DNA from: Aphrocallistes beatrix
Lineage: Eukaryota > Porifera > Hexactinellida > Sceptrulophora > Aphrocallistidae
Length of the DNA stretch: 64,000 bases
Direction: 5' to 3'
Assembly (NCBI GenBank): GCA_963281255.1
Contig: OY725493.1
Location: 557,550 to 621,549 of the forward strand
Part shown: one piece after another, positions 1 to 64,000 of the stretch
Layout of the letters: every line of letters starts with the position of its first letter
Numbering within the stretch: position 1 is the stretch's first letter
The notes under the pieces: model-generated
Databases searched by the model: none
What the model was told of the DNA's origin: nothing
Seen by the model: only the letters and a program-made list of their open reading frames with translations
Program-made: the position numbers and the translations under genes

Positions 1-750
1 TGTGAATGTATGGCATAACTCACTTGTAGATGTGGTTGTAAGTAACATTTACTGAATACAACTAAGAATTGAACCAAGTGAGAAAAGGATTCTGTTGGTA
101 CTTGTTTGAATTCAAATATGCCAACTCGAAATGATACAACTTTACGTAATGAAGTCAATTAGGAAAGAGAAGGAAATTTCTGTATTCCATTCATCGATAG
201 TTCTAAAATGGAAATGAAATTCGTAAAATTACTATAACTGATGACTGAACGAGGGTCAACACTCATACTATGGGTGCAGTTCCAAATTCTCAGATTTACG
301 TCCCATTTGTGTATATTTAGTATTCTAGGGATATTATTATACGATTGTGAGATATCCCCCAGGATGATCTCCCATTCCTAAAACCATTAGTGATTGATCG
401 TTACTTGAAACTAATACGAGTAGGCATGCACTGCACTCATATCTGTGATTGTGTGTTTGACATAATTAGTTGTAACATCCTAGTGCTACAGCAAATCATA
501 GAGATTCCAATCAACAAAGGGAATTTTGAAGGAGGGAAAAGAGGGCTGTCCTAACTTATAAGATATGTATATGATGTAATTTTTGTTAGTTTATATCTTG
601 AAATTAAGGAACTACTTCTCATTGTCTAATTTGCTCCCACCTACCCAGGTGTTACTGTATAGATTGTCCATTCCCATTAATTATAACTACCTCAATATAA
701 TCGTGATTTAACTTAATTATGTAACTTGAAATTTAGCAGGCGATTCAGCA
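1..750. other. 5' flank of duplication unit I, no gene seen
   Basis: No coding region is visible. The sequence from position 1 is closely repeated from about 3511 and from about 17168, so the window opens inside the first copy of a segmental duplication. The last part is the conserved upstream region of GIMAP-A. Confidence 0.7.
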
Positions 751-757
751 TATAAAT
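751..757 (+). promoter_or_regulatory. TATA box of GIMAP-A1
   Basis: TATAAAT lies 46 bases before the ATG at 797. The same motif sits at the same distance before the other two GIMAP-A copies, inside a strongly conserved upstream block. Confidence 0.55.
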
Positions 758-796
758 ATTCCTTTTTGTTGTGTGCGACATAATCAGTTTGAATTA

Positions 797-1819
797 ATGG
801 CTACAGCGAATCCCAATCAAGAAGCGTCACGAGCTGCTTCTTACCTCAAACTCACCAACGAAACTCAGTTCGATAAAGCGGTCATGTTTGTCGGAGCAGT
901 GGGGGCGGGTAAGAGTACGTTGTGCAATTTCTTGGTGAAGAGAGAGAATTTCGAAACAGCTGATAAACCTTTTGCCGTTACAAAAGAAGCGAAGTGCGAT
1001 ATATTTCCATTTGAAGGACATCATTATATGATCGTTGATTGTCCTGGATTTCTAGAAACAAAGGAAGAGAACGAGAAGAAGGTACTCGGGGAGTTGTGTA
1101 GAGCAGGAGTGATGGCTCGTGACGGAGTGGATGCGATGGCACTAGTCATTAACATAGTGAAGAGATTCTCTGATGAACACCATGAGCAAGCAATTAATAT
1201 ATTGACTACTCTAGGTGTAAATTTTTGGAATCATATGTTCATTATCTTCACCCATGAAGACGAAATGAAAGCTCAAGCTTCTTCTGGCGAAGAGTATGTT
1301 GAAACAAAATTTAGGCACCGTGATACCTCTGAGTTACTAATTCAAATCTACGAACAAGTAAACCACCGCCATATGAACATAGAGTCAAAGAGACCTGCCA
1401 CCGATACTAACTACTGGGAACAGAAATGCAGAGAGTTTACTGGACAAATGAACTTCATCTCTGACATGAATGACAACAGACGTTATGAAAGTGCTCTGAT
1501 GAGTAAGGGGAAAGAGTTCTACTTCAAGTGCGTCGATCTGAATACTGAGAATCAGAAGTTGCAAGAAGAAATCGCTGAGCTCAAAGTCCGCATGGAGAAA
1601 GAAGCTGAGAAGAAAGAGGAGCTAGAGAAGCAACTGGACACATTGAACAACCGTGTTCCTGTTGTAAACAAAAAGTTGGAAGAAGAAGTAGCTGACTACG
1701 AAAAGAATATGGGTGAACAAATGATATCACAGAAATCTATTAATATTTTGTTTGGTGCAAGTTTGGCAGGAGTTGCTGCCTTGGTAGGCATAACCCTGCT
1801 AAAAGGATTGTTAAAGTGA
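797..1819 (+). CDS. GIMAP-A1, AIG1-family tail-anchored GTPase
   Basis: A single-exon 340-residue AIG1/GIMAP-type GTPase. A P-loop GAVGAGKST lies near residues 33-41 and a G3-like DCPGF near residue 80. The conserved-box segment FIIFTHEDE follows. After the G domain comes a charged Glu/Lys-rich coiled coil (about 245-310) and a C-terminal hydrophobic segment ending in LLK, which looks like a tail anchor. The family forms GTP-dependent scaffolds on organelle membranes and is linked to immunity in vertebrates and plants; a role here is inference. The ATG at 797 in the context ATTAATGG is preferred, because the frame further upstream opens only with GTG. It is followed 227 bases later by the paired GIMAP-B1. 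Confidence 0.88.
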   Translation: MATANPNQEASRAASYLKLTNETQFDKAVMFVGAVGAGKSTLCNFLVKRENFETADKPFAVTKEAKCDIFPFEGHHYMIVDCPGFLETKEENEKKVLGELCRAGVMARDGVDAMALVINIVKRFSDEHHEQAINILTTLGVNFWNHMFIIFTHEDEMKAQASSGEEYVETKFRHRDTSELLIQIYEQVNHRHMNIESKRPATDTNYWEQKCREFTGQMNFISDMNDNRRYESALMSKGKEFYFKCVDLNTENQKLQEEIAELKVRMEKEAEKKEELEKQLDTLNNRVPVVNKKLEEEVADYEKNMGEQMISQKSINILFGASLAGVAALVGITLLKGLLK

Positions 1820-2046
1820 GAGACAATAATATTTGTACATTTTTCAGCAGTTGTTGAACTAATTTGTTAAATCAATTGACTAATTTAATACCTCGTCTAT
1901 CTTGTTCATTAACCAGAGTGCCAATTAGGACATGTACGTAAACAAAATATAGAATTGTTAGGAATGATTTAAATGCTTATGCGGCATTGTCATGGTTTAG
2001 AGGGAGGCGCTTGTATTTAATTAATTTCGTTACTATATTTTTGATA

Positions 2047-3111
2047 ATGTTAGGAAATTTAGCATCTGCATCGATACCAATGGCTCAAAACTCTCAATTT
2101 ACAATATTTCTTATTGGACCAGTTGGCCATGGAAAGTCCACTTTTTGTAATTTCTTATTTCGTGAACCGAGATTTCACGAAAAGGAAAACACAGTTACTC
2201 TGACAAACGAGAAGTCAAGAGTATTCAACACAAATACTTCTACCGTAGAGTACAATGGTACAAAAATCACATTGTATGATTTTCCAGGATTCCTGGACTA
2301 CCGTTTTCCCTCAGAGAAGATGTACAATGAAATCCGTGAAGCTGGGTTGAACGTTGATCCTGATTGCTTCGGTTACGTCATTAATTTCAGTGAAAGAATG
2401 TCTGCAGTGCAATTTAGAAGAATGCAAACTATGATAAATTCATTCGGTACAAATGTGTGGGATCACTTGTTTGCAATATTTACCTATGGAGATACTTGCA
2501 CTAAAGATTTTCCAGGGCAAACAGGAAGACAGTTCGTAGAATCAATCCTGAACCATGAAGATGTCCCAGATGCCATGGTCAACCTCATGCCCAAGATAAA
2601 CAAGAGATATATGATTCTAGACAACAAAACGCATGGATACGATGAGGAGTATTGGAATTCAGTATTCACAGAGTTGATTGGACTCATGAACGAAGTGAAA
2701 GAACTGAATCGAGGAGTTCCTTTCGATGGTAAACAGCTAGGACCTGGAATGGAGCTCCACAGAGAACTGGAGAAACAAGAGAAAGCAGAAGATGAAAGAA
2801 AAAATGAAGAATTTCGGAGTCATATAGCACAGTTTTATTCTGATCCCCAAAACAAGTTGCCTAATCCTCCAATTCCTCCAACTGCGACAGCTCCCACTAT
2901 CAACCCTATCGTGGTGAAGCAGAGCACATTCTCTCGCGTGAAGCTCTACCTCAAGAATTTCTACACGAGTCATCCTAGATTTGTGATCGTATTCATCCTC
3001 ACGACTCCTCTCACTCTCTTCCTGTGCTACAGCCTCGCTTGTCGGAGACTCGATTCACTCAGTTTCCTTTCAGTTTTGAAGTCGAAATTGTTGAAATGTC
3101 GACTATTTTAA
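2047..3111 (+). CDS. GIMAP-B1, AIG1-family GTPase with C-terminal membrane anchor
   Basis: A single-exon GTPase of the AIG1 family, clearly distinct from GIMAP-A. It has the P-loop GPVGHGKST and a G3-like DFPGF. The domain is followed by a short Glu/Lys-rich helix, a Pro-rich linker (PNPPIPPTATAP), a hydrophobic stretch VIVFILTTPLTLFLCYSLA and a basic tail. That layout fits a tail-anchored protein with its G domain in the cytosol. The first in-frame ATG is 2047 (354 residues). A second ATG at 2080, starting MAQNSQF, has the better context (CCAATGGC) and is kept in all copies, so it may be the true start. Compared with copies B2 and B3, the upstream region differs while the body is nearly identical. 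Confidence 0.85.
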   Translation: MLGNLASASIPMAQNSQFTIFLIGPVGHGKSTFCNFLFREPRFHEKENTVTLTNEKSRVFNTNTSTVEYNGTKITLYDFPGFLDYRFPSEKMYNEIREAGLNVDPDCFGYVINFSERMSAVQFRRMQTMINSFGTNVWDHLFAIFTYGDTCTKDFPGQTGRQFVESILNHEDVPDAMVNLMPKINKRYMILDNKTHGYDEEYWNSVFTELIGLMNEVKELNRGVPFDGKQLGPGMELHRELEKQEKAEDERKNEEFRSHIAQFYSDPQNKLPNPPIPPTATAPTINPIVVKQSTFSRVKLYLKNFYTSHPRFVIVFILTTPLTLFLCYSLACRRLDSLSFLSVLKSKLLKCRLF

Positions 3112-3288
3112 TTCTAAACTAAATAGATTTGTCTAGACTTAATTACTTAGATTTGTATTTGTTAATGAGGTTGCAAACTTCCGGTTTGTATCTAATTTTA
3201 CTATCTTGATTCGCTCGAGTTACAATATATACAAGTATTTGTTTACATCCTAATTGATTATTTAAATATAGTTATTTCTAAGTTTTTA

Positions 3289-3396
3289 ATGGCATCACCC
3301 TCTGGCCCCTCTACTAATATTTTCGATCACATCGCATCACTAATGAATCAAGCTTCCGATCGATAATAGCTGGAGTGGAGATGCGGAGAGATAGAC
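3289..3396 (+). pseudogene. Truncated 5' fragment of the NHL gene (unit I)
   Basis: About 108 bases match the start of the NHL gene at 7632, beginning at ATG 3289 with MASPSGPST. The frame is broken after about 23 residues by a two-base difference (CGATAATAG here, CGATTGATAG in the intact copy). Similarity stops at 3396, where a sequence resembling a hAT transposon end begins. The rest of the gene is absent from this unit. Confidence 0.8.
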
Positions 3397-3475
3397 CAAG
3401 GGTTCTCAACGGGGGCGTTTGAAGAATCTAGGGCAGCGCTGAAGGAAACAGGAAAAAGAGAAATTTTAAGGGTGT
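3397..3475. repeat. hAT-like terminal fragment
   Basis: CAAGGGTTCTCAACGGGGGC begins exactly where the NHL copy ends. It resembles the CAGNGGTTCTCAACC type of hAT terminal repeat seen whole at 46688. No matching right end was found nearby, so this is a partial or rearranged element. Confidence 0.4.
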
Positions 3476-4821
3476 TTGCCATTCTTAATGACATATTGGT
3501 CAAATTGTATTGTGAATGTATAGCATAAATCATCTGTACGTCGATGTGGGGTTGCAAGTAATCTTATATATTAAAACTTTATGTTTTTTTTGTTCTTGTT
3601 TGTTTGTTTGTTTGTTTGTGTAATGTAAACTTTGTGGATTCAAATTGACCTTACATTCAGGATTAGTTGACTTAATACGAAGTAAATTCTATTTATCACG
3701 AACCATGATTTTCTACAGTTCTGATTTCATTAATGTAACCGTAGACAAATAACAATTCAGCATACTTAGTAGAAAACAAGAAAGCGACGTATTGTTTCTC
3801 TAATATCCCCAAGCGCCCACTGGGCAACTCTGCGGACACAGTGTCCACAAGCCCCGCAGCGCAAGCAAGCTAAGCGCGCTTGTATTTATTGAAATACAAC
3901 TAAGAATTGAAGTAAAGAGAGATAAGGATTCTGTTATATTTTTAAGTATTCTGCTATTGTCAAGAAGTACTTGTTTGAATTCAAATATGCCAACTTCTCG
4001 AAGCAATAAAACTTTACGTGATGCAGTCGATTACGAATGGAAAGGGAAAAAGGATGTATTTAATTCATCAATAGTTTAAAATGGGAACGAAATTCGTAAA
4101 ATTACTATACGGTTGACTATAACGAGGATCACCACTCATACTATGGGGGCACTTTTGATAAATTTTCAGATTTACGTCCCATTCGTGCATATTTAGTATT
4201 CTAGAGATATTATCATAAGATTGTGAGATAATAACTATGTATCCAAATAAGAGATTGATAAGTTTATTTTGGGCAATGTATTTAGTGATAGAATGATATT
4301 TATAAATGTTACGTCAATTGGTAAATTTATAATACGTATGTAGAAATCTTTTGGCGTAATTAGAGCTGAAGTTAGCTACTTCAGGAAGACCATCAATATG
4401 GAGGAGAAACATCTCCAATAATATCCCCCCGGATGACCTGCCCATTCATAGAACCATTCTTATTAGTATTTGATCATTACTTGAAACTTAATACGAGTAG
4501 GCATACACTCATATCTGTGATTGTGTGTTTGACATAATTAGTTGTAACATCCTAGTACAGCAAATCATAGAGATTCCAATCAACAAAGGAAATTTTAAGG
4601 GAGGGAAAAGAGGGCTGTCCTAACTTATGAGATATGTATATGATGTAATTTTTTGTTTGATTTATATCTTGAAATTAAGGAACTACTCCTCATTGTCTAA
4701 TTTGCTCCCACCTACCCAGGTGTGACTGCATAGATTGTCCATTCCCATTAATTATAACTACCTCAATATAATCGTGATTTAATTGAATTCTGTAACTTGA
4801 AATTTAGCAGGCGATTCAGCA
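3476..4821. other. Intergenic start of duplication unit II
   Basis: No gene is visible. Similarity to position 1 onward starts at about 3511. The block contains a (TTTG)n run near 3598-3618, a GC-rich fragment of the Helitron-like family at 3808-3882 and the conserved upstream region of GIMAP-A2. Confidence 0.65.
3808..3882 (+). repeat. Fragment of Helitron-like family (GC-rich 3' end)
   Basis: The GC-rich hairpin end of the family seen at 43261, 45798 and 49148 is present alone. It includes the GCGCAAGCAAGC core and the terminal GCGCGCTTG, plus a degenerate version of the palindromic block CGGACACAGTGTCC. The other end of the element is missing. Confidence 0.55.
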
Positions 4822-4828
4822 TATAAAT
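4822..4828 (+). promoter_or_regulatory. TATA box of GIMAP-A2
   Basis: TATAAAT lies 47 bases before the ATG at 4869, as in the other GIMAP-A copies. Confidence 0.55.
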
Positions 4829-4868
4829 ATTCCTTTTTTGTTGTGTGCGACATAATCAGTTTGAATTA

Positions 4869-5894
4869 ATGGCTACAGCGAATCCCAATCAAGAAGAAGC
4901 GTCACGAGCTGCTTCTTACCTCAAACTCACCAACGAAACTCAGTTTGAGAAAGCGGTAATGTTTGTTGGAGCAGTGGGGGCGGGTAAGAGTACGTTGTGC
5001 AATTTCTTGGTGAAGAGAGAAAATTTCGAAACAGCTGATAAACCTGTTGCCGTTACTCGAGAAGCGAAGTGCGATATATTTCCATTTGAAGGACATCATT
5101 ATATGATCGTTGACTGTCCTGGATTTCTAGAAACGAAGGAAGAGAACGAGAAGAAGGTACTCAGAGAGTTGTGTAGAGCAGGAGTGATGGCTCGTGACGG
5201 AGTGGATGCGATGGCACTAGTCATTAACATAGTGGATAGATTCTCTGATGAACGGCATAAACAAGCAATCAATATATTGAATACCCTAGGTGTAAATTTC
5301 TGGAATTACATGTTCATTATCTTCACCCATGAAGATGAAATGAAGGCTCAAGCTTCTTCCAGCGAAGAGTATATTGAAACCAAATTTAGGCACCGTGATA
5401 CCTCTGAGTTACTAATCCAGATCTACCAACGAGTAAACCACCGCCATATGAACGTTGAGTCAAAGAGACCTGCTTCCGATACTAACTACTGGGAACAGAA
5501 ATGCAGAGAATTGATTGGTTACATGAACTTCATCTCTGACATGAACGACAACACACGCTATGAGAGTGCTCTGATGAGTAAGGGGAAAGAGTTCTACTTC
5601 AAGTGCGTCGATCTGAAAACTGAGAATCATAAGTTGCAAGAAGAAATCGCTGAGCTCAAAGTCCGCATGGAGAAAGAAGCTGAGAAGAAAGAGGAGCTAG
5701 AGAAGCAACTGGACACATTGAACAACCGTGTTCCTGTTGTAAACAAAAAATTGGAAGAGGAAGTGGCCGACTACGAAAAGAATATGGGTGAACAAATGCT
5801 ATCACAGAAATCTATTAATATTTTGTTCGGTGCAAGTTTGGTAGGAGTTGCTGCCTTGGTAGGCGTAACCCTACTGAAAGTATTGTTGAAATGA
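4869..5894 (+). CDS. GIMAP-A2, AIG1-family tail-anchored GTPase
   Basis: A second GIMAP-A copy of 341 residues, one Glu longer than A1 near the N-terminus (NQEEAS). It keeps the P-loop GAVGAGKST, DCPGF, the coiled coil and the C-terminal anchor (VGVTLLKVLLK). It is closer to A3 than to A1; both A2 and A3 read VDRFSDERHKQ where A1 reads VKRFSDEHHEQ. The single exon is open throughout, so it looks functional. AATAAA at 6098-6103, about 200 bases past the stop, is a candidate poly(A) signal. Confidence 0.87.
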   Translation: MATANPNQEEASRAASYLKLTNETQFEKAVMFVGAVGAGKSTLCNFLVKRENFETADKPVAVTREAKCDIFPFEGHHYMIVDCPGFLETKEENEKKVLRELCRAGVMARDGVDAMALVINIVDRFSDERHKQAINILNTLGVNFWNYMFIIFTHEDEMKAQASSSEEYIETKFRHRDTSELLIQIYQRVNHRHMNVESKRPASDTNYWEQKCRELIGYMNFISDMNDNTRYESALMSKGKEFYFKCVDLKTENHKLQEEIAELKVRMEKEAEKKEELEKQLDTLNNRVPVVNKKLEEEVADYEKNMGEQMLSQKSINILFGASLVGVAALVGVTLLKVLLK

Positions 5895-6395
5895 TTGCTT
5901 TGATCTATAAACAATGGTATTTTTGGATATTTTTTCAATAGGGTGGTTGGCCTAATTTGTTAAATCAATTTACTAATTGATTCCCGCATATATGTATTTT
6001 GTTAACTAAAGTGTTGGTTACATGTACACAATATATAGAATTGTTAGGAATAACAAATGCTAATGTGGCATTTGATCTTTTCAGAATTAAGGAATTAAAT
6101 AAATATCGTTTACAGAAAGATATTGGGTAATGCTTTGTAGCGCACTAGTAATCCATTTACTCTATGGGACGGAAAAAAATTAGAAAATTTAGAAAAATTT
6201 TGACGGAAAAAAATTAGAAAATGTATAGGTTAGAATGGACATACGTATATAATACTAATTGATAATTTGAGGAAGTTGGGAATGAATATTTAAATCTGAA
6301 ATACAATTAGTTGTATCCCTCAAGTGTTCGTTAGCCGCACAGTGCAAAGAGGCGAAGTGCACTGTGTTTAATTTAATTGGTTACTTAATTTATCA
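5895..6395. other. Spacer between GIMAP-A2 and GIMAP-B2
   Basis: No coding sequence. It contains the candidate poly(A) signal AATAAA at 6098-6103. A short GC-rich relic at about 6333-6368, just before B2, resembles the end of the Helitron-like family and recurs before B3 at about 19882-19917. Confidence 0.5.
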
Positions 6396-7454
6396 ATGAT
6401 ATTAGGAAATTTAGCATCTGTATCAATGGCTCAAAACTCTCAATTCACGTTATTTCTCATTGGACCAGTTGGTCATGGAAAGTCCACTTTTTGTAATTTC
6501 TTATTTCGTGAACCGAGATTTCACGAAAAAGAAAACACAGTTACTCTGACAAACGAGAAGTCAAGAATATTCAACACCAATACTTCTACTGTGGAGTACA
6601 ATGGTACACAAATCACATTATATGATTTTCCAGGATTCCTGGACTACCGTTTTCCCTCAGAGAAGATGTACAATGAAATCCGTGAAGCTGGGTTGAACGT
6701 TGATCCTGATTGCTTCGGTTACGTCATTAATTTCAGTAAGCGAATGTCTGCAGTGGAATTTAGAAGAATGCAAACTATGATAAATTCATTCGGTACAAAT
6801 GTATGGGATCACTTGTTTGCCATATTTACCTATGAGGATACTTGCACTAAAGATTTTCCAGGGCAAACAGGAAGACAGTTCGTAGAATCCATTCTGAACC
6901 TTGAAGAAGCCCCGGATGCCATGGTCAACCTCATGCCTAAGATAAACAAGAGGTATATGATTCTAGACAACAAAACACATGGATACGATGAGGAGTATTG
7001 GAATTCAGTATTCACAGAGTTGGTCGGACTCATGAACGAAGTGAAAGAACTGAATCGAGGAGTTCCGTTCGATGGTAAACAGCTAGGACCTGGAATGGAG
7101 CTCCACAGAGAACTGGAGAAACAAGAGAAAGCAGAAGATGAAAGAAAAAATGAAGAATTTCGGAGTCATATAGCACAGTTTTATTCTGATCCCCAAAACA
7201 AGTTGCCTAATCCTCCAATTCCTCCAACTGCGACAGCTCCCACTATCAACCCTATCGTGGTGAAGCAGAGCACATTCTCTCGCGTGAAGCTCTACCTCAA
7301 GAATTTCTACACGAATCATCCTAGCTTTGTGATCGTATTCATCCTCACGACTCCTCTCACTCTCTTCCTGTGCTACAGCCTCGCTTGTCGGAGACTCGAT
7401 TCACTCAGTTTCCTTTCAGTTTTGAAGTGGAAATTGTTGAGACGAATATTTTAA
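6396..7454 (+). CDS. GIMAP-B2, AIG1-family GTPase with C-terminal membrane anchor
   Basis: A 352-residue copy of GIMAP-B. It has the P-loop GPVGHGKST near residue 23, DFPGF, the Pro-rich linker, the C-terminal hydrophobic segment and a basic tail. It begins at ATG 6396 (MILGNLASVS); a second ATG at 6426 starts MAQNSQF. Against B1 it differs by scattered substitutions (for example NLEEAPDAM for NHEDVPDAM) and a different last few residues (KWKLLRRIF). It is intact and paired downstream of A2. Confidence 0.85.
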   Translation: MILGNLASVSMAQNSQFTLFLIGPVGHGKSTFCNFLFREPRFHEKENTVTLTNEKSRIFNTNTSTVEYNGTQITLYDFPGFLDYRFPSEKMYNEIREAGLNVDPDCFGYVINFSKRMSAVEFRRMQTMINSFGTNVWDHLFAIFTYEDTCTKDFPGQTGRQFVESILNLEEAPDAMVNLMPKINKRYMILDNKTHGYDEEYWNSVFTELVGLMNEVKELNRGVPFDGKQLGPGMELHRELEKQEKAEDERKNEEFRSHIAQFYSDPQNKLPNPPIPPTATAPTINPIVVKQSTFSRVKLYLKNFYTNHPSFVIVFILTTPLTLFLCYSLACRRLDSLSFLSVLKWKLLRRIF

Positions 7455-7631
7455 TTCTAAACTAAATTGATTTGTCTAGACTTAATTACTTAGATTTGTA
7501 TTTGTTAATGAGGTTGCAAACTTCCGGTTTGTATCTAATTTTACTATCTTGATTCGCTCGAGTTACAATATATACAAGTATTTGTTTACATCCTAATTGA
7601 TTATTTAAATATAGTTATTTCTAAGTTCTTA

Positions 7632-8936
7632 ATGGCATCATCCTCTGGCCCCTCTACTAACATTTTCGATCACATCGCATCACTAATAAATCAAGCTTCC
7701 GATCGATTGATAGCTGGAGTGGAGATGCGGAGAGATAGACTATTGGCTGAACTCAGAGAGAAGAGAGTTGAGCATTACAATTACATGAATCATTTAGATA
7801 GGATCTATCAGCAGGAGTCAAATAAATTATATTAATTATTAAGATAATACTACTACACAATATCAGACTGTTAGCACTGACCAGGACATTCTGTCTTCTC
7901 TCCAAAAGCAAAAAGAGGATTTGTTTCAAAAGAAGAGACAACCAGCTCACTTAAACTTCCATTTCCTGCTACACAGGCTGTTGAATGAGATATCTAGATT
8001 TGGGGATGTTGTACCGGATCCGCTAGCCCCCTATCCTTGCTCTCAGTGGATAGACTACTCGTACAAGCTTAGGGCTGTTCTGGTAATTGGGAGAGGCATG
8101 TTTCATTCTTTAGGCAAATTCCACTTTGAATCAAATTATAATCGATTGTATGTGGTTAATACTGATCATGATTACATCAATGAGGTCTTAGTTTTCGATA
8201 CATACTCTGGGAAGCAAATCTTCAACATTTCTATACATGGTGAACCAACTTCAGTGACGACTAGCGATCTGTACTGTTATGTGGCATCAAAGGATAATAA
8301 TATTTACCTAATTAATCGTAATAATTTAATTATTGGAACCGTTTCGAATGCTGGAAGGTTGCGGTTGAATCAACCCTCACACATCATAGCGAGTCCATAT
8401 AATGAAATATTTGTTGCTGACAGAAACAACAATATAATTTGTGTTTTTGACCCAAATCTTAACTACAAGAGAGAGGTAGGAGGATTCGGTTTGCTAAATA
8501 GACCTCATCACATTCAATTTACACAAAACGGTAGCATGGCTGTTTTGGATGAAAATCAACCTAAATGTCTACATTTCTTCAATAAAGAGGGAGATTTGAT
8601 GTGGAATTGGCTGACTAATGGAGTAGGTGGGTGAATTAGATTTTATAGAAAAATTCAAGGTTGATTTACTGATATAATTTCTACTGTTTTGCAGGAGGAT
8701 TAACTCAAGTCAACGCCCCCGAATCATTTTGTTTAGACTCAGCGGGTAACATCATTGTTTCTGATAGCGATACTATGTCAATCAAGATATTCTCGCCAGA
8801 TGGTAAAATGATTCATAAGATTGGAGAGGAAACTGCCGGGAGTGACAAAGTGCAGTGCTGTGTCGATGTTATTGCTTTCCAAGAGAAGATTTTTGTTGCG
8901 TGCGGACGTCCTTTTAACCTTATAAAAATATACTAA
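7632..8936 (+). CDS. NHL/TRIM-like beta-propeller protein
   Basis: The product has an N-terminal helical segment (MRRDRLLAELREKR) and then repeats typical of NHL propellers, such as YNRLYVVNTDHD, YNEIFVADRNNN, GSMAVLDENQ and GNIIVSDSDT. Exons that keep one frame are 7632-7816, 7875-8626 and 8695-8936 (392 residues). The second intron has donor GTGGGT and acceptor TTTGCAG. The first intron would be only 58 bases with a weak GTCAAA donor, so a frame break in a decaying gene is the alternative. NHL propellers bind protein or RNA; no RING or B-box is present. A scrap of this gene lies at 3289-3396, and unit III has lost it. Confidence 0.62.
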
Positions 8937-9570
8937 CGGATATTGACCTTTTTTTATAGATAACACCTTCTTTAGGAATAGTAACCTTCTTATTTTGTAC
9001 TAGTAAGAGTAGGTATATTGACTCGATAGGTTTAGTATTCGGTTATGTCTTCGTATTCAAATCCCTTTATTTATTTTATTTCCATGACTCATTGTAAATG
9101 ATAAGTTATCTCTATGCTGATCTCTTTGTAAATACTAGGTATTTATGATTCATATCGTCCGTAAAAGCTATGTTCGATACTTGTATGTATTTCCACTTGT
9201 TAATAGAATGAGTAAATTACTCAATTTAAATTAATGATCCATTATATCCATTTAGTATGCTTGCCTTCCTAGCTTTATTTTGGATTTCTAGCCCAATATA
9301 ATATGTCCACTGCACAGTTCTAAAATGACTGTTAGAGTTCGTCTGTTCGTCCGTAATTACTCTCCTGATAAGAGCTTGGGAGATAATTTAATTTTGTATG
9401 AAACTGGGGCTGTATATGTATATTTTCACCTTTCATAGATATTCAATATAAGCTAAATCAGCATGATTACGTAGAATTTTGTGAATTTTCCTTTAGCTAA
9501 GTTGAGAGTAGTGGCGGTCGAATATTGTAAAACTAAATTCCGTGTTTCGAGTAAACCTAGAATCACAGCT
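8937..9570. other. Intergenic region, nothing recognised
   Basis: AT-rich, with no open frame of interest. The block from about 9190 matches sequence directly after GIMAP-B3 (from about 21048), which marks the edge of the NHL deletion in unit III. Confidence 0.6.
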
Positions 9571-10350
9571 ATGACTCAAGAAGATAGCATATTGTCTCCT
9601 CCTGACTCTTCTCCTTCCCTTCTACACCCGCTGCTACAGAAAGAGGACGCTAGGAGGTCTAATCGCCGTAGGAGATGGAAGGACGGAGCTTCTATGAACG
9701 ATACAACACTCGATAGCTCTGTCAACTTGAATACCAGCACCAGCAGGTATGGATAATGTATGTGCTATGCTCTTGTACCTCCATAGACTCAACTGCGTAT
9801 TTATACTTGCTTTTTAAGCCAAATTATTACGAAACTCTGTGAAAATCGACGTAATCTACTGGTAAATCTTGAAAATTTGTGTCTTAAGAATACTGGAAAG
9901 TATACAATATACGGATTGAATCATTTGTTTTATCTCATAATTAATTAATTAATTAACGATTCTTAGATAGTCGTATACGTAAATATATATTCAAGCTAGA
10001 ATAACGAACAAATGTAACTTACTAATGCTGAGAGTTTGTCTTTGAGAAGAGAAAATAGAATAAATCTTGTTAACTTCTGATATCTGACTTCCACATTTGA
10101 ATGAATTAAGTATCAAGAATAAATTTATAAAAATACAACTACGTGCATACTCTAATTCAGAGCTTTTATACTCTCTCTCATTCGCACTTGCAATTTGATT
10201 GGTTGAAAACCAATCATTTGACATTCTGTTATGGGAATTAGAAAGCGAATATTTGATTGGTTGATAAGAAATAAAAACAGATAAACTCAATAGAAGAATG
10301 AAAAGCTGGACAGTTAGATTAGATGCATGTAAATAGTACTTGGGTATATA

Positions 10351-10520
10351 CAGTCAGGGTCGCTTATTGTGAACCACCAGGGGACCAAAAGATCCGTTCA
10401 TAATAGAGATACTTCATATTAAGTGAACTTGATTCAATACAAATCCTATCTAAGAAATGAAATTTGGACCAGGAGGTTAGTTCATATTAAACGAATGTTC
10501 ATATTAAGCGAACCTGACTG
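10351..10520. repeat. MITE with TA target duplication (pogo/mariner-like)
   Basis: A 170-bp element with ends CAGTCAGGGTCGCTTA and the near-inverted AAGCGAACCTGACTG, flanked by TA at 10349-10350 and 10521-10522. It lies in intron 1 of the coiled-coil pseudogene. The same insertion is present in unit III at 22078-22247, so it predates the segmental duplication. Confidence 0.65.
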
Positions 10521-10865
10521 TAGTATAGTAGTCTCGTGTAAGATTCGATTCATACACATTACTAATTTCTCCCTCATTGCGACTTGATGCCATTCCTCTC
10601 TCAGGACAGAACTGAGTTCAGACAGTCTAGCTCTCAGAGAAATATCAGATCCAAGTCTAGGACTCATGTCTAAGAAGCTGTCTCAGATGCAAGCTAGTCT
10701 GGACACTCTGCATTGCTCTGAGCAATTCCTGAAGGAAGAGAACTCCAAGCTGATAGAGAGACTAGCCATAGCCAACTCCAGCAGCAGTCAGACCATGGAT
10801 GATAGTGTTAGAGGTAGGAGGGTCTAATGATAGGAGTTTACGCTTTGATTATATTTGACAGCTAT

Positions 10866-11048
10866 GAGCCATGATAAAAGCGGGACGCAGCGTTGAATTT
10901 CGCGGGACATGGCGGGACGCAATAAAGTATTATATAACCGGGACATAGTCAATTTTCGTGTAAAAGGGGACACTCGTGAGAATTAGCTCAATAGAAGAGT
11001 GAAAAAAAGTTGGATGTCCCGCCCAAAACGGGGCAGTTGGCACGTATG
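10866..11048. repeat. MITE-like repeat rich in GGGAC/TCCCG words
   Basis: It begins near AAAAGCGGGACGC and ends GGGGCAGTTGGCACGTATG. The inverse of that end, CATACTTGCCAACTGTCCCG, opens a relative at 14205. It sits in intron 2 of the pseudogene and is shared with unit III (22590-22790). Confidence 0.5.
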
Positions 11049-11894
11049 ACTTGACGACACATAAGCAAGATGAAATCTTATTTATAAATCACGATTTGGG
11101 TTGTTTATAATAACAAGTTTAGCTTGCTTCCACTGCATGGCTAGCAGACTATATATGTGTCCAATCATTTAGTACTGTATATAAATAGCTACACTAACAT
11201 ACGTATCAGCACTAATTAACATTAGCATTCCCTACAGACATGAACTGCACCAGTGGAGACGTGTCGCTGGGAGAGGAGCTAAGAGCTAGCTTGCTGGAGG
11301 TGGAGAAAGGGAGAGTGGAAGGGAAGAGGATGAAAGATGAACTCAGATTAGCTAGGAAACGAACTGGGTACTTGGAATCTGAACTAGAGACTTATAAGCT
11401 TAGAGTAAGTTCCATTTGATTATAGAATAAGAAAAACAAGAAAACAAACACAATAACAAATGCTGTCAACATGCTCAACCAAAACATAATATTGCTAAAT
11501 TTATAATCCTTGATAACGTACTCGATACTTTAACAATGAAGAACTGTGGTGAACGTATCCATCTTATATTGATCTAGATCACCTCAATGAGTATACCGTA
11601 TATATTTTTATGAGGTCAATTTCTCATGCAACAACATAGACGCTTACGCCAAGTTACTTCATAGTCACATTAGTGCTTAGTAACTATCGAAGCGTTGTTA
11701 GGATTTAATGTACGAAATTTTGCATGTATTTTGTCATCCTAATTCAAGGATTGTACTTCCGTACGCGTGATATAACAGTCAAAATTTTAGTATTGATTCT
11801 GACTGGTAGATGTATAGTACATACATACATAATTGAGTTAATACACACTCACTCACTGTATGAACACAACTACAAGCATACCACAAACAACCAA

Positions 11895-13388
11895 TCACCA
11901 TTCGCCTTTCCTGGATCGGAATACCATCTTGGAAGGTCCATGCATGATTCCTAGACCCATCACGTAGTCATCCAAGTCAATGGGATGTGCGGGTGACTCC
12001 TCTACACTGCACTGCTGCATTACGCTAGAGAATATCAGGAATATCTGCTTGCGAGCTAAAGGCTCTCCAGCACACCTCCTCTGTCCTAGGCTGTACGGCA
12101 TCACGCACTCAATCTTAGACTTGTCCAGCTCTCCTCCGCATTTGAAGAATCTGTCCGGACAGAAGTTCTCCGGATCCCGGAACACTGTCTCATCTCTGTG
12201 TGCGGAGTATAGGTTGAATATGACAGGCGTGCCTTTCCTGATGGTGAACCCTTCGAATACGGTGTCCTTTGTTGTCGCACGCGTGGCAGCGAAGGCGGAC
12301 AGAGAGTGGTGTCGGTACACCTCTGCTAGGGTGGCACAGGTGTACGGCATCCTACTCTCATCTTCATATTCCGGCACACGATCCGTCCCGATTACCCGGT
12401 CTACTTCCTCCTGCACTCTGGTCTGCACGTCTCTGTTGAGTGACATGATCAAGAACGCATACCTGAGCGTACTCATCGTAGTGCTGAAGCCTGCTCCGAA
12501 CAGATCCGAAACATTCTCTTTCAGCATTTCATCGTCCACCTTAAGCGCGATCCTTTCTTCGTCGCTCATATTCTCTGCTAACTTGCGGAACATATCACTC
12601 ACATCTCGAATCGTCTCTCCGTCATAACTCTCTATATGAGCCTTGGCGAGTTTGTCTGAATGTGCTTTCAATGCATCCACTAACTCCTGTAATAGACGCA
12701 ATCTCTTCCTCAGGAAAACCTTCGCCCATGGAAAGAAGTCTATGACAACTCCAAATGCAATCACCTCTGCAAAATTCCTAGATAGGTCGATTATTTTCGT
12801 CACCTCTTCATCTTCTATGTCGAAGAACTGCCCATAGCATATATACCCCATAATGGTACACACCACTTTCTCTAGAGTTCGTTTAGGGTCGAATGGCTCA
12901 TTATTCGCTTCCTTTAGTTTCCTGATTATCATCGCTACTGCGTTATGTGCCACTGACTGTAGCTCCTCTCTACGCACGTTAGTGAACTCTCCGAACGCTT
13001 TCATCGTGTATTTTTTGTACACACGCGTTGAAGGAGAATAGTCAGCGAACCCGAATCCACTCAGCGTCTGAAAGGTGTAGAAGTCTGGGCGCCCGGCGAA
13101 AGCGATACTTTGGCCAATCAACGCGTTCTTAACAGCTCTCTGTCCGTTGATGAACACGACTTTTCGGCTACCCAGTCTCAACTGGAACACTTCACCGTAT
13201 TTCTTTGCAAGCTTAGTCACTGTGAGGTTCATCTTCCTGCCTAGGAATGGGAGGTACCCCACTACGGGAAGTCCCCATGGACCTGGGGGATCATGACGTG
13301 TGTTGAAGTACGAAACAGTGCAGTAGAGTACGAATGCTAATAATAGTAACATCCATACATCAGCACGGTAGAAGAACTCCACGAGCAT
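11895..13388 (-). CDS. Cytochrome P450, CYP2/CYP17-like, copy 1
   Basis: An intronless 497-residue microsomal P450. An N-terminal hydrophobic anchor (VWMLLLLAFVLYCTV) is followed by a PPGPWGLP hinge. The I-helix has FGAGFSTT, the K-helix has EVYR (ExxR), and PDRF follows. The heme-binding loop is PYSLGQRRCAGE with ligand Cys439; the usual Phe at its start is Tyr. Such enzymes are NADPH-dependent monooxygenases on the ER membrane; the substrate cannot be told. It lies antisense within intron 3 of the decayed coiled-coil gene and, unlike its host, shows no damage. It differs from copy 2 at only 8 residues. Confidence 0.93.
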   Translation of the reverse strand: MLVEFFYRADVWMLLLLAFVLYCTVSYFNTRHDPPGPWGLPVVGYLPFLGRKMNLTVTKLAKKYGEVFQLRLGSRKVVFINGQRAVKNALIGQSIAFAGRPDFYTFQTLSGFGFADYSPSTRVYKKYTMKAFGEFTNVRREELQSVAHNAVAMIIRKLKEANNEPFDPKRTLEKVVCTIMGYICYGQFFDIEDEEVTKIIDLSRNFAEVIAFGVVIDFFPWAKVFLRKRLRLLQELVDALKAHSDKLAKAHIESYDGETIRDVSDMFRKLAENMSDEERIALKVDDEMLKENVSDLFGAGFSTTMSTLRYAFLIMSLNRDVQTRVQEEVDRVIGTDRVPEYEDESRMPYTCATLAEVYRHHSLSAFAATRATTKDTVFEGFTIRKGTPVIFNLYSAHRDETVFRDPENFCPDRFFKCGGELDKSKIECVMPYSLGQRRCAGEPLARKQIFLIFSSVMQQCSVEESPAHPIDLDDYVMGLGIMHGPSKMVFRSRKGEW

Positions 13389-14204
13389 TCTCGAGCGATA
13401 TAATCTTCTATTTTGATTTAATTTAATTAACTTAGACTATACAGTTCATGTGTACTTCAAGGGTTGTTGTTAATTAACCAATGACACGAATATATCGATT
13501 TCAGACTTTAGTCAATACATTATAAGCAATCATGGATTTTCCTTTTAGAGAAGAATCTAAAATTAGAACTATACTTATTGGAGAACACATTACATTATTC
13601 TATGTGCTATCAGTGGTGGCAGATTTCAATTTAGGGGGGGGGAACTTAAATTTGACTGTCCTAGAATTAGAAGACCAGCGTTAATGCAGAAGTGTAGCCG
13701 GGACTTTTGATTGGGGGCTTGCCCCTGTTAAATTTTAAAATCTTAGACGCTGAAGTATCGGTCTATCTTACAGCTATCCTAACCATCTTTGGAGTAATAA
13801 TTTTGATATAATTTATTTTATATTCATTCATTTTGATGCATAAAATCAAGACAAAGAGTAGAAAGCAACTTATAACTACGTATTTGGGGGGAGCCGTTAC
13901 TGCGTGTTAACTGTCCATTCCGTCCTCACAGCTATCTCTGAGTGAGTCGCGAGGCAGAGAAGCGGAGTGTGAGGTCTCTGAGTTTCAGAAGAAGCTGGAT
14001 CAGAACGAGAGCGAGATCCTGGCCCTCAGGTCCCGGGAGTCCGAGGTGTCCCGCCTCCTCTCAGAGGCAGAGACGGACAGACGGAGTCTGGAGCGGATCA
14101 GAGAGGTCTAATCCACCCTGACGGAGAACTCGCACTCCATTGGTCAGTGCTGTGCTAATATTAGTAACTCGATTAGTCAGAACACTAAGAGCAGTTTGCA
14201 ATGA

Positions 14205-14365
14205 TATCATACTTGCCAACTGTCCCGTTTTTGGCGGGACATCCCGCTTTTACATGGAAGTTCTCCATTATGTCCCGCTTTTTCTATTCTACATATGTAT
14301 AGTACTTTTCCATTGCCTCCCGCTATGTCCCGCGAAATTCAATGCTGCGTCCCGCTTTTATCATT
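14205..14365. repeat. MITE-like repeat rich in TCCCG words
   Basis: It starts CATACTTGCCAACTGTCCCG and ends near GTCCCGCTTTTATCATTG. It lies in intron 4 of the pseudogene, with a counterpart at about 25965-26080 in unit III, and is related to the copy at 10866. Confidence 0.5.
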
Positions 14366-14675
14366 GCTTAAGTCTGCATGTATGATATAATGTTGAAGTA
14401 CGGTAGATGTTGAGTGAGGCAGTTCCGTAGATAAGCTGAGAGAGTGTATGCCGAGTGCAGAGAAGAGGGCTAGCGAGCTAGAGTCAGAGAGGAGAGCTCT
14501 CTTAGAGCGAGCGGAGATGGCTGAGAGAGAGAAGAGGGAGTCGGAGGGGTAGGGAGGGTGAGTTCTCAGGAGGTCAAGCAGTTGAGAGATGAGATCGTCA
14601 GACTAGAAGCAGAGCTGATCCGAGCTAAGGCCGAGTCTCTAACCAATGAGAAGCGACTAGCAGGTAGCTAATAGG

Positions 14676-15404
14676 AGGAATACAGACAATTCGTGACAGG
14701 ACAATTCGTGACAGAGACAATTCGTGACAACCATAATGACCATAATGATTGGGTATGCACAGTGATGAATATAAACAATCTCCTTGTTTTAAATATGAAT
14801 CCTTGCAGTATAGTATGAATATAAACGAATTCTTTATTACTACACACTATATAAAAAAAGCTTGGCATCGAGGATTTAGTAATTTAATGTCTTGTCAACA
14901 TCCTTCGATATGGAAATTTATTGAAATTTTAAAAAAGGAACAAGGATTGACTGAAATTAAGCATGCATTTTATATAAGCGGGAGAAATCCTCCAAAAAGA
15001 AAATGTTATACGGATAAGGAGAGGGCTTTGAAAGACCTGATAGACGGTTATTTGACTCGCCCGAAGATGGACTTTTTGAAAGGAATTGCATACAGATTTG
15101 GATTTTGTAGTTAGTTCATGTAACCCTTCATCATGTTTATTAATCAATATTATAATCTTCATATTATCATCATGGTCATCATTATTTGAATTATTATTTC
15201 CATTTATCATCATTATAATTTATTATATTCTTGTTACCTCTCTAATATTAAATAACATCATAATCACTTATTTTGTTTTATTCATGATTTACAATCACAG
15301 TATATTTTAGATTCATAATGACATTAGATTGGTAGTTGTCATGAATAATCTTGTCACGAATTGTCTCTGTCACGAATTGTCTTGTCACGAATTGTCTGTA
15401 TTCC
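14676..15404 (+). mobile_element. Internally deleted MULE-type DNA transposon
   Basis: A 729-bp element with near-perfect terminal inverted repeats of about 54 bp, beginning GGAATACAGACAATTCGTGA. Each end carries three tandem copies of GACAATTCGTGACA. Inside, an open frame at about 14749-15114 reads AWHRGFSNLMSCQHPSIWKF and then KKEQGLTEIK and PPKRKCY. This matches the C-terminal end of FLYWCH/MULE-type transposases, which usually read EGWHR then HPxIWKFI. The catalytic DDE part is gone, so it is non-autonomous. No clear target duplication was found. Confidence 0.75.
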
Positions 15405-15445
15405 TTCTAAAGGCATTTTCGAAATTTAATCGAACTTTGAGTATA

Positions 15446-15592
15446 CAGTCGACTCTGCTTAATAGGGTCACATCGGTCAGAGGACATTTTTCCCCGATTA
15501 AACGGAGATCCCTATTAACCGAAAATATTTTGTATATGTGTGAGAACTTTTCTGGTCTTGCCAAAAGTGGCCCAATTGGGCGGAGTCCACTG
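15446..15592. repeat. pogo-like MITE
   Basis: Ends CAGTCGACTCTGCTTAATAG and the near-inverse GGCGGAGTCCACTG, with TA before the left end. It belongs to a family repeated at 19263, 26441, 27267, 44752 and 56250. Termini starting CAG with TA duplications suggest the Tc1/mariner-pogo superfamily. Confidence 0.6.
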
Positions 15593-15896
15593 TGATTCCA
15601 TTTTCAAATCCTCAAAAATTGTGAAAATAATATTTTTGAAATTAAATTAATTAATTTTGGTTGATTTCATCAAGGTCTTTAATATTAAGGTTATTTTAAT
15701 GTCATAGTTATTATCAATGATCATGTAGATATCGGAGATAGATCACTGTGGTAACTGCTATAATAGTTATTTAGATAATTAATGTTTACATATATCAACA
15801 ATATCAGATTAACGTACATTAAATATAGTATTTTATTCGAAGTTGAAACTTGTTTTAGCGCATAGCTAAGTCCAATTCTATCTTATCGATTATTTA

Positions 15897-16723
15897 ATGG
15901 CCTCACACATTTCTGATGAAAGTCACAATGTCTCTTCCTATTTGAATCTGCGTCACACTTCAGGACAATACGATACTGCCATTATGTTCGTAGGAGCAGC
16001 TGGTGCTGCCAAGAGCACGCTGTGTAACTTTCTCTCCAGAAGAGAAAAACAAAATGAAACAGAAGTGCTCAGTGAGATCTGTAGAGCAGGAGTGATGGCA
16101 AAAGATGGAGTAGACGCGTTTGCATTCGTTATTAACCTGACTAAACAATTTCCAGAGGCTCGCCATGAAACGCAATGATGACTTTCAATGCAATCTGCAG
16201 TCATTTTGGGAATTACACATTCATAATATTCACTCATGAAGAGGATATGATGTCGCCAACACATTTGGAAAATCATATTTGAAAAATCGGGATTATTCTA
16301 AATTACTCTTGCAAACTTTTCGATTTCATTTCCCAATATTCATTTTTCGAAGCAAATTTGACAGATTCAATGCACATGTAGCTACACTTCGCGTTTAAAG
16401 AATTCTATGCTAGGTATCTGAGACTAGATGCTGAGAATGAGAAATTGGTTGAAAGGAACGAGGAACTCAGTAAAGAGTTGAAGAAATCTCAGGATTCTCA
16501 AAACAACCTTATAAGGAATAGAAAATTATGAAAGAATTATGAAGAATATATTGCATTTGAAGAACAAGTAATTGGAGCCGCCAATCCAGAACTTGATGCT
16601 GCTCTAGCCACGTTCTTAGGAATTGGAATCGGTAGCATTGTTGCAATTATCGGAATTACTTTACTTAAATTCTTGAAATACAAGTATGATTCATATTTTA
16701 ATACTAAGTTTTTTCTTAAATGA
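15897..16723 (+). pseudogene. GIMAP-A-like pseudogene
   Basis: It starts ATG GCC TCA and encodes a diverged GIMAP-A N-terminus. The P-loop reads GAAGAAKST, with Ala where the family has Gly before Lys. The stretch that should hold the G3 motif DCPGF is deleted between LSRRE and NETEVLSEICRAG. Several frame breaks follow. Later pieces of the coiled coil (RLDAENEKLVERNEEL) and of the C-terminal anchor (GIGIGSIVAIIGITLLKFL) remain. It is older than the three intact copies. Confidence 0.85.
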
Positions 16724-17798
16724 GTTTGTCCTTAGCATTTACCAAATGTAACGCAGTAATAGCCTAATGACACTCTCTCTTATTTTGATCCATAAATTGG
16801 GAATTGCGAGAGGAACCATTGAATAGTTATATTCTTCTTAGCACATCAAAGTTATTGTGCAGCAACCAACGAATGAAATCCTATTCTCACTATGGAATTT
16901 GGTTCAGTTAAGAGCTCGGTTATTTGTGTCATGGTGGTTAATCGGTTTATATAAGGAGTCCAAATTTGGTTGAATAAATTTTCCAGGAGCGAGCAGATGG
17001 ACGGACGGACGTTTTACATCGTGATCATGACATAAGGCATTTCCTATTCTAGGAAGTAATTTCACCCAATTACCCTATATTAAAATGTTATTTATAGATT
17101 TAGACGTATAAACATTTCGAGGTTTGAGACTATGGGCATATCTCTTGAGGACTGTATAATACCCTGGTTGTGAATGTATAGCATAACTCACTTGTACGTA
17201 GATGTGGTTGTAAGTAATATTTACTGAATACAACTAAGAATTGAACCAAGTGAGAAAAGGATTCTGTTGGTACTTGTTTGAATTCAAATATGCCAACTTC
17301 TCGAAACAATAAAACTTTGATGAAGTCAATTAGGAAAGGAAAGGGAAATTTCTGTATTCCATTTATCGATAGTTTAAAATGGAAATGAAATTCGTACGAT
17401 TGTGAGATATCCCCCAGGATGATCTCCCGTTCATAAAACCATTCTTATTAGTATTTGATCGTTACTTGAAACTTAATACGAGTAAGCATACACTCATATC
17501 TGTGATTGTGTGTTTGACATAATTAGTTAACATCCTAGTGCTACAGCAAATCATAGAGATTCCAATCAACAAAGGGAATTTGAGGGAAGGAAAGAGGGCT
17601 GTCCTAACTTATGAGATATGTATATGATGTAATGTTTGTTAGATCTTGAAATTAAGGAACTACTTCTCATTGTCTAATTTGCTCCCACCTACCCAGGTGT
17701 TACTGCATAGATTGTTCATTCCCATTAACTGTAACTGCCTCAATATAATCGTGATTTAACTGAATTATGTAACTTGAAATTTAGCAGGCGATTCAGCA
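16724..17798. other. Intergenic; start of duplication unit III
   Basis: Nothing coding was recognised. Similarity to window position 1 begins at about 17168 and runs into GIMAP-A3. Compared with units I and II this copy has small deletions, for example around 17394. Confidence 0.6.
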
Positions 17799-17805
17799 TA
17801 TAAAT
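17799..17805 (+). promoter_or_regulatory. TATA box of GIMAP-A3
   Basis: TATAAAT lies 48 bases before the ATG at 17847, matching copies A1 and A2. Confidence 0.55.
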
Positions 17806-17846
17806 ATTCCTTATTTTGCTGTGTGCGACATAATCAGTTTGAATTA

Positions 17847-18869
17847 ATGGCTACAGCGAATCCCAATCAAGAAGTGTCACGAGCCTCTTATTACCTCAAA
17901 CTCACCAACGAAACTCAGTTTGAGAAAGCGGTCATGTTTGTTGGAGCAGTGGGGGCGGGTAAGAGTACGTTGTGCAATTTCTTGGTGAAGAGAGAAAATT
18001 TCGAAACGGCTGATAAACCTGTTGCCGTTACTCGAGAAGCAAAGTGCGATATATTTCCGTTTGAAGGACATCATTATATGATCGTTGATTGTCCTGGATT
18101 TCTAGAAACGAAGGAAGAGAACGAGAAGAAGGTACTCGGAGAGTTGTGCAGAGCAGGAGTGATGGCTCGTGACGGAGTGGATGCGATGGCACTAGTTATC
18201 AACCTAGTGGATAGATTCTCTGATGAACGGCATAAACAAGCAATTAATATATTGAATACCCTAGGCATAAATTTTTGGAATTACATGTTCATTATCTTCA
18301 CCCATGAAGATGAAATGAATGCTCAAGCTTCTTCAAGTGAAAAGTATATTGAAACAAAATTTAGGCACCGTGATACTTCTGAGTTGCTAATCCAGATCTA
18401 CCAACGAGTAAACCACCGTCATATGAACATTGAGTCAAAGAGACCTGCTTCTGATACTAATTACTGGGAACAGAAATGCAGAGAGTTTACTGGTTACATG
18501 AACTTCATCTCTGACATGAACGACAACACACGCTATGAGAGTGCTCTGATGAGTAAGGGGAAAGAGTTCTACTTCAAGTGCGTCGATCTGAAAACTGAAA
18601 ATCAGAATTTGCAAGAAGAAATCGCTGAGCTCAAAGTCCGCATGGAAAAGGAAGTAGAGAAGAAAGAGGAGCTAGAGAAGCAACTGGACACATTGAACAA
18701 CCGTGTTCCTGTTGTAAACAAGAAATTGGAAGAGGAAGTAGCTGACTACGAAAAGAATATGGGTGAGCAAATGCTTTCACAGAAATATATTAATATCTTG
18801 TTCGGTGCAAGTTTGGCAGGAGTTGCTGCCTTGGTAGGCGTAACCCTACTGAAAGTATTGTTGAAGTGA
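17847..18869 (+). CDS. GIMAP-A3, AIG1-family tail-anchored GTPase
   Basis: A third intact GIMAP-A of 340 residues, with P-loop GAVGAGKST, DCPGF, FIIFTHEDE, the Glu/Lys-rich coiled coil and the C-terminal anchor. Most similar to A2. Distinguishing residues include SRASYYLKL (versus SRAASYLKL) and QKYINILFG (versus QKSINILFG). It is the first gene of unit III and precedes GIMAP-B3. Confidence 0.87.
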   Translation: MATANPNQEVSRASYYLKLTNETQFEKAVMFVGAVGAGKSTLCNFLVKRENFETADKPVAVTREAKCDIFPFEGHHYMIVDCPGFLETKEENEKKVLGELCRAGVMARDGVDAMALVINLVDRFSDERHKQAINILNTLGINFWNYMFIIFTHEDEMNAQASSSEKYIETKFRHRDTSELLIQIYQRVNHRHMNIESKRPASDTNYWEQKCREFTGYMNFISDMNDNTRYESALMSKGKEFYFKCVDLKTENQNLQEEIAELKVRMEKEVEKKEELEKQLDTLNNRVPVVNKKLEEEVADYEKNMGEQMLSQKYINILFGASLAGVAALVGVTLLKVLLK

Positions 18870-19945
18870 TTATTTTGATCTATAAACAATGGTATTTTTG
18901 GATATTTTTCAATAGGGTGGTTGGCCTAATTTGTTAAATCAGTTTACTAATTGATTCCCTCATATATATGTAGTTTATTAACCAAAGTGTTGGTTACATG
19001 TACACAATATATAGAATTGTGAGGAATAACAAATGCTAATGTGGCATTTGATCTTTTCAGAATTAAGGAATTAAATAAATAACGTTTACAGAAAAATATT
19101 GGGTAATGCTTTGTAGCGCACTTACATGTGATAAAAAGCTGTCTGGATAAAACCTTCAACGTCAATTTAAAAATTAATAAACGGGGAGTTGAAAAATAAT
19201 ATTAATAGTTTAAAACTTGATATAAGTAGTTCATAACTCGACTGAATTTACACACATATATACAGTCGACTCCGCTTAATAGGGCCACTGTTTAATCGGG
19301 TCAACCGCTTAATCGGGCCACTTTTGGCAGGACCGGAATAGCTATCACACATAGAAGCTAATACAAAATATTTTCGGTTAATAGGGTTCGCCGCTTAATC
19401 GGGGCAAAATGTCCTCTGACAGATGTGACCCTATTAAGCGGAGTCGACAAGTTTATGGATTTATATACCCCCCGAATCAATGCTAATATGTTCTAGGGGG
19501 TTTACAATCTGGGTGAGGTGCTAAACCTACTGATAGTTGCTGAATGTGTGCATGCGGCGTGTCTGTGTGTATATGATAGAGTGTTACAGAAAAAAAACTC
19601 GACTATCAGTAGGCAAGAAAGATAGCACCTAACTTTACCTTTAGCAAGATGGCATAATTAGTGCTTTCAGCTCACTAAGGTTCTGCAAGAGTGTAGGCTC
19701 AGATTACATTACCGAAGCAAAGTAACCCAAATAAATGAAATTATCAAAGTCTGCCACCTATTTATTATCATAATGTATAGGTTAGAATGGACATACGTAT
19801 ATAATACTAATTGAAAATTTGAGGAAGTTGGTTGAATATTTAAATCTGAAATACAATTAGTTGTTTCCCTCAAGTGTTCGTTACCCGCGCAGCGCAAAGA
19901 GGCTAAGTGCACTGTGTTTTATTTAATTGGTTACTTAATTTATCA
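18870..19945. other. Spacer between GIMAP-A3 and GIMAP-B3
   Basis: No gene. It is about twice the length of the A2-B2 spacer because it holds a pogo-like MITE (19263-19448) and extra AT-rich sequence up to about 19775. Sequence from about 19775 rejoins the region directly upstream of B2. Confidence 0.6.
19263..19448. repeat. pogo-like MITE
   Basis: Ends CAGTCGACTCCGCTTAATAG and the inverse CTATTAAGCGGAGTCGAC, after TA. It is absent from the matching spacers of units I and II, so it inserted after those copies separated or was lost from them. Confidence 0.6.
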
Positions 19946-21004
19946 ATGATATTAGGAAATTTAGCATCTGTATCAATGGCTCAAAACTCTCAATTCACGT
20001 TATTTCTCATTGGACCAGTTGGTCATGGAAAGTCCACTTTTTGTAATTTTTTATTTCGTGAACAGAGATTTCACGAAAAAGAAAACACAGTTACTCTGAC
20101 AAACGAGAAGTCAAGAGTATTCAACACCAATACTTCTACCGTGGAGTACAATGGTACTCAAATCACATTGTATGACTTTCCAGGATTCCTGGACCACCGT
20201 TTTCCCTCAGAGAAGATGTACAATGAAATCCGTGAAGCTGGGTTGAACGTTGATCCTGATTGCTTCGGTTACGTCATTAATTTCAGTAAAAGGATGTCCG
20301 CAGTCGAATTTAGAAGAATGCAAACTATGATAAATTCATTCGGTACAAATGTGTGGGATCACTTGTTTGCAATATTTACCTATGAAGATACTTGCACTAA
20401 AGATTTTCCAGGGCAAACAGGAAGACAGTTCGTAGAATCCATCCTTAACCTTGAAGAAGCTCCGGATGCCATGGTCAACCTCATGCCTAAGATAAACAAG
20501 AGGTATATGATTCTAGACAATAAAACGCATGGATACGATGAGGAGTATTGGAATTCAGTATTCACAGAGTTGGTTGGACTCATGAACGAAGTGAAAGAAC
20601 TGAATCGAGGAGTTCCTTTCGATGGTAAACAGCTAGGACCTGGAATGGAGCTCCACAGAGAACTGGAGAAACAAGAGAAAGCAGAAGATGAAAGAAAAAA
20701 TGAAGAATTTCGGAGTCATATAGCACAGTTTTATTCTGATCCCCAAAACAAGTTGCCTAATCCTCCAATTCCTCCAACTGCGACAACTCCCACTATCAAC
20801 CCTATCGTGGTGAAGCAGAGCACATTCTCTCGCGTGAAGCTCTACCTCAAGAATTTCTACACGAGTCATCCTAGATTTGTGATCGTATTCATCTTCACAG
20901 CTCCTCTCACTCTCTTCCTGTGCTACAGCCTCGCTTGTCGGGGACTCAATTCACTCAGTTTCCTTTCAGTTTTGAAGTGGAAATTGTTGAGACGAATATT
21001 TTGA
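19946..21004 (+). CDS. GIMAP-B3, AIG1-family GTPase with C-terminal membrane anchor
   Basis: A 352-residue intact GIMAP-B starting MILGNLASVS at 19946, with a second in-frame ATG at 19976. It has the same layout as B2: P-loop GPVGHGKST, DFPGF, Pro-rich linker, hydrophobic segment (VIVFIFTAPLTLFLCYSLA) and the tail KWKLLRRIF. It differs from B2 by a few residues, such as REQRFHE for REPRFHE. The frame is open upstream to a GTG at 19907, but the ATG shared with B2 is the sensible start. Confidence 0.85.
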   Translation: MILGNLASVSMAQNSQFTLFLIGPVGHGKSTFCNFLFREQRFHEKENTVTLTNEKSRVFNTNTSTVEYNGTQITLYDFPGFLDHRFPSEKMYNEIREAGLNVDPDCFGYVINFSKRMSAVEFRRMQTMINSFGTNVWDHLFAIFTYEDTCTKDFPGQTGRQFVESILNLEEAPDAMVNLMPKINKRYMILDNKTHGYDEEYWNSVFTELVGLMNEVKELNRGVPFDGKQLGPGMELHRELEKQEKAEDERKNEEFRSHIAQFYSDPQNKLPNPPIPPTATTPTINPIVVKQSTFSRVKLYLKNFYTSHPRFVIVFIFTAPLTLFLCYSLACRGLNSLSFLSVLKWKLLRRIF

Positions 21005-21299
21005 TTTCTAAGTTAATTTGATTTGTCTAGACTGAATAACATAGATTTGTATTTGTTATTGAATAAATTACTAAATTTGAATTAATAATAAATGAATCCA
21101 TTTATATGCTTCATAGCTAGTGTTATATTGGATTTATAACCCAATATATGTTCCCCTTTCATACGATCTTCAATATATTCTGATTCAGCATGATTATGTA
21201 GCATTTGTGAATTTCTTTTATTTATCAAGTTGAGAGTAGGGGCGGTCGAATATTGTAAAATCTAAATTCCATCTTTCGAGTAAACCTAGAATCACAGCT

Positions 21300-24200
21300 A
21301 TGACTCAAGAAGATAGCACGTTGTCTCCTCCTGACTCTTCTCCTTCCCTTCTACACCCGCTGCTACAGAAAGAGGACGCTAGGAGGTCTAATCGCCGTAG
21401 GAGATGGAAGGACGGAGCTTCTACGAACGATACAACACTCGATAGCTCTGTCAACTTGAATACCAGCATCAGCAGGTATGTATAATGTATGTGCTATCCT
21501 TCTATCTGTACCTCCATAGACTCAACTATTTACTTGTTTTTTAAGCCAAATTATTACGAAACTCTAAAATGGACGTAATCTACTGGTAAATCTTGAAAAT
21601 CTTTGTCTTAAGAATACTGGAAAGTATACAATATACTGATTGAAGCATTTGTTTTATCTCTTAATTAATTAATTAACGATTCTCAGATAGTCGTATACGT
21701 AAATATATATTCAAACTAGAATAACGAACAAATGTAACTTACTAATGCTGAGAGTTTGTCTTTAAGAAGAGAAAATAGAATAAATATTGTTCTTGTGAAC
21801 ATCTGATATCTGACTTCCTCATTTGAATGAATTAAGTATCAAGAATAAATTTATAAAAATACAACTACGTGCATACTCTCATTCTGAGCTTTTATACTCT
21901 CTCTCATTCGCACTTGCAATTTGATTGGTTGAAAACCAATCATTTGACATTCTGTTATGGGAATTAGAAAGCGAATATTTGATTGGTTGATAGGAAATAA
22001 AAACAGAAAAACTCAATAGAAGAATGAAAAGCTGGACTGTTAGATTAGGATGCATGTAAATAGTACTTGGGTATATACAGTCAGGGTCGCTTATTGTGAA
22101 CCACCAGGGGACCAAAAAATATGTTCATAATAGAGATACTTCATATTAAGTGAACTTGATTCAATACAGATCCTATCTAAGAAATGAAATTGGGACCAGG
22201 AGGTTAGTTCATATTAAACGAATGTTCATATTAAACGAACCTGACTGTAGTATAGTAGTCTCGTGTAAGATTCGATTCATACACATTACTAATTTCTCCC
22301 TCATTGCGACTTGATGCCATTCCTCTCTCAGGACAGAACTGAGTTCAGACAGTCTAGCTCTCAGAGAAATATCAGATCCAAGTCTAGGACTCATGTCTAA
22401 GAAGCTGTCTCAGATGCAAGCTAGTCTGGACACTATGCATTGCTCTGAGCAATTCCTGAAGGAAGAAAACTCCAAGTTGATAGAGAGACTAGCTATAGCC
22501 AACTCCAGCAGCAGTCAGACCATGGATGATAGTGTTAGAGGTAAGGAGGTCTGGTGATAGGAGTTTACGCTTTGATTATATTTGACAGCTTGAGCCATGA
22601 TAAAAGCGGGACGCTGCGTTGAATTTCGCGGGACATGGCGGGACGCAATAAAGTATTATACATTGAATAGAAAAACCGGGACATAATCGGGAAATTTCAT
22701 GGAACACTCGTGAAAATTAGCCCAATAGAAGAGTGAAAAAAAAAAGTTGGACGTCCCACCAAAAACGGGACAGTTGGCACGTATGACTTGACGACACATA
22801 AGAAAGATGAAATCTTATAATAAATCACGATTTGGGCTGTTTATAATAACAAAACAAGTTTAGCTTGCTTCCACTGCATGGCTAGCAGACTCTATATGTG
22901 TCCAATCATTTAGTATTGTCTATAAATAGCTACACTAACATATCAGCACTAATTAACATTAGCATTCCCTACAGACATGAACTGCACCAGTGGAGACGTG
23001 TCGCTGGGAGAGGAGCTAAGAGCTAGCTTGCTGGAGGTGGAGAAAGGGAGAGTGGAAGGGAAGAGGATGAAAGATGAACTCAGATTAGCTAGGAAACGAA
23101 CTGGGTACTTGGAATCTGAACTAGAGACTTATAAGCTCAGAGTAAGTTCCATTTGATTATAGAATAAGATAAACATGAAAACAAACACAATAACAAATGC
23201 TGTCAACTTGCTCAACCAAAACATATTATTGCGAAATTTATAATCCCTGATAACGTGCTCGACACTTTAACAATGAAGAACTGTGGTGAACGTATCCATC
23301 TTATATAGATCTAGATTACCTCAATGAGTATAACGTATATATTTTTATGAGGTCAATTTCTCATGCAACAGCATAGACGCTTACGCCAAGTTACTTCATA
23401 GTCACATTAGTGCTTAGTAACTATCGAAGCGTTGTTAGGATTTAATGTACGAAATTTGCATGTATTTTGTCATCCTAATTCAAGGATTGTACGTCCGTAC
23501 GCGTGATATAACAGTCAAATTTTTAGTAGTGAGTCTGACTGGTAGATGTGTAGTACATACATACATAATTGAGTTAATACACACTCACTCACTGTATGAA
23601 CATAACTACAAGCATACCACAAACAACCAATCACCATTCGCCTTTCCTGGATCGGAATACCATCTTGGAAGGTCCATGCATGATTCCTAGACCCATTATG
23701 TAGTCATCCAAGTCAATGGGATGTGCGGGTGACTCCTCTACGCTGCACTGCTGCATTACGCTAGAGAATATCAGGAATATCTGCTTGCGAGCTAAAGGCT
23801 CTCCAGCACACCTCCTCTGTCCTAGGCTGTACGGCATCACGCACTCTATCTTAGACTTGTCCAGCTCTCCTCCGCATTTGAAGAATCTGTCCGGACAGAA
23901 TTTCTCCGGATCCCGGAACACTGTCTCATCTCTGTGTGCGGAGTATAGGTTGAATATGACAGGCGTGCCTTTCCTGATGGTGAACCCTTCGAACACGGTG
24001 TCCTTTGTTGTCGCACGCGTGGCAGCGAAGGCGGACAGAGAGTGGTGTCGGTACACCTCTGCTAGGGTGGCACAGGTGTACGGCATCCTACTCTCATCTT
24101 CATATTCCGGCACACGATCCGTCCCGATTACCCGGTCTACTTCCTCCTGCACTCTGGTCTGCACGTCTCTGTTGAGTGACATTATCAAGAACGCATACCT

Positions 24201-27200
24201 GAGTGTACTCATCGTAGTGCTGAAGCCTGCTCCGAACAGATCCGAAACATTCTCTTTCAGCATTTCATCGTCCACCTTAAGCGCGATCCTTTCTTCGTCG
24301 CTCATATTCTCTGCTAACTTGCGGAACATATCACTCACATCTCGGATCGTCTCTCCGTCATAACTCTCTATATGAGCCTTGGCGAGTTTGTCTGAATGTG
24401 CTTTCAATGCATCCATTAACTCCTGTAATAGACGCAATCTCTTCCTCAGGAAAACTTTCGCCCATGGAAAGAAGTCTATGACAACTCCAAATGCAATCAC
24501 CTCTGCAAAATTCCTAGATAGGTCGATTATTTTCGTCACCTCTTCATCTTCTATGTCGAAGAACTGCCCATAGCATATATACCCCATAATGGTACACACC
24601 ACTTTCTCTAGAGTTCGTTTAGGGTCGAATGGCTCATTATTCGCTTCCTTTAGTTTCCTGATTATCATCGCTACTGCGTTATGTGCCACTGACTGTAGCT
24701 CCTCTCTACGCACGTTAGTGAACTCTCCGAACGCTTTCATCGTGTATTTTTTGTACACACGCGTTGAAGGAGAATAGTCAGCGAACCCGAATCCACTCAG
24801 CGTCTGAAAGGTGTAGAAGTCTGGGCGCCCGGCGAAAGCGATACTTTGACCAATCAACGCGTCCTTAACAGCTCTCTGTCCGTTGATGAACACGACTTTT
24901 CGGCTACCCAGTCTCAACTGGAACACTTCACCGTATTTCTTTGCAAGCTTAGTCACTGTGAGGTTCATCTTCCTGCCTAGGAATGGGAGGTACCCCACTA
25001 CGGGAAGTCCCCATGGACCTGGGGGATCATTACGTGTTTTGAAGTACGAAACAGTGCAATAGAGTACGAATGCTAATAATAGTACCAGCCATACATCAGC
25101 ACGGTAGAAGAACTCCACTAGCATTCTTGAGCAATATAATCTTCTATTTTGATTTAATTTAATTAACTTGAGACTATACAGTTAGTTCATGTGTACTTCA
25201 AGGGTTGTTGTTAATTAACCAATGACACGAATATATCGATTTCAGACTTTAGTCAATACATTATAAGCAATCATGGATTTTCCTTTTAGAGAAGAATCTA
25301 AAGTTAGAACAATACTTATTGGAGAACACATTACACTAGTCTATGTGCTATCAGTGGTGGCTCCAGAGATTTCAATTTAAGGGAGGGGGCAACTTAAATT
25401 TGACTGTCCTGGAATTTGAAGACCAGTGTTAATGCAGAAGTGTGCCGGGACTTTGGATTGGGGGGCTTGCCCCTGTTAAATTTTAAAATCTTGGATGCTA
25501 AAGTATCGATCTATCCTACAGCTATCCTAACCATCTTTGGAGCAATAATTTTGATATAATTTATTTTATTATTCATTCATTTTGATGCATAAAAATCAAG
25601 ACAAAGAGTAGAAAGCAACTTATAACTATTTGGGGGGAGCCGTTACTGTGAGTTAACTATCCATTCCGTCCTCACAGCTATCTCTGAGTGAGTCGCGAGG
25701 CAGAGAAGCGGAGTGTGAGGTCTCTGAGTTTCAGAAGAAGCTGGATCAGAACGAGAGCGAGATCCCGGCCCTCAGGTCCCGGGAGTCCGAGGTGTCCCGC
25801 CTCCTCTCAGAGGCAGAGACAGACAGAAGGAGTCTGGCGCGGATCAGAGAGGTCCAATCCACCCTGACAGAGAACTCACACTCCATTGGTCAGTGCTGTG
25901 CTAATTATAGTAACTCGATTAGTTAGAACACTAAGAGCAGTTTGCAATGATATCATACTTGCCAACTGTTCCGTTTTTAGCGAGACTTCCCGCTTTTATA
26001 TGAAATTTCCTGACTATTTCCCGCTTTTTCTATTCTATGTATAATACTTTCCTATTGCGTCCCGCTTTTCCCATTGCTTAAGTCGGCATGCATGATATAA
26101 TGTTGAAGTACGGTAGATGTTGAGTGAGGCAGTTCCGTAGATAAGCTGAGAGAGTGTATGCTGAGTGCAGAGAAGAGAGCTAGAGAACTAGAGTCGGAGA
26201 AGAGAGCTCTCTTAGAGCGCGCGGATACGGCTGAGAGAGAGAAGAAGGAGTCGGAGGGGGTAGGGAGGGTGAGTTCTCAGGAGGTCAAGCAGTTGAGAGA
26301 TGAGATTGTCAGACTAGAAGCAGACCTGATCCGAGCTAAGGCCGAGTCTCTAACCAATGAGAAGCGACTAGCAGGTAGCTAATAGGAATAGTCTCATAGA
26401 TAAATGTTATTATCTCTTGTCAGGATTCATTCAAGTAAAATAGTCGACTCCGCTTAATTTGGTCACATCGGTCAGAGGACATTTTGCCCCGATTAAGCGG
26501 AGAACCATATTAACCGAAAATATTTTGTATTAGCTTCTATGTGTGAGAGCTATTCCGGTCCTGACAAAAGGGCTCGATTAAGCAGTGACCCTATTCCCCC
26601 TATTAAGCGGAGTCGACTGTATAATACTAAAGCTCTCATTTACAATATCTGAATCTTCATTAAATGTCTCCATTAATAATAACATCACTTTTCTTAACTA
26701 CGTAACTCCACCACAACTTTTGTCAGGAATCGAGAAAGCGAAAGAAGCAGAGCTGAACTGCCTAAAGGATCAGGTGAACACGAAGGATCAGCTGATAGCT
26801 TGTAAGTCCATGGAGGTAGAAGGTGCTAGGAAAGAGGCGAACTACTGTAAACAGGAAGTTAAGGGGATGGCTGTTTCACTCGAGATCAAAGAATTCGAGT
26901 TGGAACAGCTCAGAGAATACAAACTACTTGTCAAGAACCAGGAAGCTAACTCAGATAAAGGTCCATTCTCTTACTTTCAATTACTAAGTACTATTACTTG
27001 AACGTGATTGTTTGTTTGTTTGTTTGTTTGTTTGTTATATGTGTTGTTTATATGTGTTGTTTACAGCTCAAGCAGAAGACAGTAAACAACTGGTTCAGAT
27101 GAAGGAGACACTCTCTGACATTCAGAACAAGTACCAGGAACTTGTGAACCAAACAGAAGCTGAGAGAACAGAAAATGCAAACAAACAAGTAAATCTATAT

Positions 27201-27927
27201 TTATATTTTTAACAGTTCCTTTGAATCTCTAATTTAATCTCTCAATGTTACAACTTTTCGATTTTACAGGTGACTCCGCTTAATCGGGACACTTTGGTCC
27301 CGGATATTTGTCCCGATTAAGGGGAGTTCCCAATTAACCGATGAAATTTAGTATTAGCTTCTATGTATGGGAACCATTCCGTTCCTGAGACTTGTCCCGA
27401 TTAAGCGGAGTTGACTGTATGTACTGATCGATTATTAATTAACCTTGTTCCTTCAGGAGTCGTTGCTCTCTCAGATCGCTGAGCTAAAGAAGACTCGCAA
27501 GAGCTTGATAAAGCAGCTGAAGAAGTTGGAACAGCTCTACACAGCCAAAGAGAGTACGCACACTAGCGTAGAAGGAGAGTTCTCTAAACTCAGCAAACTC
27601 TTCTACGCCCTCAAAGAGAAGAACCTCTTACCTGACTCCACAGAAATGCATAGTGTGCTGGAGAGTATCTACCAACCGTCCGTCTCCAAAATCAACGAAC
27701 TCTCCTCCATCCACATGGACCCAGACACAGTAGAGTTCACTCGGTCTGGCTTGAAGCGTTCACAGAGTGAAGGATCCGAGTTGAAAAGTATTCTTAAGAA
27801 ACCACACGACTTTTCTCCTCGCAGCTCTACCCCCAACACCTCGCACGAGTACAATGCTAACCTTGCTTACACAGCGACTAAGCACAATCAGTGGCTAACT
27901 CGTAAAGAAACCTCAGAAATCTTGTAA
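21300..27927 (+). CDS. Large coiled-coil protein, intact copy
   Basis: Eight exons join in frame to 607 residues: 21300-21475, 22332-22540, 22975-23141, 25678-25888, 26141-26374, 26727-26960, 27067-27188, 27457-27927. All introns are GT-AG; the one after exon 4 uses GTCAGT. The N-terminus is Ser/Pro-rich with a basic RRSNRRRRWK stretch. Most of the rest is Glu/Lys/Leu heptad coiled coil (about 90-500). The C-terminus is Ser-rich and unstructured and ends KETSEIL. I do not recognise the family; a cytoskeletal or trafficking scaffold is possible but not shown. Intron 3 holds an antisense P450. A decayed paralogue lies at 9571-14662. Confidence 0.82.
22078..22247. repeat. MITE with TA target duplication, unit III copy
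   Basis: The counterpart of 10351-10520: same ends CAGTCAGGGTCGCTTA and CGAACCTGACTG, flanked by TA, in intron 1 of the intact coiled-coil gene. Confidence 0.65.
22590..22790. repeat. GGGAC/TCCCG MITE-like repeat, unit III copy
   Basis: The counterpart of 10866-11048 in intron 2, ending ACGGGACAGTTGGCACGTAT. It is slightly longer than the unit II copy because of internal differences. Confidence 0.45.
23631..25124 (-). CDS. Cytochrome P450, CYP2/CYP17-like, copy 2
   Basis: An intronless 497-residue P450 with the same motifs as copy 1: N-terminal anchor, PPGPWGLP, FGAGFSTT, EVYR, PDRF and PYSLGQRRCAGE with Cys439. By eye it differs from copy 1 at eight positions, four of them in the first 32 residues (anchor and hinge) and the rest conservative or on the surface. 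It is encoded antisense within intron 3 of the coiled-coil gene, so the two transcripts overlap head-on. Confidence 0.93.
   Translation of the reverse strand: MLVEFFYRADVWLVLLLAFVLYCTVSYFKTRNDPPGPWGLPVVGYLPFLGRKMNLTVTKLAKKYGEVFQLRLGSRKVVFINGQRAVKDALIGQSIAFAGRPDFYTFQTLSGFGFADYSPSTRVYKKYTMKAFGEFTNVRREELQSVAHNAVAMIIRKLKEANNEPFDPKRTLEKVVCTIMGYICYGQFFDIEDEEVTKIIDLSRNFAEVIAFGVVIDFFPWAKVFLRKRLRLLQELMDALKAHSDKLAKAHIESYDGETIRDVSDMFRKLAENMSDEERIALKVDDEMLKENVSDLFGAGFSTTMSTLRYAFLIMSLNRDVQTRVQEEVDRVIGTDRVPEYEDESRMPYTCATLAEVYRHHSLSAFAATRATTKDTVFEGFTIRKGTPVIFNLYSAHRDETVFRDPEKFCPDRFFKCGGELDKSKIECVMPYSLGQRRCAGEPLARKQIFLIFSSVMQQCSVEESPAHPIDLDDYIMGLGIMHGPSKMVFRSRKGEW
26441..26620. repeat. pogo-like MITE
   Basis: Ends TAGTCGACTCCGCTTAAT and ATTAAGCGGAGTCGACTG, in intron 5 of the coiled-coil gene. 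Same family as 15446 and 19263. Confidence 0.6.
27267..27417. repeat. pogo-like MITE, TCGGGAC subfamily
   Basis: Ends CAGGTGACTCCGCTTAATCG and GATTAAGCGGAGTTGACTG, flanked by TA at 27265-27266 and 27418-27419. It lies in intron 7 of the coiled-coil gene. The copy at 56250 is the same subfamily in opposite orientation. Confidence 0.7.
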
Positions 27928-29203
27928 TGCATAACCCGATCACTTGTTTGTACTGTGTATAGTGTACACGTTCTAGTTGCATTTGTACTACACTCTTTCA
28001 TTACATTGGTTGTATCAGCGAAATTACGAATTAAAACAAATATTATTAGGATGGGTAGGCAGATACGAGGGTCACTCAATATGTTTTGAGTCTGGAGTAG
28101 TTTCTTCTGTTTGATTTTGTTGAAAATTTCTAGGATTATTCACCTACCTATTATTATCTTTGACTTTGAGTTTGATTTCAATCGGACAAGTTTCTAAAAT
28201 ATTGTGATGAAGATATTGTCTAAGATATTTTGTATTAGCATCTATGAAAACGCTACCACAAGTATTGAATTGGAATATCTTTGAACATTTATTTAAGTTT
28301 TGCAAACAAAATTTAAATATGATAATCATAGAATCCCCCCGGATTGTGAATATATCGCATCATTGATATTGAATTATCTTTTTTGTTCCCAACTATCATT
28401 TTTCCATAAAGTAAAATTCCATAGGACATGGCTTGCAAATGTGTCGGAGTCCACAAGGACACTCCATTATATGTGGCATAATTTTAGAAACTTGTCCAAT
28501 CTAACTCAAAGCCAAAGATGCAAGTAATAATAGGTAGATGAATAATCCTAGGAATTTTCAACACAATCAAATGGAAGCAACTACTCCAGGCTCAAAACTT
28601 ATTGAGTGACCCTCCTATATTCGCGTAGTATCTTGATCAGTAACAGCCTTGCAATATTCCCAATATATTTATGAATCGAATGAACTCGTTTCTAATAACA
28701 CCCTTGCAGATTCTATACTTTCTGATGCTATTTTAATAATTTAATACTAAATTAAGCAGCAATCTATTTAAATCGAATCATGACCAGTCCATAAGAAACT
28801 GGATATGTGGTTAGTTAATAATTAGTTAATCTAACACGGAGATTGAATTACGTAATGTTATCTTGTCTTCTAATTTTAGGATTTCTCATATAAATAGAAT
28901 ACTATTGTTGTAACGCTATAAATAGGTTCTCAGCTCCTAACCAGTCTAATAATTAATTTCAGAAACTTCCAAGCGTTCTTTCTAAACTAAGATTGTCTGA
29001 ATGGACTTTTGAGAAATAAACATTCACCTAGGACCTTGCAAAAGTCTGTCTCTTCTAAATGGTATTATAGCATCACGTGTAGATTTAGTATTATAATGGT
29101 GTTCAAGAGATACTATGTCTTATCTATAATCACTTCTCAGTGCCTTAATTTAGAATCTATTTTTATTTTTTAACTCTGTACCACTATCGATACTAGCTTA
29201 GGA
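27928..29203. other. Intergenic between coiled-coil and vWA-Hint genes
   Basis: No gene recognised. It holds the long-TIR element at 28066-28615 and AT-rich sequence that includes the presumed vWA-Hint promoter. Confidence 0.6.
28066..28615. mobile_element. Mariner-like long-TIR MITE
   Basis: A 550-bp element flanked by TA at 28064-28065 and 28616-28617. The ends are long inverted repeats, about 110-140 bp with indels, starting CGAGGGTCACTCAATATG on the left and GGAGGGTCACTCAATAAG on the other strand at the right. Long TIRs, a TA duplication and a small AT-rich core with no recognisable transposase fit a Tc1/mariner-type foldback MITE. Confidence 0.7.
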
Positions 29204-31216
29204 ATGGCTACTAAGTCGGCTGGAAAGGTGAAGTCTAAAATCCCCGAATGTAAGACAGGCCTGTCCCCCACAGAGGTGTCTCTGGAGGTGACGGCGCATC
29301 CTCTGGAGAACCAAGAGAGCCTAGTCATGGTGTCCATCAAACCCGGCGACTCAGTAAGCAGGGCTCCGTGCGATATCTGCTGTGTGGTGGACGTGTCCGG
29401 GTCAATGGGCAGCGAGGCGAAGACGAAGAACGACAAAGGGGACGTGGAGTCCCACGGACTGACACTGCTGGACATCGTGAAGCACGCCGTGAAGACGGTG
29501 GTGATGTGCATGGAGGACAAGGACAGACTCTCTCTGGTCGTCTATGACTCAAACCCCAACAAGATATTCGGCCTACAGAACATGAACAAGGCCGGGAAGG
29601 AAATGGCGAAGAAGAAACTGGACGCTTTGGACCCCCTCGCCTCGACCAATCTCTGGGGCGGGCTGGAAATGGGCCTGGACGTACTCAGGACTGAGGCCCG
29701 AAAGGACGCCAACTGTTCGCTCTTCCTCCTGACCGACGGACTCCCCAACGTGATCCCACCACGCGGACACATCCCAATGTTGAAGAAGTACAAGGACGAA
29801 CACGGACTTCCGTGTAGCATCGGAACATTCGGGTTTGGCTACGATTTAGACAGCGAACTTCTGCACGACATCTCCGTTGAGGGAAACGGGATATATGCAT
29901 TCATCCCTGACAGTTCATTCGTCGGGACAACCTTCGTGAATGCAATGAGTAACTCACTGAGCACAGTGGCTAGGAATGTTGAGTTATCCATTGAGACTCA
30001 GAATGGTGCCACTGTGGTGAGTGAAGGGGTCGGAGGAGAGGTGTTAGGTGGCGGGCATGTGTGCACCCCTACCGGCTGGGGGGCACAGGTTAGCTTAGGC
30101 CCTCTGCTGTTCGGACAGAACAGGAACATCGTGTTCAAGATCAGGACCCCAGCTGAGCTAACTGACACCGTGCTAACTGCTACCATTGACTACGAGGAGT
30201 GCAATGGGAAGACGAGCAAGCTGTTCTCAGAGGTGAAGCTAACACAGGAAGTCCCCGAGCAGGTGAAGGTGCAAGCGCTAAGGGGAATCTTCGTACAGAT
30301 GACTAAGCGAGCGATTGGAGAAGCCACCACCAACCTCTCTACTAGCCGCAACACTGTGAAGGACCTGAGTAAGGAGCTAGCTAGTTCTGATGTCAAGTCT
30401 GACAAGTTCGTTACTGACCTTTTGAAGGAGGTCACGGACCAAATAACGGAGGCTTTCTCGCGAGAGGATTGGTACAAGAAGTGGGGCAAGCACTACCTCC
30501 TCTCTCTGTCCCGAGCTCACCTCCTGCAGCAGTGCACTAACTTCAAGGACCCGGGACTCCAGCATTACGGCGGGAGCTTATTCTCTAAAGTTCGGGACAA
30601 TGCCGACGAGATCTTCATCAAGATTCCCCCGCCCAAACCCAAGATGAAGCCCACCACAGCCGTGTCCGCTCCACTCACGAGCATGGCAAGATACCACAGC
30701 AGTGGGGCTCCCTGCTTCAGCGGAGACTCCACTGTACTGATGCAGGACATGAATCTTAAGTTAGTGAGTGAGGTGGAGAAGGGAGATGTGCTTAAGACAC
30801 CCTCTTCCACTGGGAAAGTGTCTTGTGTCGTTAAGACACTTTGCTCTGAAGGGAAGACACCACTCGTGTGTATGGGCGAACTTAAAATCACACCTTGGCA
30901 TCCAGTCAGGATGGAAGGGGGTTGGAAGTTCCCGTGTGAGATAGTGGAACCGGAACTAACACCTTGTGAGGCGGTGTACAGTTTCCTCCTCGAGCAGTCA
31001 GCTGAGGACATCGTGATTGTGGGCGGGGTGGAGTGCGCCACTCTGGGACACAGGTACACGGGGGATGTGATTGGACATCCGTACTTCGGCTCCAGCAAGG
31101 TCAGAGAGGATTTGAGCGGGATGAGAGGATGGGTGAATGGATGTGTGGAACTGTCCGATAGGAATTGTCTCGTGAAGGACGGAACAACGGGACTGGTAAC
31201 TTCTCTCCAGCAGTGA
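29204..31216 (+). CDS. vWA-Vwaint-Hint protein
   Basis: A single-exon 670-residue protein. A von Willebrand A domain (about 55-250) has the MIDAS start DVSGSMGS and later LTDGLPN. A Vwaint-type middle region follows (about 255-480). A Hint domain starts at APCFSGDSTVLM with Cys504 as the likely nucleophile, includes TPWHPV with His566, and continues past GHRYTGDVIGHPYFG. Hint domains cleave or splice at the first Cys, as in Hedgehog and inteins; vWA-Hint proteins are scattered among protists and invertebrates, with unclear roles. No signal peptide or membrane segment is evident, so it appears cytosolic. Its coding sequence is clearly richer in GC than the flanks. Confidence 0.88.
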   Translation: MATKSAGKVKSKIPECKTGLSPTEVSLEVTAHPLENQESLVMVSIKPGDSVSRAPCDICCVVDVSGSMGSEAKTKNDKGDVESHGLTLLDIVKHAVKTVVMCMEDKDRLSLVVYDSNPNKIFGLQNMNKAGKEMAKKKLDALDPLASTNLWGGLEMGLDVLRTEARKDANCSLFLLTDGLPNVIPPRGHIPMLKKYKDEHGLPCSIGTFGFGYDLDSELLHDISVEGNGIYAFIPDSSFVGTTFVNAMSNSLSTVARNVELSIETQNGATVVSEGVGGEVLGGGHVCTPTGWGAQVSLGPLLFGQNRNIVFKIRTPAELTDTVLTATIDYEECNGKTSKLFSEVKLTQEVPEQVKVQALRGIFVQMTKRAIGEATTNLSTSRNTVKDLSKELASSDVKSDKFVTDLLKEVTDQITEAFSREDWYKKWGKHYLLSLSRAHLLQQCTNFKDPGLQHYGGSLFSKVRDNADEIFIKIPPPKPKMKPTTAVSAPLTSMARYHSSGAPCFSGDSTVLMQDMNLKLVSEVEKGDVLKTPSSTGKVSCVVKTLCSEGKTPLVCMGELKITPWHPVRMEGGWKFPCEIVEPELTPCEAVYSFLLEQSAEDIVIVGGVECATLGHRYTGDVIGHPYFGSSKVREDLSGMRGWVNGCVELSDRNCLVKDGTTGLVTSLQQ

Positions 31217-31510
31217 GCCCATACGTGCGATACTATCTTAGTTTGCTTAGAGAGAGTTCTTCTTTGTAAAGCCTATTTATGACCTTCTTCCCTCCCTTTT
31301 GATTGGATTTCTATTTTGAGAGTTGCTACAGTAATTTATTTCAGATATCGTGTGATTATTGATAAAGTTCGTGTGATAAGAATAGATTATATTTGTTTAT
31401 AATTGTGTTTATAAGTCATAGGCGTATTATCCGCAGATAGGAGGGGTTTATTATAATTAATTAACAGTATTTTATAGTTCGATATGCAGGAATTTCAAAA
31501 AGTAGTTATA

Positions 31511-31565
31511 GCATAATTGTTACCAACTTCTCATAACTAATATGAGAAGTTGGTAACAATTATGC
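31511..31565. repeat. Perfect 25-bp inverted repeat with 5-base loop
   Basis: GCATAATTGTTACCAACTTC and the next five bases are exactly complementary to 31541-31565. It lies in the 470-base gap between the vWA-Hint gene and the first ubiquitin-like gene. Confidence 0.85.
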
Positions 31566-31685
31566 GTACTAATATGTATAAAATTAGAATGATGAAACGT
31601 TATTTACAGATTGATTCTAACGCCTTCACTCTTGAAAATATTCATCATTACACATCTCCCTTAATGCATTAGGATAATAGTCACA

Positions 31686-34600
31686 ATGGGGGACGGTATT
31701 AGCACGTTGAGCTTTCAGATGGAGAGTCAAACGTTTCAGATTCCAGACCTACAAGGCAGCATGACTGTATACGGCCTGAAGAAGAGTATACATGCTCATA
31801 GTGGAGTCTGTATCATGGAGCAGACTCTGTTTTATAAAAAAACAAAACTCGAGGATCATCGAAGGCTGTCTTCCTACAACATCAGGGAGGAGGACACTAT
31901 TGTGGTAGAGGTAGGGGCCCAAGTGGCTCATGAGTTAACTATAGAATCTAACTCTGGAACCAGATTGGCAGTAGTGGCTTATAAACCTGACAACACTGTC
32001 GCAAATGTTAAACAGTTGATCCAGGCAAAAACAAGTAAGATAAATTACACTATGTATAGTATAATGTAGTAAACGTAATTTATGTGTTAAAATTAGTCCC
32101 TGGTGGATACTAAATTTCACCTCATTATGGCATACACTGGGATTCTTCTAATACGTATATCCAGATTTTGCTCTAAATTAATTGCTTCTATTGCGTGTCG
32201 CTTATTTGCCCTGCGTGGCTACAAATACTAATTTTCCATTGATCATCCAGCCGGGCCCATCTTCATCTTTCTTAAATCCATATTTTGCCTTTTGATTGTG
32301 AATTGCTTACTTTTTGTCCTTGATCAACTTAATCATTTAAAAAATCACATCAAAACTAAAAAATAACTTCGCATAGAAACACCCCCTGCACCCTACTATT
32401 ATATTTCTAAAATGATCCAAATCTGGAGAAGCAAACACACACATGTCACATAAGGGCCCCCGTCATATAACAATTGTAATAATGTAGATATAAACTGACA
32501 ACCGAAAGCATGCTTGAGTGTCGAAGGTAGACAAATCTTGCCATTATAGTAATTGCCAATGTGCGGACTCCTTATAACATTATAACACTTCCTATCTTCT
32601 CAATTCCTCTCATTCTGTAGAAGTATCTCCAGCAAATCAGACTTTGTTTTTCGGGCGTATCGGTCTAAAAGATGCTGCTACTCTGTCTAACTGTAACATT
32701 AACCAGGGCGATGTTGTACGCTTAGCAATCCGTCCATCCAGTAAGGAAGTGATAATGGTAGAGATGCCTGATATGCCAGTGATAGAACTGAATTTCGATC
32801 CCAAACAAACTATTCAAAACCTCAAGCAGGCTATTAGTCCTAAAATTAGAATTCTCCCAGAAGAACAGAGATTATTCTTTAACGAATCACATTTAGAGGA
32901 AATGAAAACTCTAGAGCATTATAACATTCAGGCGGGAAATACGATTTTATTAAATAAACGCGCCAAGTCAGATATACAAGTATACATCGATGCACCTACT
33001 CGTGTACAGACGCTGCCTGATCTTAAGCCTACTAGCTTGATTCAGGATATAAAAGAGAAGATACATCTGGAATGCAATATAGCGGTTAAGGAGCAGGTTT
33101 TGGAGTGGGAAGGGAGAGAGCTGGAAAATGGGAAGTCTCTAGCTGATTACGGTATTCAAGATGGAGCTAAGATTATGCTAAGTTTGAGATTTGTCTCAGA
33201 AATATTTGTTAAATTCGGAGAGGAACCAATTAAACTGCGTTTCAATACAAACGATACTGTTTTGCACCTGAAAACGCTCCTTATAGACCTAACTGGAGTG
33301 CCTTTTGATCATCAAAAGCTGATATTTGCAGGAAAGTTGCTAGAAAATGATAAAAAACTGTCAGATTATGGCATTCAGAAAGAGAGCATCATATATTTAA
33401 TGAAGATACTTCCAAAGATAACTCCGGCTCCGAATGAGGAAAAAATTAAGATACATGTCAAGACTAACACTCAACAAGTCTATCCGATTTTAGTCCAACC
33501 TGGTGCCAAGGTTTCTGAGGTGAAGACTATGATAGCTCCCAAGTTAAACTCTCTTCCTGGCGACCAACAGATCTCGTTCGGTGAGCAAGTTCTATCGGAC
33601 GCTAGAACTCTTAGCTCTTACAATGTAAAGAACGATTCAACGCTACTCGTTACGCTTAAACAGAATCCTGAAGGAGTTAGGAGCCGATCGATCACTCTCC
33701 CGGTAATTCTATCTCCACATACACAATATTAAAACTTTACTATTTATATGCAAGCGAGCTTCGTGGCTGACAAACACTGTGGTTCCTCTTAAAATCGGCA
33801 TTTATAGGTGTCGTGCTTTCACCAGCCGCATAGCAGAAGCAGAAATGCACGCGCTTGTTTTGATAATATTTGTGTAAATGACACACGGTATCAGACAGAA
33901 ATAAATCTACTCCCATCTACCTTGTTTACGGATCTTCTTCTTCTAGATTGGTGCTCCAGGAAATGACTTTTCTGCTGAAGGGGCCTCTGTGGAAGATGGT
34001 TCAGTATTCGCTCCTATCCCAGAGAACCCGGGTAACCCTGTACCTCCACTCTACAATCCTGATGCAAGCTTAGCTCAAATCAATTTAGGTAACGCAACAG
34101 TGCTAGTGGCTAGTACAGAGGGACCTGATAGAGTTAATATAGGTGTGCCTGGGCAGTTCCCTCGTATTCCACATTTTACACCAACCATGATAATCAGAGT
34201 GAGTGTACTCTGCTGCAACAACTTCGAATTAGAAATTGCTAAAACTGAGACGATTCTAGGAGTCAAAACAAAGCTTGAAGAAACTAAATGGTTTGACAGG
34301 CAACTACAGAGAGTATACTTCAATGATATCCATTGTGAGAATGAGCATACATTATCTCAATTAGGAATTCGGGAGAATGATGAGGTTGAGGTTGATGTGC
34401 TGCAAGCCTGGAAGCTGGCACACCATGGTAACGAGCAAGAGGTGGAATGTTATGCTCGCACGACAATAGCCAAATTCAAGGAAGAGATAGAGAAGAGAAC
34501 CGGGATCTCAACTCAACAACAACATCTTTTTGCAGCTGGAGTTGAATTATCAGACGAAAAAACCCTTTCCCATTACAGACTAAAGCCGCGAGAACCAATA

Positions 34601-35771
34601 AATTTACTAACGTATGTCTGCGTGAAAGTACAATTGTCCACTGGGAGCACTCTTACCATTCCCAAATGCAAACTAGACGAAACGACTGGGCTCAATTTGA
34701 AGGAGCAGATGAGTGAACATGACGGAATTCCAGTTAAATACATTCGTTTAATATACAAAGGAAAGACTGTGTCAGATACTGAAACACTCGACACTATCAA
34801 GTTCGAAATGGGTACTCATATCATTGCGTGTATTGACACTGAGACATCTGATCTGATTTCTCTTTTTATTCGCCTGCCGACTGGAGATAAACACCTTGTC
34901 CGTATGCATTCCCTGGATACCGTAGGGAAGCTAAAGAATGCTGTAGAGCATGACAATAGCATGGCGGATGACTCCTGCAGCTGTGTGTTCAGAGGTGAGA
35001 GATTGAAAGATGGAGCTGTGTTGCAGTATTATAAGATTGCCGAGCTGAGTGAGATAGAGTTGATTCCCACTAGCTCCACGACTGTCAATCTGATTCTGAT
35101 GAACGGAGTTAAGAAACTTTTCAGTTTTAAGCCTAGTGAAACAGTTGAAGAGACTTCAAGGCGGATTAAATACCAGTTTGAGCTACCAACTGAGCATACC
35201 AAGCTCTTCTACGGAAACGATAGATTAATATTTCTGTCTCAATTTCGGATATCGAATGGAGACTGTCTCTACCTCGGGACAGAAGACTCTTTTCTTATAA
35301 CAGTGCAGCCTGAATGGAGTAGACCAATCAAACTGCTGGTTAGTAGCGATGAAAAAGTATCCTCTCTCAAGCTCAAGATAGAACGGAGCGAAAACTTCCC
35401 TGTTCGTCTCCAGACGCTGTGCCTTAGTGGTAGAGATATGCTGGATGCAGATGTGATTAGGAAATATAATATGTCTGTGAATGCCATTGTAATCTTGAAG
35501 CTGAGACCTGATTTCTCCCGTATATCTATCTCCGTTACAGACCAATACAATAACAAACAAAACATCCACAATGTCAATCCTTATAAGAATGTGAGTGAAT
35601 TTCGGAGTCTCATTACAAAGTCCCACCCTAATGCTGGGGAACAGTGTAGGATCGTATTTGGGAGTATTCTCGTCTCGGATCTAAGTCCTTTGTGTGCGTT
35701 TTACAAAAATAACTCTTGTGTCAAAGTTTTAAGTGACAGGAAAGATTGTTTACTGAACATTAGTAATTCCC

Positions 35772-35820
<49 letters not shown>

Positions 35821-36463
35821 TCATCCTTCATACCAACCAAGGCAAGGTGCAATTCCTCAAAACTATCAACAATATCCTCAACCTCAGCAATCTCAACAAG
35901 AGCCAGTATTTAAACAAACCATTCCCATAGCTCCTGATCTTTATTGCAAACCAAGGCGTAATACTTACGCTAACTTTGGTCCGGAATATGGGAAAGACGG
36001 CTACTGTAGCCAGTGTTGCATCTCACCTTGTATGTGTAACCCTCATCTTGTTAGTGATCCAGGTACAAATATTCACTCTAACATTCCATTTCCCGAATTC
36101 AACCCTCGCCAACCAACCAATCAGCATCCCTCGGGGGCAAGTAAGAGGAGCTATCCGACTGACTTGGGTCGTCCGAACTATCCTAGGTTCCCCCAAGAAA
36201 CCCCACAAATTAATCCAACTCCTCCAGCTCCGATTTACAAATTACGACCTCAATGTTTACCCTCTTTCTCGCAACCGAACCCGTCTCCCCCACAGTACCC
36301 TCCACAACGCCAACCTTTCCATTCTCCACAACATCAACCTTTCCATTCTCCACAACGCCATTTTCAGCAAGATCAAATCGGTAATCTAAACGAACCAGCT
36401 TTGGAAATTGAGCCTGAAAGTCTGCATTTTACCCAATCGGAGCGGAGACCTTTTCAGAACTGA
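31686..36463 (+). CDS. Multi-ubiquitin-like-domain protein A
   Basis: Three exons join in frame (31686-32034, 32621-33702, 33947-36463) to 1315 residues. By eye it contains 13 ubiquitin-like folds of about 70-75 residues, each with a beta-hairpin, a helix ending in a form of IxxKxxI, and the typical LxxYxIxxxxxIxL close. Examples are KEKIHLECNI with LADYGIQDGAKIML and KTLLIDLTGV with LSDYGIQKES. The domains are followed by a poly-Gln tract (35771-35819) and a long Pro/Gln-rich tail with a CSQCCISPCMC cluster. There is no terminal Gly-Gly, so it should not be conjugated; it may act as a scaffold for ubiquitin-fold binders (inference). The second half aligns in order with protein B. Confidence 0.8.
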
Positions 36464-36986
36464 GATCTCTCTCTTTCATGTATAAATATAGGCTCTTCTA
36501 AACTGGATTTTTATTTTTTAAATGATTTTCCTTGCTCGTTTTTATGGTTTGATACCAGTTAGACACATTTTGTATGATAAAGTGTTTGTTGGTTGTTTCG
36601 TTATTATCTAAACAATATCTGATAGTGAATGAAACCCTTACTTGAGTGAGATTTGAGTGAGACTTGAGAGTTTATTTTTGTTTTGTTGCTCAGTTTATAA
36701 CAGAAGTTTCCTGGTGAGTCTGGATAGATAATTCATAAATCGGTTAATCATGCTTGCAGTGAATCTCTGATTAATTGGAGACATGACTTTTGTCCGTGTA
36801 GAGAGATGTCCGCTTCTCGGAGATTGCTTAACTATTACATACATGGATGGTAAATTAATTCCGTTCCACGCAGTTTGTCTGATTTTCGAGTGTACGTTTT
36901 GGCAGACTCCACTATTTGCATTAAATCACCAGTTTAAATTAGTAATGTATGTATTTACTTGATTATCTGTAAAATTCACACTTCAG
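36464..36986. other. Spacer between the two multi-ubiquitin-like genes
   Basis: No coding sequence seen. The ATG of gene B at 36987 follows directly on CACACTTCAG, which looks like a splice acceptor, so an untranslated first exon could lie here. Confidence 0.5.
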
Positions 36987-38814
36987 ATGCTAGTGAAAGT
37001 TAGAGGACCACGAGGTGTGATAACGGTTGAAGTAGATTTAATTGAGAAGATAAGCGAGCTAAAATTGAAAATTCATGACAAAAGTTCTCACCCAGTTGAG
37101 AAACAAATCCTGCTCTACCAAGGGCATCAGCTAGAAGATGACAGATGCCTCGAAGACTACCGAATCACTCATGAAAGCGAGTTAGAACTGCAATTGAGAC
37201 TGAAAATTAACATTAAAACCGCGCACATGTCCCAATTCAGTATTGAATGTGTCCCAACATTTCGAATAATTGATCTGAAAGATGACATATCAAGAAAAAC
37301 AAATATTCCTTCCAAGCATCAGGTACTGTCCTACAAAGATGTCGAGCTAACAAACCAACAGCTCCTCAGTGAGTGTAGAATTGTCGATGATTCCGTCCTG
37401 CTATTGAGTGGGGTCACTCAAGTGACTGTTAATTTGCCTTCAGGCAAGAGTATTGCTTACCCTACGTCTTTACGGACCAGTATTTTTGAGGTTAAAAAGG
37501 TAGTGAGCATAAGTGAACGCATCCCTACCAGTCAGCAACAGTTCAATTACAAAGGTAGGGAACTGAAAGATGAACAGACTTTACACTCTATCTATTATAC
37601 AAACTCGGATTGTATTAATTTGGTTGTGAAACTCCTTCCTTCTGATGACACTTATATAATCGTAAAGAATATTAATGGAGACAGGCATTTAGTTCGAATC
37701 AATCGACTTAGTCCCGTTGGTAGTATTGTGGATACTATAGGTGCCCAAAACAATTCTGTCAGTCTCTATTTCAGAGGAGAAAAGCTGCAAGATGAAAACG
37801 TCCTAAATTACTATGAAAACATTCAATTGTTAAGCGAGTTAGTCCTGGCGCCTTGTGACAATACAATCCCAGTTGTCATTACGAATATCAATGGAGAAGT
37901 GAAGACTTTCTTTCTGGATCCAGATGAAGATATTGACCAATTAAAATATAGGATTAGGGACTATTTTGAACTCCCACAAGAACATCTAAAACTGTTTCAC
38001 AAGCATTCTGTTCTCATGAGGGAGGGAGCAGTGGGATCTTTTGAAATCGCAGCAGGAGACCAGCTTCTTTTCGGGCCAGAGGAATCAACTAAAGTCACTG
38101 TACTTCCACCCAGCCGCCCTATTGATATCCTGGCGCTACCTAATGATGATATATTAACGTTGAAACAGAGAATATTTCGGAAAGAAGGAATATCTGTCGA
38201 ATTACAGGAGTTGAGTTTTCAGGGGAATGTGTTGGAAGATAGGGCGATATTTGATGACATCTCTAGCGACCCTGGCATTTCAAATTTTAATCTCTTCCTG
38301 AACATTCGAAGTTCTGAAACAATGAAGGTCAAGATTCGAGACTTGGAAGGAAACTGGTTTAACATTAGTAAGGTTGATGAGTTCTGGACTGTGGACAGAC
38401 TGGTTTTGAATCTGAAGAGAATTCTCCCACTCCAGGAAGAGGATCTGTTTGTCTGCAAAGATCTAGTCATGGATCAGGACAGACTCCTGTGCAACTATGG
38501 CATTGCAAACTGCCCTGAGATTTGGATTGTGAACCAAAGACCACATTTAGTCACTGAACGCTCTGCCATTCAATCACTACCTGTTTCCCCGCCTACATCC
38601 TATGATGATGAATCACCACAGCCTTCCAATGCTCCGTTTCCTTTGCGGGGTTCTAATAATAACTTAAGATCAGTACCTGACAACCGTAATAGAGCTCAGA
38701 AATTTCACAGTCAACACAGCGAACCAAAGTTTGATTCCAAATATGATGGATTTTATGAGCAAAGGCATGGTTCATGGGATGCAAGTTCGCGAGATATGAC
38801 ACGACAGATAGGTC

Positions 38815-38854
<40 letters not shown>

Positions 38855-39470
38855 TCTCTGTCAACAAAAGCTGGGTGCAACACAACAAGACTCATTACTC
38901 CAGCATTCTACCTACCAACAAGGACAAGAAACGATGCCTCAAAAATACCCATACCAACAAGATCTACAGCAACCTCCTTACCAACAATTAACACCAGCAG
39001 TTCTGGATAAGGATCCTGTCAAATCAGATTTACCCTTTCAGAATGTGACTGCCAATTTAGGTCTGTTGAACATCGCGGGGCTCTCTTTAGACACGAGGCG
39101 GGACTACTTCGGTCAGACAGTGTCTAGTGACACGTCTTCAGACATTCTATCACCGATAATGCATCCCCAAGCCATGCACAATGTTAATGATACCAGCTTT
39201 GAACGTAATGACGTCACTATGCCTATTGAGCAGAGGTATGAAGGGCAGATATCGGTGCTATGCAGTGTGGAGAGGCAGAAGAACCACTTCATGGTGTCAA
39301 TGAATGACAGCGACCTCGTGAGTGAGCTAGCTTCTAAAATTAGCCTGAGACTGTCCGTTCCGGAGGATAAATTTATCCTGAGATATGGCTTCGAAGTGCT
39401 GGGTTCTCAGAGAACACTCAGTTCTTATTGTTTGCAAGAGATTTCGACAGTGAATATCGAACTTACATAA
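36987..39470 (+). CDS. Multi-ubiquitin-like-domain protein B
   Basis: An 827-residue open frame in one exon. Seven ubiquitin-like folds fill about residues 1-520. They are followed by a Ser/Pro-rich linker, a poly-Gln run (38816-38850), more Gln/Tyr-rich sequence, and an eighth ubiquitin-like fold at the C-terminus (YEGQISVLCSVERQKNHF to the end). Domains 4 and 5 (DRHLVRINRLSPVG; DYFELPQEHLKLFH) match domains 10 and 11 of protein A (DKHLVRMHSLDTVG; YQFELPTEHTKLFY) in the same order, so A and B are tandem paralogues. No Gly-Gly end. The function is not known to me. Confidence 0.8.
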
Positions 39471-40476
39471 TTACACTCCTTTTTTATAAGTTTTTATTTG
39501 AGTAACTTTGTGCTATAATTGTCTATCTTTCTAAATTTAGAATGATGCGGGGTTTTTGTGTGATGAGTGTTATAATATTATAATTACTACGTAATAATCG
39601 GCTCTATGAATCCATATTTAATTAATCTATCTGTCTACTGTAGCTGTTCAGCACCCATATTCTATAATTAGAATATATAAATAGTATCATTATTATGTAA
39701 CATTGAATCTATTTTTAGCATCGATGTAGCATTCCTATTCTATAAATACTCCACAAATCATTGAGTGGTATACGCGAATCAATTTGTTGTATACAATTCT
39801 AATTAAAAGTCAGGAATAGAAAGATCAGGGAAGAAATTGTTGAAAATTGTTTTATCATTACAATGTGGGCATAATAGTATGTTTGGGAATTATTCTCGAT
39901 TTGGTTTGTTAATTGGATATCACGGTGATGATACATGTTGGAGGTTAATCTGATTTATATCAGAACAGTACCTATAGGATTGTCACGGTATAGGATCTTA
40001 TGACTTCTCTCATGATTCTCATTGTAGAATGTTTACCCAGTAAATTTAATTTGTGAAGTCTAAAATAGTATGCTTTGTAATAACTACAATTGATGCCAGT
40101 TATAAGAACACCGTTGGGAACTGCATAGAATGTTCTTATAACCGGCATAATTATGTGAGGTTATGTCAACCGTTTTTTAGCAGAATGTGATTATATCCGA
40201 CATCTACTGTATCTCCAATCAGAGTTGAGCCTTTTTACTCGATTGTAAATCTATCCAATCAAATTTACATAACGAAAGTTTCATTTGCCATTATTTAATC
40301 CTTACGAATATATGCGTGTTTATCTAACTGAACTCACTACGTTTGCGAGAAATAATAAACTCTCTTCCAACTATAAGATAGAGATTGAGCTATAAACTAA
40401 TTTGCTTTTTCTCTCAGTGTCATTAATGCTGTTCTCTTATAGCTAGCTCACTGAATTGATTTGACAATCAAGAAGA
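39471..40476. other. Intergenic before the RNA-repair gene
   Basis: AT-rich, with no gene. A MITE-like stretch at about 40091-40215 contains the near-inverted pair GCCAGTTATAAGAACA and TGTTCTTATAACCGGC. TATAAAC at 40391-40397 could serve the gene that starts at 40477. Confidence 0.5.
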
Positions 40477-43400
40477 ATGGCTACGAATGCACTAGCTCTA
40501 CCAGCTGAGTTGAACGAAGAGTTAGAAACGATCAAAAGCATTCTAACTCAAGATACGCGTGTGGTTCACTCTCAAGATGGAACAATAATGGTAACTCTGG
40601 ATTTACCGAGAGGAGAAATGGAGACAGAAAAGTCTCACGAAATCACATTCATTCTCTCAAGTGAGTTGTTTGATGTTGTTTATTGTACTCTGTTGACTCT
40701 TTGTTTTAAAGTTCCTTACAAAGACGATTATTTAATCTTTGACGCTCAAATATCGATATACAACTATTGTTGTTACTTAGGGAGAAGAAATCTCGGAGTA
40801 TAGTGGAATAAAAATGTAATTAGGATATTTATATATATATATAGACTCAATTAACATAATTTTGAGGTTTAGTTGTAACTTATAACTTTGTGTGAAGTCC
40901 TGTCATACCACAGCTTGCTCCACTGCTCCATTGCCCAGCACCACGGCCCCCCACAGGCTCCAAACCTGGGGGGGACCGGCCCACCCCAGGTACCCACACT
41001 TGGCGCCTATGCACCCAAGGGACTGGCCGTTATGTACAGGTGGTCGTAGTATAGAGTGGACTATCAATGTTAATGTTATTTTAGCGAATCATTAAGATCA
41101 CTTTGTAGGACAGATCCCGTGAAATATGTGTAATATACTCTCTAAACCTGAAAATATTCCCTTAAAATGCTCGATACGGATTTCCATATACTCTTGGATG
41201 CAGTGTTTCCCGCCGAGCGCGTTAATTTAGGACGCTTAGCTTGTCGAATAACGTGAATTTGTTGTGAAATAACGCAATTTACCCAAATAAACTGCACAAA
41301 AATTGCAAAACTAACCGCTTTCCAATAATCCTGAGGGAAAACTGTACGGACGTCCCGTCTTCCATATCAATAAGGCATCTCTATAATGGAATAATTGATG
41401 TTGCACTTTATTTCAATTTGTCAATGAGATACGTTTAATTAATATATAAGATGCCCTTAAGTTCTATTATTAGCGCAATATTTATACTCAGCAGCAACTA
41501 AAAATGGTTGAGATCTGATTGGTGAATCTATGCAACTTAAGCAATTTCTCGGCTAATTATCAGAAAAGTGCTTAGTTTCACAATTGTATCTTCGGAATGT
41601 TGTGCAATATAATATGTCAATCTTGTCACCTCAAATTCCACATATAACTCTGATACTGCAGAATATATTCTGTCTAGGAATATTTTTTATTGGCTACAAC
41701 GATGCAAAGTTTCCAATTATAGTACAAAATTTGTTATCTTTGAAAGTTCATTGAATAATACTAGTGTATTTATATTGAAAACTGTGGCCTAAATTGTTAT
41801 AATTAGACTGCAAATAAAAGATTCCACATTGCATTCCTAACTGTGAAATTGCCTATATATACCAACACAGTTTGATTTTTATAAAATACTACTACAAATA
41901 CAAATAACTTTCAATGGGGAATCAACATTTAAAGCCTAGGCTTAATTCTACAAAGAAGGCAAAAGCGACTAATGTTACTTCAATCGCTACAGCCGATTCA
42001 TCTGAATTTATTTTCTTGCTATCAGAAGAAGTCAAAGTACTCTACACTTCATTCCACACCATTAAACCTAACGAGGTGCTGGTATACTCTCCTGACATGG
42101 ATTATCAGTACAAATTCTACCCAAACGTAGAATCAAAGTTGGTTGGCATCGCTACACATCAGAACCTTGTCATACTAACTGAGTATAATGGGCTCGTTAC
42201 GACTTACACAGAAACGGGAGAACGAATTTCCAGACTGGAATTATGGTCCATGTTTCCCGCGTCTGATTTTAAGGAATTACATCTGGTTAGTTCTGTAGCT
42301 GATTCAGATGGAATGTTCTTTGGCGCCAAAAATCCTAACTGCATTCTGGCGGTAAATGAGTATCAGCGCTTTACAGTTATTTTGGCGGGAAAATGTATCG
42401 ATGTATGCGCACACGGCGATTTCCTGCTAGTTCTAATTTTAGAACTACAATCTCATTCGGTGTTAATCTGTAATAAAACCGGGGAATTCGTTGGAAAGAT
42501 TAGTTTGGGATTTTTATCTCAAAAACTTAAGTTCGCCATAAGTGAAGTTGGAAACTTTTATTTTAACACTGGTGCTGCCCTCATGAGCTGGAATGGTACT
42601 GGACTATCTACTCTAAAGAGAAAGTCTAAAATGTCTAGGAATAACATAGCTTTACACACACATGGAAAATTACTTGTATCTGCATTCAATAAGAAGTTGA
42701 ATGTGTATTCTATTTGAATATTTCTCATTTTACTTTTGTTTGTTGTATTCCTTCACTTGTTATGAAATAAAATGGGTACTCAGATCTTAATTAACAATTG
42801 CATGCATTGTGCATATGTATTGTCTAATACTTCAGTTATTATGTACTATGCCAATATTTCAGTTAGCTGATGTAGTAGTACTATGGCGATACTTCAGTTA
42901 GCTGATGTACTAGTTGTACTAGTTGATATTTTTTAGGTAATGTCTACCAAGTTAGAAATCGAATTTAGTTTAACACAGTAGTTTACAGTACCCGGCCAAA
43001 CGTATTCGACCACTTCCAAAACCCACATAAAAAAATTGTATTAAAGTAGATCTATTCATTCATAAATGAATAAGTACTCAAATTGCAGGAAATACTCTAT
43101 TTTTTTCACAAATTATTAATCTTCACATTCAAATTCTCATAATTGAGAGTCTCAACTCAAATACCGACACCCAAGTTTAACATATCTAGCTTTTGATGTC
43201 TGATTCTGCTTATTCCTAGTCAAGGCCATCTTATAGTATGAGCTCCGCGTATAATAATAACAATCGCGCTTCGCTTGCTTGCGCTGCGCGGCTGGCGGAC
43301 ACTTTGTGTCCGCCGGAGGCGCCCTTTGGGCGCCTGGGGTCACATTGATTAATTATAAGGGAAATAACATCTCTAAATATCTGTCCTACTGTTATAATCG

Positions 43401-46400
43401 ATATCGCAAGAAAAATCACTAAAATTATCAATTTTTAAAATTTTGATGAGTAATGATGACGTCATAACAAAGTGATGAGTCATCATTTTTGATGATAGTT
43501 GCATCATATGTAAGGTATGTTAGTATACAGATTCTATTAAAATTTCAGCCTTCTATCTCCTATAATGGCTGAGTTATGCTTGAATAACTGTATTGCTTAA
43601 CTTTTAAAAATGTGACAATGACGTCATAATTCCATGATGAGTCGACATTTTGCTCTGAGCTCAGAACTTACTGGAGTCATAGCCAAAAGACTCCCACATG
43701 CCAAAAATCAGCTTTCTGCGCCTGGCAGTTTCTTCAATCAATTCGTAATATATATATATGTATATATATACAAAACATTAATCGAGTTTTAATAGTAAGG
43801 ATAAGACTTTACGGTACGAACAACAGGTTTAATCTCGAATCCACGAAAAAGTTACGCCCTTATTACATCATCTCTCAATGATGACGATTAGTGACACAAA
43901 GTGGCACAGGTTGATAATTTTATAGTTGAAGATACATATTTGTTTATTTAAAGATTCAAAATGAGCAATTCGGATGTGTAGTTTACGAATTTGAAATAAA
44001 AAATAAAATGTTACATGTTCCTTTATGAATAGAGCCACTATAATACTAATTGTATGGAGGTTTCCGCGGGGTAGTGTATAAAAGTGTTAGATTATGTAGC
44101 TTAAACAGCTGTTGTGATCTGATTGGATGAGGACAAAACCAATTCAGTTTTACGAAAATGAATGTGCACTATTTCCTGAATGTTAGCTGAGATCATTTCT
44201 GATGAAGTACAGCTGTTATCGTTCTATTGTTATTATTAACACTATTATATTGCAATTTTTTTGTCCCAGCGATTTTGTGATATAACCGCAATATCACTTT
44301 TCATATTATGACATTAACATTCAAGCAAATTAGAGAGTCTTCTTCAACCAATAACATTCAGAGCTTGCAAAGTCTTTACATATTTCCCATTAAAGTGAAT
44401 GCATCATCACGAATATAAGCAAACGTAAACTTCTTCATTAATATCTGTTCCGAATATGCGATAGCCTCGCTAATTTATGGAAATTTCTTAAGAAAAGTTC
44501 GAAACAATGCGTTTGCGGTCGTTTGTGCCAAATATCACTGCATGAAAATATGGGTCAATCTATTGATAGTCTATTAACACTAAATAAAGATTTTAAAACA
44601 ATAATATACACTGCCTGGCCAAAAGTATTGGAACGCCATATTGCTTTGCATTATAAGTAATAATAAAATGGGTCTGTCTATGAAGGCCAATCAATTATAA
44701 CCTTAGAGTTAATGAAATCTGACATCAATTTCGAAATCTACACACCATTTTGCCCAGATTAAGCGGATAGCCCTATTAACCGAAAATATTTGTATTAGCT
44801 TCTATGTATGGGAGCTATTCCGGTCCTGCCAAAAGTGGCACGATTAAGCGGTTGACCCAATTAAACAGTGACTCTATTAAACGGAGTCGACTGTATCATT
44901 ATTATCTCCCTCATCTCACTAGGGACATATCCTCATAGTTCTCCCACGGTCTTAATCGACAGTTCCTCTCTCCCCTCTGACCTAGAGGAGCAACTGGACC
45001 TCTTGTCTGAATCTCTCCTCGGGATTCCTGCCCTCTTCTCTCTCTACCAGGCAGCAGCTGAGTGGGTGGAGAATAAAAGTGGGGAGGATTTAGAAAATAT
45101 TCACACCTCTACTCAAGTACAAGAAAATGTGAAGATTGAAGAGTTTGAGGTTTATTCTAGTTTTCCATTATATTTAGTTGTGCATTTTACTGCAGTTCCT
45201 AGCATGGGAAATGCCTTGTGTCATGATCTGTGTCGAACGTATGTGTTCGCTCCTGGAAATTCTATTGGACCAAATTGCACCAAATTTGGGCCATTCCTTA
45301 TATAGTGGAAGTTTGAACCTGGGTCCAAATTATGAAATATTTTCACTCCTTTCTACAAAAGATGAAACGAAAGATGAAACGAACTAACAAATCGTTACAA
45401 ATAACTCCGAAATTTCATGAGAATATTTTTTAAAAATTCGTTCAAAAAATGTACAGAAGTATAACGCTTCTTAACTACTTTGCAACATTGCAAATTTGGT
45501 CGTAGAGATACAAATCACCCATTCTTCCGTCCCGTCATTAATGACATTCTTCCACTCATCATCTGTTGTCTGTTAGATTAAATGTTGTTGAGTAGGTGCA
45601 AAGTGGTGATACGACTAAACCTGGGAATGTGGATCCATCTCTCTATGAAGGAATGGTGCGGTCTCTTGAAGAAGAAAAGAAACAACTGAGGGAAGCTCCT
45701 GAAACTGTTCCTGCCAAAAAGGGGAAAGGGAAATCGAGAAAGAAGGATGCTAGCAACGAGCAAACGGTAAGGAATGTTACAGCCGATTTATTTCTAACAA
45801 GCGCGCTTCGCTTGCTTGCGCTGCGCGGCTGGGGTCACATTGATTAATTATAAGGTAGATAACATACATCTGTCCTACTGTTATAATCAATATCGCACGA
45901 AAAATCACCAAATTTGTCAATTTTTAAAATTTTTGATGCGTAATGATGACGTCATAACAGTGATGAGTCATCATTTTTTGATGATAGTTACATCATATGT
46001 GAGGTATAATAATATACACATTTTATTAAAATTTCATCCTTCTATCACCTAAAATGGCTGAGTTATAGTCGAAAACTGAAATTTCTAATTATAAAAAAAG
46101 GTGACAGTGACGTCATAATTCGGTGGTGAGTCGACATTTTCGTATGAGCTCAGCCATAGCCAAAAGACATGCCAAAAATCAACTTTCTGTGCCTGGCAGT
46201 TTCTTCAATCAATTCGTTATATATATATACATTAATTGAGTTTTAATAGTAAGGATTTAGCAACAAGCTATGCAGTACTACGCTATGGTATTGCTGTAAT
46301 GAAATTTGATCTACACACAGTTTCTAAGACAACCATACATCCCAATGAGATAATCTCAGTTAAAATGAAGCTAATCTTCCCTTCATTGGCTGATCACCCA

Positions 46401-49400
46401 ACGACAAACAAACAAACAAATGACCACAAAAACAAAGAAATGACCACAAAAACAAAGAAATGACAAACAAACAACATATGACCACAAAAACAAAGAAATG
46501 ACAAACAAACAACAAGACCACAAAGTAACCTATAGGTTGCAGGGAGCCATTTGGCTCCCACAATACAAATGAAAAGAGATAAAGTTAATTTAGCTTAGAA
46601 TCAAATATATGCATTTTTCTCTAACTTGCGATGAAAAATTTGTGTTTGGACTTGAACTTGTACAAATTCCCATCTCAATATCTAATGCAGTGGTTCTCAA
46701 CCGGGGTGCCATTTGCTTCCTCTAGGGGTGCCGCAGGCCTTACCACACTTACATACTGCTTTATTTTATTTTCTATTGATACCATTGTCAATGTTGAATT
46801 TGATGATTGTCCTCTGACAATCCTCTGGAATAATTTATTACACAATATTCACAATAATTTCCTAGTTTATTAATTAGTTATTCTATAATAAAGTCGTAAT
46901 AATTCAATTCAATTTCCACTTTTACTATCATTTGTTCATTGGCCTGCCCCTAAGTCAAATTAAGGGGTGCCGCTGAAAGGAATAAGTTTAGAAAGGGCGC
47001 CGCGAGAAGAAAAAGGTTGAGAAACACTGATCTAATGGATGGGAGTAGATAGAAATTTAACCAATGAGAATTCTTAAATTTGTGGAATTCCTATCAAGAT
47101 TTATAGAAAATTTGTGCAATGGGATAGAATGAGAGTAGCGATTCCAGCTTGAAGGCTGCCGGGAATTTGATAAAATATTTTGAGCATTTCAAATCTAAAA
47201 TAAAGCCTTTTTCTCAATTCCGTCAACTTAAAAGTCTTCATGCAGATTACGATCGTGACGCTTAGCAGATAATATGAATACAGTAACCTTTTTATAAAAT
47301 GTTATCGCCTAAGCCGCCCCTGGTCGTGTTTCATTGACAGAGTGAATATGTCCTGTAGCAAGGGTTCCCAACCTGGGGTCCATGGACCCCTTAGTGGTCC
47401 ACAGAAGATATCAAGGGTCCACAGGATTAAATTTTGTATTACGATTAATAGGAGGGACCACAGAATAAAAATGAAAATTGCTATGGGGATCCACAGCCAA
47501 ATAAGGTTGAAAACCGCTGTACTATAACCTTAAAGTACGCTTCTAGGAATCTGCTTAAGATTTGAAGGCTGAACTTCTTACAGGTAAGGAATGTTACAGT
47601 CGATATATTTTCTAATTCAGCAACAAACCTTACAGTCCACACTATGTATTGCTGTAATGAAATTTGATCTACACACAATATCTTGAACAACCATACATCT
47701 CGATGAGATATTCTCAGTTAAAAGAAACTATCTTCCTTCCATTGGCTAACCACCCAACAAACAAACAACGATTGACCACATTTAATGGTCACTTTAATTG
47801 TGGTCAATTGTTGTTTGTTTGCAGCTTCGGTTGTTAGTTGCAGGGAGCCATTTGGCTCCCACAATACAAATGAAAAGAGATTAAGTTTAAAATCAAATTT
47901 ATGCATTTTTTCTTTGAGGATACTTTTAGTATCAAACGTCATTTATCTGCCATTTGCCCATGCAATAAGTGTTGAGTAAGAATTCTTATCAACGTCAATG
48001 CATTTGTTTAAAAGCATTTCTTCTAAAATGCCTGTCAACAAATATTAGAATTGAGTCAGAGATCATCTGTTCTAGCTGTATTGTTACTGATCAAGTGGAC
48101 CCATAATTATATTTAGCCCCATCTCACAAATTTTAACATATGACGTCACGAGCGGATCTTTGGGGAAAATTTTTGTCCCCAAATTTTATAAAATGTTATC
48201 GCCTAGGTCACGTCGTGTTTCATTGACAGAGTGAATATGTCCTAGAGCAAGGGTTCCCAACCTGGGGGTCCATGAACCCCTTAGTGGTCCACAGAAGATA
48301 TCAGGGGTCCACAGGATGAAATATTGTATTAGAGGGGGACCACATAATAAATGAAAATTGCTATGGGTCCACAGCCAAATAAGGTTGAAAACCGCTGTAC
48401 TAGAAAGTTCAAATAAGCTTCTAGGCTAGGATTAAAATATATTTAAGATTTGAAAGCTAAACTTATTCCGTATTTTCGACGAACAAACAGACAGGTAAAG
48501 AATGTTATAGTCGATCTATTTCTAATTCAGCAACAAGCTATGCAGTATTACACTATGAGTACACTATGTATTGCTGCAATGAAATTTGATCTACACGCAA
48601 TTTCTAAAACAACCATACATTTCGATGAGATAATCTCCGTTAAAATGAAACTACTCTTCTCTTCATTGGCTAACCACCCAACAAACAAACAACGATTGAA
48701 CGCAATTAAAGTGACTTGTCCAGCTTCGGTTGGTAGGTTGCAGGGAGCCATTTGGCTCCCACAATACAAATGAAAAGAGATTAGTTAATTTACCTTGAAG
48801 TCAAATTTATGCATTTTTCTTAACTTGCGATGATAATTTGTTGTTTGGAATTGAACTTGTACAAATTCCCATTTGAATATCTAATGGATGGGAATAAATA
48901 GAAATTTAACCAATTACAATTCTTAAATTTATGGAAATCCTATCAATATTTATATCTGCATTTTCGCAGAAATTTTGCTGTGCAATGGGATGGAATGAGA
49001 ATAACGATTCCACCTTGAAGGCTGCCGGGAATTTGATAAAATATTTTGAGCATTTCAAGTCCGAAATAAAGCCTTTTCTCCCAATTACGTCCATATTTGT
49101 ACTTAAAAGTCTTCAATGCAGATTACGATCGTGATGCTAAGCAGATATCCTTACTATTAAAACTCGATTGTTATTTTTGTATATATATATATCTGTAACG
49201 AATTGATTGAAGAAACTGCCGGGCTCAGAAAGCTGATTTTTGGCATGTGGGAGTCTTTTGGCTATGGCTCCAGTAAGTTCTGAGTTCAGACCAAAATGTC
49301 GACTCATCATGGAATTATGACGTCATTGTCACATTTTTAAAAGTTAAGCAACACAGTTATTCGGGCATAACTCAGCCATTATAGGAGATAGAAGGCTGAA

Positions 49401-52400
49401 ATTTTAATAGAATCTGTGTACTAACATACCTCACACATGATGCAACTATTATCAAAAAATGATGACTCATCACTTTGTTATGACGTCATCATTACGCATC
49501 AAAAATTTTTAAATTCACAAATTTGGTGATTTTTCGAGTGATATCGATTAGCACAGTAGGACAGACATATTTAGAGATGTTATCTCCCTTATAATTAACC
49601 AATGTGACTCCAGGCGACCGAAGGGAGCCTCCGGCGGACACAAAGTGTCCGCCAGCCGCGCAGCGCAAGCAAGCGCGAAGCGCGCTTGTTATTAATATAG
49701 CACTACCTTGTTAAGAGAGCAGAATAAACATTTTATAAAACTTGATAATTTGCTAACAGATCAATCTTTCTACGTTCTAAACCTAAATCATAATGAAACA
49801 GTCACAATTTCATTTTATTTCGTTGCAACTCGCAACCTAAGTATTATAACCATGTTTTATATTACTAACTTTTTTTAACTAAAAGTTGTTTTGATTATTA
49901 ATCACTCATTTTTGTTGATTCGACTGGATTATTTTGATTGCTTATACATATTTAGTTTTGCTTTGAAGATACTTTTAGTATCAAACGTCTCATCCTGCCA
50001 TTTGCACATGTAACAGTGTTGAGTAAGAATTCTTATCAACGTCAATACATTTGCTTAAAAATAACTATCTCTTCTAAAATGCCTGTCAGCAAATATTAGA
50101 ATTGAGTCAGAGATCATCTGTTCTAGCTGTATTTTAACTGATCAAGTAGACCAGTCTTCGTAAGCTTTTTGAACTGAATATAACTTGATAAACTGAAGTA
50201 TGTATTACTTCTCGATATACGTATGTATTATATATACATTAAGAATCAGATGTTGTATTCATAGGCAGATCTTCTGAGGTGCTAGGTGGGGCAAATCCCC
50301 CATAATTATATTTAGTCCCATCCCCTCAAATGTTAACATATGATGTCACAGGCGGATCTTCAAGGGAAAAGTTGTGTTTTGTCTCTTATAAAATATTTTT
50401 ATACCTAAGCCGCCCCTGATCGTATTGCATTGACAGAGAATGTCCTAGAACAGTGGTTCCTAACCTGGGGTCCATGGACCCCTTAGTGGTCCACAGAAGA
50501 TATCAGGGGTCCACAGGATGAAATATTGTATTAGAGGGGACCACATAATAAATGAAAATTGCTAGGGGGGTCCACAGCCAAAAATGTTGAAAACCGCTGT
50601 ACTAGAACCTTAGAAGGTTAAAATACGCTTCTAGGATTAAAATATGTTTAAGATTTGAAGACTGAACTTATTCCGTCTAGGCGAAGAAGCAGACAGAAGA
50701 GAGCAGTGGAGAGAAGAAAGAGGCGATGAAGTCTGCCACTGATGTGATCCATCGGATTATTTGGGACCCTGAACTCCAATCGGAGCACTTTACCATCGGG
50801 TACCTGGACAGGTTCGTGGGGATTATTGAAAAACCGTTTACGGAGTTCAGCTGGGAGGATTTAGCTACTGCCGACCTGGATGTACTGGCAATCCCGAAAC
50901 ATAGGATTCAGTATTTCAAGTATAAAACTGAGGTTGTTTGGGATAAGAACAAGATGATGGATAAAGTGTACGGATCTCGCGGCACGAATGTTACGATTCA
51001 GGAAGTGATTGAAGAGTATGAGGCCAAGCACCCTCAGAGTAAGCCTTCTGGTGAGTTGTCCCTCTATCCATCCATCCATTCATCCATCCATCCATCCATC
51101 CATCCATCCATCCATCCATCCATCCATCCATCCATCCATCCATCCATCCATCCATCCATCCATCCATCCATCCATCCATCCATCCATCCATCCATCCAAC
51201 CATCCACTGTACAATTATTCATTTCTTGACAGAAGTGGTGACTGAGAAAGTTGTCGCTGAATCAGAACCACAAGAGAAACCCGTCACCACAGAACTTGAT
51301 ACAGACACACTATTGGAATTAATAATGGGAGATTCGGATGAGGAACTGGATGATTACGTCATGAGTGACGTAGCTAGTTTCAACACTACGAGGGCAGTGA
51401 GCAGGAAGTATAAGAGCAAGGATAGACCCAACTACTTCCTTTGTTTCAAGGTTGGTAGTGCGGGTTTCGTTTGAATGCAGACAACATCAGCCATATGCTC
51501 TGTTTAAACAAGAATAGCGATAACTTTACTTAGTTAAGATTCAGTGGCTTACATCGTTTGATTTTTGTTTGAAGACTTTGCAATTTAGGCATGAATCAGG
51601 CTAGGCGTGAATTCTCATTGGTTAATCTAAGTGTTTAGTTCAGAATGAGGTGTTTGTGCCACTCTAGGTTACAGACGGTCAAATCCGTGAACAGGTCAGG
51701 GTGCTACAAGAAGGAGTGGTGTCCAACTGCCCTATTCTCTCAGAGGGTTGTCTTCCCCCTAACAGACTGCACGTGACGCTTGTAATGCTGCGGATCGATA
51801 CTGAAGAGGATATGTACAAGGCAATAGAGGTGATAGGGAACTTCCAGAGACAGCTGGTCAGGATCCTACCTCAGTTCAATAAGATTGAGATCAGCGGAGT
51901 TGACTGCTTTAGAGATCAGGTCAGTATAGTGCAGTATGCTGTCACCATTTTAATATTCAAACTTATGTGTCCTTTCACCGAGTTTGAACACTTTGTGTCT
52001 GTGTGAAGCTTCGTAGTTATGGAGTCATCTGAAATGTTCATTCACGCATTGCAGATTACTTTCGATATGTGAATGGATTTTTGTGTTTTGAATTGAATTA
52101 AAAATGAAGTAAGTGTGTGAGAATTCTGCACACACACCATTTTCCATGTTACAAATTTGTTTAGTTTAGTTTAGAGATATTAATGGAACAAGATTTCATT
52201 GAGATAAAATAATTAAAATCTAACATTTCTGAATGGAATTGTTTGTGTTTATATACATATTTTATTGGAACAGTAAATTCATATCGAACTTGCGGAGATA
52301 CAATCTTGTCCAGTTTCTGGATCAATTTTTGAAATTCTCTGAGTTGGGGTTTGTATTCCTTCCTTGGACTGCTGCTCAACCAGGATACCATATATGCCTG

Positions 52401-55400
52401 GAGGAATGTAGGGAGCTTGTGTAGCCATCTCCCTTTGATTCCGGTTTCTTCTCTCAATACCGCACTGGACGATACAGAATAGTACAATCAGGAGTGAGGT
52501 GAAGTATTGTGTCAGGATTAAAAAGCTTAAAATTGCCAATTTGATTATTTCTTCTGTAGAAAATTTACAGTTAACATCCATTTTACTTAAAATTTCTTAG
52601 TTAATGTCCCGACATGTCCTTTATAAGCTTTCTACTGTGAAGCCAGTGATGCATCCTCGTGTATCTGCTCTATATTATCTCCGATGTAGAATTGAATTTA
52701 TGTAAAAGTTACGTAGAATTTCATGCTTCTTTAGTAAAATGGAATAACCCCAGCTCAGCAACAATAGCAGTTTGTGAATCCAGATTTTGAACTCTGAACA
52801 AAGGCATTTGTTTGTTCATTTCATTCAAACTGCTCTTATATTTATACATAGATGCATGGCATGACGTATCTATCTATGCAGGAATATTTCTATTGAAAGA
52901 CATCATTAGTTGTATGGGGTTGGTTTCAAACTATGTGATATGGGTTCTCTTATTCCGAATAAGGCTAGACGGTTTCTAAAACTTACCAAATTCAACATGC
53001 GTCAGAAACGAGTGGCTTCCCTCTTACAGTGTTATATTTCCATACAAACTACTCAGGTTTTGAAGGAATTCCCATTGGATTTCTAGTTAGAATCGTTCTG
53101 CATTTTGATTGGAGAATACTGGAGTTACACATGCCATTAGTTGAGATGTATAGTTTTCATAATAGACAACTTTGACTCTTCTTTTCAAATCTAAAATACA
53201 ACTTATTAAAATGCTATAATTTCTGACGAGTTCGTTTGTATACATTGTATAGATTGCCATCGTTTGTTACCTATTCTCTCCACATAATCACTGCAATGGA
53301 AAGTTTCACCCTGCTCTGGCATCGAATTATTTCTTCTGAGATTGTAATCCTTTGTTTCTGTTGAGTAATGTATATCAATAGTTCGAACAAACACAGTATT
53401 GATTGATCCATTGCTAATCCATGCTAAGTAAATGCTAGCTTCACCCTTTTAATTCAAATATTTATGAGAAATCAATATTGATTTACATAAAATATCCGTG
53501 TATATCTCAAATACTCTAATAAAATGGGTCAATAGAGGAAGTTTAAATTCAGTTAGGTCTGATCCTAACTTTTATTTCATGAAATTAATGTTTGTATTTA
53601 TTGTTACTATAAACTAGATTGTAACTAGCACAGAGAAATAAATGTTTATTGAAGTCTAATACTTATAAAGTGCAATGTTCTCTCATGCTAACTTGCATTT
53701 CTACAAACTCTCTATCTCGTTTCACTATCTAACTTTATTTACTCAACTGAATCGCAATGTTGAGTCATGAGAGTTCAGTTAGATCGTGCTTCCAGGAATG
53801 CTGGTAGTCTTGACAGAGCCATTCTTTCCGTTCGATTTGAATCGAATGTTGAGTTTCGAGAGGCCATTGAGTCGAAGCCAGCTCTTGATTGAATAACTAA
53901 AGCGATAATTTGATGCCATAGCAACGACTCGGGACAGTTTTTCTCAGAGAATTATTGGATTCAAAAGTAGCAATTTGGGAATTTGAATATATTAAATCAA
54001 AAATTTGTGTGGACACGGCTCGTTTGTAATTACATGAGTGTCTGATGATATCGTGTCATCTTTGTATTTATCCATGGTCCTGTTAATAGATTCTCTTAAT
54101 CCTCACTTACAAGGCTCTACGTTATTAACTCTATTGATTGATATTATTGTAACTCATCTGATTTACTGAACAAGATCCATGGTCTTTGTAAAGACGTGGT
54201 CAAAGTTCAGATTCCTTTATTATTGGTCAAAGTTATTTTTGAGATATTTGGGTTGGTTTTATATCAGCCAATAATACATTTTAAGGACTTAAAATCTATT
54301 GGTTCAGAGATATGGTGAAAACAGTTGGGACAGCATTCGTATTGAAATTATTAATGGTCCCAAATCTTTTCACCCCCTTCTGGAAGGAATTATTAGTACG
54401 TACTAACCGAGTTTGTACTACATAGAAATCTATGTATGGATTTTGGTTCAGAGAAATGAGTACGTACTAAACCAAGGGTGCTCAAACGGTGGCCCGCGGA
54501 TAATTCGCTTGTTTTCATTATTCATATATATATACAGTAGATTGACGTGCTTCATCACTCTCTTTAGCTAAATTTCGTAGTTTAGGTAGATTTTTCTGCA
54601 ATGTTATTCTACTATGAACAGTACATAGTATACCCCAAATCTAGGTTTAGTACTATTGTCCACTTGCTAGAAAACAAGCTGAGTTCAAAAGAGACATCGA
54701 ATGATTCGAATCCATTCAAAAGATTATAATTTAAGTCAATAACCTGAATTTACAAGTAGAATCCATTGTTAATGCAATATGAGGTCAATTAGTATAACTT
54801 GAAAATTGATTAAACTAAAGCCAGAGGCGATCTATGATTTGTGGCCCGTAAGGCGGAGCCTAATTTTTAAAGTGGCCCGTAGATTTAAAAATTTTAGCAC
54901 CCCTGTACTAAACCGAAGAACGTATTATCCGAGTTCCACTGTATCATTAGCTGATATAAAACCACCCCCAAATATCTCAAAAAGTAAAGTTACTAGTTTC
55001 GCAACTTTAAGCCCCAAACCGGACATATCCCATTATAAGTCTGCCTGCCTTGCGCGGCCACTAAATCAACTCCAAATTATTTGAATTTTTTATGGTGAAT
55101 ATTTCGTAATCAAGGTAACTATTTGAATAGTGTACGTCCAAAGACGAAGACTTTATCAAATTCTTTGGAGCACCCGACTGTATAAGTATCCTGTGTTCTA
55201 TTTTTAGGTAATCTTTGCTCAAGTGAAGGCAAACTCAGCTCTCACCCGTGTTGCGTCAGCCCTGAAGATCCAGCTGGAAGAAGCGGGGATAGGAACTCCT
55301 GGGAACCACGTCCCGTTCAAGCCCCACATGACTCTAATCAAGCTGTCCAGGCCTCTGGCCAAGAAAATAAACGCGACCAGGATTCCTTACGGATTCTATC

Positions 55401-58400
55401 AGGCGTTTAGAGAGTTCTATTTCGGAGCTCAGAGCGTTGAGCAGTTGATACTTGGGTCTATGTTCGAACTGAGCGAAGAGGACGGATTCTATGTCCACAA
55501 GTTCTCCGTTTCAAATCAGATATCTTGTCTGAGAGCAGACATGACAGAGATAGTATTAGCTCAGGTTCTGAAGAATATTTGTGCAGCTAACCGGTTAGTT
55601 TGCCTGAATAATTTAATTCTTCAAATTAGTATTTGCTAATCCTAATCCATGGTAATAATAAGCTTCCATACAAATCTATGTTATTCTAACCAGAGTTGCA
55701 CGCGGGCCGTGCGGGCCGAATATAATACTTTGCGGGATCCGCGGGCTGGAAATCTTGGCAGGACTCCCCGCGACAACCAACAACCGAGACGATGTTTTTA
55801 ATTGTCACGAGGAACCAATTATAGAATACTTACATAAATGGAACTTTGTTAGTTTCCACTTATTTGTTTATAGTTTATAACTTACAAAGCGGGGAAAAAT
55901 ATTTAAGCGGGCTTCTTGCGGGCCAAAAATATTTATGCGGGCTTCTTGCGGGCCGAATAATTTAGTTGCGGGCCGCGGGCCGGGTTAACTTAAAATTGCG
56001 GGCCGCGGTTACAAATTTCGGCCCGCGTGCAACTCTGATTCTAACCATGCATTCAACTTCAAAGTTAAACTAAACTAATTCAAATCTAGAATGCCTGTGA
56101 ATTCTATCCTGGGAATGCAACTTCCAATTTCACAGTTATCATCACTGAAGTTCTTTGAGTCGTATCAAAACCTGTTTCAATAATAAATGAGACTTTTAGA
56201 GTTCAATACTGATCATCCAATGCTGCATTTTAAACAAATTTAAGTATTACAGTCAACTCCGCTTAATCGGGACAAGTCTTCTGGAACAGAATGGTTCGCA
56301 TACATAGAAGCTAATACTAAATTTCATTGGTTAATTGGGAACTCCGCTTAATCGGGACCAAATAGTCTTGGTTAAGCGGAGTCACCTGTACTTAGTTAAT
56401 CAACATTCAATAAGACCCTATTCCCTTAATTTAACAATTTTCAGAGATATTTTTCTTTATTTAGATCTCTCCCTTGCGTCAAACAGATAGAAGAGATCTT
56501 GAGGAGAGACATCGATAAGTCGGGCTTAATCGACCAGATCCTCTCCATTGTAATGCACAATGAGACTCCTGTGCATCAAGATCATGACGTCATCATAATG
56601 CGAGGGCTGCCTGGAAGTGGGAAGTCAACACTCATTGAAAGTTCCACAGAGAAACAGCGAGAAATGCTGTCAGTTTGCAGTGCGGATGATTTCTTCACTG
56701 ATGACCTCACTGGCGAGTACAGATTCGATATTGAGAAGTTGAGTCGAGCTCATGAAGCTTGTTTCAATTCATTTCTGGAGAACTTGATTGCAGGAAAGCC
56801 TCTCATTGTCGTTGACAACACAAACTCTCAATTTTGGGAGTACGCAGTGTATAAGTGTTTCGCTAAATGTTTCGGTTATCAATGCTCAGTCCTTGAACTG
56901 TTCTGTCCTGATGAAGATAGGCTTAAGCAATACCACAACCGGAATAGACACAACCTGAATTATGATGTGATCGTAGCCATGCGGAACAGATGGGAAAACG
57001 ACAGAGAGAGTGTAGTTGTGGACCCCAAGCGACTACCAACTCACTCTCTTCTAAGTTTAGTCAAGAAGAAGGAGAGTCCAGCTAAGTCCAAACAGGAAAC
57101 TCAATCGAAGATATCTAGTGTCATCCTGCTAGCCGTGTTTCTATCGCAGCACTCACATAATGAACTGATAAAGCAATTCCCCCCAAAGTATAATGATGTG
57201 AATGCAGACCACGTTACTCTTCAGTTTATGCCATCGTTTGAACAGATCAGCAAGTACAAGCTAGGAGCCAGTGTGAGTCTGAACGTGCTAGGCTGTGTGA
57301 GTGATGAGAGAGTGCAAGCTGCTCCCATTCACTTCGACAGTGACATCAAATCCGACAATGCACACCCACACGTGACCATCAGTGTGTCCAACGAAGGCCA
57401 CGCGAAGGACTCGAACGATCTCTTGAATCGAATCGCGAAGAGAGAGGACCTGAACAATCTCCCGAACCGACCGGATAGTCTGGTTCTGAGCGGGACTGTC
57501 GGAGTTCAGGTGGAGTTGAAGGACGGACATTCTCAACGTGTGTTCTCAAGCGCAGAGCTGGAAGCGCTGAGGAGACCCAAACCCCCCAAACACGCCAAGT
57601 CCTCTCCCTCCATCGGCATCTACACCGGTCCCTCCGACCTGACCACTCAGCTGTTCGTGTTCGACTTCGACGGGACACTAGTGAACACGCCGGGACCTGT
57701 GGAAGGGCCTGGTCTCTACGAGAAGCTGACTGGGTCCGCTTGGCCGCACAGCAAGTGGACCGTGTATGGGGAGAGTTTGGTGCACCCCATGAGCACCCTC
57801 TGCAGCCCTGGGCCCGCTCTCTTCCAGTTCTTCTCCCATCAGTCTCGCTCTCAGAGTCTGACTGTCGTCCTGACGGGCAGACTCGAGTCCATCAGCGCCA
57901 GCGTGAGAGAAGTCCTCTCCAACTTCGGCGTCCACCCAGACATCCTCCTCTGCAAAGAGGACAACTCCCCTCTCCACACCCCTGAGTACAAAGCCGTCCA
58001 GCTGAGGAGGCTGCTGGAGCGGTGTCCCAAGGTTCAGTATGTGAAGATCTGGGATGACTTGGCTGAGAATCTCGCTTGCTTCGCTAACGTTACAGTCGAC
58101 TATCTCGACAAAGAGTTTGAGTTAGTCGATGTTCTCAGTTTCCAGCAACAGCCGCACTCCGCGAAGAAGAAAACTGGCAGCAGTTCTACCGCCAAAAAGT
58201 CGAAAGTCTTCCAGACAGTTCGCTTGTACGGCAAGGTACAGAGGGCATCTTTCCACGACGCAGTTGAGGATACCATTGGTCTTATCTCGTCTCTATGGGC
58301 GAGCTGTATCAGCTATGAAGGGTCTCCAGATGTACTCATCCATCCATTCGGCTCCTACCCTCTCAAGCGGATGAGTGACATCGATCTCTGTCTACTCGCT

Positions 58401-60275
58401 CCGGAGAGACTAACTCAAGCCGACTGCATTGCTCGCATGGAGAAGATCCTGACTCAATGTGGCATAGAGTGCATCCACACTTCTCCACTCTCGAGAGTGC
58501 CAAGGGTCAGCTTCCTGTGCAGATACACGGGCAGTCCTGACATCCAGTTCGATGTGATCTTCATGAGGATGAAGGAGATGCCAGAAAGTATGCCTGGAAA
58601 GCTGAAAGAATGGAAGAAGCTAGTCTCTACTGAGGACAGCTCTTCCTTGACAGCTCTAGAAGGACTGGAATTCTTGAACAGAGTCCGACAGAATTTGATA
58701 AAAGGTTAGTTTCTTCAATCTCGGACTTCTCTACTATCAATACATTGTAACATTTAAGTTTTAGTACAGTTTATAGTTTGATGACTCTCCCTTAGTTTGA
58801 AAACTCTAATTTGAAGTGACAATTCATCTTTAACAAACATCTTCCACTCCTCATTACAGAATAATGTATCTGTAATGAAGAGTGGAAGATATTTGTGATT
58901 CAATTGATTCGTGTTAACTGTCTTCCATTTGTAATTCGGTTATTTTAAAATATACATATTTTTTGCCTACTCTACCAAGAGTATTCATTTAGTAAATACA
59001 ACACTACTGAAAACCTGGGCGAGTTTGGATGATATTTTCTTTGCAAAAATTATGTTTTTAGTTGAAAACATTCCATTTGTATATGCTTAATGTATAAAGA
59101 GTTATTACACAGCATTTATGTGTGTGGTGCCACGATGAATTAGAGTTAAAGCAAAAAAACCGAGCACCCAGCTCTGGTCCCGAGGTGGCCCGGTTTTCAG
59201 AAGTAGACTGTAATATAATTTATTTACAGAAGCTAGCATTGAATGGTGCAGTGCACTGTGTGCTGGAATTAGTGTTAGTGTTGACTAGGAATGAGTGAAG
59301 AGGACTTGGCTGCACTGATCGAGATGGTAGTACTGATTCTACGGAGCAAGCACCAGAAAGGCAATGCATTCCACTGCATGAGAACATTCCACGTGATCAA
59401 GCTGTTGCTAGGTCTAGTGGAGTCGAAGCAGATAGCGAGGTCTTGTCTCAGCTCAGCTGATCAGCTGTTGAAGCAGTTCCTGCAACAGCTGACTGCTCTC
59501 AGCTCAGAAGAGTGGGCGGGATATCTCGGAGAGTTCGTTCCGACACAGTACATACCTAGGATACAGGTTAGCGACATAGGAATGTATTTTAATAATGTAA
59601 TGCTCTGTTTTTCATTGATCAACCAATTAGTTTAATTCGTTTATGTGAGCTATGATTGGATAGAATAGTATTCTCTTCTAGGAAATATTGACTGAGAGTG
59701 TCAGCATCACCAGCTCTCCTTCCTTCCCTTCCGTGGCTGTCTACCACAAAATGCTCTCCCCAGTCGCATTCCCGCTACCTAACCACGTTGCTATGGAGAT
59801 AGAGATAGAATGTCCTTCTCGCTGTCTTCAATTTCGCTTCGAAACAATGATAGAAGCAAAGTTTGGTTCTGTTGTGAGGAAGATTCTCGACTCAGGTGTT
59901 AAGCTCTCTCCTGGACCTTGCTCCCGTAAGAGGATCTGCTTCTGCATTCCTGACATTCCTGAGGAGAAGGATCGTTGCCATGCAATGATGAAGGAATTCT
60001 TTGCAGAATTTGAAAAGCTGAAACATGAAGTGAAGATTAGCTTCAACGGCCAATCAACAATAGAGTTTGGATCTCTCCTCCATCAAGGAGAGCTGGAAGG
60101 AATCTTCTCACAGATTCTGGAGTTTAAGTCGAGTGAGAAGACTTCTCTCTCCTTACCCACGAACCTGCAGAGCCATCAGAGACTGCTCGTCTACCAACTG
60201 CTAGAGAAGCACGGGTTGAGTCATGTCACGAGCTTAGAAGGCAGTGCGAAGAAGATTGTAGTGAAGAAATGTTAG
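40477..60275 (+). CDS. Multi-domain RNA-end repair protein, 'Swiss Army Knife' type
   Basis: Ten exons whose phases all agree: 40477-40660, 44923-45149, 45596-45766, 50681-51050, 51233-51450, 51668-51919, 55208-55593, 56465-58704, 59289-59566, 59682-60275. They give 1639 residues. Domains in order are RWD (about 10-125), a Lys-rich linker, MJ1316 (about 210-300), 2H phosphoesterase (383-590), P-loop kinase (645-800), second 2H-like (about 815-950), HAD (998-1160), nucleotidyltransferase (about 1185-1345), unassigned regions, and R3H-like (about 1595-1639). Known enzymes of these families open 2',3'-cyclic ends, remove or add phosphates and extend RNA, so one chain could remake damaged RNA ends. 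The RWD suggests docking to a translation or ubiquitin partner. No RNA ligase domain was recognised. Joining exons from 51919 to 55208 is inferred from phase and domain continuity. Confidence 0.75.
41854..41861 (+). promoter_or_regulatory. TATA box of nested propeller gene
   Basis: TATATATA lies 60 bases upstream of the ATG at 41914, inside intron 1 of the RNA-repair gene. It supports an independent promoter. Confidence 0.45.
41914..42717 (+). CDS. Nested single-exon propeller-like protein with N-myristoylation signal
   Basis: A 267-residue protein made of short beta repeats, for example [20 protein letters not shown] and [15 protein letters not shown], that resemble NHL or WD-like propeller blades. 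It starts MGNQHLKPR, a Gly2 context that suits N-myristoylation, so membrane attachment is likely (inference). It has its own TATA box and an AATAAA at 42766-42771. It lies wholly within intron 1 of the RNA-repair gene on the same strand. It has the same general style as the NHL gene at 7632 but no close identity. Confidence 0.68.
   Translation: MGNQHLKPRLNSTKKAKATNVTSIATADSSEFIFLLSEEVKVLYTSFHTIKPNEVLVYSPDMDYQYKFYPNVESKLVGIATHQNLVILTEYNGLVTTYTETGERISRLELWSMFPASDFKELHLVSSVADSDGMFFGAKNPNCILAVNEYQRFTVILAGKCIDVCAHGDFLLVLILELQSHSVLICNKTGEFVGKISLGFLSQKLKFAISEVGNFYFNTGAALMSWNGTGLSTLKRKSKMSRNNIALHTHGKLLVSAFNKKLNVYSI
42766..42771 (+). terminator. Poly(A) signal of the nested propeller gene
   Basis: AATAAA lies 49 bases after the stop codon at 42717. 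Confidence 0.6.
43261..43801 (-). mobile_element. Helitron-like non-autonomous element, copy 1
   Basis: A 541-bp element. On the minus strand it starts TCCTTACTATTAAAACTCGA and ends in a GC-rich hairpin region. It has no terminal inverted repeats and no target duplication, and it is flanked by A on the left and T on the right. The GC-rich end holds two perfect palindromes side by side, one built on GGCGGACAC and one on GGCGCCC, each with a TTT loop. It lies in intron 1 of the RNA-repair gene. Confidence 0.6.
44752..44893. repeat. pogo-like MITE, truncated
   Basis: Its right end TTAAACGGAGTCGACTG and internal words match the family at 26441. The left terminus is missing. It ends 29 bases before exon 2 of the RNA-repair gene and so contributes intron sequence close to the acceptor. 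Confidence 0.6.
45798..46255 (-). mobile_element. Helitron-like non-autonomous element, copy 2
   Basis: A 458-bp member of the family at 43261. The two palindromes near the GC-rich end are deleted, leaving GCGCGGCTGGGGTCACATTG. Matching empty sites exist at about 47608-47620 and 48520-48530 (TTTCTAATTCAGCAAC). The filled site reads TTTCTA then the element then TTTAGCAAC, with no target duplication. Confidence 0.65.
46421..46525 (+). repeat. Short tandem repeat, about 20-bp unit
   Basis: Repeated TGACCACAAAAACAAAGAAA with variants containing ACAAACAAACAACA. It is intronic. Confidence 0.7.
46688..47029. mobile_element. hAT-type non-autonomous element with exact 8-bp duplication
   Basis: A 342-bp element with ends CAGTGGTTCTCAACC and GGTTGAGAAACACTG. 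It is flanked by ATCTAATG at 46680-46687 and again at 47030-47037. The related intron unit around 48885 has ATCTAATG once and no insertion, so it serves as an empty-site control. Confidence 0.9.
47359..47519. repeat. hAT-like MITE, intron unit 1 copy
   Basis: Ends CAAGGGTTCCCAACCTGGGG and GGTTGAAAACCGCTG. The flanks TCCTGTAG and TACTATAA are decayed forms of the 8-bp duplication seen better in the third copy. Confidence 0.7.
48248..48397. repeat. hAT-like MITE, intron unit 2 copy
   Basis: Same element as 47359, copied with the intron unit. The flanks are TCCTAGAG and TACTAGAA. Confidence 0.7.
49148..49688 (+). mobile_element. Helitron-like non-autonomous element, copy 3
   Basis: A 541-bp member in plus orientation, starting TCCTTACTATTAAAACTCGA and ending GCGAAGCGCGCTTG. 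Both internal palindromes are present. The left flank is A and the right flank is T. The matching empty site is in intron unit 1 near 47271-47282 (CTTAGCAGATAATATG). No duplication is seen at the target. Confidence 0.68.
50451..50600. repeat. hAT-like MITE, intron unit 3 copy
   Basis: Ends CAGTGGTTCCTAACCTGGGG and GTTGAAAACCGCTG, with flanks TCCTAGAA (50443-50450) and TACTAGAA (50601-50608), a 7 of 8 match. Confidence 0.75.
50681..51050 (+). other. MJ1316 domain (exon 4 of the RNA-repair gene)
   Basis: Encodes [20 protein letters not shown], then [33 protein letters not shown] and a VYGSRG end. The spacing of RIIWDP, the GYxDRF turn, PxHRIQYF and VVWD is the signature of the MJ1316 (former DUF504) family. 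That domain is proposed to recognise RNA 2',3'-cyclic phosphate ends and is fused to 2H domains in LENG9-like proteins. Confidence 0.8.
51066..51197 (+). repeat. (CATC)n microsatellite
   Basis: About 33 repeats of CATC with one variant unit (CATT) near the start, inside intron 4 (51051-51232) of the RNA-repair gene. Exon 4 stays open through it, so intron retention would add a His-Pro-Ser-Ile repeat before a stop ending at 51229. Confidence 0.95.
52279..52581 (-). CDS. Small single-pass membrane protein, antisense in intron 6
   Basis: A 100-residue open frame with an N-terminal half made of a strong hydrophobic segment ([21 protein letters not shown]), then a basic ERRNRNQR and a soluble tail with [15 protein letters not shown] at 52620-52625 (TATAAA on the minus strand) lies 39 bases before the ATG. 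It resembles a small membrane adaptor; the family is not recognised. It lies antisense in the intron between exons 6 and 7 of the RNA-repair gene. Confidence 0.5.
   Translation of the reverse strand: MDVNCKFSTEEIIKLAILSFLILTQYFTSLLIVLFCIVQCGIERRNRNQREMATQAPYIPPGIYGILVEQQSKEGIQTPTQRISKIDPETGQDCISASSI
52620..52625 (-). promoter_or_regulatory. TATA box of the antisense small membrane gene
   Basis: TATAAA on the minus strand, 39 bases upstream of the ATG at 52581. Confidence 0.4.
52641..54472. other. Intron 6 remainder, nothing recognised
   Basis: AT-rich intronic sequence between the antisense small gene and the hAT element at 54473. No coding signal or clear repeat was seen. Confidence 0.5.
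54473..54905. mobile_element. hAT-type non-autonomous element with exact 8-bp duplication
   Basis: A 433-bp element with ends CAAGGGTGCTCAAAC and the near-inverse TTTTAGCACCCCTG. Exact duplication TACTAAAC lies at 54465-54472 and 54906-54913. It contains repeated GTGGCCCG words. It is intronic. Confidence 0.88.
55691..56037. mobile_element. hAT-type non-autonomous element rich in GCGGGCC
   Basis: A 347-bp element with perfect ends CAGAGTTGCACGCGGGCCG and CGGCCCGCGTGCAACTCTG. Exact duplication ATTCTAAC lies at 55683-55690 and 56038-56045. The subterminal regions are packed with GCGGGCC words, as expected of hAT transposase-binding repeats. It is in intron 7. Confidence 0.92.
56250..56398. repeat. 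pogo-like MITE, TCGGGAC subfamily
   Basis: Ends CAGTCAACTCCGCTTAATCG and TTAAGCGGAGTCACCTG, flanked by TA at 56248-56249 and 56399-56400. It is in intron 7 and is the inverse of the copy at 27267. Confidence 0.75.
56465..58704 (+). other. Kinase, second 2H-like, HAD and nucleotidyltransferase (exon 8)
   Basis: One 2240-base exon. The P-loop kinase has GLPGSGKST (650-658) with a CSADDFF segment and VVDNTN, as in polynucleotide kinases of the N4BP2L/T4 type. Next come DHVTLQF (His852) and PHVTISV (His905), a second pair of HxT motifs about 50 residues apart. The HAD domain has VFDFDGTLV (Asp1003, Asp1005), LTGR and IWDD. The nucleotidyltransferase has [16 protein letters not shown] (Gly1232, Asp1241, Asp1243) and FDVIF (Asp1299). 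From about 57540 the GC content is clearly higher than in the kinase part. Confidence 0.82.
58840..58891. repeat. Hairpin in intron 8
   Basis: ATCTTCCACTCCTCATTACA is complementary over 20 of 21 bases to the arm ending at 58891, with a 10-base loop. It lies shortly after the exon 8 donor. Confidence 0.75.
59289..60275 (+). other. C-terminal region with R3H-like end (exons 9-10)
   Basis: Exon 9 is helical ([20 protein letters not shown], then FHVIKLLL) and could be the helical partner of the nucleotidyltransferase. Exon 10 holds an unrecognised alpha/beta region, then [30 protein letters not shown] and KKIVVKKC. That is the pattern of an R3H single-strand nucleic-acid-binding domain, although the expected His after Arg is Tyr (RLLVY). 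Confidence 0.6.
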
Positions 60276-60370
60276 TTCCGTTTTGTTCTCTTTACTCTAT
60301 TTTGTATATTGATTCTCTGCTGTGATGTTATGTCTATATTTAGGTAATTTATTCTATTTCAGTAGTCCAT

Positions 60371-60376
60371 AATAAA
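60371..60376 (+). terminator. Poly(A) signal of the RNA-repair gene
   Basis: AATAAA lies 96 bases after the stop codon at 60275. It supports exon 10 as the last exon. Confidence 0.6.
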
Positions 60377-61547
60377 TATACATTCAAGCTATGTTGAAGA
60401 AGTTTAAGGGGAGAATTGGGAGGATTAGTACTTGAAATTCAAACAAATTCAGACAACAATTTAAGAAATAAATGTCAATAATGTGACTATCTAGTACAGT
60501 TTCTATGTCGTCTGCTCGTTTGCATTAAATTTTGAGGGAAATAATCCTTATATCTTAGTGATTTGTTCCTCTGTTAAAGACAAAAAAATTGTTTAAAATA
60601 CTCCTTATTCTCTGAGACTAAGAGCCTTGGAGATTCGATGAATGTTGTTTTGTAGTTGATTGAAAGTAAATTGGCTAAAATATTCACTTTAATGAATATA
60701 TTCCTTGATTCAATTAGAGATTAGTTGTTAATTAGAATTCAGAGCTAGCTATGCCAGTAGTTTCATATTTCAAATAACAACCTTAATGGATTACATTGAA
60801 ATGTAAATGAATTGTTAGGAGTCGTGCTAGGTAGATTATTTCCTAACCAATCAAATGTAATGAAATGGATAGAAAAATCCGGTTTAGACTATACTTTTTT
60901 TGTGGAGGTGTGACTATATCTGTATATTTGCACCTATCCTGTTTCTTTTCTTCAATTTCGAATATACTAACACGTCATGATTGCACAGCATTTTTATGAT
61001 TTTGTTTGCTTAGAAACGACTTCTTCATTAATTCGTACTAGAAACTATTTTCTTCGGGATTCAAGTAGTCATTTTGTTAAATATAAAAGGAATTATTTGT
61101 GGTTTAAACCTTTCTTCTTTCTTAAACACGTGTCGATACCATTCTACTGATATTATCTCCACAAACAACTCAGTTAATTCTCTTTAAAGTTTATAGTTCG
61201 ACTCCACCTGCTATGACACTTTAGAGAATTTGCTGAGGAGACTTGTTTTGGCTTTGAAAGTACAAACTAATTTATTCAAAATGGTTGAATCACTCTTTCC
61301 ATAGCAGCCAAGAAACTACTCAAACTCAGTAGAAGTGATTGGAATTTAGAAGTAAGAAATTGAACGCTTTATAGAATTTGAACTGAGAAATCACATATGT
61401 TTGTCTATTCTTTTAATTTTCTTGAATATAGCTTCGAGATAATTCTTAAAAATTCATACTATTCCATTCATGAAGTATTCTTGATGCAGTAATGTATTGA
61501 TTCTATAGAGAACCAATACATTTCCTTACTTATCCTATGTGACATTT

Positions 61548-62016
61548 AAGGCTGAAACGAATATACTTAATACGTATTTGAATATTCGCCCGAAATGATC
61601 CAAATGAATATTCGTTCGTTTGCGCTAAATATAAAAATACAGGGTTACCCAAATGTCACATAGCACTTTTTGAAATTAATTTTTTGGGTAAAATTGAACT
61701 TATTGATAACTTGTGATATATCAATAATATGGTATTGATTCTATAGAGAACCAAAACATTTCGTCCGAATAGTGTACCTTATTCTTAAATAATAAATTCT
61801 AAAGTTATTTTTGTAGATATTCCAGTTTTCTAAGCGATTATTGTGATACTTTTAAGATTACTTTTCAAAGAGTTCACACATTTTCTCCTCTTTAGTGCTT
61901 ACAAATATGTACAAATATCAGTTTATGGAATTATTACTCATCTCTACGAACGAATATTCGAATATTCGTTGTTTACAAAATATTCGTTACAATTTCGAAT
62001 AGTATTCGTTTTAGCC
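61548..62016. repeat. hAT-like MITE rich in GAATATTCG
   Basis: Ends AAGGCTGAAACGAATA and the near-inverse TATTCGTTTTAGCCCT enclose about 470 bp with many ATTCG words near both ends. AGGGCT-type termini and subterminal repeats suggest hAT. No clear duplication was found. Confidence 0.5.
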
Positions 62017-62822
62017 CTAATTACAATAATTAGTAATTATGGGAAGTAGAATATTTGTGTGTCTCATGGTGACCAATCTGGATATCTAGCACGCGAACTC
62101 TTAGAATATCTAAACTTATTCATTGAGATTGGGCATTGAATGGACGTTAATAACTGTATTATTCGCCTCCAGTTATAAAAGTGAGTTCTAAAGCAATACA
62201 TACAAGATATATTTTCTAGTAATTCCCTCCAAATACCTAAATGCGCTGTCATAATTTCCACTGTCCCACTCTACCGTAATCAAATAGTTCACATTATTTA
62301 ATTTCAAATTCCATTTGGAAGAACTCGACTGATTTCTGATCTGAAAACTTTACTTTGTATCGTGCTGTCTATCCTGAAATGCGTTTACACAAGAATGAGA
62401 AGAAGCTAGTCTTGTGAATTCAGTGTGCAAGTGAAGTTTTCAATTTGAATTGTAAATATAATATTTGTATTAAGGATAGTTTACGCATTTTTAATCATTT
62501 TTTGTTTATTCTATTTTAAGAAATACCGACTTCGAAAAATTAAAGTGTAAACCCAGTATATAACAAAGTTTTATAATCCTTCTTGTTCTTGAAAAGCGAG
62601 GCAGACTATTCCGAATAAATCTAGAGTTTGCTTATGAATCTATAGAATAGTATTAGGCATCCTGTACTGATAAATAGATAGATTCTCTAGCAGTTATTAT
62701 ACTGAAACACTACTACTCTATTGAAACGATACAACCAATACTGTTCAGAACACACACGAACACAAACATTTCACAAACAATTCAAACTATCGAAATTATT
62801 TCTCAACAGAAGAATTCGCTGC

Positions 62823-62857
62823 AATTCACACATTCCAATCTGAAACAAGTGAGTTCA
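62823..62857 (+). repeat. 35-bp exon-like block, first copy
   Basis: AATTCACACATTCCAATCTG and the bases after it are identical to 63290-63324. The block ends CAA/GTGAGTTCA, a consensus splice donor. Flanking sequence is weakly similar between the copies, which points to an old 470-bp tandem duplication, possibly of an untranslated first exon. Confidence 0.55.
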
Positions 62858-63289
62858 CTGCTGTATTAGTGCATTATAATACTCAGATTATAGATCTTTA
62901 TTTTCGGTTTATTGTCGCATGATCTATCATGAAATTTCAATTCACACAATCTATCAATGAATCGATAAGCACTCGATTATTCTAATTTAGATAGTTAATT
63001 AATCTTTTTTGAATTTGGTTTGAAAAGCTTCATTATTCCAATAATTCTTATTTTAAATGTCGGTCGACAGACTGATAGCTCAGTTCCTATAATAGGAACT
63101 GCACTAAAATAGATTTTTGCCACATTCTAAGTACAAATTATTTATAAATACCCGTGACGTAATTCTAGAACAAGTCTACCAAAATTATTTTATATATTTT
63201 AATAGTAATTTAGAAAGAAAATAAATCTGTTTTGATTTCAATTATTAAGAATCAAATAAATCATTAAATTCCCTAAATCAATTCGAACA

Positions 63290-63324
63290 AATTCACACAT
63301 TCCAATCTGAAACAAGTGAGTTCA
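63290..63324 (+). repeat. 35-bp exon-like block, second copy
   Basis: Identical over 35 bases to 62823-62857 and again followed by GTGAGTTCA. See that entry. Confidence 0.55.
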
Positions 63325-64000
63325 TTTATTCTATTTATAGCAGTCTTATTTTAGTAACATTTCAGATTCATTTTATAACTTATTTCGTTTTTTTGATCTA
63401 TCACAGATTCTTTCAATTCACACCTTTCATTCTCGCATTTGAATGAGTCAATGAGCACTTTTGAATTTATTTCAGTACAAAACTATTTTGAAATTCAATT
63501 TCCAAGACACTTATTACGATTACAGTTATAGATCTTCAAATTTTACTTAAATTCTAACCTAGTACTGAAGCTACAATGCATTGAGAAACAACGTAATTTC
63601 TTTAATTTAGATTATTAAATATCTGAATTTATCTTTAAAGTATTTGAATCCGTTTAAGCTACAGCTAGTTTCTCTCAACATTGACTAGGACTGTACTAAC
63701 TATTCTTGTACGTATGCAGGAGTGGTTAGCTCCTATGTTAGGGATATCTCATAGAATATGGAATAAACATGCAACTTTGTCTGTTCTGAATTAACAGTAA
63801 ACCAATTTGTACCATAAAGACACTTGTTAAGATTTAAGAGGCAATAAATCTCGAAGAGTTCATTGATATTAATTTCCATATTCAAACACTGCACTGCGTA
63901 GCTGGACTAAGTTTGAATTTCCACTTTGCGAGTGGATGTGCTACTTCTGTTACGCATTATGACATTGTAATCTAAGATCTAACTTCACGTGATGATACAT

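Follow-up and report, generated by a model that had tools for sequence, protein, structure and literature searches.

Does a single animal gene encode nearly a whole pathway for repairing RNA ends, and if so, what kind of protein is it and what would it do? The question is raised by a 64,000-nucleotide stretch of the genome of the glass sponge Aphrocallistes beatrix (contig OY725493.1, hereafter the window), in which a preliminary description, drawn from the letters alone, had read such a gene. On the forward strand between 40477 and 60275, ten exons, separated by GT-AG introns, can be joined in phase to give a single protein of 1639 residues whose sole stop codon lies at the end, so that the one-gene reading was reproduced with its phase-compatible joins and at the same length. 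Exon 1 (40477..40660) holds the start codon and the first half of an RWD domain, exon 2 (44923..45149) its second half and exon 3 (45596..45766) a linker. The MJ1316 domain lies in exon 4 (50681..51050), followed in exon 5 (51233..51450) by a linker and, from about 51427, by a first 2H domain of the AKAP7 type, which is matched by PF10469 in exon 6 (51668..51919, with the first HxT motif at residue 425) and exon 7 (55208..55593, with the second HxT at residue 514) and ends at about 55495. Exon 8 (56465..58704) carries a kinase, a CNPase-like second 2H, a HAD phosphatase and a nucleotidyltransferase palm; exon 9 (59289..59566) covers the region after the palm and has no Pfam match, and exon 10 (59682..60275) ends the gene with a ferredoxin-like domain, an R3H domain and the stop codon. 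Two of the introns hold further open frames: intron 1 contains a 269-residue frame at 41908-42717 (+) with no Pfam match at 0.1, possibly a nested gene, and intron 4 (51051-51232) consists mostly of ATCC-type repeats that are open in several frames and could mislead gene predictors.

The closest relative found is a 1629-residue hypothetical protein of Oopsacas minuta (P0001), with 62% identity over 99%; against the 1639-residue model, 1028 of 1619 aligned residues are identical. Oopsacas, which we take to be a glass sponge as well, provides a protein that matches all ten exons in a search of the genome. Its alignment supports the join of exons 3 and 4 weakly and scores 51050 slightly above 51038 as the end of exon 4, the latter being a possible end. 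When in-phase GT-AG pairs around the junction of exons 7 and 8 were tried, 55593/56465 fitted the Oopsacas protein best; it brings back a conserved stretch, and the two sponge proteins align without a break. The searches for relatives, Pfam scans, structure prediction, motif counts, tree and per-domain identities were made with a 1636-residue version or its parts, where exon 7 ends at 55564, exon 8 starts at 56445 and the numbering from there onwards runs 3 residues lower; the two versions differ over a stretch of about 20 residues that lies after the first 2H and before the kinase. By domain, identity to P0001 runs from 51% (RWD) to 83% (MJ1316), and two linkers stand at 35% and 47%.

In the front half, the RWD spans about 40507-45065 over exons 1 and 2 and lies above the Pfam cut-off (7.2e-9). 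Taken apart, the two exons score 15.0 and 15.6 bits, and joined they reach 36.3 bits. We ruled out that the RWD is a stray exon, as its two halves score together and share 51% identity with the RWD of P0001. MJ1316 (about 50726-50947) is matched by PF04457 at 6.7e-28 in exon 4 and at 8.8e-27 in the protein, above the Pfam cut-off, and is the single match in the genome when searched in six frames, exon by exon. The first 2H is identified as AKAP7_NLS (PF10469) at 8.8e-36, again above the cut-off, and its two H-x-T/S motifs (425/514) each keep the histidine in all 47 long relatives described below. Pfam found no CCCH finger in the protein up to an E-value of 1. In PMC6514570, MJ1316 is credited with recognising RNA 2'-3' cyclic ends and with taking part in diverse eukaryotic fusions to repair domains, and AKAP7 with its viral relatives is stated to yield 2',3'-cyclic phosphates on cutting 2-5A (PMC8406329). 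The proposal that the protein opens or trims cyclic ends thereby splits by domain: because an AKAP7-type 2H makes cyclic phosphates when it cuts 2-5A, opening fits the CNPase-like second 2H better, and cutting or trimming would be left to the first.

For the back half, a structure predicted from the region 56445-58702, which covers nearly all of exon 8, reached a pLDDT of 84.5. The P-loop kinase (about 56577-57074) is supported by AAA_33 at 1.5e-13, above the Pfam cut-off, and by its predicted fold, which resembles polynucleotide and other small P-loop kinases, small-molecule kinases included; P-loop and kinase fold are both present, and 46 of the 47 long relatives retain the lysine of the P-loop. 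The second 2H (about 57102-57533) has a predicted fold of the CNPase catalytic-domain type and two H-x-T/S motifs at 852/905, each residue of which is kept in 46 or 47 of the 47 relatives, while the Pfam family tRNA_lig_CPD reaches 19.7 bits, below its cut-off of 23. The HAD phosphatase (about 57639-58139) is matched by HAD_SAK_1 at 1.1e-6 (29.0 bits, cut-off 25.6), folds in prediction like the 3'-phosphatase of T4 Pnkp and keeps K1112 and D1134 in all 48 rows (47 relatives plus the window). The nucleotidyltransferase palm (about 58236-58571) has no Pfam family and is recognised by its GS...DxD...D triad and by a predicted fold nearest to CutA, URT1, GLD-2 and TUT7. Exon 9 would form a helical part of the transferase, and the ferredoxin-like domain that follows (about 59763-60065) may correspond to the C-terminal domain of poly(A) polymerase. 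R3H (about 60090-60272) is found by Pfam on exon 10 alone with 29.8 bits and falls just under the cut-off of 26.8 in the whole protein (26.2 bits).

For exon 8, a profile search of the PDB performed better than a single sequence, but it also drew in the first 2H and R3H because its other rows are full-length; three PDB sequence matches to Rabphilin at 0.15-0.17 were dismissed. Taken together, the window holds one intact gene that encodes a single-chain protein with five enzyme domains. The domains named in the preliminary description (RWD, MJ1316, two 2H, kinase, HAD, nucleotidyltransferase and R3H) are backed by Pfam, motifs or predicted folds; RWD, MJ1316, HAD_SAK_1 and the AKAP7-type 2H pass their Pfam cut-offs in the profile searches that it proposed, and the catalytic motifs were found intact, with HxT at 425 and 514, GKST at 655-658, DFDGT at 1003, GS at 1232 and DID at 1241-1243. 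A Pfam scan of the chain likewise agreed with it in showing no ligase domain. Since the catalytic positions are conserved, being unchanged in 46 or 47 of the 47 long relatives (P0001-P0047), all five enzyme domains would appear to be active.

These long relatives come from a search with 48 matches, among which Oopsacas is the only organism named; the 48th, P0048, aligns with 10% of the query and is not part of the conservation set. In 29 relatives hand-picked from the 47, with several lacking a listed R3H left out, we found R3H, AKAP7_NLS and AAA_33 in 29/29, MJ1316 in 28/29, HAD_SAK_1 at E 0.001 in 26/29, a CCCH finger (PF18044) in 17/29 and RWD in 4/29; R3H is listed for 37 of all 47. An RWD is listed for four of the 48 matches, namely P0001, P0010, P0027 and P0038. 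P0048 itself is a different fusion of 1615 residues, listed with R3H, 3'-5' exonuclease, kinase and T4-type RNA ligase domains, and is perhaps an all-in-one protein that includes the ligase. Stand-alone back halves were searched for among 7996 scored candidates of 0.55 to 1.75 times the query length, and 16 proteins were found; the five best of them, with 740-797 residues and 65-66% identity, probably represent the big exon in other glass sponges. The animal-named matches P0180 and P0181 cover only 15-19% of the query and are taken as matching the kinase part. One scan of viral contigs with P0002, confined to close relatives, found none.

A query with MJ1316 and 2H together returned 198 proteins, many of them named LENG9 (leukocyte receptor cluster member 9), and the 120 listed include molluscs, hemichordates, amphibians, reptiles and others. 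From these we picked 28 rows of named animals, not all of them called LENG9 and the Nematostella row being partial, and refer to them as LENG9-type; among the matches listed such proteins have 366 to 561 residues. MJ1316 and AKAP7_NLS occur in 28/28, as expected from a search that used both domains, and RWD occurs in 10/28 and a CCCH finger (PF18345) in 11/28, while the H and T of both 2H motifs are invariant in their alignment. An RWD fused to this set, first thought unexpected, is therefore a recurrent feature of LENG9-type proteins from named animals. LENG9-type proteins and the sponge protein share MJ1316 and the AKAP7-type 2H, whereas kinase, HAD, transferase and R3H, all present in the sponge protein, are absent from the domain matches listed for the LENG9-type proteins. 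A LENG9 ends after the 2H; the sponge protein is a relative of LENG9 and not a LENG9, because it continues for more than 1000 residues. Judged by their domains, LENG9-type proteins appear to be the front half of the sponge protein alone, and the RWD belongs to that front half.

We built a tree of 58 hand-picked rows (the window, 25 of the 47 long relatives, 16 short forms from named animals and 16 unnamed short forms), in which the long forms and three unnamed short rows group apart from the named animals with a support of 94/80, just under the mark of the tool. The tree is unrooted and has several long end branches, and it is compatible both with a loss of the back half and with a later fusion. 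P0049, a short row inside the long group, comes from a contig of 16972, the same size as the contig of the back-half-bearing P0174, and may be a piece of a longer gene; P0051, the sister of P0043 (a long form), may be genuinely short. A profile of eight RWDs from LENG9-type proteins is nearest in the PDB to RWDD1 (2.8e-13), GCN2 (3.5e-10) and RNF25. Since PMC10931611 reports binding to GCN1 for GCN2, IMPACT, RWDD1 and RNF14, the RWD might bind GCN1 and tie the protein to stalled translation; LENG9 occurs 0 times in that review.

Which known systems does the protein resemble? The high novelty first ascribed to the locus is not borne out, because the family is already named in Pfam, where PF10307 (HAD_SAK_1) carries the name "Swiss Army Knife RNA repair". 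This family was reportedly described and named by Burroughs and Aravind in 2016. With such proteins the sponge gene shares a HAD_SAK_1 domain above cut-off that is fused in one chain with a kinase, two 2H domains and a transferase, and by this architecture we assign it to the named type and not to a new system, the repair activity being predicted. In the kinase-CPD of yeast Trl1 and the PNK/CPDase of lancelet, as in the sponge protein, a CNPase-like 2H comes after a kinase; Trl1 has a ligase in addition, which the sponge chain lacks, and the accessible descriptions of the two make no mention of the HAD, transferase, MJ1316 and R3H domains of the sponge protein. In lancelet, kinase and CPD lie on a chain apart from the ligase (PMC3400036, PMC5434554). 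T4 Pnkp shares a 5'-kinase and a HAD 3'-phosphatase in one chain and in the same order, whereas the sponge protein has the CNPase-like 2H between the two and additional domains before and after them. CutA, URT1, GLD-2, TUT7 and poly(A) polymerases share the palm fold, the GS...DxD...D triad and perhaps the PAP-like domain after it, although the sponge transferase is fused to healing domains. A literature search through partial listings, with the 2016 family review outside its scope, found no account of this protein in print and no demonstration of repair activity for a protein of the Swiss Army Knife type; the accessible text of PMC11090510 holds nothing on this family, and PMC10835031 makes no mention of LENG9.

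To place the gene among its copies and possible partners we searched the genome (100.5 Mb, 28 contigs). Contig C10 (1103500-1113400) bears a partial copy, 92-95% identical, that keeps the intron between exons 7 and 8 and contains stops and a frameshift; it reads as a pseudogene, and a recent one by its likeness. More decayed pieces lie on contig C9 in two clusters, the first of which was examined, and the window copy is the intact one. Other AKAP7-type matches occur on C18 and C24, and matches to the kinase part, at 35%, on C11. RtcB is represented by three frames that span the full model and by a further, partial match; one of these frames scores about 808 bits against PDB entries named "RNA-splicing ligase RtcB homolog", presumably human, and at most 461 bits against the others, presumably prokaryotic. 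In addition, contig C1 (about 6823738-6824220) holds an open frame of 235 residues that contains a PF09414 RNA-ligase domain and a KLDG motif, KxDG being the ligase motif. This frame has no PDB sequence match at E 0.1, and a relative of it lies in pieces on C6. Further PF09414 matches are found on C20 (36.4 bits), which by eye may be a DNA ligase, and on C17 (31.5 bits; cut-off 27). PF09511, RLIG1, the CNPase family PF05881 and OAS1_C had no match in the genome and neither had the controls, so that no absence can be concluded from these four.

RtcB joins a 5'-OH with a 2',3'-cyclic or 3'-phosphate, while ATP-dependent ligases join a 5'-phosphate with a 3'-OH. We consider it reasonably probable that the sponge protein is a single-chain enzyme of the "Swiss Army Knife" type, which heals RNA ends to 5'-phosphate and 3'-OH and can extend the 3' end. 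MJ1316 and R3H would grip the broken RNA, and RNA may be cut or trimmed by the first 2H, which would leave cyclic phosphates. The CNPase-like second 2H would open the 2',3'-cyclic phosphate, the HAD domain would take off the terminal phosphate, the kinase would phosphorylate the 5'-OH, and the nucleotidyltransferase would add nucleotides to the freed 3'-OH. The product ends, 5'-phosphate and 3'-OH, would suit an ATP-dependent RNA ligase and not RtcB, so that sealing would fall to a separate ligase; the RWD would be a docking domain, possibly for GCN1. All of these reactions and the order in which they run are what we infer, as are the substrate, the docking and the choice of ligase. As to the partner, we favour the PF09414 candidate, of the right end chemistry, over RtcB, of the wrong one, because kinase and HAD would make 5'-phosphate and 3'-OH ends.

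CutA, URT1, GLD-2 and TUT7 tail RNAs, and the nearness of the transferase palm to them in fold, together with a chain that lacks a ligase domain, agrees with quality control in place of repair, in which cyclic-phosphate ends would be turned into 3'-OH and then tailed for destruction by exonucleases. We hold this to be unlikely, for 3' tailing towards decay offers no obvious role to a 5'-kinase, whose P-loop lysine is conserved in 46/47 relatives, and in yeast and lancelet it is a kinase paired with a cyclic phosphodiesterase that does the healing (PMC5434554). Distinctly less probable is a front half that acts mainly as a 2-5A or 2',5'-linkage phosphodiesterase in immunity or RNA decay and is fused to RNA processing domains: the first 2H is of the AKAP7 type (8.8e-36), and PMC8406329 has mammalian and viral 2',5'-phosphoesterases of this kind cutting 2-5A to leave cyclic phosphates and cites an oyster 2H enzyme that degrades 2',5'-oligoadenylate, but MJ1316, the domain ascribed to RNA cyclic ends (PMC6514570), stands alongside the 2H in all 28 LENG9-type proteins scanned, subject to the two-domain search that gathered them.

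Two joined genes, a LENG9-type gene of exons 1-7 and a kinase-to-R3H gene of exons 8-10, would account for the front halves that stand alone in other animals, for the long open frame of exon 8 by itself and for a junction between exons 7 and 8 that needed mending. Against this, P0001 of Oopsacas is one protein that aligns across that junction, P0010 (1666 residues) and P0038 (1721 residues) carry the set in nearly the whole of their contigs (5457 and 5567 bases), and for P0027 the listing gives a complete frame from an assembled transcript. We judged the two-gene reading highly unlikely on account of these four proteins and retain one gene, for a single-chain enzyme that would heal RNA ends.

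What this locus provides is a full-length fused RNA-end machine from an animal, linked to LENG9 domain by domain, and to what was already described we add a more precise identification of the domains, the connection to LENG9, a pseudogene copy and candidate ligases. It makes testable the binding of cyclic-phosphate RNA by LENG9 and that of GCN1 by those LENG9s that carry an RWD; no biochemical study of LENG9 was found in the titles and abstract starts of the papers listed by a literature search. It also presents an animal with RtcB, a candidate ATP-dependent RNA ligase and an enzyme that would choose between their kinds of ends. Going further, one can imagine, as a speculation that we doubt, that animals began with an all-in-one healing and tailing enzyme, which docked by its RWD at GCN1 on collided ribosomes, turned the ends of cleaved RNAs into 5'-phosphate and 3'-OH unusable by RtcB, rebuilt the 3' end and handed over to an ATP-dependent ligase; glass sponges would keep the whole, and LENG9 in other animals would be the surviving half for damage recognition.

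Upstream of the gene, the window contains GTPase-like frames and a P450-like frame, labelled by eye, that occur twice in the same order at 4827-13436 and 17778-25181, which suggests a tandem segmental duplication. At 29174-31216 there follows a VWA protein that also has Vwaint and Vint (Hint) domains. Frames with strings of ubiquitin-like domains and poly-Q, again by eye, occupy 31665-39470, and Pfam finds seven ubiquitin stretches within 36963-39470.
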